DNA from: a virus
Length of the DNA stretch: 36,931 bases
Virus record (IMG/VR): IMGVR_UViG_3300031578_009193
Location: 1 to 36,931 of that record
Strand: one strand, 5' to 3'
Shown: in pieces, positions 1-36,931 of the stretch
Numbering within the stretch: position 1 is the first letter of the stretch
Layout: the number at the start of each line of letters is the position of its first letter
The notes under the pieces: generated by a model
Databases searched by the model: none
What the model was told of the DNA's origin: nothing
What the model saw: the letters and a program-made list of their open reading frames with translations, nothing else
Made by a program: the position numbers and the translations under genes

Positions 1-742
1 GTGAGGTAATCTGGGTTCCGGTACGAAAACCCGCAGCCGGCTTCACGAGGAACCGATCGACGATGTTGGGATCGTCGCTCGACATTGCGATGCCGTTCTT
101 GGTTCCACAATCATCATCGAGAATGAGCTGATCGCCCATGTTGTTGACGAGGATCTTCGAAAAGTCTCCCGGCTCCGTGATGGCCAGGTTGGCTGCGATC
201 AGGTTGTTCCTGGATTCCATGCTGGCTGCGAAGTGGTCACTCGGCGGGAGCCCTTCGCTATAGCTCTTTCGGATCATCCACGGGATCGCGTCGCCTTCGG
301 CAGTGCGTGCTGCAATAGGGGACATGAAGGAGCGCATCAGCTGGATGGGCTTTCCACGCGTGCCCGACTGTACCATCATCCGCTGCGTTCCACCGAATTT
401 CTCGGTGGCCTTCATCATCTTGTCTTGTGCGTCGAGGATGATCGTACGGCGCTCGGTTGCGCTGTCTGTCTTTTTCAGCTTCGCCAGTGCGGGATGGAGG
501 ACGGCGTCACGCCGCTTGTAGTCCGGCGTGATGTCGTCGAGCGTGATGGAAGCCCCTTCGGCTGTGGCGATATCGTGGCCGAGCTGGCGGATATGATCCA
601 TCGTTTTCGCAGCAAGAGCGGGGTCTCGCCGTGCGAGCGTGTAGAGCCGCTTGTTCAATGACCGAGAATCGAGAGCTTCGTTTGACTGGAGGTCTCTCGG
701 GAGTGCTCGGTTGACGAGATGCTGGCCGAAGGTTTGCGGCAT
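1..742 (-). CDS. RNA polymerase beta' subunit, C-terminal part (partial, runs off window start)
   Basis: Second half of the largest subunit of a bacterial-type multisubunit RNA polymerase. The reading frame is open from an ATG at 742 to base 1, giving 247 residues. The segment TFGQHLVNRALP and then LNKRLY...QLGHDIATAEGASITLDDI matches the beta' stretch after the active-site domain (E. coli TVGRAIL...LNKK...GFKYATRAGASIGIDDM). QSGTRGKPIQLM corresponds to SGARG-xx-QIRQL. The following IPWMIRKSYSEGL and ESRNNLIAANLAITEPGDFS align with the PI-x-NFREGL and trigger-loop region, and DDDCGTKNGI with the DCGT motif. It starts about where the beta' portion of the gene at 5134-9564 stops, so the two polypeptides together should make one beta'. 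The stop of the preceding gene is only 3 nt upstream and no Shine-Dalgarno is visible, so translation is probably coupled. The true C-terminus lies outside the window. Confidence 0.9.
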   Translation of the reverse strand, partial: MPQTFGQHLVNRALPRDLQSNEALDSRSLNKRLYTLARRDPALAAKTMDHIRQLGHDIATAEGASITLDDITPDYKRRDAVLHPALAKLKKTDSATERRTIILDAQDKMMKATEKFGGTQRMMVQSGTRGKPIQLMRSFMSPIAARTAEGDAIPWMIRKSYSEGLPPSDHFAASMESRNNLIAANLAITEPGDFSKILVNNMGDQLILDDDCGTKNGIAMSSDDPNIVDRFLVKPAAGFRTGTQITS

Positions 743-745
743 GCG

Positions 746-1168
746 CTAGTAGCCAAACTGGCTGTTCGAGGTGCCCGGGTTGTCGCCGCCGAACATCGCG
801 CCGCCGGCGGCGAGACCGCCGAGTCCTGCGGTGGCAGCCTGCTGCCCGGAACTCATACCACTCCACATATTTCGCAAGCCGCCGCCCGCGTCGCGTGCTC
901 CGGTGCGGAGGGCGGTTCCGGTTCCCTGCTGGGACAGCCCGCGGGCAGACTGGACGCCACTGCGGAGCGCGCCGTAGGTTCCCTTGCCCAGCGTCTTGCC
1001 GAGACCGAGGCCAGCTTTCCCTGCACCCAGGAGCCCCTGTCCCAGCGCGCCCCAGAACGCCAGCTTCTCCAGGTCGATGCCCATCTCCTGGGCCTCCTTG
1101 AGCAGCTGCGCGGCGTTGCCGTCGTTGAGAGCTTTCTGGATACCCATCTGATATGCGTGCTTGAGCAT
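746..1168 (-). CDS. Small Gly/Ala-rich protein with MLK-AYQ-G N-terminal motif
   Basis: A 140-aa protein of unknown function. The first 14 residues (MLKHAYQMGIQKAL) match the N-termini of the genes at 1178-1453 and 32219-32695. After a helical segment (to about residue 45) comes a Gly/Ala-rich region with alternating small residues (GALGQGLLGAGKAGLGLG, later AATAGLGGLAAGGAMFGG), which could form glycine-zipper helices or a flexible virion protein. It sits between another MLK protein and the beta' C-terminal gene, with stop and start codons nearly touching. The Shine-Dalgarno AGGAGA overlaps the stop codon of the gene upstream. I infer a minor virion component, because the related protein at 32219-32695 lies among probable head genes. 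No catalytic motif is visible. Confidence 0.75.
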   Translation of the reverse strand: MLKHAYQMGIQKALNDGNAAQLLKEAQEMGIDLEKLAFWGALGQGLLGAGKAGLGLGKTLGKGTYGALRSGVQSARGLSQQGTGTALRTGARDAGGGLRNMWSGMSSGQQAATAGLGGLAAGGAMFGGDNPGTSNSQFGY

Positions 1169-1177
1169 CGTGTTCTC

Positions 1178-1453
1178 CTAGATGCTGGTGCTGCCAGGAC
1201 CGCGAATGTCGATCCCGAGGTTCGAGAGCGTGTCGTTTCCGAAGCTCTCGGTGCTTGAGTTGCTGAAGGAAGAATCCTTCTTCGGTTTCCCGATGGGTTC
1301 CTGGTACTCGTCTTCGGTACCTGAAGCGTCTTCGTCTCCTGCCTCGATCTGGAAGAGCGTGGCCAGCTGCTCCGCGGGATTGGCGTTCGATGGATCGAGG
1401 CCTGCCTCTTCCATTGCGATCTTTACGCCAAGCTGGTAGGCGAACTTGAGCAT
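1178..1453 (-). CDS. Small acidic protein with MLK-AYQ-G N-terminal motif
   Basis: A 91-aa protein of unknown function, read from an ATG whose A is the last base of the TGA stop of the upstream membrane-protein gene (TGATG coupling). A longer open frame exists upstream, but its Arg-rich translation is the shadow of that gene. The N-terminus MLKFAYQLGVKIAMEEAGL is a variant of the motif at 746-1168 and 32219-32695. The rest is acidic and low-complexity (DEDASGTEDEYQEP, then a Ser-rich tail), so probably disordered beyond the first helix. The shared N-terminus with a divergent remainder suggests a short docking or sorting helix; this is inference. Confidence 0.7.
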   Translation of the reverse strand: MLKFAYQLGVKIAMEEAGLDPSNANPAEQLATLFQIEAGDEDASGTEDEYQEPIGKPKKDSSFSNSSTESFGNDTLSNLGIDIRGPGSTSI

Positions 1454-2028
1454 CACGACTCCGCGGACGCGTTTTCGCCGAAGACGTGTCTGCCGACCAG
1501 CGACCAGAGGCCACCGGCGGCTGTTCCGACGAGGAGACCGTTCAGGATGGCTTGCCACCAGACGACACCGGAGATGAGTCCGGTTGCGACGGCAGCGATG
1601 ATACCGGCGCCGGCGGCCACCCACGGTAGAGCCACGGTCGGCAGAGCTTTCCAGACGAACTTCTTCAGGATCCAGACGAGTGCCATGATCACGAGGCCGG
1701 CGAACACGCCCCAGTTCTTCGTGTTGAATGCGTTGATGATGAGCTTCACGAAACCGCTCACGTCTTCATCGACGAGCGTGGTGTCGGGGAGCTTGGGCTC
1801 CTCGGTGACCGGCGCGGCAGCGGCCTCGGCTGCGGCTTTGGCTGCCAGCTTGGCAACATCTCCCGCGGTGGGCGCGGTCGACGGAGCCGGGGGGACCGCC
1901 TCGGCAACGGTGGGTGCTCCGGCGGTGACCGCGGGCGCGGCCGGAGCGGCGGCGTCGTCGGCGTAGGCCAGCGGGGCCACGATGAGCAGCGACAGGATCA
2001 GGGCCAGAAGGGTCTTCTTGGTGGTCAT
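1453..2028 (-). CDS. Signal-peptide membrane protein, possible holin
   Basis: A 191-aa protein. The start at 2028 is preferred over an upstream in-frame start because AGGAGG lies 6 nt before this ATG and the protein then opens with a clear signal sequence (MTTKKTLLALILSLLIVAPLAYA, cleavage likely after AYA). Residues about 25-85 are Ala/Pro-rich and probably an extended periplasmic or linker stretch. The C-terminal half has three hydrophobic segments: WGVFAGLVIMALVWILKKF, ALPWVAAGAGIIAAVATGLI and ILNGLLVGTAAGGLWSLVG. The last two resemble the paired C-terminal helices of phage holins, which make membrane lesions at lysis. No endolysin or spanin is visible nearby, so lysis is only one option; a virion or assembly membrane protein is another. 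It lies between the LigD-like gene and the MLK genes and is coupled to the latter. Confidence 0.7.
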   Translation of the reverse strand: MTTKKTLLALILSLLIVAPLAYADDAAAPAAPAVTAGAPTVAEAVPPAPSTAPTAGDVAKLAAKAAAEAAAAPVTEEPKLPDTTLVDEDVSGFVKLIINAFNTKNWGVFAGLVIMALVWILKKFVWKALPTVALPWVAAGAGIIAAVATGLISGVVWWQAILNGLLVGTAAGGLWSLVGRHVFGENASAES

Positions 2029-2077
2029 GGTTTTCCTCCTACGCGTGCGAGCGTACATTGATACCTGGAATCGTAGG

Positions 2078-5000
2078 CTACTTCTGCTGCGGATTCAAGC
2101 GTTTGAAGCCCCACTGGTTCTCGTTGGTCCGAAACAGCACGAGGGGCTCGCCCTCGGGACCCTGGAAGTGGATCTTGTCGGCCGCTGCGCGGACTTGTGT
2201 TGGGACGTCGTGGAGGAGCTCGACATCGCCTGCGCCGTAGCCTTCCGGGATGTTGCCGCTGAAGTTGCGGGCGTACTCCTCGGTGTGCGTCGGCTGCTGT
2301 ATGGCGCGGAGCATCCGGTCCTCGACGGTCGGGTACCGTCCCTTGGGCACGGCCCACGAGTGCGCCTGCTGCGTCGCGGGGTCGACGAGGCGGACGTCGT
2401 AGTGCGGCCCGGCGCGCTGAGCGTTGTGCTGCTGGGTGGCCAGGCGCCACGCCGCGTCCTGGATATCGGGGATGTCTGCGATCTCGCGCTCGGCCGGGAT
2501 GCCCGGGGCAAACTCTTCGGCTGCGGCCTTGATCTGCTCGACCTTCTTGGACTGCAACACTTCAGTGCCGGGGATCTCTCGGAAGTCCTTGAGAGCCGGC
2601 CGGAAGGAGTTGCGCATGGAGGCCGCTTCACGTCGGAGGTGCTCCTCGGATTCGAGGCCCTTCCCCAATTCTCGGGAGACGTACTGCTCGAGGGTGCGCG
2701 CTTCTCCGGGGTCAACAAGGATACGCCGGTGTGGCTCGAGGTCTTTCCTCTCCAGGTCGAGTGCCTGATATCCATCTATGATGTGAGGCTCTTCTCTTCC
2801 CAAGGCCCCCAGCATCGCGGCTGTCTGCACTTCCTTGAGTCTGTCCCGGGCGGCGTACATCTCTCTTTTCGTACGCTCCGCTTGTTGCGCGGTCGGACCC
2901 TTCCGCCATTCATCAGTGGCGTCGTACATCTTCTGAAGAGCGTCCTTCCGTACCGGATCGTCATCCATGGAGTACACTGGCAGGCCGGTTTGCTTCTGGA
3001 GCTCGTTTACATACGTGGTCTTCCCCGAGCCCGGAGCTCCTGTAACGATCGTGTGCTGCGCCTGCGCTGACTCCTTGATGCGTTCGAGCCGTGACCCGGG
3101 CGGTGCCATCCCGCGATGCAGCACGGTGGCGACACTGGGCCGCTTGCCCTTCAGCACGGCGTAGGCGCGAACCATGTCGGCCTTGTTGTGCAGCGGGACA
3201 TGGTGCGCTGCGCCCGGCGGCAGCTTCATGCCCTTGACCTTCTTCCGGAGAGCCTTGAGGATCGAGGGATTCAGGTCGGGGGCGCGTTCCTTGAGGCGCT
3301 GGGCGGCGTGGTCGGCGGCTTCTTTGACTTTCGTGATGAACTCCGGAGGAATCGTGTACCCCTCGGTCGTCAGCTTGGCGTGTGGGTGCCCCGAGAAGAG
3401 ATACGGGTCTCCCACGCCTTCTGGCATCTCTGTGGGAAGTTCGCGCACGAGATTTTCTGGCGATACCTCTCGGTGGCTGCGTGGCTGCTCTTCCACGATG
3501 TCGGCCTTGGAAACCAGTCCAGCGCGTCGCAACTTGTCGTAGTCGATTTCGTACAGCTGATTGCCGCGTGCATATTCCTGTTGTGCTTGAGGCGAGCCTT
3601 CTCCGATAGGGCTGCGGAGGGAAGATATGCTGGTGGACAGACCATCTAGCTCTGCGTCTGCGCGATCCATGATGTCTTCGGGGGACGCGTCTTCAGGGAG
3701 TTTAGCCAGCAGGTCAGCGCGCTGTCTCCGCCACCGGGACATGATGCCTTCGAGCGCCTCTCCCGACAGAGCTCTTGGCGCGCGCAGACCGTCTTCCAGG
3801 ATCGGCGCGTCCTTGGGCGCGTAGTGATACAGCTTCTCCCCCTTCGCCGATCCTACCTTCTGCCGCAGTGCTTCCAGATCCGGGGCCAGCTCTTTCGGCA
3901 TCCTTTCGGCGTACCACTCCAGGTAGCCTGCACGCTCGTCGGGCGTCATCTCTGCCAGGCGCGCCGAGCGTCGTTTGCTCGTCAGGCGCTTGCGGGCCGC
4001 TGCTTCGCTGTACGGCAACAGCTCGACGTTGGGGTTCGTCTCGAGTGCGTTCAGGACGTTCTTGATCTCCTCGATCTTGCTCGGCGTGACGGCGTTTTCG
4101 TTGATCTGCTCCCATGTCGCTCCGCGTCGCGGTGGGGCTTTGAATCCTTCGCCCGGGAGATCGTACAGGTAGCCTGGCTGATCGTACACATCCTGGATGG
4201 CGCCCGGGCGCATCTCCTGCATGACGATTTTCTGGAGACCCTTTTTCCACTTCGTACTTTGTTCGAGATCCCTGTCTCCCCACTTGCCGCCAGAGTAGGT
4301 CATGGCGAAGTCACGGGACGGGGCGCCGAAGACGGCCTTGGGGATTCGGGGATCGCCGTGCAGATCGCGCGGTTCGAGGACGTCGAGCTTCTCGGGGGAG
4401 CCGTGGTAGAGCGTCTCGGCCGCCTGCTTCACCGCCTTCGCCATCGTGAAGTCCGTCCGCTTCGCGCTCGGCAAGTCCTTGAGCTTCACCGGCATCGAGA
4501 CCAGGCCCGTCTCGACGTTCAGGCTGAACGGTGCGCGGATGGAACCCTTGTTCTTGAGCGGAGACATGTCGAGACGGACCTGGTCCTTGTCGGCCACGCC
4601 GAAGGTCACGTCGTCGCGCTGCGCGATCCCGTGCAGGATCTGCTTGGTCTTCTTGCGCGCGGCGTTGACGTCCATCGGGCTGGCCAGGTTACCCTGCACA
4701 TAGAAACCACGCCCGCCGGAAAAGCGCACGTCGACCGACTTGACGTCGGGGTGCGTCTCCATCGTGCGCGCCACGGTCTCGGCGATGGTCTTGGTCTGGC
4801 GCCAGGGCACGTTTTCCTGTGGGTCGATGTCGGCGACGAGGGCGGAAACGCGGGGACCGAAGGTCTGGTGAACTTCACTCATCCGCACCTGGTTCAGATC
4901 CGCGAGGCGCTGCGCGTTCATCCGAATCAGATTGCCCTTGGGATCTTTTCTTCGAAGCACAACGCGGTTCGGGTCGAAGCTCTGCCGGATGATCGTGGCG

Positions 5001-5134
5001 CGTCCCTTGACGGCGTCGAGCAGATGGTTCTGCACCTTCGGGTTGGCGTAGTAGTCGTGGACCTGCTGCTTTGTCAGCGTCGCGTTCGGCGCATCGACGA
5101 TGACCTCGTCCCAGCGCGCGGGGTCCTTGGCCAT
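2078..5134 (-). CDS. LigD-like multidomain DNA-repair protein: polymerase/primase, ART-like region, P-loop kinase, 3'-phosphoesterase
   Basis: A 1018-aa fusion. An upstream in-frame start at 5173 exists, but I chose the ATG at 5134: it overlaps the stop of the RNA polymerase gene by one base and has GAGGAA about 9 nt upstream. Residues about 95-235 form an archaeo-eukaryotic primase/LigD-Pol domain: LVADIDPQENVPW (D102, D104), FSGGRGFYV (usual His replaced by Tyr), then VRLDMS and IRAPFSLNVETGLVSMPV. Residues 242-300 (LYHGSP...) and 435-550 (LYHYAP...) resemble ADP-ribosyltransferase-like folds, with low certainty. Residues 699-707 are a Walker A (GAPGSGKTT) followed by YSMDDD, as in polynucleotide-kinase or zeta-toxin P-loops. 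Residues 900-975 match the LigD 3'-phosphoesterase: QQHNAQR, HYDVRL, SWAVPKG, a HxxxY pair and IPEGYGAG, keeping H903, H911, D913, R915, H950 and Y954. No ligase domain is present. The likely role is processing of broken DNA ends. Confidence 0.85.
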   Translation of the reverse strand: MAKDPARWDEVIVDAPNATLTKQQVHDYYANPKVQNHLLDAVKGRATIIRQSFDPNRVVLRRKDPKGNLIRMNAQRLADLNQVRMSEVHQTFGPRVSALVADIDPQENVPWRQTKTIAETVARTMETHPDVKSVDVRFSGGRGFYVQGNLASPMDVNAARKKTKQILHGIAQRDDVTFGVADKDQVRLDMSPLKNKGSIRAPFSLNVETGLVSMPVKLKDLPSAKRTDFTMAKAVKQAAETLYHGSPEKLDVLEPRDLHGDPRIPKAVFGAPSRDFAMTYSGGKWGDRDLEQSTKWKKGLQKIVMQEMRPGAIQDVYDQPGYLYDLPGEGFKAPPRRGATWEQINENAVTPSKIEEIKNVLNALETNPNVELLPYSEAAARKRLTSKRRSARLAEMTPDERAGYLEWYAERMPKELAPDLEALRQKVGSAKGEKLYHYAPKDAPILEDGLRAPRALSGEALEGIMSRWRRQRADLLAKLPEDASPEDIMDRADAELDGLSTSISSLRSPIGEGSPQAQQEYARGNQLYEIDYDKLRRAGLVSKADIVEEQPRSHREVSPENLVRELPTEMPEGVGDPYLFSGHPHAKLTTEGYTIPPEFITKVKEAADHAAQRLKERAPDLNPSILKALRKKVKGMKLPPGAAHHVPLHNKADMVRAYAVLKGKRPSVATVLHRGMAPPGSRLERIKESAQAQHTIVTGAPGSGKTTYVNELQKQTGLPVYSMDDDPVRKDALQKMYDATDEWRKGPTAQQAERTKREMYAARDRLKEVQTAAMLGALGREEPHIIDGYQALDLERKDLEPHRRILVDPGEARTLEQYVSRELGKGLESEEHLRREAASMRNSFRPALKDFREIPGTEVLQSKKVEQIKAAAEEFAPGIPAEREIADIPDIQDAAWRLATQQHNAQRAGPHYDVRLVDPATQQAHSWAVPKGRYPTVEDRMLRAIQQPTHTEEYARNFSGNIPEGYGAGDVELLHDVPTQVRAAADKIHFQGPEGEPLVLFRTNENQWGFKRLNPQQK

Positions 5135-8100
5135 CAGGTGGGTTCCTCGATCGTGTGTGCCGCCGGGTTCCACAAGGTTGCTTGCCGCGTTTTGCGGCTT
5201 TTTGCAGCGCCCTTGAATGACACCGGCGTTCCGAGAGTGATCTCTCCACGATGGTACGCCGTCATCGCGTCTGCCTGATTGTTGAACACTCGGGCCTGCC
5301 CAGTCGGGGACGCAGAGGTCGCCTGGTACACGCCCATCACGGCTTCCTGCTGCGGGGCGGCCTTGGTCAGCGTGAACTTCCGCTGGTCACTGAGCAGCAT
5401 GTTCGGCAGCGTGAGGCGCTTCGCCTCTTCGACTGCCTGCGCTGTCACCGGAACGGTCAAGCTCACCGCATCGCCGTCGAAGTCGCCTGCCTGGATCGGC
5501 GCGAGCGACTCGTGGACACGAATCGTCTTGCCCGGAACGAGCTTCGGGTACGCAGCGAGCATGTTGTAGCGGTAGAGCGACGGCGCGCGATTGACGAACA
5601 GCGGACGCTCCCCCGTCTCCCGAACCAACGACGCACGCGCTGTCGGGTGACGGTCTTCGATCATCGTTTTGGCTTCGGTAGCGCGGAAGCCGCGGCGTAC
5701 GAGGTCTTTCATCACAAATGGAGCGTACATCGACCAGCCGGCATCCTCGGGAAGGCCGACTTCGTCCATAGCCAGCGTCGCATCTGGAGCAATCGTTCCA
5801 CGCCCGCTGACGTCCTGGCGCCGCTTGAGCAGCTTGCCATGGAAAAAGCCTGACTTCGGGGAGCGCCCTGCTCCCGAGATGCGCGCGATGTACCCCTGTA
5901 CGTTGCGGCCTTGGAGCTGCGGGCTCGTCGGCTCGCTGACTCCGTAGAGCGCGCCCATCGATTCGTACAGGTGCTTCCTGGCATCGCGCTGCATGTCGGG
6001 CGGTAGCCCCTTGGTTTTCCTCACCAGGTCGTTAGCGATCATCGTGTCGCGCAACAGGTAGTTCGGATCGGAGATCTGGAGGTTGCCCCCCGTGCCCGGA
6101 ACGATCGGACGGTACACCGGAGGTACGACGGGCACCTTGCTGACGACGTAGGCGTCCTCCGGGCGCATCCCATTTTCCTTGAGTGCGCGGATGTACTTCA
6201 GTTCTTTGACCGCGTTGTTGCGCTTATCGGCCTTCAGCTTCTTCAGTTTGGCGAGCGTCTCGGTCTCACGCTGGTCGAGGTCGATCTTGGACAGCCGCTT
6301 CTGGACACCGGCACCGCCCTCTGCCTGTATGACCTCTTCGAGCTCCTTCTGCTTCATGCCGAGGAAGGTACGAACAGGCCGCTCGAAAATCGGGTTGACC
6401 ATCGGCTCGGACAGCTCAACGTGGCTCCACTTTGTTCCGTTGTTTCCGCCGGTCAGTGCGGGGTCGAAGAAGCCGCCCTGCTCCGGGGTCAGGTCTTTGG
6501 CCTTGACGAAGAGCGGGCGTTTGATGGCACCAGAGGTCACGGCTTCTACGTCCTTGTCCGTGAGTGGACCGACTTGAACGTGGTTGCCGCGCTTGTCCAT
6601 TTTGATGCCGGCGCCGGCGAGCATCGCACCGAACTTGTCGTAGGCAAACGGCGTGCGCAGCGCCGGCGTGGGAAGGCCGAGCTGGTGTGCGCGCCACCAG
6701 GCGTCGTTGCGCTGGCTGCGGAGCGCTGCTGTTTCCTGGACGACGTTGCGAGCGTCGTGGGCAACGAGGGCGTTGAACTCCATGCGACCGATGCCCTTGG
6801 CGCCCTTGGGCCCACCGGCGGACGGCTGCTGATTTACGTCGTAATCATCGACGCCGCGGGCGGAGAAGTTGGTCGCTGTCGTTTTCATCAGCTTTTGCGT
6901 AAACTGTGGACCGACGAGAACTCCCGAAATCTTCTTTCCGGTCTGCGGGTCAGTGATGGTTTCGGTATCCTTGAGGCCGTGCTTCTTCAGCTCGGCCTTG
7001 ACGTAGGCGACGTTGTCACGGTCGGCGAAGTTTTCGATGATGATACGCTTGCCGGTTTTCTCGGCAACGCGTGCCAGGGCGGTTTCGAGAACCTGTGCCG
7101 GGTTAATACGAGTGACAACGCTGGTTGGCGAGACAGCCATGTCGATCGGATTTCCGTTCTCGTCCTGGAGCATCTGGTCGTCGGGGATGATTGCCGATAC
7201 GACGCCCTTGTTGCCGTAGCGACCGGCGAGCTTGTCGCCAATCTTCAGCGGTTCCTCGGTCTTCACGGTCATGCGGATCTTGTTCCCGGCGCGCACGACA
7301 TCGGTAACGACGCCCGGCGTGTCGTGCTCCCAGGTGACACCCGTGTCGCGGTAGGGCTTCACGAGCTTCTTGTGCAACTTGCCGAGCATTCGCGCTTCCG
7401 GCGTGAGCTTCGATTTCTGCACAGACGCGATGAGGAGGTCGCCAGGATTGACACGCATGCCGGGCTTGACCACGCCGTCGTCTCCGAGCTTATTGTACAG
7501 GTCGGGGGCGTACTTGTTGCCGTAGTAGTTGGCGTGGATCTTGGAGTTGACCAGGCTTTCGCTGTCGACCTCGGTCCCCTCCTGGTACATGTGCAGCGAC
7601 GTCAGCTTATTGGCCGCATTCTCGGAAACGACCACCGCGTCGTTGCTGTTCATGCCGCGCATCGACGTGTAGGCGACGCGCAGATTGCGCCCCATCGAAA
7701 GCTGCCCGTCCTTGGCGTAGTGTGATTCAGCCAGCGGCTGTCCAGCTTTTACCTTCTGCCCGCGGCTCACGGTCAGTGTGTCGTTGAGGTACGTCTTCGA
7801 CGCGAGTGGGAAATCAGTGAAGTACGGAACCTTGGTCGGGGGCGCCCCCGTCTTCGTCGGCGTGTCGGGCTTGATGTGCACGTATCCATCCCGGATGGAC
7901 ATTACGGTTCCGCTTACCGGTGCCGTGGGCACGACCATCGCACCTACTTCTTCCTCCATTGACCGGCCGGGCCGGTAGGACGACACCTGGATCATGGGCG
8001 CCTCGCCGCCCTTGAGCGGCAGAGCCTGGGTCATCATCTTCGAACCCATCGTAGCTCGGTTGCCATCGATGCTGTCCAGAAACGGAATCAGATTCGTCGA

Positions 8101-9564
8101 CATGCTGTACATCGCGTGGTGTGTCGGGATCCGATACTTGACGTCTTCCTTGTTCATGGAGCGGATGCGCCCGCCTTCGAGGACGTCGCGTTTTCCGTGT
8201 TTCGAAGCGCCCGGGAATGCGATGGAGGCTTCGGCTGCTTCCGCTATAGGAACGTACTCGATGTGCTTTCCCCGCTGAAGCGGCGTGAAGATGTTCCCCT
8301 CACTGTCGGTGGCGGTGAAGAGAGAGGTGCGCACGTCGATGCCGGCGCGGTGAGACTCCGGCGTGCGCACCGGATCGATGATCGCAGCGTGAGTAGGGTG
8401 CAGGCGCCGTGCCTCGTCGGGCACCGCGCGATCGCTGGCAATGCCACCCTCGCCCATAGACGTGACGCGGACGGCAGAGTCGATGATTTCCACCGGGTTG
8501 ATCTGTGCCGGGTTCCCCGAGAGTGCCGACGTAGAAAGGAAGCGTCGGATGCCGCGGGAAAACGGAGAGGTGCCCAGGGCGCGCTGGATGTCCGGAGTCG
8601 CACCGTAATCGAGGCGACTGAGTGCCTTGCGCTGCAAGTCGCGTGCGTCGAGCTGAATACGCTCCTTGATGAAGTCGTCCGGGCCGAGCAGCTTCTTGAA
8701 CGCCAGGTTGTCGCGCTCGTCGAAGTCTTCGCCAGAGTTGTAAGCCTGGAGCAGCCGCCCCGAGGCTTCGAGAATGGCGTCCGGCGTCACACGGTCGAAA
8801 GACGTCCCGAGCGTTTTCTTCGTGGTGTCGGGGTCGAGCTTCGCACGGTCGTGCGCCTTGCGCACCGCCTCGACGGTGTCCTCTCCGGCGCGCCGCTGCC
8901 CTGGGTGCACCGTCTTTTCGTAGAGCTTTTTGAAGTAGGCGTCCTGCTTCTCACCGAAGGCGGCCTTGTTTTCCCGAACGAGCTGGGGGTTCCACTTCCT
9001 GGCGATCTGGCTGTCGGAGAGGCCCATCTTCCGAAGCACCGGGTAGAGGGGAATCTTGGAAGCGCCGAACTCCATGTTGAACTGGCCCTTGACCGGGTCC
9101 ATGCTCACACGGAAACTCGGTCCGCCGTGGGTGTTGAACTGCGCCTCGAGTTCTTCGTTGCGCTTCTTCCTTGAGTAGACTCCCGGCTTCATTCGCAGCT
9201 GGTTGCTCACCGAGTAGCGGTTCCCGCGGATCACGAAGTTGTCGTGTGCGGTCAGGTGTGGGAGCTGCATCAGCGTGAAGTCGCGTTTCTCTTGCACGAC
9301 CTTCCCGCTCTGGTTGTCGATGAGCTTTACGGTCCCGCGAACGGGCTCAGCCAGAGAGCGCGCACCGAGGATCGCTTTCTTGTAGTCGTCGGGTCCGTAC
9401 TCGGCCGGCTTCACGTTCACGTTCGAGACGGCAACGGTGTAGCGCCGTCCGACAAACGGGAAAACGTCTTTGATTCCCTGCACAGCCTTGTCCCGAATGC
9501 GCTCGCGGCGCACGTCGGCCGAGGTAAATACAGGTCGGAGATCGCTTGGAGTCTTTGCCGCCAT
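5134..9564 (-). CDS. RNA polymerase beta / beta' N-terminal fusion
   Basis: A 1476-aa single chain joining the beta subunit to the first part of beta'. Beta landmarks in order: FVIRGNRYSVSNQLRMKPGV, the LLGPDD-x-IKERI stretch, LSGNPAQINPVEIIDSAVR (fork/rifampicin region), HPTHAAIIDPVRTPE, GMNSNDAVVVSE, KIGDKLAGRYGNKGV and GRMEFNALVAHDA. Beta' then begins with GGFFDPALTGG and VPVVPPVYRPIVPG, passes KRRQDVSGRGTIAPD and LFVNRAPSLYRYN, and carries the metal-binding loop QAGDFDGDAV (canonical NADFDGDQ). It stops soon after, at EEPT, so the rest of beta' must come from the gene at 1-742. The ATG at 9564 has no Shine-Dalgarno; TATACT lies 6 nt before it, so the mRNA may be leaderless. A TTG at 9582 is an alternative start. 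Giant phages such as phiKZ also split their RNAP subunits, but beta fused to half of beta' is unusual. Confidence 0.95.
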   Translation of the reverse strand: MAAKTPSDLRPVFTSADVRRERIRDKAVQGIKDVFPFVGRRYTVAVSNVNVKPAEYGPDDYKKAILGARSLAEPVRGTVKLIDNQSGKVVQEKRDFTLMQLPHLTAHDNFVIRGNRYSVSNQLRMKPGVYSRKKRNEELEAQFNTHGGPSFRVSMDPVKGQFNMEFGASKIPLYPVLRKMGLSDSQIARKWNPQLVRENKAAFGEKQDAYFKKLYEKTVHPGQRRAGEDTVEAVRKAHDRAKLDPDTTKKTLGTSFDRVTPDAILEASGRLLQAYNSGEDFDERDNLAFKKLLGPDDFIKERIQLDARDLQRKALSRLDYGATPDIQRALGTSPFSRGIRRFLSTSALSGNPAQINPVEIIDSAVRVTSMGEGGIASDRAVPDEARRLHPTHAAIIDPVRTPESHRAGIDVRTSLFTATDSEGNIFTPLQRGKHIEYVPIAEAAEASIAFPGASKHGKRDVLEGGRIRSMNKEDVKYRIPTHHAMYSMSTNLIPFLDSIDGNRATMGSKMMTQALPLKGGEAPMIQVSSYRPGRSMEEEVGAMVVPTAPVSGTVMSIRDGYVHIKPDTPTKTGAPPTKVPYFTDFPLASKTYLNDTLTVSRGQKVKAGQPLAESHYAKDGQLSMGRNLRVAYTSMRGMNSNDAVVVSENAANKLTSLHMYQEGTEVDSESLVNSKIHANYYGNKYAPDLYNKLGDDGVVKPGMRVNPGDLLIASVQKSKLTPEARMLGKLHKKLVKPYRDTGVTWEHDTPGVVTDVVRAGNKIRMTVKTEEPLKIGDKLAGRYGNKGVVSAIIPDDQMLQDENGNPIDMAVSPTSVVTRINPAQVLETALARVAEKTGKRIIIENFADRDNVAYVKAELKKHGLKDTETITDPQTGKKISGVLVGPQFTQKLMKTTATNFSARGVDDYDVNQQPSAGGPKGAKGIGRMEFNALVAHDARNVVQETAALRSQRNDAWWRAHQLGLPTPALRTPFAYDKFGAMLAGAGIKMDKRGNHVQVGPLTDKDVEAVTSGAIKRPLFVKAKDLTPEQGGFFDPALTGGNNGTKWSHVELSEPMVNPIFERPVRTFLGMKQKELEEVIQAEGGAGVQKRLSKIDLDQRETETLAKLKKLKADKRNNAVKELKYIRALKENGMRPEDAYVVSKVPVVPPVYRPIVPGTGGNLQISDPNYLLRDTMIANDLVRKTKGLPPDMQRDARKHLYESMGALYGVSEPTSPQLQGRNVQGYIARISGAGRSPKSGFFHGKLLKRRQDVSGRGTIAPDATLAMDEVGLPEDAGWSMYAPFVMKDLVRRGFRATEAKTMIEDRHPTARASLVRETGERPLFVNRAPSLYRYNMLAAYPKLVPGKTIRVHESLAPIQAGDFDGDAVSLTVPVTAQAVEEAKRLTLPNMLLSDQRKFTLTKAAPQQEAVMGVYQATSASPTGQARVFNNQADAMTAYHRGEITLGTPVSFKGAAKSRKTRQATLWNPAAHTIEEPT

Positions 9565-9570
9565 GCCGAA

Positions 9571-9584
9571 AGTATAGGACAAAA
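9571..9584 (-). promoter_or_regulatory. Candidate -10 element for the RNA polymerase block (leaderless start)
   Basis: On the minus strand TCCTATACTTTCGGC runs straight into the ATG at 9564, placing TATACT exactly 6 nt before the start codon. Transcription would then begin at or next to the A of ATG. The same layout occurs before the terminase gene. No good -35 hexamer is visible at 16-18 bp. The core TTTGT-N3-ATACT-TTCGG recurs before the gene at 33702 as TTTGT-N3-ATACT-ATTCGG. Confidence 0.45.
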
Positions 9585-9690
9585 ATGGTATAAGTACTAG
9601 AATGATAATGCTTTAGGGATTTTCTTTCTTCGCCCGTTGCGCTCGCTGTCCGGCGAGCGCTTTCCAAACCCCATGCCGACCGGAGGAACG

Positions 9691-10416
9691 ATGTCGGAAC
9701 CCGGAGGAGTGCCACACAATATTGTACTTAGGGATCCCGCGACGGAGCCGTTGGTAACGGTTCCGGACACGCTTGAAGCCGCCTTGGCGCGCACGCTGCG
9801 AGAGCAGCTCGTGGCGATGGAACGCCGCGACGCGCAAGTCATGGTGGCCAAGTTGGCGGGGTCCCCCTTTGCTGAGGGACTGGGGCCGGAGGAGATCCTC
9901 CGGCGCGCTGACCTGGAACGCTGGTATGCTGGACGGCGTATCTGGTTTCGATTCCGAAACTCTGGACAGAAGCGCTGGATGCGGGGAACCTGCGTCGACT
10001 TCCGCGGCGCGCCGGGCATGCGGTTGCGTGTGATTCCGGACGGGCGGGATCAGCGGCTTCGGGCGCTCGAGCTGGAGGAGCTCGAGGTAGAGAACCGCCC
10101 GGAGCGCACACAACGCAGGGCCCGGGAAGACCTGACCAGTGTGCAGCGGGATCTGGCGGCGCTCTGGCGTCAGATCAAGGACATGAAGAAGCGCGAAACG
10201 CGACGCCGTTCTACGGCGGCGCCAGCGCCTATGACCCTGTCTCTGTCCGCTCTGGCTAACAAAGCCGAGAAGCTCGACGAACGTCTCCGGCAGTGCTGGG
10301 ATCTGTGCATCCAGGCCGGGAAAGAACTCGAGCACGAGCGCAGCCGCAGCGAGCGGCTCTTCCGAAAACGAGAACGAGAGGAGAAAAGGAATGGTGCATG
10401 TGAGACGAGTCCGTAA
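9691..10416 (+). CDS. Coiled-coil protein with small beta-barrel-like segment, unknown function
   Basis: A 241-aa protein. The start at 9691 has GGAGG 5 nt upstream; two upstream in-frame Met codons lack such a site. Residues 30-60 are helical and charged (LARTLREQLVAMERRDAQVM). Residues about 75-135 (RRIWFRFRNSGQKRWMRGTC, then a run of beta-like residues to LEELEVENRP) look like an SH3- or Tudor-type barrel. Residues 140-240 are a long charged coiled coil ending in an Arg/Lys/Glu-rich tail. I do not recognise the family. A long minus-strand frame across the same bases (9613-10434) looks like a shadow, since it has no ribosome site and low-complexity content. The gene is divergent from the RNA polymerase block. 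Confidence 0.7.
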   Translation: MSEPGGVPHNIVLRDPATEPLVTVPDTLEAALARTLREQLVAMERRDAQVMVAKLAGSPFAEGLGPEEILRRADLERWYAGRRIWFRFRNSGQKRWMRGTCVDFRGAPGMRLRVIPDGRDQRLRALELEELEVENRPERTQRRAREDLTSVQRDLAALWRQIKDMKKRETRRRSTAAPAPMTLSLSALANKAEKLDERLRQCWDLCIQAGKELEHERSRSERLFRKREREEKRNGACETSP

Positions 10417-10462
10417 CGAAGGCGTGTGGATCAAGGAGATGCCTCGGCCGAAGCCGAAGTAG
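10391..10462 (+). CDS. Possible 23-aa basic micropeptide
   Basis: A short frame, MVHVRRVRNEGVWIKEMPRP and then KPK, overlaps the end of the previous gene in another frame. A strong Shine-Dalgarno (GAGGAGAAAAGG) precedes its ATG, which is the main reason to list it. The product is basic and proline-tipped, with no known relative. It could equally be a chance frame behind a purine-rich gene end. Confidence 0.35.
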   Translation: MVHVRRVRNEGVWIKEMPRPKPK

Positions 10463-10542
10463 CCCCACCACCACCACCACGCCGTCGTTCCGCTCGCTCA
10501 CATATTATCTTGTCTCTTGCGGGATTGGAACGTAGGACGGGG

Positions 10543-10584
10543 GAGGGGACAGGGTCAGCCTTTGCGGGCCGACCCTGTCCCCTC
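10543..10584. terminator. Long perfect inverted repeat at a convergent gene junction
   Basis: A 14-bp perfect stem, GAGGGGACAGGGTC (10543-10556) with GACCCTGTCCCCTC (10571-10584), encloses a 14-nt loop. It lies where the plus-strand block (ending 10462) meets the minus-strand gene ending at 10555, and its left arm overlaps that gene's stop codon. A T-containing run (CCTCCTCTTT) follows on the plus strand; none follows on the minus strand. A terminator for plus-strand transcripts is the simplest reading. Confidence 0.55.
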
Positions 10585-11025
10585 TGCCTCCTCTTTAGCT
10601 TCCGGCGTCTTTCGGGTCGGGAAGAACTCGAGGTACTTGACGACCACGTAGACGTCGCCGTCCTTCGTGTTGTACCACTCCTCGCGAGCGAGGATCCAGT
10701 TCTTACCCGGCGTCAGGCAGTTGTTCTGGATCTTCTCGAGCTCGGCGCAGTCGGAGGCTTCACCGAGGTTGAAGCGACCGAAGCGCGCCTTGAACTTGCC
10801 CTTCGGCTGTGTGAAGAGCTGCGACGTTTGGTCGTTGCCCGTCGCGGCACCGGGCATGTCAGCGCCCATCTCCTTTGCGATGTCGCGCCACTGTCCGTCC
10901 TGGAAACCGCCCTTCGCGCCTGGATGCAGCGGCGGCATCTCACGCACGTTTTCCGGGTTGTTGGCCTCCCCGATGGCGTCCATGAAGTCGTTGGAAAAGT
11001 TGTCCGCACCGCCCTGTCCACCCAT
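10555..11025 (-). CDS. Unknown protein coupled to portal
   Basis: A 156-aa protein whose ATG shares its A with the portal stop codon (TAATG), so it is translated with the portal protein. The N-terminus is Gly/Asn/Asp-rich (MGGQGGADNFSNDFMDAIGE), the middle is hydrophilic, and residues 80-140 look like a compact alpha/beta domain (KARFGRFNLGEASDCAEL, later DGDVYVVVKYLEFFP). The tail is charged. No family recognised. From position it may be a head-assembly or portal-associated protein. Confidence 0.75.
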   Translation of the reverse strand: MGGQGGADNFSNDFMDAIGEANNPENVREMPPLHPGAKGGFQDGQWRDIAKEMGADMPGAATGNDQTSQLFTQPKGKFKARFGRFNLGEASDCAELEKIQNNCLTPGKNWILAREEWYNTKDGDVYVVVKYLEFFPTRKTPEAKEEAEGTGSARKG

Positions 11026-12758
11026 TACATCGGCCCTCCACCAGCACCACCGGCAGCCGCCTTGGCCTCGGCTGACGCAGACTGGTTCATCTGCTTCATC
11101 ACGAACGACACCAGCGAGAACATCACGATGTCCTCGGTCTGGAGCTGGTGCAGTTGACTCTGCTTGAGTTCGGGCGGCCCCTGCAAGAGCTGCATCGCGA
11201 GCTCCTGCGCCTGGACGAGCATTTGCTGCGGGTCATACTGCGGCGCGGGAGGCTGGTTGGCCTGTGCGCGTGCCGTCTCGGCCAGGTTGCTCTGGAGCTC
11301 CTTCATTTTACGATCGAGGTCTATCTGGAAGCGCTGCTCATCGAGCGTCTCCTGCATCCGCTGGTCCCGCTCGTTCTCCAGGTTACGCCCGAAGAGCTGC
11401 GCCATGGACGTGTTCGAGAAGAGTTGGCCGCCTGTCTGCTGGTTTGCCTGGAGCAGCATCATCTTCTGCTGCACGTCGTCGACGAGCTTGAAGGGCTCCA
11501 GGTCGAGCTTGATGCGCGACCAGCCCATGAATGAGCCGCACTTGTCGGAAATCCACTGGGCTTGCTCAACCTGCTCGTTGGTATAGTTGAGCAGTTGGTT
11601 TTCCAGCATCCGCAGCGTGACGCCAGAGCCGGTCGCCGAGAGGCCGCCGTAGAGGAACTCACGCGGAATGCCCATGGCGGCGATGATGTTGTTCTCGGCT
11701 TCGGTGATCTCCCCCGTCACCATCAGCGCGCGGCCCTGTCCGCCAACTTGCGTGACTCCGACCGGGATGGGCGCGAACATCATGTGCAGAGGGTCTCTAC
11801 GCCACGCCTTGAGGTTCAGCTTCATCTCGTTGGTCCAGTTGGACAGCGAGATGGACACCGTCGGGTCGGCCTGGGCCGTGGACTGGGCCGGGTGGAGTAC
11901 TCGGAAGGGAACGATGTGTTCCAGGGAGATGGCCTCGTTGGCCTTCTTCAGCACAGCACAATGGAAGAACTGCTTGAGCGTCGAGGCGAGCGCCGGGAAA
12001 CCCCAGCGGTTATCAATTCCTGCCGGCGCGTCGGCCTTCATGTGGTAGATCTTGCCCGGTCCGAACTTGAACAGCTTCTTCTGCGCGACGGCTTCGAGGA
12101 AGGCCAGCGGCATCGTGGCCAGCAGATGCTTGTCGGCGCTGCGAACGCGGGACTGAATGTCCGAGGGCATCTGGTAGTAGTACACCGACTCATCGGTAAT
12201 GGGGTTCGTTTCGATCTCGATCTGCTTGGGATCCCAACGGATGATGCGGATGCCCTTGGCGAGCCGCAGCTTCTCATCGTGGACTTCGGCGCGGGTGGGG
12301 CCGCACTTATCGCAGGTCATCGTGAAGCGCAGCTTCTTGTTGCGGATACGGAAGTTGTAGCGAGCGTGCTTGATGTTTACCATCGATCCACACTTCGTGC
12401 ACTTCAGGAAGCGTCGGAACGGAAAGTAAATCGAGGTGAACGAGTTGCCGTACACGTGACGGTCGATGCCGGTCCGGACCAGGATGCCCTTGAGTTTCAG
12501 TGTTTCATCGAAGAGTCGGCGGTACTTCGCCTTCAGCGTTGGGTTGTCCGTCTCGTAGATGAGGTCCGTAATCGGGTAGACTGCGAACTTGTTGAGGGCA
12601 GCGAAGATCTGCGGCGAGTTGTAGTACAGGTACTCGCAGTAGACGAAGAGGGTTTTGAGCTTTCGTGGGACAAAGGTCGTGAGATAGTCGAACAACGGGT
12701 TCGGATGCGTGATGCTCCGGCCGATGTGCTCTGTCCCGTAGTCATCGAGGTAGGGCAT
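11025..12758 (-). CDS. Portal protein with zinc-ribbon insert
   Basis: A 577-aa phage portal protein, the dodecameric ring through which DNA enters and leaves the capsid. Family-typical features are the opening with LFDYLTTFVPRKLKTLFVYC, and the C-terminal region EITEAENNIIAAMGIPREFL and YGGLSATGSGVTLRMLENQL, which matches the portal GIP-x-xF-G and helical stem/wing segment. The C-terminus is a Gln-rich coiled coil with a Gly/Ala tail. Residues about 118-155 hold two CxxC pairs (CTKCGS and CDKCGP), a zinc-ribbon insert not usual in portals. The ATG has GAGGAG 5 nt upstream, and a good sigma-70-like promoter lies 32-60 bp before it. The adjacent replication gene is divergent. Confidence 0.88.
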   Translation of the reverse strand: MPYLDDYGTEHIGRSITHPNPLFDYLTTFVPRKLKTLFVYCEYLYYNSPQIFAALNKFAVYPITDLIYETDNPTLKAKYRRLFDETLKLKGILVRTGIDRHVYGNSFTSIYFPFRRFLKCTKCGSMVNIKHARYNFRIRNKKLRFTMTCDKCGPTRAEVHDEKLRLAKGIRIIRWDPKQIEIETNPITDESVYYYQMPSDIQSRVRSADKHLLATMPLAFLEAVAQKKLFKFGPGKIYHMKADAPAGIDNRWGFPALASTLKQFFHCAVLKKANEAISLEHIVPFRVLHPAQSTAQADPTVSISLSNWTNEMKLNLKAWRRDPLHMMFAPIPVGVTQVGGQGRALMVTGEITEAENNIIAAMGIPREFLYGGLSATGSGVTLRMLENQLLNYTNEQVEQAQWISDKCGSFMGWSRIKLDLEPFKLVDDVQQKMMLLQANQQTGGQLFSNTSMAQLFGRNLENERDQRMQETLDEQRFQIDLDRKMKELQSNLAETARAQANQPPAPQYDPQQMLVQAQELAMQLLQGPPELKQSQLHQLQTEDIVMFSLVSFVMKQMNQSASAEAKAAAGGAGGGPM

Positions 12759-12789
12759 TTACTCCTCGCAATCGTCATTGTGACGCAAA

Positions 12790-12818
12790 AATAATAGGAT
12801 AGCTGAAAAACGCGTGCA
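12790..12818 (-). promoter_or_regulatory. Sigma-70-like promoter for the portal block
   Basis: On the minus strand TTGCAC (12818-12813) is followed by 17 bp and TATTAT (12795-12790). The predicted start, near 12783, leaves a leader of about 25 nt carrying the GAGGAG ribosome site of the portal gene. Both hexamers match consensus at four or five of six positions and the spacing is ideal. It lies in the divergent gap before the helicase gene, close to a TTTAC-N3-GTAA palindrome. Confidence 0.6.
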
Positions 12819-12842
12819 ACAATTATCTTGCAGGCGTCTTAG

Positions 12843-12855
12843 TTTACCGAGTAAC
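12843..12855. promoter_or_regulatory. TTTAC-N3-GTAA palindrome upstream of the helicase operon
   Basis: TTTACCGAGTAAC, one of six copies of a 13-bp dyad in this window. It lies 17 bp before the helicase ATG, in the divergent portal-helicase gap. That is where a repressor or activator could control the plus-strand operon. I see no convincing plus-strand -35/-10 pair here. Confidence 0.55.
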
Positions 12856-12871
12856 TTCACGTGGTGGACCA

Positions 12872-14755
12872 ATGACCAAAATGACGAACGAGACGATAAC
12901 CTGTGGATTGTCGACGCTCTACGGCACTCCGGTGCTCGTGACGCCCGCAATCCCGGGCACCAAAGATATGCTCGGAAAGCGCGTGCTCGGAGCTCTGTTC
13001 ATGAAAGAACACGGCGTTTGGCTGTACCCGGCGTTCTCTCCCTACGTGTTCGACGTCGTCCGAGACCTCGAGATCGTGATCCCCAACATCCAGTTTACTC
13101 CGGAAGCGGAGGCGCACTTCGACCTGGAGCACGCCCGGTATATCGCTGCCACGTCAGACCCCATTCCGAGTCAGTTCCGAGACGACTTCGAATTCGTGAC
13201 CGATCCGATGGCGCACCAGGAGCACGGGCTCAATTTCGCGCTGTGTATGCTGCGCTGCGGGATCTTTTACGACTGTGGCCTCGGGAAGACGAAGATCGTC
13301 GTGGACTTGATGCGCCACGAGCGCGAGAAGACGCTGGTCTTGGTTCCGAGCGTAGGGATCAAAGTTTGGGAGAAAGAGATCCGAAAGCACGCGGATGGAG
13401 AGCTGTCCGTGACGTGTATCCTCGGGACACCGAAGAAGAAGATGGCGCTCCTTCGCAAGGCGGCCAAGAACGACGACGACGTTGTTGTTGTGGGCTACGA
13501 CACGGCGAAGCTGTACGTTAAGCAGATCACGGAGACCTATGGCTACCGACTGATCGTTGCTGACGAGAGCCACAAGCTACGCGGAGGAAACAGCGCACGG
13601 ACGAAAGGCGCTGTGGCGCTGGCTGCCCAGGCGAACCGTCGCCTGCTCCTCTCGGGTACGCCGTCGCTGGGCGACCCGATGCACATGTGGGGCCAGCTCC
13701 AGTTTCTTGGGAACTTCATCCCGGGGCTCAACTTCTGGACCTTCAAGAAACACTTCACCGTGGCGCACAAGAACAACCCGCGCTTCGTGGTAGGGTATAA
13801 GAACCTCGATCTGCTCAACACGAAGGTCACGCGCATCTCGACGAAGAAGAGCAAGGACGAGTGCCTCGATCTTCCGCCGCGTACGTTCATCGATGTGCCC
13901 TTCGAGGTGACCGGCGATCAGCGCGCGGCCTACAACGAGATCGTTGAAGAGACGGTTGCTGATATTGCGGAGGGGATCCAGTATGAGGCGCCGCATGCCG
14001 CGGCAATCATCCAGAAGCTCTTACAGGTGCTCAGCGGTTTCTTCATTGTTCCGCCCCCCGACATCTGTGATGGCTGCGAGTACGTCAAGGAGTGTATCTC
14101 CAAGAACCAGAAGCCCTTCCGACCGGGCTGTGTCAAAGAGGACCGTCCGCGTGCGCAAGCGGTTTACCGGATGCGGGAGAACCCGAAGCTCGACTTGCTC
14201 GTGGAGCTCGTCGATTCGATTCTGGAAAAGCCAGAAGAGAAGGTCATCATCTGGGGGTATTTCGTTGAGGAGCTCGATATTGTCGAGGAGTTCCTCAAGG
14301 AACGCGACATCGGGTGCGTTCGCGTGGACGGGCGTAACAGCAGCCGTGCGGTGGAGATCGGGGAGCAGTTTGAAGGTGACCCGAAGCTCCGTGTGTACTT
14401 GGCTAACATCACCACAGGCACCTCGGTGACGCTCAATAGCGCTCGGTACATGATCTACTTCGGGTTGACCTACGGTCTCGATGAGTACCTTCAGTCCATA
14501 GACCGGAATCACCGCATCGGGCAAGACAAGCCTATCTTCGTGTACCGCCTCCTGGCCGAGAAGAGCGTGCTTGCCTACGTCGTGGCTGCCCTCGAGCGAA
14601 AGATCGACATTGCCAAGGCCATCACTGACCGGATCAACTGTGCGGTGTGCGCTCGGCAGACTCGGTGCCTTGACGAGGGTATTGCACCCTTCGACGAGGA
14701 CTGTGTCTACGACGACAAGCTGTCCCGCGTGATCACCAAACCGCAAACCCTCTGA
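12872..14755 (+). CDS. SNF2-like superfamily 2 helicase
   Basis: A 627-aa DNA helicase or translocase. Residues 1-110 form an N-terminal extension. The helicase core follows: motif Q/I FYDCGLGKTKIVVDLMRHE (about 130-148), motif Ia TLVLVPS, motif II VADESHKLRG (DESH box, about 229), motif III LLLSGTPSLGDPMH, motif IV VIIWGYF, motif V LANITTGTSVTLNSA and motif VI DRNHRIGQDKPIFVYRL (about 542). The last pattern is typical of SNF2/RapA-type proteins. A Cys cluster (CDGCEYVKECISKNQKPFRPGC) sits between the two RecA-like lobes, and a second one (CAVCARQTRC) lies near the C-terminus; both may bind metal. It heads a plus-strand operon with RNase H and a Cas4-like nuclease, which suggests replication or repair. 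The TGA stop is followed at once by a TTAC-N3-GTAA palindrome. Confidence 0.92.
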   Translation: MTKMTNETITCGLSTLYGTPVLVTPAIPGTKDMLGKRVLGALFMKEHGVWLYPAFSPYVFDVVRDLEIVIPNIQFTPEAEAHFDLEHARYIAATSDPIPSQFRDDFEFVTDPMAHQEHGLNFALCMLRCGIFYDCGLGKTKIVVDLMRHEREKTLVLVPSVGIKVWEKEIRKHADGELSVTCILGTPKKKMALLRKAAKNDDDVVVVGYDTAKLYVKQITETYGYRLIVADESHKLRGGNSARTKGAVALAAQANRRLLLSGTPSLGDPMHMWGQLQFLGNFIPGLNFWTFKKHFTVAHKNNPRFVVGYKNLDLLNTKVTRISTKKSKDECLDLPPRTFIDVPFEVTGDQRAAYNEIVEETVADIAEGIQYEAPHAAAIIQKLLQVLSGFFIVPPPDICDGCEYVKECISKNQKPFRPGCVKEDRPRAQAVYRMRENPKLDLLVELVDSILEKPEEKVIIWGYFVEELDIVEEFLKERDIGCVRVDGRNSSRAVEIGEQFEGDPKLRVYLANITTGTSVTLNSARYMIYFGLTYGLDEYLQSIDRNHRIGQDKPIFVYRLLAEKSVLAYVVAALERKIDIAKAITDRINCAVCARQTRCLDEGIAPFDEDCVYDDKLSRVITKPQTL

Positions 14756-14767
14756 TTACGTGGTAAA
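14755..14767. promoter_or_regulatory. TTAC-N3-GTAAA palindrome directly after the helicase stop codon
   Basis: ATTACGTGGTAAA. The first A is the last base of the helicase TGA. It occupies the 30-bp gap before the RNase H gene, whose ribosome site GGAGGTGAT follows 9 bp later. It could be an internal operator, an RNA hairpin or a protein-binding site. The same core occurs inside the primase-helicase gene at 23211. Confidence 0.5.
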
Positions 14768-14785
14768 AGATACCGGAGGTGATTT

Positions 14786-15277
14786 ATGTCCCGGCATTGG
14801 AATGTGACCGTCGATGGGAGCTCAAAGTGGCGCAGAGGTAGCTGCGGCTGGGTCATTCGGCAGGACGGAGAAGCTGTCATCACGGCGCGCGGGGTTCGGC
14901 CCCTCGGCCAGAAGACCAACAACGAGGCGGAGTACGCGGCGATCATCGAGGGGTGCAACGCAATCACGAGGTGGATGGCCGACGGTGACACGGTCACCAT
15001 CTTTTCGGACAGCCAGCTCGTGGTACGGCAACTCAAGGGCGAGTATCGTGTCAACAAAAAGGAGCTGCGTCGCTGGAATAAGAAGGCGGAGCAGGCGTTG
15101 CGGGCGGTGAAGGCGAAGCTCGTCTGGCACCGGCGCGACGAAGGAGATGGTCCGCTGGCCGACCTGGCGGCGGACGGGAGGTTCGACGATGGAGATCAGA
15201 CTGAAGTGGTCCCGGGCGGAGATCGAGGAGATGCTCCGGGACCTGATGCAGCAGCAGGGGTTCCGTCCAATCGCTGA
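14786..15277 (+). CDS. RNase HI-like ribonuclease
   Basis: A 163-aa RNase H-fold enzyme that cleaves the RNA strand of RNA-DNA hybrids, for example replication primers. Visible landmarks are the first catalytic Asp in WNVTVDGSSKWRRGSCGWVI, the Glu in TNNEAEYAAIIEGC, the second Asp in TIFSDSQLVVRQLKGEY, then NKKELRRWN and the last acidic position in LADLAADG (about residue 120-128). These fit the short bacterial/archaeal RNase HI type lacking the basic protrusion. Translation starts behind a near-perfect GGAGGTGAT site. The last 30 residues lie beyond the fold and overlap the next gene by 89 bp in another frame, so they may be dispensable. The RNA substrates could also include those made by the reverse transcriptase in this genome; that is speculation. 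Confidence 0.88.
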   Translation: MSRHWNVTVDGSSKWRRGSCGWVIRQDGEAVITARGVRPLGQKTNNEAEYAAIIEGCNAITRWMADGDTVTIFSDSQLVVRQLKGEYRVNKKELRRWNKKAEQALRAVKAKLVWHRRDEGDGPLADLAADGRFDDGDQTEVVPGGDRGDAPGPDAAAGVPSNR

Positions 15278-15641
15278 GGAAGAGGGGCCGGGTCCGTTCT
15301 TCTGGCAAACGTCCGTCGACGCCGAGGCAGGGTGGGAGACCGCCATCCACGAGTGCAGTGTTAGCGTGACCGCGGAGCCCGACCCGGACTTCAGTGCGGC
15401 ACCGCCAGCTCCGGAACCTCGCCGGCCCCGCCGGCGTCGTGCGGAACCCGCGGAGTTCGAGGAAGCAGAGCCCGATGAAAGGGACGCTGACGACGACGAC
15501 GATGACGAGCCCTTCGATCCGTCGATGTTGCCGGCGGGCTCCGACGTGTTGGCACTGAACAGCGACGATCCAAAGACCGCCGCAAAGATCAAGAAGCGCC
15601 GACAGCGCCACAAAGGAGAGACGAGTGAGCGACCCGACTAA
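15189..15641 (+). CDS. Acidic protein of unknown function
   Basis: A 150-aa protein. The ATG at 15189 has GGGAGG 7 nt upstream and lies inside the end of the RNase H gene. Residues 1-70 look folded (MEIRLKWSRAEIEEMLRDLM, later GPFFWQTSVDAEAGWE). A Pro/Arg stretch and a run of Asp/Glu (DDDDDDEPFD) follow, with a basic C-terminal tail (KIKKRRQRHK). Such acidic-then-basic layouts occur in DNA mimics and interaction tails, but no family is recognised. It overlaps the nuclease gene downstream by 17 bp and is probably co-translated with it. Confidence 0.7.
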   Translation: MEIRLKWSRAEIEEMLRDLMQQQGFRPIAEEEGPGPFFWQTSVDAEAGWETAIHECSVSVTAEPDPDFSAAPPAPEPRRPRRRRAEPAEFEEAEPDERDADDDDDDEPFDPSMLPAGSDVLALNSDDPKTAAKIKKRRQRHKGETSERPD

Positions 15642-16539
15642 CAAGCAGCGTGTCGTTTTCCTGGAAGGCGGCGAGGATGTCGATCCCGACGAGGAATACA
15701 AGAAGCTCGTCGAAGAAGCGACCATCGAGGAATGCGCGCTCCAGCTTCCTCGTGGCTACATCTCGGTCAGCCAGATCGACACGTACCGGATGTGTCCGCT
15801 GCGGTACAAGTACCGCTACATCGATGGCCTCATCCGCCCTCCGAACGTGAACCTCGCCGAGGGCAAAGCAGTTCACCACGGCGTTGCAACCGGGCATCTG
15901 GAACTTCTCAAGAGTGGGAAGCTCCCCGTTGACGTGCTACTCGACGCACACTCTGATTCATGGAAGCGTGAGCGCGGGGACATTGCTTGGGAAGACGACG
16001 ATGACAACGAGAACACCATCCTCAAGCGCGACCGCCAGTTCCTGGTGGACTACCACAAGAAGTTCATCCCGCAGTTGGAGACCCAGCTGCACGAGGGGCG
16101 CCCGGCGGTAGAGCACCGCTTCTGGGTGACGATGGGACAGGCTCGCGTTCCTGTGCTCGGCTTCATCGACCTCGTCGCACGCAACTCTACGAAGCCCAGT
16201 AAGGGGGCGGAGGGAAGCGGCGAAATCGAGGTGATCGACCACAAGGTCGTGACCAAGATGAAGAGCCAGTCGGACGTGGACAGCAGCATTCAACTGTCGG
16301 TGTATGCCGGCGTGATGAAGGTGCCGCGCGTTCGATTCCAGTGTTTCGTGAAGACCAAGTCGCCCTACATCGGTGCGGTGGCCGCGGTTCACGGCGCTCG
16401 ACACTGGCGCTGGGCCGAATTCGTGGTGCAGCAGATTGCGCAGTGCATCTCTGCCGGGGTGTTCCCTCCGGGAGCTGACGGTTGGCACTGCTCTGAGAAG
16501 TACTGCGGCTACTGGGACATCTGCCGCGGAAAGGGGTAG
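15625..16539 (+). CDS. Cas4/RecB-like PD-(D/E)XK exonuclease with Fe-S cysteines
   Basis: A 304-aa nuclease, translated from GTG behind AAAGGAGA. The N-terminal VSQIDTYRMCPLRYKYRYID is the usual opening of Cas4/AddB-type domains, including the first cluster cysteine. The catalytic core shows GFIDLVAR (motif II Asp) and EVIDHKVVTKM (D-x-K motif III). The C-terminus WHCSEKYCGYWDICRGKG supplies three more cysteines for a probable 4Fe-4S cluster. Enzymes of this type resect DNA ends or process recombination intermediates. A second, shorter relative lies at 20588-21391 in the replication operon. The neighbours are RNase H and the SNF2 helicase. Confidence 0.88.
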   Translation: MSDPTNKQRVVFLEGGEDVDPDEEYKKLVEEATIEECALQLPRGYISVSQIDTYRMCPLRYKYRYIDGLIRPPNVNLAEGKAVHHGVATGHLELLKSGKLPVDVLLDAHSDSWKRERGDIAWEDDDDNENTILKRDRQFLVDYHKKFIPQLETQLHEGRPAVEHRFWVTMGQARVPVLGFIDLVARNSTKPSKGAEGSGEIEVIDHKVVTKMKSQSDVDSSIQLSVYAGVMKVPRVRFQCFVKTKSPYIGAVAAVHGARHWRWAEFVVQQIAQCISAGVFPPGADGWHCSEKYCGYWDICRGKG

Positions 16540-16542
16540 TCG

Positions 16543-16911
16543 ATGGAGCTCGGGATCCATGTGCCGGAAGGGGGGCAGGGACTCAACCGCTTCGATAGCG
16601 ATGAACTTCGTGAGCTGTACGAGCTCATCGATGAGATCCGTGCGGAGGAGCTTCGCTTTGCCAACACCAAGAAGCCCATTCGTCCGCGAGGGTGTCTGAC
16701 GCGCATGCGAACGCGCTTGTCGAAGGTGAGCAATCTGTGCAAAGCTGTCAGACACGATCTCCTGGAAACGCGGGCGGCGCACGAGAAGGCGGCCAAGGAA
16801 CACTGGGAGCTCCGCAAGCCGGAGATCGACGAGGAGAAGGCCGAGCAGGAGAAGAAACGCGAAGAGAGGGACAACAACCCTCGGATCGCGCGCTATCATG
16901 GGAGTTGGTGA
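16543..16911 (+). CDS. Charged helical protein, unknown function
   Basis: A 122-aa protein, predicted almost wholly helical. Residues 18-40 (DSDELRELYELIDEIRAEEL) and 75-115 (AAHEKAAKEHWELRKPEI and on) are strongly charged and likely coiled coil. Between them lies a basic patch with two cysteines. Its TGA overlaps the ATG of the next gene (TGATG), so the two are coupled. No family is recognised. Confidence 0.7.
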   Translation: MELGIHVPEGGQGLNRFDSDELRELYELIDEIRAEELRFANTKKPIRPRGCLTRMRTRLSKVSNLCKAVRHDLLETRAAHEKAAKEHWELRKPEIDEEKAEQEKKREERDNNPRIARYHGSW

Positions 16912-17072
16912 TGGAAAAGTACGGCGTGGAAGAAAAGAAGCCGAAGGACAAAACGGCAGCCGACGACAAGCGCTGTCCCGAATGCGGAGAAACCGTCGAG
17001 CAACACGGTAAGGTGAAGATCTGTCCGAAGGACGGGTCGGAGCCTTTCGAGAAGAAGGAAGAGGACGGCTAG
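16911..17072 (+). CDS. Small zinc-ribbon-like protein
   Basis: A 53-aa protein read from the ATG that overlaps the previous stop codon. It is Lys/Glu-rich with a central CPECGETVEQHGKVKICPKD. The CxxC pair, a His and a later Cys could hold one zinc ion, as in rubredoxin-like ribbons, although the usual fourth Cys is an Asp. Such small ribbons often accompany RNA polymerase or DNA-handling machinery. Its exact partner cannot be told here. Confidence 0.6.
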   Translation: MEKYGVEEKKPKDKTAADDKRCPECGETVEQHGKVKICPKDGSEPFEKKEEDG

Positions 17073-17074
17073 CC

Positions 17075-17422
17075 ATGTCCGGACGAGTAGGAAAGGTGCA
17101 GCGTGAGCTGGTCACTCGGTACAACCGCATCGCCAATCTGTACATCGCGTACACCAACAGCGGAGCATTCGCCGACGAGTTCGGCCGGGAATTTTTCCAT
17201 GCCGTGGGTGATATCCTCAACGGAACTCCCATCGACAAATTGACGCTTCATCACATCGACCCCTCGGCTTTCGAAGAGATTGTGCGTCGGGGAGATAACA
17301 AGGGAGGAAAGAGTCCTGCGGCTAATAACAAGAAGCCCGTCAAGAAAGCCAAAGCGCCGGCCAAGAAGAAGACGAAGAAGCCGGGAAAGCCGAAGCGAAA
17401 GGCTACTACGCGACGCCGATGA
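17075..17422 (+). CDS. Basic-tailed protein, histone H1-like C-terminus
   Basis: A 115-aa protein starting 2 bp after the previous stop. Residues 1-70 look globular and helical (VQRELVTRYNRIANLYIAYT, later FGREFFHAVGDILNG). From about residue 78 the chain is a Lys/Pro/Ala tail (KKPVKKAKAPAKKKTKKPGK) ending in TTRRR, the composition of H1-type DNA-binding tails. The likely role is non-specific DNA binding or condensation, but the N-terminal domain is not recognised. The next conventional gene, ParB-like, carries a similar basic stretch at its N-terminus. Confidence 0.7.
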   Translation: MSGRVGKVQRELVTRYNRIANLYIAYTNSGAFADEFGREFFHAVGDILNGTPIDKLTLHHIDPSAFEEIVRRGDNKGGKSPAANNKKPVKKAKAPAKKKTKKPGKPKRKATTRRR

Positions 17423-17423
17423 G

Positions 17424-17549
17424 GTGCTGATCGGAGCATCGGCCATCCTGCGCCCCGCTGGGCGCGTCCTTCCCCAAGCCAAGGTGTTGGACCGTGCTGC
17501 GGCCCTCCTGCGTTTGGGAATCCGCAAACTCGTATCAGGAGACAAATGA
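17424..17549 (+). CDS. Possible 41-aa protein between the basic protein and ParB
   Basis: A GTG-initiated frame 1 bp after the previous stop; its TGA overlaps the ATG of the ParB-like gene (ATGA). The product (MLIGASAILRPAGRVLPQAK, then LDRAAALLRLGIRKLVSGDK) could form an amphipathic helix. The ribosome site is weak, and codons upstream in the frame are a shadow of the basic tail. It fills an otherwise empty 123-bp gap in a tightly coupled operon, which is the main argument for it. Confidence 0.35.
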   Translation: MLIGASAILRPAGRVLPQAKVLDRAAALLRLGIRKLVSGDK

Positions 17550-18511
17550 CCATGGCCAAGGCCAAGAACAAGACGACCAAGAAGACTGCGACCAAGAAGC
17601 CCGCCGCTGCGAAGAAGAAGTCGAACGTCACCATCGTTCGCAACTCCCCGCTCGAACGCATGGCGGTTTCCAAGATCCTCGTCGAGGAGAACGTGCGGGA
17701 GCCCGGGTGGGAGAAGAACGTCAAGGAGCTCAAGGCCAACATCAAGGAGTTCGGGTTGCAGCAGCCCGTGAAGGTGCAAGCGCTCTCCGATGAGGACGCC
17801 GAGGGGCACACGCACCGGCTCGTCTTCGGCTTCCGGCGCCTCGAGTGTTGCAAGCAGCTGGGCTGGACGACCATTCCGGTCATCAACGCGTCCATCCGCG
17901 ACACGGAGCGGGACCGCTACCTGTCGGCAGTCATGGAGAACCTCGGTCGCGAGTCGTACACGCCGATGGAGGAAGCCCAGATCTTCCACAAGATGTCGAA
18001 CAAGTTCGGCATGACGGCGAAGAAGATCGCCGAGTCCTGGATCATCGACGGCACGCCGGCGACGACGGGCTTCGTCTCGCAGCGGCTGTCGCTCCTCAAG
18101 ATGCCCGAGCCGGTGCAGGCGGCGATCCAGGAAGGCACGATCACGCCGACTCACGCGCGGGAGCTCAACCGGATCAAGGATCCCAAGGACCAGAAGAAGC
18201 TCCTCAAGAAGGCCGAGAAGATGTCGCCGACCGAGTTCAGGGAGGCAGTGCAGGAGCTCGAGCCGGAGAAGAAGAAGGCGGTGAGCGGACGCGGGCGCCC
18301 GACCAAGCCGTCGCCCAAGACAGCGTCCGATGGCTCCGCGGCGAAGGCACGGGGAAAGCGCGACCTCGTCGCGGCGATGGGGCGCCTCGACAAGCGCCAC
18401 CGGGCTGTGAAGGCTTCGGGCAACAAGGAAGACGAGCGTTACCTGGCCGGGCTGCTGCGCGGACTCGGCTACGCCGCTGGCCTCGTGAAGGAGCTGCCCG
18501 AGCTGAAGTGA
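17546..18511 (+). CDS. ParB/KorB-like DNA-binding protein
   Basis: A 321-aa protein of the ParB/Spo0J/KorB family. AGGAG lies 5 nt before the ATG at 17546; an ATG at 17552 is an alternative. Residues 1-28 are Lys/Ala-rich. The N-terminal ParB domain follows: VSKILVEENVREPGWEKNVK, IKEFGLQQPVKVQ, the CTP/phosphate-binding-like loop GFRRLECCKQLGWTTIPVI (GERR in classical ParB) and ENLGRESYTPMEEA. A helix-turn-helix region (SNKFGMTAKKIAESW, then SQRLSLLKMPEPVQAAI) and the GTITPTHARELNRI segment fit. The C-terminus is basic. ParB proteins segregate DNA or, as KorB, repress many promoters from scattered palindromes. No ParA is visible. A TTTAC-N3-GTAA palindrome touches its stop codon. Confidence 0.88.
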   Translation: MTMAKAKNKTTKKTATKKPAAAKKKSNVTIVRNSPLERMAVSKILVEENVREPGWEKNVKELKANIKEFGLQQPVKVQALSDEDAEGHTHRLVFGFRRLECCKQLGWTTIPVINASIRDTERDRYLSAVMENLGRESYTPMEEAQIFHKMSNKFGMTAKKIAESWIIDGTPATTGFVSQRLSLLKMPEPVQAAIQEGTITPTHARELNRIKDPKDQKKLLKKAEKMSPTEFREAVQELEPEKKKAVSGRGRPTKPSPKTASDGSAAKARGKRDLVAAMGRLDKRHRAVKASGNKEDERYLAGLLRGLGYAAGLVKELPELK

Positions 18512-18524
18512 TTTACCGGGTAAT
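18512..18524. promoter_or_regulatory. TTTAC-N3-GTAA palindrome filling the convergent parB-sigma gap
   Basis: TTTACCGGGTAAT occupies essentially the whole 12-bp gap between the stop codons of the ParB-like gene and the sigma gene. On both strands the reading is TGA followed by the palindrome (TGATTTACCGGGTAATCA). This symmetry, and the same placement after two other TGA stops, argues for a functional site. Confidence 0.6.
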
Positions 18525-19432
18525 CAGCCAACACACGCTTCGGCGATGATGTGGTCGACGTCGGGGATGGCTGCGGACCGGAAGTTCCGGCGCAGCTTCC
18601 CCAGGGCGTCGGACTTGATTTGCCGGACGCGCTCGGAGCACACACCCAGAACGCTAGCGATCTGGCGCAGAGACATTGGGTCTGCCACAAGGCCGAAGTA
18701 GGCACGAAGGACGAACTGTTCTTTTACTCCTAACGTGCCGAGCATCTGGCGCAAGATGTCAACGGACTCCGCGTTGATCGTACGAGACTCGGTGCCGTTA
18801 TTCGAAAGCGCTGCACCCTCGAGCGGTACGTAGCAGAATGACTCGACGCGCAGTTTCTGGAGCTGAGAAGAAGACAGGTCGGCTTCGTAGCAGATTTCTT
18901 CGTCCGTGGGGTCGATACCTTTCTGGGTGTTACTCGTACTCTTGAGACGCCGGATCCTGCGAACAGCTTTCTGTCTCCAGAGCGGCATCGACACGAGTGA
19001 GTCGCTCTGTAGTTCACCCCGGATGTGCAAGAGTACCCAATGCGTCGCATACGACAGGAACCGCGTTCCACGATCTGGGTCGAAGCGATCGATGGCAACA
19101 AGGAGCCCGACGTTCCCGGCCGAGATCAGATCCTTCAGCTGGTCCAAATCCGATGTGTACTGATGGGCCAGCTTCACCACGAAGCGCAGACAGCCCTCGA
19201 CTATCTTGTCGCGCGCCACGCGATCCTTGCTCTTCCGATACAGCTTGAATAGTTGCCGTTCGGTGGCCGCGTTCAGAATCTCGGTCCGACCCACGTCGTT
19301 GTAATACCTGGCAAAGTTATCGTCGTGGCCGTACCCGCTGCCCTTTTTTCTGGGTGAAGGTCGCTGCACCACCGGCACTCCCACATCTAGCGTGTTGTCA
19401 CGTATGGTGCCACTAGTGGTTGTGCTTTTCAA
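18524..19432 (-). CDS. Sigma-70 family RNA polymerase sigma factor
   Basis: A 302-aa sigma factor, read from TTG at 19432 because an in-frame TGA lies just upstream; a GTG further in is possible. Region 1.2 is FARYYNDVGRTEILNAATER. Region 2 contains LVRFVVK-type sequence (CLRFVVKLAHQYTSDLDQLK), DLISAGNVGLLVAIDRFDPD and RFLSYATHWVLLHIRGEL, with aromatic residues for -10 melting. Region 3 follows (DEEICYEADLSSSQLQKLRV). Region 4 is VLRAYFGLVADPMSLRQIAS and VLGVCSERVRQIKSDALGKL, the -35 reading helix-turn-helix. This is the RpoD/RpoH-type layout without a long region 1.1. It may direct the phage RNAP, the host RNAP or both. Confidence 0.93.
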   Translation of the reverse strand: MKSTTTSGTIRDNTLDVGVPVVQRPSPRKKGSGYGHDDNFARYYNDVGRTEILNAATERQLFKLYRKSKDRVARDKIVEGCLRFVVKLAHQYTSDLDQLKDLISAGNVGLLVAIDRFDPDRGTRFLSYATHWVLLHIRGELQSDSLVSMPLWRQKAVRRIRRLKSTSNTQKGIDPTDEEICYEADLSSSQLQKLRVESFCYVPLEGAALSNNGTESRTINAESVDILRQMLGTLGVKEQFVLRAYFGLVADPMSLRQIASVLGVCSERVRQIKSDALGKLRRNFRSAAIPDVDHIIAEACVG

Positions 19433-19591
19433 GGATTTTCATGTCTCTGGCGGGGGATGTGATCGAAGTACTTGATTTACCTGATTCTTTGAGTGGCGTT
19501 TCTGAAAAAACGCCTTGACGATTCCCGTCTTCCCCGCCTACCATTGCTTCACCGATACGTACTGGACCACTCACCAAAGAAGGAGAGCACA
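19433..19591. promoter_or_regulatory. Divergent control region between sigma and the replication operon
   Basis: A 159-bp gap. On the plus strand TTGACG (19515-19520), an 18-bp spacer and TACCAT (19539-19544) make a plausible sigma-70-type promoter for the gene at 19592. Just before its -35 lies a 7-bp hairpin, GGCGTTT-ctgaaa-AAACGCC (19495-19514), which could be an operator or the terminator of an antisense transcript. TGATTTACC at 19473-19481 is a half-site of the palindrome seen at gene ends. I find no clear promoter for the sigma gene. Confidence 0.5.
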
Positions 19592-20518
19592 GTGGCCAAG
19601 AAGGACAAAGACCGAGAAGATGCCGTCGATGCCGTCGATGCCGTAGCGCCCGCTGTCCCCGAGACGGGAGCCCCCGTGGATCCCGGGACTCCCCCGCCCG
19701 AGACCCACGCGTCGGCGCTGGTGCGCATCACCCAGAACTTGCCGCCGGCGGTGGTGGAGCGCGTGCAGACGATGCTCGCCATGATGGACCCCAACAAGCC
19801 GGGGTTCGAGGAGATGGGCGGGGCGCACTGGTCGCCCCCGATCATCAAGGTGCACCAGCCGGTCAGCAGCGAAACGCCGGCCAATTCCAAGAACGGGGAC
19901 CTCTTCACCGATACCGGGGATGTTCTCGAGCGCCCGTGGACCTTCATCCCGATATACATGCACTACTCCCATGCTCGCTTCGAGGAGGGCAACTCCTCCC
20001 CGACGTGCCGGAGCGAGGATGCGAAGACCTCGGCCTACGGCGATGTCTGCGCCGACTGCGAAGACTTCCCCTTCCGGGATGGTCAGCGCACCAACTGCCA
20101 GAAGAGCCTGAACGTCTACGTCTTCGACGCGGAGTTCACACAGGTGTACCGGGTTCAGTTCGCCAAGACCTCTTACCGCGCCGGGTCGAAGCTCTTCAAG
20201 CAGGCCCGGTCGACCCCGATGCCCTGGTCGCGCACCTACGTGCTCACCACGCAGGAGAAGTCCCGGCAGGAGGGCAGCGGCAAGTACTTCGTGCTCAGCG
20301 TTGCGGCGACCGGCGAGGGCGTCGACCCGCAGTTCTTCCCGATGATCGAGTACATCTACGGTCAGCTCGCCGACCTGCGGAAGAAGATCCTCGCTAACAT
20401 CGCCGAGCGCTCCGACACCGGCAAGAAGGTCGTGGACAACCTGCCCCAGGACTTCGGTGCCCCGGCCGACAGCAGCACCGGTGACAACACCAAGGAGCCC
20501 GACTTCTCCGAGATGTAG
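19592..20518 (+). CDS. Cys-containing replication-operon protein, possible ssDNA-binding protein
   Basis: A 308-aa protein starting at GTG behind AAGGAGAG; an in-frame ATG 99 bp upstream overlaps the promoter and is rejected. Residues 1-45 are low-complexity (a short DAV repeat, then Pro-rich). The body carries a Cys cluster (CRSEDAKTSAYGDVCADC, later NCQKSL) likely to bind zinc, followed by a beta-rich stretch (LNVYVFDAEFTQVYRVQFAK) and AGSKLFKQA. The C-terminus is acidic and ends DFSEM, reminiscent of SSB tails. It is the first gene of the replication operon, ahead of a nuclease, a primase-helicase and the polymerase. I infer ssDNA binding from context and composition only. Confidence 0.75.
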   Translation: MAKKDKDREDAVDAVDAVAPAVPETGAPVDPGTPPPETHASALVRITQNLPPAVVERVQTMLAMMDPNKPGFEEMGGAHWSPPIIKVHQPVSSETPANSKNGDLFTDTGDVLERPWTFIPIYMHYSHARFEEGNSSPTCRSEDAKTSAYGDVCADCEDFPFRDGQRTNCQKSLNVYVFDAEFTQVYRVQFAKTSYRAGSKLFKQARSTPMPWSRTYVLTTQEKSRQEGSGKYFVLSVAATGEGVDPQFFPMIEYIYGQLADLRKKILANIAERSDTGKKVVDNLPQDFGAPADSSTGDNTKEPDFSEM

Positions 20519-20534
20519 TTCACTGCGGTCTAGT

Positions 20535-20571
20535 AGTGGGAGTGCTCGGCAACGCGCCGGGCACTCCCACT
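20535..20571. other. 16-bp stem-loop between the first two replication genes
   Basis: AGTGGGAGTGC (20535-20545) pairs with GCACTCCCACT (20561-20571). The stem extends inward by five more pairs (one G-T) to a 5-nt loop, AACGC. No T-run follows; the ribosome site GGAGGAGG of the next gene comes directly after. It may be an attenuator, an RNA-stability or processing element, or a weak terminator that lowers expression downstream of the very first gene. Confidence 0.5.
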
Positions 20572-20587
20572 CGGAGGAGGTTGGACG

Positions 20588-21391
20588 ATGCCTGTTTTTT
20601 CGGACCTCGCGCTCGAGCACGCCCCCTGGTCACTTTCCAAAGCACAGCTGGCCAAGAACTGTAGCTTCCGGTTCGACCTCCAGTACGTGAAGAAGGTCAA
20701 GTCGACAGAACCCCCGAAGAGCTCGGCCGGGCGCATCGGAACCGCGGCCCACGAAGCTCTGGAACACTATCTCAAGCAGCCGACGCACGATCCCGAGCAG
20801 CTAAAGCGCGCGCTCACACGGGGCGCGGTGGACAACGAGCTGACAACTCCGGAGATCGAAGACCTGATGTCCCTGGCGCACAACATGGTGCGCTTCCGTG
20901 GCCGTCTCGAAGTCATCAAACAGAAGTTCGGCGTTACCGAGCAGCTCGTCGAGAAGCGCTTCGGGCTCACCCGTGATCTGAAGAAGACCGGGTTCTGGAG
21001 CAAAAAAGACGTGTTCTTCCGTGGTGTGTGGGACCTCGTCCTGCGCACGAAGAGTGGTCACGTGGCGATCATCGACCACAAGTCGGGACAGCCGCCCAAG
21101 GACCTCAACGACGTGAAGGCGCAGAGCCGAGCACAGCTCGACACCTACGCCGTTTCGGCGCTGACCTGTTTTCCCGAGATGCCCGCAGTTCAGACGTCCC
21201 TGCACTTCGTTCAGTCGGAGGAGATCATCTGGACGGCCAAGCGCACAGCCGAGGAGATCCGAGAGAAGTTGGTTCCGTGGTACCACGAGTTCATCAATGG
21301 TGCCGCTGCCGAGGTTCCGTCGAAGGCGGCCCACAAGGGCTGGTACTGCGCATTTTGCGGCCACACTCAGTTGTGCCCTTTGAAAAAGTGA
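20588..21391 (+). CDS. Second Cas4/RecB-like PD-(D/E)XK nuclease
   Basis: A 267-aa nuclease. The opening SLSKAQLAKNCSFRFDLQYV is the Cas4-type N-terminus, and AGRIGTAAHEALEHYL matches the conserved G-x-x-x-H-x-x-L helix. The active site is visible as FRGVWDLVLRTKSG (motif II) and VAIIDHKSGQPP (motif III D-x-K). The C-terminus WYCAFCGHTQLCPLKK gives three cysteines which, with the N-terminal one, can hold a 4Fe-4S cluster. It is diverged from the nuclease at 15625-16539 and probably has a different job, for example end resection in replication-linked recombination. GGAGGAGG precedes the ATG, behind a stem-loop. Confidence 0.87.
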   Translation: MPVFSDLALEHAPWSLSKAQLAKNCSFRFDLQYVKKVKSTEPPKSSAGRIGTAAHEALEHYLKQPTHDPEQLKRALTRGAVDNELTTPEIEDLMSLAHNMVRFRGRLEVIKQKFGVTEQLVEKRFGLTRDLKKTGFWSKKDVFFRGVWDLVLRTKSGHVAIIDHKSGQPPKDLNDVKAQSRAQLDTYAVSALTCFPEMPAVQTSLHFVQSEEIIWTAKRTAEEIREKLVPWYHEFINGAAAEVPSKAAHKGWYCAFCGHTQLCPLKK

Positions 21392-21403
21392 GCGAGGAAG
21401 GCT

Positions 21404-24400
21404 GTGGCGAAGAAGACACAAGCAAAGAACGTATCGCCGCAGCAGCTGAGTGAGATCTGGAATAAGATATCACCGGCTGACTGGCTGGCGCTCCTGGAGG
21501 AGCACAAGCCGGGCCACCAGTGGACCCTGCGCGGCGATTCCATCGTCGGTTGTTGTATCTACCACCAGGAGGACTCGCCGTCGTTCTACGTGAACCCGAA
21601 ACGCGGGAATGCGCATTGCTTCGGCGGAAGCTGTCCGAAGAAGAACGTTTGGAACCCGGTGGCTTTTGTCGCCGACGTCATGGGGATCAGCTATGTGCAG
21701 GCCCTCCGGACGCTCAAGAACCGCTTTGGTATTGCTCTTCCCGCTGCCTATGCCCAGAACGCCCAGCAGATTGAAGACAACGATAAGCTGAAACGCTTGA
21801 TCGCCGTCGTCATGAACCGGGAATTCCGGGAGGCCGTGGAGAATCCAGATGACCCGAACTATTCCTACATCGAAGAGTCGGGACTCATTGACTGGTTTCG
21901 AAAACGTAAGTTCCCGGAGGACGTGCTGCACCGTCTTCCGATCGGGGTCATGCCGACTTACCCGAGGCTCAGTGAACGGCTCAAGGAGATTAAGGGCGGA
22001 GTCGAAAGCCGCGACGCGGCGCACACCTATCTTCAGGAGTACTTCGCTCCTCCGGGGAGCCCTCCCAAGTCCGAAGGTGCGCTCGTGTTCTTCTACTACA
22101 CGAGTCCGACAACTATCGGGCGCTTCCGCATTCGCCAGCCGGGCACTTCCACGCAGTACGCAGTTGATGATCCGTATTCAGAGGACGTGGGTTACTTCGG
22201 GCTCAACCTCTACCCGGAACACATGGGAGACCTCGATAACTACCCGCTTCACGTAGTGGAAGGGGAGTTCGACGCCTTGGCGATCATCGCCCACCAGCTC
22301 TCGGGCGGCTTCAACGACGTGTGCATTGTGGCAACCGGCGGGAGCATGGAGGCCAACCTGGACGTTCTCGGTGGCTTCGGGTTCACGAAGATGCGTCTGC
22401 TGCCCGACAACGACTCGGGCGGGGTAGGCTGGGCCAAGAACCTGATGACCGAGAACGAGCTCGTCAGCAGTGTGTTCAGCTGGACGGATGAGGAGCGGGG
22501 TCATGTGAAGGACGTGGACGAGGCTGTCCGCGCCTACGGGTTCGAGCCGTTTTATGACCGTGTGCAAAACAAGAAGAGCTACGTACACAACCACACCTGG
22601 GCGATAACCCAGACAGCACAGGCATTCGAGACCATCGATGAAGGAGACGTCGATGCCCGCAACGCTGTGGTTGTGGAATTCGGGAGTGCACTGAAGAAGG
22701 ACGCTGAGCGTGATGCCTTCCTCAAGCACGTGTGCGACGAGTATAGTATTTCGCGCGAGTGGGTATTGCAGGGCATCGTGCCCTTCGACACGCCGGAAGG
22801 ATTCACTCAACGCCTGCATCGCTTGTTGGAGGAGACCTACCAGTTCCTCCACAACGCTACGACTCAGCAAGGCGTTCGGATGATAAAGGCGTGGAGCAAG
22901 AAGCGGAAGATCGTCGTGTCGTTTCCGATGGACTCTGTGACCAAGATCCACGCTCAGCTGGCCGGAGACCTCGGAGATCTGGAGCAGTACGTTGCCCAGA
23001 ACCTCGGGATGCCGGACTTTCTCCGATTGCGCGACGGGCCCCGGGGACGCATGGTTGCCCGTTCACTCTCCGATACGCTTCGACAGCTCGACGTTCACTT
23101 TCAGAAAGCGCTCGAGCGTGCCGGGAAGATCATCGCCGAGGTGGGAAACCTCGACGAGATCGGACAGGGCGTTCACTTCATCCGAGACCCCGAAGACGGG
23201 ACAGCCACGGTTTACGTGGTAAATGGTCGCACGAACTTTTTCAAGGGCACGCTCACTGATGACACGATTACCTACGAGCGCCTGGAGTGTCCCGTCGACG
23301 GTGAACACATGTTCCGGGCCACGGACAAGCCGTGGTCGGTGAACCTCAATAGCCTGGAGGACATCGCCGAGAGCGAACAGCACGACCCGAAGGATGCGTA
23401 TCACATGGTGAGGGGCATCATCGATCGTGGCTGGAAGTTCATGCACCACGACCTGGAAACGACTTTCATTGCAGCCGACATCCTCTACACCCCGGTGTCT
23501 CTCGTCTTCGAAACGACGGTGGTTACCGACCTCAATGGTGAGACCCAGAGCGGGAAGACCACACTGTTTCAGATCTATGGGGGCGACCGCTACCCGGGTT
23601 ACCGACTCTGCGAGGCCGTGACGGCCATCCAGGATGACTACACCAAGGCCGCCATCCTCTTTAAGAACGCTGGCAACTCGCTACGCGTGATGATGGATGA
23701 GTTCGAGGAAAACGACATGGGCGCCTCGCGCCCGACGAAGCGCGGCAATGCCGTGCGCGACATCAGGGAACTCATTCGAGGGCTCGCAATGGGGAAGGTG
23801 GAGTCCATCCGCGGGACCGCGGGCGGCCAGCACATTTCCAGGACGCTGCGCTGCCCCGTGACCATCGGCGGGATCTACACGATGGACGAACCCCGGGACC
23901 TCAATCGCTACGTTCACATCCGGACCAAGTTCATCCGGGGATTCCCCCACCCCATCTTTTCCATTCAGCAGCGCTACACCGTCGAAGATATGCGGAAGCT
24001 GCGGCGTGCGATCACATTGTGCTGGCTCGGACGCATTCCCCAGCTCCGCACGAAGTTCGAAGAAACCCGACAGACTTTTGCCGGGGGAGCTAATCTGCCC
24101 TCGGGGATGTACACCCGGCTCCTCGACAACCTGCTGCCCGCGGCGACGATTCTCAATTTCATCGGAGAAGACTACATCAAGTTCGTGCAAGAGTTCAGCA
24201 TCCTCAAGATGCAGGAGATGGCAGACCAGGGCGCAACCGTTCAAGAGTCGGAGGAAATCTGGGAAGAGGTCCTCCACACCGGAATTCCGTTGGCGCACCA
24301 CTCACGCGACGCCGAGGGCGTCTCATCGGTTTCGTATCTGCTGTCTCACGGAACGGCACACATTCTGTCGCAGACAGACCTCGGGGTTTACTACGTTCCC

Positions 24401-24766
24401 GAGCGGAAATGGCTCGTGGTTTTCTGGCCGCGGGCGCTCTCTACCTTGTTGACACGGTCGCCGAAGTTCCGGAACTACACGGGACGACACGGGCGCATCA
24501 AGATGATCGCCGACAATGACCCCCGGGTGGTGCCGCAAAGCACGCTGAAGCGGGAGGGTTTTATCAGGAACTTCGTTCGTCCGCGCATCGGTGCGCGGAT
24601 TGCGCTCAGCAACATTAGCGTCATCGACCTGACCGACACCGTTGACTTTACCCAGAAGAACGATGAACCGGCACACGTGAATGCTGAGCGTCAGGAGTCT
24701 GTTGTGCAAGACTTGGCTACCGAGGTCGGCGCTGGCAAGCCGGACTCCGGGAACTTTGACGTATGA
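21404..24766 (+). CDS. DnaG-type primase fused to a P-loop helicase
   Basis: A 1120-aa bifunctional replication protein starting at GTG. Residues about 45-80 are a CHC2-type zinc finger (GCCIYHQEDSPSFYV and AHCFGGSC), which reads the template for primer synthesis. Residues about 283-340 are a TOPRIM domain: VVEGEFDALAII with the catalytic Glu, and LLPDNDSGG with the acidic pair. A linker of about 350 residues follows. Residues about 705-720 hold a Walker A (LNGETQSGKTTLFQIYGG), with VMMDEFEEND as Walker B (about 765) and an RNRP-like CPVTIGG segment, so the C-terminal half is a superfamily 3/AAA-type or primase-associated helicase. Its stop overlaps the polymerase ATG by 4 bp. A TTTAC-N3-GTAAA palindrome lies within it at 23211-23223. 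Confidence 0.9.
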   Translation: MAKKTQAKNVSPQQLSEIWNKISPADWLALLEEHKPGHQWTLRGDSIVGCCIYHQEDSPSFYVNPKRGNAHCFGGSCPKKNVWNPVAFVADVMGISYVQALRTLKNRFGIALPAAYAQNAQQIEDNDKLKRLIAVVMNREFREAVENPDDPNYSYIEESGLIDWFRKRKFPEDVLHRLPIGVMPTYPRLSERLKEIKGGVESRDAAHTYLQEYFAPPGSPPKSEGALVFFYYTSPTTIGRFRIRQPGTSTQYAVDDPYSEDVGYFGLNLYPEHMGDLDNYPLHVVEGEFDALAIIAHQLSGGFNDVCIVATGGSMEANLDVLGGFGFTKMRLLPDNDSGGVGWAKNLMTENELVSSVFSWTDEERGHVKDVDEAVRAYGFEPFYDRVQNKKSYVHNHTWAITQTAQAFETIDEGDVDARNAVVVEFGSALKKDAERDAFLKHVCDEYSISREWVLQGIVPFDTPEGFTQRLHRLLEETYQFLHNATTQQGVRMIKAWSKKRKIVVSFPMDSVTKIHAQLAGDLGDLEQYVAQNLGMPDFLRLRDGPRGRMVARSLSDTLRQLDVHFQKALERAGKIIAEVGNLDEIGQGVHFIRDPEDGTATVYVVNGRTNFFKGTLTDDTITYERLECPVDGEHMFRATDKPWSVNLNSLEDIAESEQHDPKDAYHMVRGIIDRGWKFMHHDLETTFIAADILYTPVSLVFETTVVTDLNGETQSGKTTLFQIYGGDRYPGYRLCEAVTAIQDDYTKAAILFKNAGNSLRVMMDEFEENDMGASRPTKRGNAVRDIRELIRGLAMGKVESIRGTAGGQHISRTLRCPVTIGGIYTMDEPRDLNRYVHIRTKFIRGFPHPIFSIQQRYTVEDMRKLRRAITLCWLGRIPQLRTKFEETRQTFAGGANLPSGMYTRLLDNLLPAATILNFIGEDYIKFVQEFSILKMQEMADQGATVQESEEIWEEVLHTGIPLAHHSRDAEGVSSVSYLLSHGTAHILSQTDLGVYYVPERKWLVVFWPRALSTLLTRSPKFRNYTGRHGRIKMIADNDPRVVPQSTLKREGFIRNFVRPRIGARIALSNISVIDLTDTVDFTQKNDEPAHVNAERQESVVQDLATEVGAGKPDSGNFDV

Positions 24767-27666
24767 GAAAAGGTTCTGAATGCAAAGCGTGCCCGGCGCA
24801 GTATGACCCCTGCCTCTGGCGGGGCCACGGAGACCAACCGGCGCACATCATCGTTGTGGGGCCGTCCCCTTCCGGGTTTTCAATCGGAAAAGGGATGCCG
24901 TTCTTCGGACGGTACGGGCGACTGTTCAAGCAGCTGTTGAACATCGTCCGCGCCCACGACGGTGGCCGATATGTTGAGACCAAGGTGTTCTACACCTACG
25001 CCGCGCGCGTCGGAGCGTACAAGCCGAAGAAAGGCCACATCGAGAGTTGTAACCCGGTACTCATGCGGGAGCTTGATGGGATCGACGGTGTCAACGGTGT
25101 GCCGCCGGTCATTGTTCCGTTGGGTCCGGTAGCCGCAAAAGCCGTGGGGCTCAAGTTTCGCAAGATCGGCAATGTCGTAGGCCGTGAGTTCACACTGCCA
25201 TTCCCTTCGTCTCGGCCAGAGAATATGGATGGGCGCGTGCGGCGCCTGTCCGTGATTCCTCTGCTGTCGATGCAGCACCTTTCAGCGAAGCCCGGCACTT
25301 CCAACGTGGTGGTGTCGGCGCTGCACAAAGCTGTTGGCATTGCACACGGGAACCGACCGAGTGCGATCGACCTCGATGAAGTGACGAAAGACTACGAGTA
25401 TCCCAAGACGCTGGAAGAGGTCGATGACCTGGTCACGCGGATTGTCAACTACTACGACCCGGCGCGCGGACAGGGTTCGCAGGACTGGGCTATCTCTCTT
25501 GACACCGAGACCAATACGCTGAAGCCCTACTCCCATCCGGACCCAAAAATTCTGATGATCTCTGTGGGCTGGGATACTGGGAAAGCGGCGACCATCCTGC
25601 TCGACCATCCGGAGGTTCCGTACGATCCGAAGGAAGCCTGGAAGATCGTCGAGCGCCTTCTCACCTGTCAGAAACCGAAGATCTTCCACAACTGGAAGTT
25701 CGATATGAAGTTCCTCGAGAACGTGTACGGGTACCGGGTAAACCGCGTGGCCTGGGATACGATGCTCGGAGAGCACTACATCGACGAAGACAAGAAGGGC
25801 TTCTACAGCTTGAAGCAGCTGACCCCGCTGTACGCGTCGTCCTATGAAGGCTACGACGATGACCTCCAGGACCTCTTGCGCGGCGAGGAAGACCAGGACG
25901 TCGACGAAGACGAGGACGGGGACGCCGCGGCTACCGTCGCTGATCTTCACCTGAAGAACGACGAAATCCTGGACCGAGAACTCGTGCTGGGATGCCCACC
26001 TGATAGAGACGAATCTCAGTGGCAGACTCTCGTGACTGCCGTCAAGAAGTACGAGGAGATCAAGGAGACGCCGGCCAAGAAGCGGTCGACGTACGAGCAG
26101 GACCAGTTCAAGGAAAAGAAGAAAGAGATCTCTGCGCTTCGCAAGGAGCTGGCGGTCAAAGTGCCGCGCAAGCCGAAGAAGGACGCCGAAGCCAAGAAAG
26201 ACGGTGACGGCGGGTTTGAGAAGATCCCACTGGAGACGATACTGGTCTACGCCGCCGTCGACGCCGACGTGACGCGCATCATCCTTCGTGCGCAGACGAA
26301 CCGCTTGCACCGAACCGACTCCTGGAGCGACGCCCGCGACGTCATGCGGTATCTCTACGTGCCAGGCAGCTACACACTGTCGAACATGGAGTACCGCGGC
26401 TTCACGATGAACATGGAGTATCTCGAAGAGCTCTACACGGATCTCACGGAGCAGATGAACACAGCGAAGGAGGAGATCGCTTCTCGCTTCGACCCGACGC
26501 TCAACCTGAATGCCCCGCAGCAGATCGCGTCCTACATGTCTCGGTTGCAGTTCGACGCCATCCCCGGAGAGGACACGGCGAGTACCAACAAGGATCTGCT
26601 CTCACAGTACGAGGGCATGTACGAGGCGGACGACCCACGCCGCATCTTCGTGACGCAGCTGCTGGCCTACCGAGAAGCGCACAAGGCGCTGAGCACTTAC
26701 ATCAAGCCGTACCGCCGCATGACCAAGGCAGACGGGAAAATCCACTGCCGCTTTCACCTCAACGGAACAGCGACGGGACGACTCTCCAGCGCAGACCCCA
26801 ACCTCCAGAACGTTCCGCTCATCGTGTGCCGGAAGGAGGTCGGCGACGAAGTGCTGCACCCGGGTTTCAATGTGAAGCGTCTGTTCGTGCCGAGCCGTCC
26901 TGACTACATCATCGTTGACTGCGACATCAAGGGCGCTGAGCTCCGCGTGTACACGGCCTATTCGAGAGACGCGGCCATGATCGCAGCGCTCAACAAGGGG
27001 ATGGACGTTCACTCGTTGGTGACATCGAAAGCCTACAAGATGCCCTACGAGGAGGTGCAGGCTCGGAAGGAAGAGCCCGAGATCAAGAAGAAGAGGACCA
27101 ACTGCAAGCGGACGGTGTTCGGTACTTTCTACGGTGCCGGCCCCTACAAGATCATGCAGCAGATTGACAGCACCAAGGAGTACGCCGAGTGGCTCCAGAA
27201 CTTCCTCTTCACGGAGTTCCCCGAGCTGCGGGCCTACGTCAGTGAAGTCGAGCATGAGGTCCGCACCAACCGCGAGGTCAAGACGTTCTTCGGACGGCGC
27301 CGTCGTTTCCAGCTGGCTCACGTCAGCTCGAAGCTGATGAACGACGCCCTCCGTGAAGCTGTGAACTTCAAGATTCAGAGCACCAGCTCCGACCTCGTCG
27401 TCTCCCAGCTGTGTGAGATGGATGAACACTTCGCAGATCTGGAAGCTCGGATGCTCATCACTGTGCACGACAGCATGGTGTTCGAGATGCCCGAGCGAAA
27501 CTTGCACAAGCTGAAGCCGTTCCTCGATCACTGGATCGTTGACCGCGTGAAGGAAAAGTTCGCGTGGCTGCCGGTTCCCTTCCTGTACGATGTGGAAGTC
27601 GGACCGACCTACGGCGACGTCACGAAGCTGGAGAAGTACAATGGCACAGCGCAAAAAGCAGGCTGA
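24763..27666 (+). CDS. DNA polymerase I family enzyme with N-terminal UDG-like domain and 3'-5' exonuclease
   Basis: A 967-aa replicative polymerase. Residues 1-190 resemble the family 4 uracil-DNA glycosylase superfamily: CKACPAQYDPC, VVGPSPSGFSIGKGMPFFG, C96 and VIVPLGPVAAKAVGL. The cysteines may bind Fe-S, but the usual catalytic loop (GEAPG-type) is altered, so activity is uncertain. The proofreading exonuclease has SLDTETNTL (Exo I, about 245), HNWKFDMKFL (Exo II) and YAAVDADVT (Exo III), with a long acidic/Lys-rich insert between II and III. The polymerase has TATGRLSSADPNLQNVP (about 670), motif A VDCDIKGAELRV (about 717), motif B KRTVFGTFYG (about 782) and motif C ITVHDSMVFEMP (about 900). 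It is coupled to the primase gene by ATGA. A T7/SPO1-like replication role fits. Confidence 0.94.
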   Translation: MRKGSECKACPAQYDPCLWRGHGDQPAHIIVVGPSPSGFSIGKGMPFFGRYGRLFKQLLNIVRAHDGGRYVETKVFYTYAARVGAYKPKKGHIESCNPVLMRELDGIDGVNGVPPVIVPLGPVAAKAVGLKFRKIGNVVGREFTLPFPSSRPENMDGRVRRLSVIPLLSMQHLSAKPGTSNVVVSALHKAVGIAHGNRPSAIDLDEVTKDYEYPKTLEEVDDLVTRIVNYYDPARGQGSQDWAISLDTETNTLKPYSHPDPKILMISVGWDTGKAATILLDHPEVPYDPKEAWKIVERLLTCQKPKIFHNWKFDMKFLENVYGYRVNRVAWDTMLGEHYIDEDKKGFYSLKQLTPLYASSYEGYDDDLQDLLRGEEDQDVDEDEDGDAAATVADLHLKNDEILDRELVLGCPPDRDESQWQTLVTAVKKYEEIKETPAKKRSTYEQDQFKEKKKEISALRKELAVKVPRKPKKDAEAKKDGDGGFEKIPLETILVYAAVDADVTRIILRAQTNRLHRTDSWSDARDVMRYLYVPGSYTLSNMEYRGFTMNMEYLEELYTDLTEQMNTAKEEIASRFDPTLNLNAPQQIASYMSRLQFDAIPGEDTASTNKDLLSQYEGMYEADDPRRIFVTQLLAYREAHKALSTYIKPYRRMTKADGKIHCRFHLNGTATGRLSSADPNLQNVPLIVCRKEVGDEVLHPGFNVKRLFVPSRPDYIIVDCDIKGAELRVYTAYSRDAAMIAALNKGMDVHSLVTSKAYKMPYEEVQARKEEPEIKKKRTNCKRTVFGTFYGAGPYKIMQQIDSTKEYAEWLQNFLFTEFPELRAYVSEVEHEVRTNREVKTFFGRRRRFQLAHVSSKLMNDALREAVNFKIQSTSSDLVVSQLCEMDEHFADLEARMLITVHDSMVFEMPERNLHKLKPFLDHWIVDRVKEKFAWLPVPFLYDVEVGPTYGDVTKLEKYNGTAQKAG

Positions 27667-27955
27667 TCCTCTCTTCCGGATGTACCTGCCGGCCACTGGT
27701 GGCATGGCGTTGGGCGGTCAGGAAACGGAACGGAAAGATGGTATAATAATAGTGAGGGACCCTGTTTTCATTTCGTCTCGCGAAGACGGGGTCGGATACA
27801 CCTTCACTCCCGTTCAGTTCGTGACGTCTGGAGAGCCCTTTCGGCTCTACGCATCCGGTCTCCTGGCTGACTTCATGATGCCCGCGGCTATCGTCCCCTG
27901 GTTTCAGAAGTACCAGGAGAATCGGAGGAAGAGAGCAGAAGACGACCCCACCTGA
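27641..27955 (+). CDS. Small protein at the end of the replication operon
   Basis: A 104-aa protein whose ATG lies inside the last codons of the polymerase gene (GGAG about 8 nt upstream). It is basic at the start (MAQRKKQADPLFRMYLP), with a beta-rich middle (KDGIIIVRDPVFISSREDGV) and a basic/acidic tail. No family is recognised. A TATAATAATAG stretch within it (about 27740) looks like a -10 box but has no -35. Its TGA is followed within one base by a TTTAC-N3-GTAAA palindrome. Confidence 0.65.
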   Translation: MAQRKKQADPLFRMYLPATGGMALGGQETERKDGIIIVRDPVFISSREDGVGYTFTPVQFVTSGEPFRLYASGLLADFMMPAAIVPWFQKYQENRRKRAEDDPT

Positions 27956-27968
27956 TTTACTGCGTAAA
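27956..27968. promoter_or_regulatory. TTTAC-N3-GTAAA perfect palindrome after the replication operon
   Basis: TTTACTGCGTAAA, a perfect 5-3-5 dyad beginning immediately after the TGA stop of the last replication gene. It marks the border to the long gene-poor region. Position and sequence match the copies at 14755 and 18512. Confidence 0.6.
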
Positions 27969-28190
27969 CACTTGCCTAGTAGGCTTTCATCAGGCCGGAG
28001 CGACGCAACGTCGTTCACCATGTCCTACAGCTTCGACTTCGTCTCGCTCGTACTGCTCGGCGATTCCCCTCGAGGCCAAGGAGACGATCGCAGACGCCTT
28101 GAAGACATCCCCGCAGTATAAATACGTAGGCAAGTTTCCGTTTGGCAAAGCGGGTCTGACCGCATGGGCGCGCAACGCGCTCCGTTCCTG

Positions 28191-28680
28191 GCGGTCTAAG
28201 TCCAAGGCTCTCTTTCCTCTATCGGTCGTCAATTTTCGCTACGTCTGACGGCTTCGTCATACTCCGCGAAAATTGCCGCCCGATCTGCGCGTTCGCCTTG
28301 GACTTAGATCGCGCCGATTCAAATACGCAAACGGAAGGGTTCCGCTACGAGAGGGGCGCGTATGCCCCACCTAGAGGCGTGTTGACCAACAACACTATGC
28401 CGTGTAACACGGCAGCACAGGTCGGATAGTGACAAACGCTCTACCTCGCTAACCTCCGCGCCTGCGGACCACGGCGGGTCGTCGAGACACAGCTTCGCAA
28501 CGCCTCCCGCACTCCCGCGTTGGGCGCTCCGTCACGCTCGGCCGCGCACGCGCAAACACGTGGGCCATCACATGTTTGCATTACGCACGCTAGTCGCCTG
28601 AGTCTACCAGAACCTGGATAAATCTTTGCTCACGCGTTTAAGTCACCTGAGCCGTCGGACTTCCTCAGCTGACTTAAACT
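28191..28680. ncRNA. Probable large structured RNA (nested and serial hairpins), strand undetermined
   Basis: The 756 bp between 27956 and 28711 hold no convincing gene but many perfect inverted repeats. A long nested hairpin spans 28191-28312: outer arm TCTAAGTCCAAGGC (28195-28208) with GCCTTGGACTTAGA (28295-28308), extendable to 18 pairs with one G-T; then ATCGG/CCGAT; then CAATTTTCGC (28230-28239) with GCGAAAATTG (28266-28275); and an apical TGACG-gctt-CGTCA. Four short hairpins follow in series: CGGAA-ggg-TTCCG (28332-28344), GGGGC/GCCCC (28353-28368), GTGTTG-accaa-CAACAC (28379-28395) and GCCGTG-taa-CACGGC (28399-28413). Further on are GCAAACA/TGTTTGC (28552-28579) and GTTTAAGTCA/TGACTTAAAC with an inner CTGAG/CTCAG (28636-28679). 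This density is far above chance and fits a large phage non-coding RNA of the GOLLD/ROOL kind, though I cannot match a known consensus. A replication origin or packaging site is the alternative. Confidence 0.6.
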
Positions 28681-28691
28681 CGCTCTCAAAG

Positions 28692-28708
28692 ACCTATCCC
28701 CGGTAGGT
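28692..28708 (-). terminator. Weak hairpin after the terminase gene
   Basis: On the minus strand, 3 nt after the terminase stop, ACCTA-ccgggga-TAGGT is followed by CTTTG. The stem is only 5 bp and the T-run short, so this is at best a weak intrinsic terminator. The stronger GTTTAAGTCA hairpin lies 13 bp further on. Confidence 0.3.
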
Positions 28709-28711
28709 GGG

Positions 28712-30307
28712 CTACGCGTCCCTCTCGTAGAATTCTATGTCACCCTGGACAACCTTCATCGCCAGCCAGCAGAAGACCTGGGCTTGGAGACAGTCGTCGG
28801 GTGCCGTCGGTGCGTGCTTCCACAACGTGCGCACCGCACCGCCCTGTCCGGAGTGCCCGCTCTCCTGATACTCGTTGAGGATGTCCTGGATGGGCGTGGC
28901 CATCTGTCGCGCCGTGGGGAAGATGACCCCGGACTTCTTCAACTGAAGCATATACGAATCGATCGCAGCATTGCGGTTGACGAGGTATCGTGTGCCCTGC
29001 TTGTTCCAGCGAATGAGGCTGGCGAAGCCGGCGCCGCCGCCGTACTGAGCCTGCCCGACACGGTGAGCGCCAAGGCGGTCACGCAACGCGGAGTTGGCCA
29101 CGGCCCCCTCGCCGGCGTCGCCCATGACGTAGCGGCAGTCACACTGTTCGAAGATTTTCGCAACTTCCTCGACGTCCTCAATCTGGTTGGCGTTGGCGAA
29201 GATCTGGTAGTAGAGCGTCTTCAACTTGTAGTCTTCGGTCAGACCGAAGACCCACGCCACGGTGCGGGACTTGAATCCCTCTCCGTTGCCGGCCCAGTCT
29301 ACTCCGCCTACGACAGTTCGGATGCCGCGGAGAATTGACGGGGCGACCGGCAGCCCAATGAAGTAGTCTTCGCATAATGCCATCAGCTCGGCTTGCGAGA
29401 TGAACCGGCTGCCGATGTCTGATGAAACTCCCATCACCTCGTTCATGAACTGGGACTCTCCGTAGTCCTCCATCTTCTGAACGATGCGTTCCCATCGACG
29501 GGGCTGCTCGACGTTACGGGGAAGGATCGGCTGCGGTACATGGAACCCCTTCATCTTTGCGTTGGGGTTGAAGTCGTACCACTGCCCGATCCGCGGGTTG
29601 AGATACTTTCCGCACTTCCTACAAATGATACCACTCTTGCCGATGGACTTGACGCTGTCCACGTAGTTCCAGCTGTCACAGCCCTCGCACTGCATGATCC
29701 ACTCGGACTGCGAGCTGCGCTGCCAGAGGAACTCGATGGTGTTTTCCATCGACTTGGGAGTCCCCGCGTAGGTCGTGAACGCGAAGTCGGAGTTGCCCAT
29801 GCACTCCTTGATCACGGGGATGATGTCGTAAACAATGTCCTGAATTTCGTCGAGGAACTCCCAGTCAGCGGTGATACCGCGAATACGGTCCGGGTCGTCC
29901 CAGGCGTAGGAGAGTGCGATCTCCGAGCCGTTCTTCAACAGCTGGAGCAATACATTGTTGGGCAACGATGGGTCGACGTAGTTAGCGCGGACGTGCGGAG
30001 AGTAGTGGATGATCTTTGAGAGCCGAGTATTACTGAACCGGCTCGTCTGTTCTCTGGTCGGAGAAACGTAGAGGGTCTTGAAGTGGTCAATCGCTACGCT
30101 GTTGGCGATGATGAGCGCCGCACAGGTAACGGACTTTGATATCTGTCGTCCGGTCTTCAGGAGAACATCTGCGGCGCCACAGTTGAAAACTGCCGGCGCG
30201 AATGGGTAGTCGTACAAGGAATACTGTCGTCCGTCCAAACGCAAAAGTCTCTGCGCGACGTGGGATCGCGTGAGGGCGTGCGAAAGGAGCGGCGGCGCAC
30301 TGTTCAT
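28712..30307 (-). CDS. Terminase large subunit with zinc-ribbon insert
   Basis: A 531-aa DNA-packaging motor. The ATG at 30307 is preferred: a longer GTG start at 30352 would run into the divergent AAA gene and has no ribosome site. The ATPase has a deviant Walker A (LLKTGRQISKSVTCA, about 45-60), Walker B EFLDEIQDI and the coupling motif TTYAGTP. The nuclease domain shows GGVDWAGNGEGFKSRTV (first Asp), YVMGDAGEG (second) and a C-terminal APDDCLQA acidic site. Between the two domains is a zinc ribbon, CEGCDSWNY and CRKCGKY, a feature also seen in some GpA-type terminases. TATGAT lies exactly 6 nt before the ATG, so the mRNA may be leaderless. The small subunit is not identified. Confidence 0.92.
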   Translation of the reverse strand: MNSAPPLLSHALTRSHVAQRLLRLDGRQYSLYDYPFAPAVFNCGAADVLLKTGRQISKSVTCAALIIANSVAIDHFKTLYVSPTREQTSRFSNTRLSKIIHYSPHVRANYVDPSLPNNVLLQLLKNGSEIALSYAWDDPDRIRGITADWEFLDEIQDIVYDIIPVIKECMGNSDFAFTTYAGTPKSMENTIEFLWQRSSQSEWIMQCEGCDSWNYVDSVKSIGKSGIICRKCGKYLNPRIGQWYDFNPNAKMKGFHVPQPILPRNVEQPRRWERIVQKMEDYGESQFMNEVMGVSSDIGSRFISQAELMALCEDYFIGLPVAPSILRGIRTVVGGVDWAGNGEGFKSRTVAWVFGLTEDYKLKTLYYQIFANANQIEDVEEVAKIFEQCDCRYVMGDAGEGAVANSALRDRLGAHRVGQAQYGGGAGFASLIRWNKQGTRYLVNRNAAIDSYMLQLKKSGVIFPTARQMATPIQDILNEYQESGHSGQGGAVRTLWKHAPTAPDDCLQAQVFCWLAMKVVQGDIEFYERDA

Positions 30308-30313
30308 GATTCT

Positions 30314-30319
30314 ATCATA
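30314..30319 (-). promoter_or_regulatory. Candidate -10 element for the terminase gene (leaderless start)
   Basis: TATGAT on the minus strand, then AGAATC, then ATG: the same -10, 6-nt gap, start-codon geometry as at the RNA polymerase gene. No ribosome site is present for this ATG. A -35 match at the normal spacing is poor. Confidence 0.4.
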
Positions 30320-30330
30320 CGGAGGAGATT

Positions 30331-31557
30331 GTGGCGGATCAAGAGGCAGCACAGGACCAGAACAAGTTTTGGGAACGACTGGGAATTCTGACGGCGCCGC
30401 TCAACAAGGTACGCAAGATGATCGAGATGACCTTCCGAAGTCATCAGGTCGCGTGCCTGGTGGGCGTCGCTGGCATCGGGAAGACGCAGATCTTCAGCCA
30501 GATCGCAGAGGACAATGACTGGGACGTTGTCTTCATGTACCTCGCCCACCGCGAGCCCGAGGACATCGCTGGAATCCCGGTCCCGAACAAGGACGGGAAC
30601 AGCTACCGCTTCCTCACCGAGGAGTCTGTCTTCGACATCATCAACTCGAAGCGCCCCACCATCCTCGTCTTCGATGAGTGGAACAGGGGTGAAAAGCCGG
30701 TGATGAACGCGGCTTTCACCGTCATGGAGGCGCGGCGCTTCGGCAGTTACACACTGCCGGACCATGTCTACGTTGCTGCGGCGATGAACCCGTCCGAAGA
30801 CAACTACGTGGTCAACGAGGCCGAGAAGGATCCCGCGTTCCGCCGGCGCCTCTGCTTCGTGGGCGTGCGTCCGGACGCCAACGTCTGGCTCGAGTGGGCC
30901 CGCGGTCGTGGGAACATCCACTCGATCGTGGTGGGATATGTTGATATCCAGCGCGACGCCCTGATCGACACCAACAGCCGCGACGCCGGAAAGATCTACG
31001 CGAACCCGGCTTCGTGGGAGAAGGTCAGCAATGCCCTGAAGGCGTGCGAGCAGATGGCCGCCGAGCAGGGCGTCTCGGTCGAGGACATGCTCCCCATCCT
31101 GCGCATTCAGCTGGCTGGGCTCGTCGGTGCTGGAACTGCTGAGGCGTTCATCGGCTACTACAAGGACCACGCTACGGCCATCAGCCCGGCCGAGGTTCTC
31201 GGAAGCTACTCGAAAACCGCGCAGCAGAAGGTCCTGTCGCTCGTCAAGAGCCACAAGCACCGGGAGCTGACAGACGTTTGCGAGTCCGTGGCGTCGGCGC
31301 TGTCGTCGGGGAACTTCGAGGTCGAAGACGTTGTTGGGAACGTGTCGATCTTCTCGAAGGACTTGCCTCACGACATGGCCAACGCGTTCTTCGTCAAGAT
31401 CACGAAGCACCTCAACGAGACTTCCGATACGGATCTGAAGTCCAAGCTGTCGCGGGCGCTCTCGAACGAGCCGGCGTTCCGCGAGGTGTACATGCGCATT
31501 CTCAACGCGCACGAGAACGTCGAGGAGGAGATCCACAGCGACGAGAAAGCCGGCTAA
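30331..31557 (+). CDS. MoxR-like AAA+ ATPase
   Basis: A 408-aa AAA+ protein, GTG start with GGAGGA upstream. Walker A GVAGIGKTQIFSQIAE is at about residue 45, PEDIAGIPVP follows as in MoxR proteins, Walker B ILVFDEWNRGEKPVM at about 110, sensor 1 AAMNPSEDNYVV at about 150 and the arginine-finger region DPAFRRRLCFV at about 168. The C-terminal 200 residues are helical, with a lid and an unassigned domain. MoxR ATPases act as chaperones that remodel or mature partner complexes, usually with a VWA-domain protein. That partner is encoded at 33786-35285, separated here by three minus-strand genes. The stop codon overlaps the convergent gene's stop by 3 bp. Confidence 0.88.
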   Translation: MADQEAAQDQNKFWERLGILTAPLNKVRKMIEMTFRSHQVACLVGVAGIGKTQIFSQIAEDNDWDVVFMYLAHREPEDIAGIPVPNKDGNSYRFLTEESVFDIINSKRPTILVFDEWNRGEKPVMNAAFTVMEARRFGSYTLPDHVYVAAAMNPSEDNYVVNEAEKDPAFRRRLCFVGVRPDANVWLEWARGRGNIHSIVVGYVDIQRDALIDTNSRDAGKIYANPASWEKVSNALKACEQMAAEQGVSVEDMLPILRIQLAGLVGAGTAEAFIGYYKDHATAISPAEVLGSYSKTAQQKVLSLVKSHKHRELTDVCESVASALSSGNFEVEDVVGNVSIFSKDLPHDMANAFFVKITKHLNETSDTDLKSKLSRALSNEPAFREVYMRILNAHENVEEEIHSDEKAG

Positions 31558-32219
31558 CCGAGCGCCGCGATCTCGCGCTTCAGACGACGAGCGCGCTCTT
31601 CGACGTACAGATGGACTGCCGCCAGGTAGCCGATCTGAATGTCGGAGGGCGCCTCGTCGAGCTGAAGTTCGGTGAGCTTTGCTTTGTCCAGCTTGGACCA
31701 TCGCTGCTCGACTTTCGGCTTCAGGTCTCGGTGACCCTGGTTGAGGCGGTCAAGCTCTTCCTGGGCGAACGCGAGCATCTCGGGGGCGACAAGGAAGCCG
31801 GAGCGAAAAAGGCTCACCGCGGCATACTTCGCCGGTTCGTAGTCGAACGATCCTTCCGCCTGAAATTCACGCTGCAAGAAGTAGCTGGCTTCGAACACGG
31901 CCCACGACATCTCGCCCGGACTTGCTTCCTGGAGTGCGTCGGGTGCGGACGGGATGTCGTTGAACGCCATCGACGTGTTCTCGAACACGGCAGCGTCCCA
32001 GTAGAAACTTCGTGTAGCCAGGAGGGTAGTACACGCCAGGAGCTTGTCCCGGTTTTCCAGACCCAGGTCGATGCCAGCATCTTCCAGGTCCATCCAGATC
32101 GTTTCGGGTTCCCATGCTGCGAAGGACGGGCCAAGAACACGCTTGGCTGCTTCGAACACGGCGCTGGCCGTGGCGTCCTCGTCCAGTAGGATGTCCCGGT
32201 AGCGCTTGGCCGTGGGCAT
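31554..32219 (-). CDS. Probable structural or assembly protein, unknown family
   Basis: A 221-aa mostly helical protein. The ATG overlaps the preceding gene's TGA (TGATG). The sequence includes AKRYRDILLDEDATASAVFE, ENRDKLLACTTLLATRSFYW and a C-terminal charged helix (VHLYVEERARRLKREIAALG). No catalytic motif or family is recognised. It is the last gene of a three-gene minus-strand block with a possible head protein first, so a virion or head-assembly role is likely. It is convergent with the AAA gene with no room for a terminator. Confidence 0.7.
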   Translation of the reverse strand: MPTAKRYRDILLDEDATASAVFEAAKRVLGPSFAAWEPETIWMDLEDAGIDLGLENRDKLLACTTLLATRSFYWDAAVFENTSMAFNDIPSAPDALQEASPGEMSWAVFEASYFLQREFQAEGSFDYEPAKYAAVSLFRSGFLVAPEMLAFAQEELDRLNQGHRDLKPKVEQRWSKLDKAKLTELQLDEAPSDIQIGYLAAVHLYVEERARRLKREIAALG

Positions 32220-32695
32220 CAGTACTGCGGAGGCAGATGTCCGCCGTAGCCGCCCTGCATTTCGTAGGGATCCATGGGCATCGCGCCCATCTGAGCACCG
32301 TACGACGGGCTGGGCGGGAAGCCACCACCGCCACCGGCCGACAGGCCCATGGCTCCCTGGGGCATCCCGCCGCCCATGCCGCCGCCACCCATGGCAGCGC
32401 CGAGAAGGCTCTGCATCAGCTGCGGGTCGCTCGTCAGACCCTGAGCGAGGTCACCGGCGCTCTCCAGGAAGCCGGGCTCGTCTTCCTTGAGCAGATGCTT
32501 CCCGCCGAAGTAGCCTCCGGCGCCCAGGGCGCCAGCACCCGCCAGCCCGACACCTGCGGTGAGGCCCTTGTTGGCCTTTGCGAAGTCCAGGGCGCGCCGT
32601 GCGAGGCCCGCCTTGCTGGCTTCCTTGGTCAGACGGTCAACGTCGTGATCGGCCAGGGCCTGCTGAACACCAAGCTGAAAAGCAATCTTGAGCAT
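32219..32695 (-). CDS. Gly/Met/Pro-rich protein with MLK-AFQ-G N-terminal motif
   Basis: A 158-aa protein, ATG 2 nt after the upstream stop. The N-terminus MLKIAFQLGVQQALADHDVD is the third instance of the short motif found at 746-1168 and 1178-1453. A helix and a Gly/Ala hydrophobic segment (LTAGVGLAGAGALGAGGYFG) follow, then a low-complexity Gly/Met/Pro/Tyr tail (AAMGGGGMGGGMPQGAMG and PYEMQGGYGGHLPPQY). The layout most resembles the 140-aa protein at 746-1168. I infer a virion-associated protein; the long frame upstream of this ATG is a shadow. Confidence 0.72.
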   Translation of the reverse strand: MLKIAFQLGVQQALADHDVDRLTKEASKAGLARRALDFAKANKGLTAGVGLAGAGALGAGGYFGGKHLLKEDEPGFLESAGDLAQGLTSDPQLMQSLLGAAMGGGGMGGGMPQGAMGLSAGGGGGFPPSPSYGAQMGAMPMDPYEMQGGYGGHLPPQY

Positions 32696-32697
32696 GA

Positions 32698-33702
32698 TCA
32701 GGCTCCCATCTGTGCTGCGAGGGCCTTCTGGAGATCGTAGGGCACCGTCGGCAGGATGATCTTGAGCTGCTCCAGGTCGATGCCACCGTCGGCGTCGACG
32801 AACTCGGCAGCGAGGTCTTCTCCGAAGACATCGCGGTAGACCTGCGGGTCTACCGAGAGGAGCTGCTCGACCGGCACCTGCGCGCCGCCCAGTTCCAGCA
32901 TGTCGTCGGCCACCTTGGTGGTGTTGAAGACGGTACGGAGCGGGTCGAGCAGGCGGCGGTCGTAGTGCTGTCCCAGCCCCGCGGCTTCGTCGAGTTCTCC
33001 GATGGCCGCGGCCACCTTGATGAGCTCGTCTCGGTCGCCGCACAGCACCGGGAAGGCCTTGATCTCGTTGGCCAGCTTGTCGTAGCCCCAGCGAATCGTC
33101 TCGTCTGTCGTGGCTGCGGCGCGTGCACCGAGCCAGTCACAGAGAGTGTTCGTGTCACACATCGTCACGCCGGCGAACTTCAGGATGTCCGGAGGCAGCG
33201 GGATGTTCAGGGCTACGCCCTTCTTCACGAGGCGCGTGCAGGCTTGGGCCCGGCTGTCGACGTCCATCGACCGGTGGTTCTGGCAGATAACGTCCGCGGC
33301 GACGCGAACATCCTCGGCCGTCTTGACCACCATGCGTCGGATCTCCGGCAGGAGGTAGTCGTCTTCGTCGAAGGGCTGTTCCCTCGGCGTGGCGATCTTC
33401 TCCTGGAGATCGAGGTCGACACCGTACAGGTCCAAAGCCTTGTCACAGGCTGCCAGGACTGCGGGGTCGACGCCGGCCTGCTTCTCCATGTAGAGACGCG
33501 AGAGGACCGCGTGGTCCGGCGTGTCGATGGGAAAGCGTCGGCCGATTGGGTCGGCGAATGCGCTGGAGGGCCGCCGACCATTCGCTTCAGGGTCCATCTC
33601 GGCCGTCTTGATGAGCTCCTGGGACTCGGGGTGACGCCGGATGATCTGCGCGAGTTTCCGGAAGCTGGGGTCCGAGAATTGATCGATGATCTTCGGCTCC
33701 AC
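32698..33702 (-). CDS. Probable head or virion protein
   Basis: A 334-aa protein from a GTG with GAGGAGG 9 nt upstream. Near residue 50 FADPIGRRFPIDTPDHAVLS resembles a short motif (RRFPIDTPEH type) found in scaffold or prohead-protease-associated phage proteins. The rest is mainly helical, with a VVKTAEDVRVAADVICQNHR stretch, a Cys pair and a C-terminal QVYRDVFGEDLAAEFVDADG segment. No protease triad is obvious. As first gene of the block, behind a promoter-like TTGTGT-17-TACTAT, it is likely made in quantity. The assignment is from weak motif similarity and context. Confidence 0.7.
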   Translation of the reverse strand: MEPKIIDQFSDPSFRKLAQIIRRHPESQELIKTAEMDPEANGRRPSSAFADPIGRRFPIDTPDHAVLSRLYMEKQAGVDPAVLAACDKALDLYGVDLDLQEKIATPREQPFDEDDYLLPEIRRMVVKTAEDVRVAADVICQNHRSMDVDSRAQACTRLVKKGVALNIPLPPDILKFAGVTMCDTNTLCDWLGARAAATTDETIRWGYDKLANEIKAFPVLCGDRDELIKVAAAIGELDEAAGLGQHYDRRLLDPLRTVFNTTKVADDMLELGGAQVPVEQLLSVDPQVYRDVFGEDLAAEFVDADGGIDLEQLKIILPTVPYDLQKALAAQMGA

Positions 33703-33731
33703 GGTACAATCCTCCTCGGGTTGCCTACCGA

Positions 33732-33760
33732 ATAGTATGCCACAAATATCCGTAACACAA
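33732..33760 (-). promoter_or_regulatory. Sigma-70-like promoter for the 33702 block
   Basis: On the minus strand TTGTGT (33760-33755), 17 bp, TACTAT (33737-33732). The leader would be about 22 nt and carries GAGGAGG. The -10 neighbourhood (TTTGTGGCATACTATTCGG) closely matches that before the RNA polymerase gene (TTTGTCCTATACTTTCGG). Confidence 0.5.
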
Positions 33761-33785
33761 GTCGTTTTGAGAAGAGGGGTGTTCC

Positions 33786-35285
33786 GTGGATGCGAGTCTG
33801 AACGACTTCTTTTGCTACATGGTTTCGGGGCGTGGGAACAATTTCTACGCCCGCATTCTGGCCGCGCTGGAGACCCACGAGACCACCCGCTACCCGGCGA
33901 TGGCGGTCACCGTGCGCGACCGACACTTCGTGCTCCTCTACAACAAGGCATGGGTAGCCAAGGCCACCTTTGATGAGGTCGTGGCTGTCACGGAGCACGA
34001 GTGCCTGCACCTGGTGCTCGAGCATCTGGCTCGCCACCTGGAGCTTGAGGCTCGGTACGCGGGAGACAAGGAGGCGCTGGCCAAGATCCGGATCGTGGCC
34101 CCGTTCGCCGCGGACATGGCCGTCAACACCCTCCTGGTCTCGTCGTCACCCTACGTCAAGGAGCACGCCAGCGAGTGGGTGGTTCCGGGCTACGGTCAAT
34201 TCGACAAGATCCCGAAGGATAAGTCCTACGAGTGGTACGTTGCTCGGCTGATGCGCGACATCAACGTCAAGAAGATCTCGATGAAAGCGCTCATGTCTCT
34301 CCTCGACAAGGCGGGTTTCAACGGTCCGCGTGGAGACCAGGGTTCCATGTTCGGAGAGGGGCCGCGCGACAAGCCGAAGGAGGGCGAAGAGAAGAAGGGC
34401 GGCGCTGGCGGTGAGGGCGAGGAGGAGAAGGAGGGCGAAGAGAAGAAGGGCGGCGCTGGCGGTGAGGGCGAGGAGGAGAAGGACGGCGGTGGTGCCGGCG
34501 CCGGCGGTGAGGGCGAGGAGGAAGAGGAGCTCGGCCTTGGAGAGAAGCTCCTGGCCAACCACGCTGACTGGGACAACGCCGATAACAAGGATGCCGCCGC
34601 TGACGACAAGACGTCGCTGGCTGACGAGCTCGGCTACCAGGTTCGCAACGTCTTGCAGAAGGCGGTCGACGACCACAAGAAGAGCCGCGGCACTATTCCT
34701 AGAAACGTTGCCGAGGTCATCGAGAAGCTCCTCAAGAAGCCGCAGATCCCGTGGACGCAGCTTCTTCGTGACTGGGTGGTGAGCACAAGGCGCTACCGCT
34801 GGCGGCGCAGTTGCGCACGGATGCGTCGTCGCTACATTGGAATGCCAAAGCTGATGCCGTTTCCGGGGAAGAAGAAGGACCGGAAGTTCACCGTTGCATT
34901 CATGGAAGACACCTCCGGATCGATGGGTGCCCGTGAACTGGAGATGGCGCACAACGAGCTACTCGGCCTCCAGAAAGCCGACAAGGAAATCAAGATCCAC
35001 GTGATCCACTGCGACGCGGCCGTGGAGTACGAGTACATCCTGGGAACCAACGACAAGATCGAGCACAAGGCGCACGGCCGAGGAGGGACGTCGTTCGACC
35101 CGGCTCTTCGTCGTGCGCAGGAAATCGATCCTGACGTTGCATTCTACTTCACCGATGGATACGCGCCCGCGCCACACAAGGAGAGCCGGCTCAAGTGCCC
35201 GTTTGCCTGGATCATTACTCCCGGCGGAACGAGGCCTGATGAGAACTACGGTCGCGTAATCTATACACGTCCGTACGAAAAGTAG
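33786..35285 (+). CDS. DUF2201-type metallopeptidase/VWA-like protein, partner of the MoxR ATPase
   Basis: A 499-aa protein, GTG start. Residues about 1-130 contain TEHECLHLVLEHLARH, an HExxH-x4-H zinc-peptidase signature as in the putative metallopeptidase domain of the DUF2201 family. Residues about 185-260 are a Glu/Gly/Lys low-complexity linker built on a 17-residue tandem repeat. Residues about 365-495 are a VWA-like domain: FMEDTSGSMGARELEMAHNE (D-x-S-x-S MIDAS), RGGTSFDPALRRAQEI and FYFTDGYAP. MoxR plus DUF2201-type pairs are common in bacteria, where they are thought to remodel or activate partners; being phage-borne is unusual. The AAA gene lies 2.2 kb upstream on the same strand. 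Confidence 0.87.
   Translation: MDASLNDFFCYMVSGRGNNFYARILAALETHETTRYPAMAVTVRDRHFVLLYNKAWVAKATFDEVVAVTEHECLHLVLEHLARHLELEARYAGDKEALAKIRIVAPFAADMAVNTLLVSSSPYVKEHASEWVVPGYGQFDKIPKDKSYEWYVARLMRDINVKKISMKALMSLLDKAGFNGPRGDQGSMFGEGPRDKPKEGEEKKGGAGGEGEEEKEGEEKKGGAGGEGEEEKDGGGAGAGGEGEEEEELGLGEKLLANHADWDNADNKDAAADDKTSLADELGYQVRNVLQKAVDDHKKSRGTIPRNVAEVIEKLLKKPQIPWTQLLRDWVVSTRRYRWRRSCARMRRRYIGMPKLMPFPGKKKDRKFTVAFMEDTSGSMGARELEMAHNELLGLQKADKEIKIHVIHCDAAVEYEYILGTNDKIEHKAHGRGGTSFDPALRRAQEIDPDVAFYFTDGYAPAPHKESRLKCPFAWIITPGGTRPDENYGRVIYTRPYEK
34380..34481 (+). repeat. 51-bp tandem repeat, two copies plus a degenerate third
   Basis: In-frame direct repeat encoding EGEEKKGGAGGEGEEEK twice, followed by a partial DGGGAGAGGEGEEEE. 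It forms the flexible acidic linker between the peptidase-like and VWA-like domains and could vary in copy number by slippage. Confidence 0.8.
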
Positions 35286-35293
35286 GAGAGAGC

Positions 35294-36076
35294 ATGCCCA
35301 CAAGAAATGCGGTCGTCCTGCGCGTCGACCGAACCCTCGCTGGCACCGAGTTCCCCTGGGACCGGGTGTACTTTTTCCGGCGAGACGAGGAGGAACTCCT
35401 CGCCAAGTACTTCCCCTGTTCGTTGGTGACCCCGCTGACCAAGCGCTTCTTGAAACGGCTCAAGAAAGTCGTGGGAGGAACAGCAGAGGCCCGGAAAAAT
35501 AAGGGCGCCACCTCCCACGCATTCCGGCGCAAGGGACAGAAGAAGTTGGAGAAGCGTGCTGAGCGCCGCTCTCCCATCGAAGCGGTTCTCGAGGACCCGC
35601 AGTTGTACGTGGTCCTCGTTCCCATCCTTCACCTTCAGCATCACCGTGGTCGCGGCAACGTTGGTCCGATGTACTTGACGGCACGGCCGCGCATCAAGTC
35701 GCTGTCGCAGCACAAGTCGGACACCGATGAGACGCAGAAGAAGCAGCGCCTCACCAAGGCGGGAAAGCCCTACAAGAAGCCGCCGAACTACAAGTCTCCC
35801 GAAGAGCGTGCGGCCCAGGCTGACGCAAATCTCAAGGCGCTCACCCGAGATTCCATCTGCGCCAAGACGTATTTCATCGTCGAGGGTGAACGCATCGAAC
35901 CGGTTTGCGTCGCATGTCCGAAGAACCTCGAGGCGCTCAATGGGCGCTGCCAGTTCGGGCAGGAGGCCTGCTACGACAACCTCGCGCGTGCGCAGATCAG
36001 TGATTTCCGCCGTGGTCTTCGAGAGTACCGAAAGATCGTTCAGCAGCTCGACAAGGAGAGTCCGTCCGATGAGTAG
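35294..36076 (+). CDS. Cys-containing protein upstream of the reverse transcriptase
   Basis: A 260-aa protein with GGAGAG before its ATG. Residues 1-60 look like a small alpha/beta domain (AVVLRVDRTLAGTEFPWDRV). Residues 65-95 and 135-175 are very basic (KKQRLTKAGKPYKKPPNYKS), suggesting nucleic-acid binding. The C-terminal part has a Cys cluster (CVACPKNLEALNGRC, then EAC) likely to bind zinc. Its stop overlaps the reverse transcriptase start by 8 bp (ATGAGTAG), so the two are translationally coupled and may act together. No family is recognised. Confidence 0.75.
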   Translation: MPTRNAVVLRVDRTLAGTEFPWDRVYFFRRDEEELLAKYFPCSLVTPLTKRFLKRLKKVVGGTAEARKNKGATSHAFRRKGQKKLEKRAERRSPIEAVLEDPQLYVVLVPILHLQHHRGRGNVGPMYLTARPRIKSLSQHKSDTDETQKKQRLTKAGKPYKKPPNYKSPEERAAQADANLKALTRDSICAKTYFIVEGERIEPVCVACPKNLEALNGRCQFGQEACYDNLARAQISDFRRGLREYRKIVQQLDKESPSDE

Positions 36077-36931
36077 CTACCACTCCACGATGATTGACCT
36101 CATCGAGTATCGCGGCGTCAAGCACAGCCTGCCGCTGGCGATCGACGACATGTCCCTAGCCTTCCATCTGGGAATCCACAACCGGACGTTGTGGTTCTTC
36201 ATCTTGGAAAAGAACAAGCTCTACAACACCTTCGACATCGACAAGCGCGGGAAGGGTACGGGCAAGCGGGGAATCCAAGATCCGGACAAGCGTTTGAAGC
36301 GGGCTCAGAAGGTGATGCTCTCCAAGTTCCTGAACCCTATCCCCGTCGGCGAGCACATCGGCGCCTACGTTCCCGGTCGCAGCTGTATGGCCACGGCCCA
36401 GCAGCACGTCGGAAAGGGTGTCATCATTTCGATGGACATCAAGGACTTCTTTCCGAGCGTGAAGCGCGCGATGGTGCGACACTACTTTCGGTCGTTGGGA
36501 TATGCGCACCGTGTGGCCAGCCTGATGGCAGACCTGGTTACCTACAAGAACTTCCTTCCCCAGGGGGCACCGACCTCGGGGATGGTGGCCAACCTGGTGG
36601 CGGACCAGCGCTTTGACCGAACCATCATGCGTGAACTGAAAGAGCTGGGACCGGACTGGGTGTACACCCGGTACTCCGATGACATTGACATCTCGCACCC
36701 GGACAAGCCGACACGCGAGGGCGTCGCAGCCGTTGTGAATCTCGTGCGAGCTCGTGTCAAGGAGGCGGGCTTCACCATCAACGAGAATAAGACGCGGACG
36801 GAGCCCTACTGGAACCGGCAGAAGGTGCTGGGCATCGTGGTCAACGAGAAGCCCAACGTACAGCGCACGGACTACATGCACGTCCGGTGCATGATCCACA
36901 ACTGTATGATGCACGGATTCGCGTCCCAGTG
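36069..36931 (+). CDS. Retron-like reverse transcriptase (partial, runs off window end)
   Basis: 287 residues of an RNA-templated DNA polymerase, still open at the last base. Conserved RT blocks are in order: GAYVPGRS (about 98-105), TAQQH (109-113, like the retron NAxxH element), MDIKDFFPSV (block 3, D123), LPQGAPTSGMVANLV (block 4), YTRYSDDIDIS (block 5 with the catalytic D204/D205), GFTINENKTR (block 6) and VLGIVVN (block 7; retrons usually have VTG). QGAPTS and TRYSDD point to the retron/group II lineage rather than to diversity-generating elements, which carry a different block 4. The thumb and any C-terminal effector are outside the window. There is no space for an msr-msd RNA directly upstream, because the start overlaps the preceding gene. 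Confidence 0.9.
   Translation, partial: MSSYHSTMIDLIEYRGVKHSLPLAIDDMSLAFHLGIHNRTLWFFILEKNKLYNTFDIDKRGKGTGKRGIQDPDKRLKRAQKVMLSKFLNPIPVGEHIGAYVPGRSCMATAQQHVGKGVIISMDIKDFFPSVKRAMVRHYFRSLGYAHRVASLMADLVTYKNFLPQGAPTSGMVANLVADQRFDRTIMRELKELGPDWVYTRYSDDIDISHPDKPTREGVAAVVNLVRARVKEAGFTINENKTRTEPYWNRQKVLGIVVNEKPNVQRTDYMHVRCMIHNCMMHGFASQ

Follow-up and report, generated by a model that had tools for sequence, protein, structure and literature searches.

Bacteria and archaea are known to process DNA ends with LigD-type enzymes. The ribose 2'-OH is contacted by His111 and Thr236 in LigD of Mycobacterium tuberculosis (Mtb) and by His651 and Ser768 in that of Pseudomonas aeruginosa, and Mtb His178, in motif II, binds the triphosphate (PMC7072297, PMC8656161). 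Active-site positions of the 3'-phosphoesterase (PE) domain are taken here from the latter source. The polyvalent proteins of phages include an N4-like virion RNA polymerase (RNAP) fused to an ART domain (Iyer et al. 2017, PMC5512222).

The stretch of DNA analysed here (the window) is a linear virus record of 36.9 kb from IMG/VR, a fragment of a genome of probably ~100-200 kb, and genome-wide absences in it therefore mean little. One of its genes joins a LigD-type polymerase (Prim-Pol, or Pol) domain to a PE domain within a single protein (Table 1). The Pol-PE reading frame starts with an ATG at 5134 and runs for 1018 amino acids without an internal stop, so the originally predicted gene is real; it lies on the minus strand, which had not been named. 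Its start codon and the stop codon of the fused beta-beta' RNAP gene upstream share bases in the sequence TGATG, which bears out the proposed adjacency to RNAP, and Pol-PE is probably co-expressed with this enzyme.

Table 1. Positions in the window of the Pol-PE gene, its modules and seams, and the neighbouring RNA polymerase genes
Feature	Position	Strand	Remarks
Pol-PE CDS with inserted modules	2078..5134	-	1018 aa: Prim-Pol + insert + 3'-phosphoesterase
Fused RNA polymerase beta-beta' (N-terminal part of beta')	5134..9582	-	directly upstream, translationally adjacent
RNA polymerase beta' C-terminal part	2..742	-	runs off contig; homologue of L001:15938-17731 in both position and sequence
LigD-type Prim-Pol domain, residues ~18-222	4469..5083	-	Pfam, PDB profile, AF2, Foldseek, conservation
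Seam KQAA, residues 236-239, Pol/insert border	4418..4429	-	
Module 1, LYHGSP (ART-like), residues ~239-440	3815..4420	-	homologue in G001
Module 2, second ART-like/unknown, residues ~441-605	3320..3814	-	same module in L027, L260
Seam KEAA, residues 604-607	3314..3325	-	
Short spacer/unknown module, residues ~606-688	3071..3319	-	flanked by K-x-[AS]-A seams
Seam KESA, residues 687-690, before kinase	3065..3076	-	
P-loop kinase module, NMP/shikimate-kinase-like, residues ~689-868	2531..3070	-	Pfam, profile and fold searches
Seam KAAA, residues 869-872, insert/PE border	2519..2530	-	
LigD-type 3'-phosphoesterase (PE), residues ~871-1018	2081..2524	-	Pfam, PDB 3p4h/3p43/3n9b, conservation 23/23

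The N-terminal domain belongs to the LigD Prim-Pol type. In a direct Pfam scan of six proteins of the window contig it matches PF21686 (LigD_Prim-Pol) over residues 71-240 with 45 bits against a cut-off of 27.4 (E 1.4e-11), and the protein of one relative (L043) scores 53.6 bits, above the same cut-off. NCBIfam LigD models match the window protein, but far below their equivalog thresholds. A profile built from relatives matches the Mtb and P. aeruginosa LigD Pol domains in PDB (2iru, E 4.5e-5, and 2fao). The AF2 model of the domain is confident (pLDDT mostly 75-97), and Foldseek ranks Mtb LigD Pol first (E 3e-10), then M. smegmatis Prim-PolC (3e-9), with archaeal NHEJ Pol (5dmu) among the top matches and PriS (E 2e-3) and human PrimPol far behind. 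This structural match agrees with the assignment in the original prediction, whose motifs lie at residues 102-104 (DID), 139-145 (SGGRGFY) and 188-202 (LDMS...IRAP).

The presumptive catalytic residues of Prim-Pol are well conserved among 23 sequences, comprising the window protein and 22 relatives. The metal ligands D102, D104 and D189 are invariant, as is S139. The ribose 2'-OH contact positions are retained as H89 (23/23) and S198 (22/23), an equivalence set by hand through motif position, not through structure superposition. Motifs I (DxD), II (SxGxxxH) and III (hhD) are complete in the window protein except that Y145 replaces the motif-II histidine. This residue occupies the position of Mtb His178, at which the family is split between 12 tyrosines and 11 histidines, and in the alignment the change is a family polymorphism. 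The suggestion that it may alter nucleotide choice is not supported, as the site corresponds to the triphosphate-binding position and not to the sugar-selecting His111, retained as H89. Catalytic efficiency is nevertheless uncertain, since half of the family has the motif-II tyrosine and the position of Mtb Arg244 is Asn or His in the Pol-PE family. From the catalytic residues kept in Pol and PE we predict enzymatic competence, and infer a preference of Prim-Pol for ribonucleotides.

The C-terminal domain matches PF13298 (LigD_N PE) over residues 901-973 with 39.3 bits against a cut-off of 31.1 (E 8e-10). All six active-site positions claimed for it are present (H903, H911, D913, R915, H950 and Y954), as are two additional ones, Q901 and S926, and all eight are conserved in 23/23 sequences. 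The relatives' profile matches the archaeal PE structures 3p4h (8e-10) and 3p43 (1e-8), from Korarchaeum and Methanosarcina, and also P. aeruginosa LigD PE. The AF2 model is confident here as well, and a Foldseek match to P. aeruginosa LigD PE (6e-6) shows the expected structural likeness to LigD phosphoesterase; archaeal 3p43 is matched with a TM of 0.75. Neither Pfam nor NCBIfam reveals an ATP-dependent ligase domain in the window protein. Pfam, profile and fold searches and the catalytic residues thus uphold the prediction of a phage protein that unites a LigD-type Pol with a LigD-type PE and lacks a ligase.

Close relatives of the full-length protein are found neither in IMG/VR, searched with a single-sequence pattern, nor in GenBank phages. 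After these direct protein searches failed, relatives were reached through an alignment of the neighbouring RNAP, which is 68% identical to that of G001, 43-45% to those of G002 and G003, and 35% to that of Salmonella phage Arash. Many related phages encode a compact Pol-PE directly after RNAP. The gene follows that of RNAP in 34/34 loci (22 non-redundant proteins), its ORF beginning between 183 nt before and 108 nt after the end of the RNAP ORF, or at 722 nt in one locus. Pol and PE are separated by 10-19 amino acids in all 22 non-redundant relatives and by ~630 more in the window protein. The alignment places the additional residues between '...MAKAVKQAA' and 'EEFAPGIP', and the EFAPGIP linker is conserved in the family. 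Because 22 relatives have a compact Pol-PE at the same place, the ART-like segments and the P-loop kinase, judged by alignment, are an in-frame insertion rather than an element of a design for end healing.

Pol-PE may be dispensable, since the 122.5-kb contig of G001, the closest relative by RNAP, shows none. The family has no match in PHROGs or GenBank phages. One pattern-based scan of cellular genomes found no Pol-PE of this kind, only short archaeal matches in a PriS-like motif that, by their taxa and motif, are probably PriS. A BFVD fold search returned only distant phage primases and unrelated proteins, and PADLOC only generic ATPase matches. An open-access literature search, incomplete in coverage, found no phage LigD Pol-PE.

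The inserted modules have homologues in other mosaic proteins of related phages. Module 1 shares ~50% identity with a separate, tagged YHGSP-Nudix protein in G001, and scanning viral sequences for the YHGSP module yielded just two further copies. An ART-like nature of residues 239-440 is a reasonable reading of the LYHGSP motif and the relatives in phage mosaics; the ART evidence is confined to the YHGS motif, and the AF2 model of residues 239-605 is mostly of low confidence. Module 2 and the kinase recur in a polyprotein of G003 (L027, >1500 aa) that has Nudix, several kinase modules and, as judged by eye, a PAP2-like stretch; within RNAP beta of L260 they also make up an in-frame insertion of 550 aa. 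In L064, YHGSP and kinase modules follow RNAP beta'; this ORF (L064:18489-22679) fuses the C-terminal part of beta' to YHGSP, acylphosphatase, kinase and DUF5661 modules. In-frame cassettes inside RNAP beta are seen in L260:1143-7409, L058 and L079/L082/L090, at q580-585 and q258-262, and intein-like insertions occur in RNAP of many relatives at q~413, q786 and q~1371.

The kinase module contains a P-loop at residues 696-790 that resembles AAA_17/18/33 at E 1e-5 to 5e-4, below cut-off. Profile and fold searches place it near adenylate, UMP-CMP and shikimate kinases, and Pnk is absent from its profile matches and top 50 fold matches. In 5'-polynucleotide kinases, Walker A is followed by a conserved D-x-x-R (D35 and R38 in T4 Pnk). 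In the module's family an Asp downstream of Walker A hardly varies, but the Arg at +3 is not conserved; ART2 rows, which were misaligned with the kinase, were left out of a second kinase model. With the Asp kept, the Arg not, and NMP and shikimate kinases as neighbours, a 5'-polynucleotide kinase is unsupported, and the resemblance of Walker A and YSMDDD to 5'-kinases that had been noted is weak.

Four copies of K-x-[AS]-A occur in the 1018 residues, each at a module border, and K-x-[AS], with module motifs as anchors, lies at most 25 aa upstream of kinase or YHGSP modules in 13/14 cases versus a background of 24%. Similar cassettes lie within RNAP beta and are appended to beta', frequently at K-x-[A/S] seams. 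Since the modules counted are partly homologous and K-x-A-A makes ordinary helical linkers, the pattern is no more than a hint, and could reflect either protease sites or recombination joints. Searches with the PF03420 and PF04586 models found no prohead protease. A recurrent N-terminal tag (~M..AYxxGxxxAxxxAGLxKxA) is present on 12 of 123 selected G001 ORFs (~1% expected, p 4e-9), L013-L019 among them, and on the window proteins at 746-1168 (-), 1178-1453 (-) and 32219-32695 (-). The tag is also enriched in G003, and not clearly in other genomes tested; it is possibly a virion-targeting propeptide. A tag-like stretch follows PE in relatives of the window protein.

Other components of LigD pathways were sought in the clade. 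A PF13298 genome profile search missed even the window's own PE, so its negatives are not trusted alone, and six-frame HMM searches were run on the relatives' genomes. Ku (PF02735) was found in none of 12 related phage records, nine of them Pol-PE genomes, in a search of limited sensitivity that covered the relatives only; within that scope, the earlier observation of no visible Ku holds. At similarly limited sensitivity, no ATP-dependent ligase was detected in the nine Pol-PE genomes, in a search of relatives only, nor any NAD-dependent ligase, in a search that included the window. The pathway would thus need a host ligase. In sister phages (L138-L143), a gene a short way downstream of this RNAP gene fuses PE with an ATP-dependent ligase that carries KxDG, so LigD parts are reshuffled there. 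Elsewhere, PE is joined to SNF2 helicase, GNAT and pyrophosphatase modules, and single ORFs encode PE-SNF2 (L074:16374-18359) and PE-ligase-pyrophosphatase-SNF2 (L146:7998-11993). The window contig separately encodes a DnaG-type primase and PolA, which are conserved in the clade. The PolA (24763-27666, +) has an N-terminal uracil-DNA-glycosylase-superfamily domain (PF03167, E 1e-9). A reverse-transcriptase-like protein (35727-36929, +; YSDD; phrog_2825, E 5e-46, and phrog_1423) is kept in most relatives examined.

The anatomy, homology, catalytic residues and synteny of Pol-PE, and the position of the insertion, are read from sequence, and we consider it reasonably probable that this phage enzyme heals 3' ends and short gaps and carries an unrelated, polyvalent-type cassette inserted in frame. 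Its core is, in effect, a phage-encoded LigD that lacks the ligase. Prim-Pol would add a few nucleotides, probably ribonucleotides, PE would trim 3'-ribonucleotides and 3'-phosphates to leave a 3'-OH, and another ligase, presumably the host's, would seal it. The LYHGSP ART-like, second ART-like and NMP-kinase-like modules, inserted in frame between the two domains, probably come from a pool that this clade also splices into other proteins, including RNAP; host takeover or counter-defence would be their most likely role, not end healing. The original prediction recognised a real and unusual protein but misread the insertion as part of one enzyme. A complete end-healing enzyme, in which 5'-kinase, 3'-phosphoesterase and gap-filling polymerase act together on double-strand breaks, could draw on the Walker A and subsequent acidic DDD at about 695-727 and on a weak PHROG polynucleotide kinase match (E 0.005). 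We regard it as very unlikely, because the ~630-aa insertion with its kinase and ART-like segments is missing from 22/22 non-redundant relatives, the same kinase family accompanies ART2, InPase, Nudix and RNAP domains and not Pol-PE, and its profile and structural neighbours are NMP and shikimate kinases. That the insert is a metagenome assembly chimera seems scarcely credible: the architecture is known from a single contig, but the insert is in frame at both ends, contains no stop and lies exactly at a domain border, its nearest YHGSP homologue sits in the nearest relative phage, and cassette insertions recur in RNAP.

Prim-Pol might alternatively make primers in replication or repriming, with PE trimming the primer ends. 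The PriS-like motif IRAPFSLN.ETGL, the archaeal PriS motif matches in the genome scan, and weak matches of PriS models to a relative (TIGR00335, 1.7e-5; PF01896, 0.005) are consistent with this reading, but the fold is far closer to LigD Pol than to PriS. The conserved DnaG-type primase and PolA make a purely replicative role less likely, and priming, raised in the original prediction, is unlikely as the main function. A possibility that deserves consideration, though we lean against it, is that the whole gene encodes a polyvalent, virion-delivered protein, whose Pol-PE protects or circularises the incoming genome, and whose cassette modifies host targets, possibly after cleavage at the seams. 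This proposal overlaps with 3'-end healing by a cassette-bearing Pol-PE, and adds delivery and processing. The four seams, each at a module border, their frequency before kinase and YHGSP modules, the tag that a related YHGSP protein shares with a dozen G001 proteins, and the tag-like stretch after PE in relatives favour it. Against it, the prohead protease models found nothing, the window protein itself has no tag, and the seam motif suits ordinary helical linkers before module starts that, being partly homologous, are not independent.

A bolder and rather doubtful reading is that the clade, phages with a fused beta-beta' RNAP, broke LigD into interchangeable Pol-PE and PE-Lig halves that stay behind the RNAP gene, and that effector cassettes in Pol-PE and RNAP are cut free by a phage protease at K-x-[A/S] seams. 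Essential replication and transcription proteins would then double as carriers of host-directed effectors, with ART-like, kinase and pyrophosphatase-type cassettes spliced into Pol-PE and RNAP beta/beta'. If core enzymes do carry effector cassettes in frame, phages would have a new means of carrying, and perhaps delivering, effectors. The phage lineage described here bears the Pol-PE half and the PE-ligase half in alternative genes downstream of the RNAP that it encodes. Healing of 3' ends by Pol-PE offers a testable case of such a phage-encoded activity, possibly directed against host nucleases, and the compact proteins are small enzymes for the study of cooperation between Pol and PE.

The window protein is a domain mosaic, as are polyvalent proteins, and virion delivery is a candidate feature only. 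Both are multidomain and combine primase, ART-like and other enzymatic modules, but the part of Iyer et al. (2017, PMC5512222) used here does not describe LigD-type Pol, LigD PE, NMP-kinase modules or insertion into a core enzyme. Bacterial LigD of the Mycobacterium type (Pol-PE-Lig) shares both domain families with the phage protein, and also the order of Pol and PE, all PE active-site residues, the DxD...D of Pol and the ribose-contacting His and Ser. It differs in that the phage protein has no ligase domain, no Ku was found in the records searched, identity is 16-30%, and 630 residues are inserted between phage Pol and PE. Among archaeal stand-alone PE proteins (3p4h, 3p43) are the closest matches to the phage PE in sequence and one of its top matches in fold, and for Pol the top fold matches include the NHEJ Pol of Methanocella (5dmu), but Pol and PE are separate genes in archaea and fused in the phage. 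The PE-ATP-ligase of sister phages L138-L143 has a homologous PE and is encoded downstream of the same RNAP gene, although it carries a ligase instead of Pol and lies ~0.4-1.5 kb downstream, whereas Pol-PE abuts RNAP.

Follow-up and report, generated by a model that had tools for sequence, protein, structure and literature searches.

The window analyzed here, the whole 36,931-nt stretch of a 36.9-kb virus record (IMG/VR IMGVR_UViG_3300031578_009193), is probably a genome fragment, in which the upstream phage genes run rightward and the gene for the terminase large subunit (terL) runs leftward. The rightward genes include those for an exonuclease, a primase-like protein and a family-A DNA polymerase (polA), the latter carrying a uracil-DNA-glycosylase (UDG)-superfamily domain fused at its N-terminus. 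Between polA and a small gene on the left and terL on the right lies a gap (27956–28711) with no database-supported gene, the 756 nt of which correspond exactly to the gene-free region described in the initial annotation of this DNA. A tRNA search of the window returned none. At 33786–35285 (plus strand) the window encodes a protein with a putative metallopeptidase domain and a VWA-like domain (DUF2201), labeled HNH endonuclease in PHROGs and conserved near terL in relatives.

As listed in Table 1, three tandem domains (C, B and A) span 27970–28730 on the plus strand, starting 14 nt after the small gene's stop codon. The plus-strand order within a domain is the P1 5' arm, which ends in a purine, a G, a short hairpin (P4), a 7-bp hairpin with an NNA loop closed by G-C (P3), a long and variable P2, a junction and the 3' arm (P1'), with the junction taking forms such as AAATACG, AAATTCG, AACGAAG or AACGTAG across arrays. 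Domains C and B carry this plan strictly, and domain A has P1, P4 and P3, its P2 position being occupied by several hairpins. The long-range stem of domain A (28345–28362/28713–28730) is 94% complementary and extends inward to about 28373/28703.

Table 1. Features of the locus in the window, and further arrays in genomes of relatives.
Feature	Position	Strand	Description
Family-A DNA polymerase	24763..27666	+	3'-5' exonuclease and N-terminal UDG domain
Small gene, no assigned function	27590..27955	+	likely start 27640; homologues in several relatives
Domain C	27970..28135	+	strict descriptor match
Domain C P1	27970-27978 (ACTTGCCTA) / 28127-28135 (TAGGCAAGT)	+	9-bp closing stem
Domain C P4	about 27982-27996	+	
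Domain C P3	27999-28015	+	AGCGACG-CAA-CGTCGTT, one G.U
Domain C junction AAATACG	28120-28126	+	
Domain B (middle)	28136..28336	+	strict descriptor match
Domain B P1	28136-28144 (TTCCGTTTG) / 28328-28336 (CAAACGGAA)	+	9-bp closing stem
Domain B P4	about 28150-28163	+	
Domain B P3	28166-28182	+	GGGCGCG-CAA-CGCGCTC, one G.U
Domain B P2	28191..28312	+	arms 28191-28208/28295-28312, inner hairpin 28221-28284
Domain B junction AAATACG	28321-28327	+	
Domain A	28345..28730	+	looser fit; missed by strict descriptor owing to divergent junction
Domain A P1	28345-28373/28703-28730	+	overlaps terL stop codon at 28712-28714
Domain A P4	28379-28395	+	
Domain A P3	28398-28414	+	TGCCGTG-TAA-CACGGCA
Long hairpin inside domain A	28616..28699	+	arms 28616-28651/28664-28699, 78% complementary
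Terminase large subunit (terL)	28712..30352	-	convergent with the array
Further array, G001	near 104 kb		strict descriptor
Further array, G010	near 101 kb		strict descriptor
Further array, G016	near 3 kb		strict descriptor
Further array, G010	near 83.5 kb		looser criteria
Further array, G016	near 98 kb		looser criteria

The inverted repeats named in the initial annotation are all present, the long arms being 94% (the 18-nt P2 arms of domain B), 80% (28221–28250/28255–28284, with a perfect 10-bp core at 28230–28239/28266–28275 as read from the sequence) and 78% complementary. Its RNA reading was largely right, with the unit, extent and strand now corrected: there is indeed structure within 28191–28680 but the true element is larger, and the 18-pair stem exists but forms the P2 inside the middle domain and not an outer closure. 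Instead of a single large RNA closed by 28191/28312, the element is a tandem series whose unit is the repeated domain; the long-range stem of domain A and the two 9-bp closing stems had not been noted. The view that these hairpins belong to a structured phage RNA and are not terminators agrees with the letters themselves, in which P1, P2 and P3 of the window have no T run directly 3' on the plus strand. The 785-nt region folds at −326 kcal/mol (z −7.3) on the plus strand and −365.7 (z −11.8) on the minus strand, with no shuffle equaling the native energy on either strand; with 40 shuffles, z was −8.8 (plus) and −9.8 (minus).

Relatives were collected through TerL and polymerase alignments as viral contigs with the same synteny, that is, terL facing polA. 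By blastn and nhmmer the gap has no nucleotide similarity to phage records or to the relatives' gaps, many of which fold strongly despite this. What first drew attention to the repeated plan was the motif CG[T/A]ATTT, read on the terL strand, immediately within a perfectly paired closing stem. Python descriptors took the place of a covariance model, for which P2 varies too much; the strict one specifies a P1 with R|G..G|Y and a P3 of 7 bp with G-NNA-C. Searching 93 related post-terL intervals with it yielded 41 domains, all of them on the RNA strand and none on the terL strand, located in 24 intervals (24 contigs), the window included through domains B and C, while 20 shuffled sets yielded 0 domains. 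Given that the remaining 69 intervals are without a strict domain and that the close relatives L007 and L081 are without an array, the array is either dispensable or often missed.

Keeping in mind that the rows of our alignment A4 (trimmed domains with P2 removed) were chosen by descriptor, we regard its double changes in 7/7 P1 and 6/7 P3 pairs, and the disappearance of pairing on sliding, as illustrative; the actual tests are the counts of flanks, P3 presence, G.U pairs and shuffles. Among unconstrained perfect arms of at least 9 bp, C..C inner flanks occurred in 34 of 68 cases vs. 16 of 167 in shuffles, with no enrichment of the mirror-image G..G flanks. When domains were chosen on P1 and the motif only, so that P3 was not a selection criterion, 27 of 32 contained a perfectly paired hairpin, in most cases exactly 7 bp long, around a loop of 3 nt; this count includes a few other P2 hairpins and overlapping, non-independent domains of L165, L159 and L013/L230. 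For the arrays of L168 and L170, which can be aligned (78% identical), the consensus fold reached −232 vs. −161 (sd 7.9) for column shuffles, although double changes alone were only modestly above the null. The structure is kept between phages with TerL as little as 41% identical. P1 and P3 covary across relatives, covariation being the check put forward in the initial annotation, and the outcomes it had set against an RNA, a lack of covariation or coding constraint, did not refute it.

The strand was assigned from the mismatches. Because an A.C mismatch reads as G.U on the complementary strand, and because single-mismatch hairpins of the P3 type have 34 G.U on the plus (RNA) strand vs. 6 on the terL strand, against a whole-phage background of 27:25 for the same comparison, the functional strand is opposite terL, i.e. 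the plus strand of the window. The call rests mainly on P3 because the long stems have no such G.U bias, and the GNRA tetraloops (5 on the RNA strand, 0 mirrored) help weakly; the lower energy of the minus-strand fold counts against it. That lower energy had led to a first reading of the RNA on the terL strand, which was dropped after the bias in P3 was seen. A symmetric comparison of G.U with A.C on whole stems was uninformative, rRNA controls being likewise unbiased. The array strand agrees with that of an upstream gene in every locus examined, and GC skew has no clear link to it. Moreover, the first P1 arm lies 14–25 nt past a co-directional ORF stop in 12 of the 21 intervals having such an ORF, the window among them, and in 12 of 24 no more than 8 nt separate the end of the last arm from the terL stop. 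This placement suggests that the array is transcribed together with the upstream gene; here it would probably be borne in the 3' UTR of the polA-operon transcript.

The genome pieces of relatives (1.84 Mb, both strands counted) were scanned with the strict descriptor, and nearly all matches fell in known arrays or in additional arrays of the same genomes, some of which sit between co-directional genes. A search of all viral contigs with the sequence of a P3 hairpin matched 29 contigs, with a full domain at the hairpin in only two, both from this phage group; a stray descriptor match in L295, away from the hairpin, was taken as chance. At L251:2560-3480 a single 5' arm faces four identical 3' arms (CAGACGAG), and downstream of terL in L165 a single 5' arm faces three (TGAACTGC), the junction motif preceding each copy in both cases; such motif-plus-arm copies would fit alternative or intermolecular pairing. 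The same L251 (part of the 198-kb phage contig G010) carries, at 5634–12224 (about 104–111 kb of the contig), a 6.6-kb cluster of a tmRNA gene and 38 tRNA genes, which lies about 2 kb downstream of the array and shares its strand. As to hosts, three contigs with related TerL come from Archaeoglobales, Cloacimonadota and Burkholderiales MAG bins, which contradict one another, and host assignment from bins was abandoned; L282 (QMZE01000001.1), a contig of this phage group in an Archaeoglobales bin, is probably a misbinned virus. The TerL matches of G011 and G014 each contain one in-frame stop (TAG and TGA, respectively), reflecting a broken gene, an intron, an error or recoding.

Rfam 15 covariance models gave no match at gathering score on either strand of the window; for 27500–29200, up to E 10, there were chance matches to microRNAs and lncRNAs only, far below gathering score, and the relatives' arrays had no match, the only tRNA and tmRNA matches lying elsewhere in L251. 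Searches of the open-access literature brought up work on GOLLD, ROOL and OLE and general RNA surveys, with nothing on this array. The earlier suggestion of GOLLD or ROOL membership therefore finds no support on either strand or in relatives, whereas the accompanying one, of a possible new class without a known consensus, accords with these results. The tandem plan, the P1 and P3 pairing kept amid sequence change, the strand, the recurrence at further loci of some relatives and the absence from Rfam were all observed computationally, and we conclude that the array, which is very probably an RNA, represents a new class of modular, structured RNAs in large uncultured phages.

With the P3 hairpin and the junction constant and repeated, and P1 and P2 free to vary in sequence, presentation of a repeated binding site is the simplest reading. 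Each module would close as one domain (P1, P4, P3, P2), three in tandem here, and would expose P3 and the junction beside P1 as constant surfaces forming a putative binding site. Like CsrB-type RNAs, to which it is unrelated, the array may then serve a single protein or ribonucleoprotein as a multivalent platform, either sponge or scaffold. The partner and this role we infer, and a plus-strand modular RNA at the 3' end of the polA-operon transcript acting in this way is a reading that we favor only tentatively.

Two proposals are close rivals of the sponge or scaffold. Tandem blocks in 3' UTRs are known from flaviviral xrRNA arrays and bacterial REP elements, and the domains might similarly guard the 3' end behind the upstream stop codon by blocking 3'-5' exonucleases, or might stop the polymerase before it makes RNA antisense to terL. 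Their very stable folds, their start 14–25 nt past the stop (12/21 intervals) and their end no farther than 8 nt from that of terL (12/24) all speak for such a guard, but a plain block needs neither a 7-bp hairpin of fixed loop type nor a conserved junction, and some further arrays lie between co-directional genes, with no antisense to stop there; we deem this possible, if somewhat unlikely. We are more doubtful that modules of different molecules associate into a large RNA-only particle like GOLLD and ROOL, the spare 3' arms of some arrays serving intermolecular pairing. The RNA is large, ornate and phage-borne, L165 and L251 hold three and four motif-plus-arm copies pairable with one 5' arm, and a tmRNA/tRNA island follows one array at a distance of about 2 kb, a setting reported for GOLLD and ROOL (PMC12286853); against this, there is no sequence or covariance-model match to either, and the varying domain number and hypervariable P2 fit a fixed particle poorly. 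The same repeats of motif plus arm in L251 and L165 are the reason for a further idea, which we likewise hold to be unlikely, of a new kind of modular RNA machine in which one head (5' arm, P4, P3) would pair with any of several interchangeable tails, each a hairpin with an AACGNAG-like motif and a 3' arm. If true, it would mean a switchable or polymerizing RNA at several genomic loci in a whole group of large uncultured phages.

A role in DNA, with the hairpins formed in single-stranded or supercoiled molecules for replication, packaging or recombination, seems quite improbable. The stems are mostly Watson-Crick and fold well on both strands, the array sits between replication and packaging genes, and the further arrays found are all on one genome strand; however, the P3 mismatches are strongly skewed to G.U on one strand, that strand matches an upstream gene at all loci examined, and GC skew shows no clear link. 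Least credible of all, to the point of being nearly negligible, is a degenerate or hidden protein gene at 27871–28248 (+): although this frame is open for 125 codons, is partly protein-like and overlaps domains C and B, it has no PHROG match, tblastn of its last 77 residues against 50,697 phage records was likewise empty, and relatives preserve the RNA plan, not the sequence, so that a coding frame is unsupported.

With the array, the few large ornate RNAs known from phages are joined by a class of tandem, modular design. The complete invisibility of this array to searches by sequence similarity suggests that further RNAs of this kind lie between the genes of uncultured phages, and the constant P3 hairpin offers a concrete bait for partner identification.

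Among known systems, flaviviral xrRNAs resemble the array in their tandem multi-helix elements and in its putative 3'-UTR place, but fold and helix order differ, and exonuclease resistance would be an analogy only. Sponge RNAs of the CsrB/RsmZ type carry repeated copies of one small hairpin motif, much as the array repeats P3 in one RNA; its unit, however, is a closed multi-helix domain, and the GGA-loop motif is not its constant element. The pRNA of phi29, a helical-junction RNA that binds the prohead and the packaging ATPase and forms a ring via loop-loop contacts, conserves its fold while its sequence drifts. The array does the same and adjoins a terminase gene, but it is tandem, lies on the strand opposite terL, occurs also far from terL and matches no Rfam family. 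Nearest in kind are GOLLD and ROOL, which form homo-oligomeric RNA particles. The array differs from them in having no Rfam match, in consisting of independently closed tandem domains of varying number and in occupying several loci per genome in some relatives; like them, it is several hundred nt long, elaborate, phage-borne and intergenic. GOLLD and ROOL are often found near tRNA islands (PMC12286853), and the proximity of one relative's array to a tmRNA and 38 tRNAs, which follow it at about 2 kb, is a parallel to that setting, not a sign of membership.
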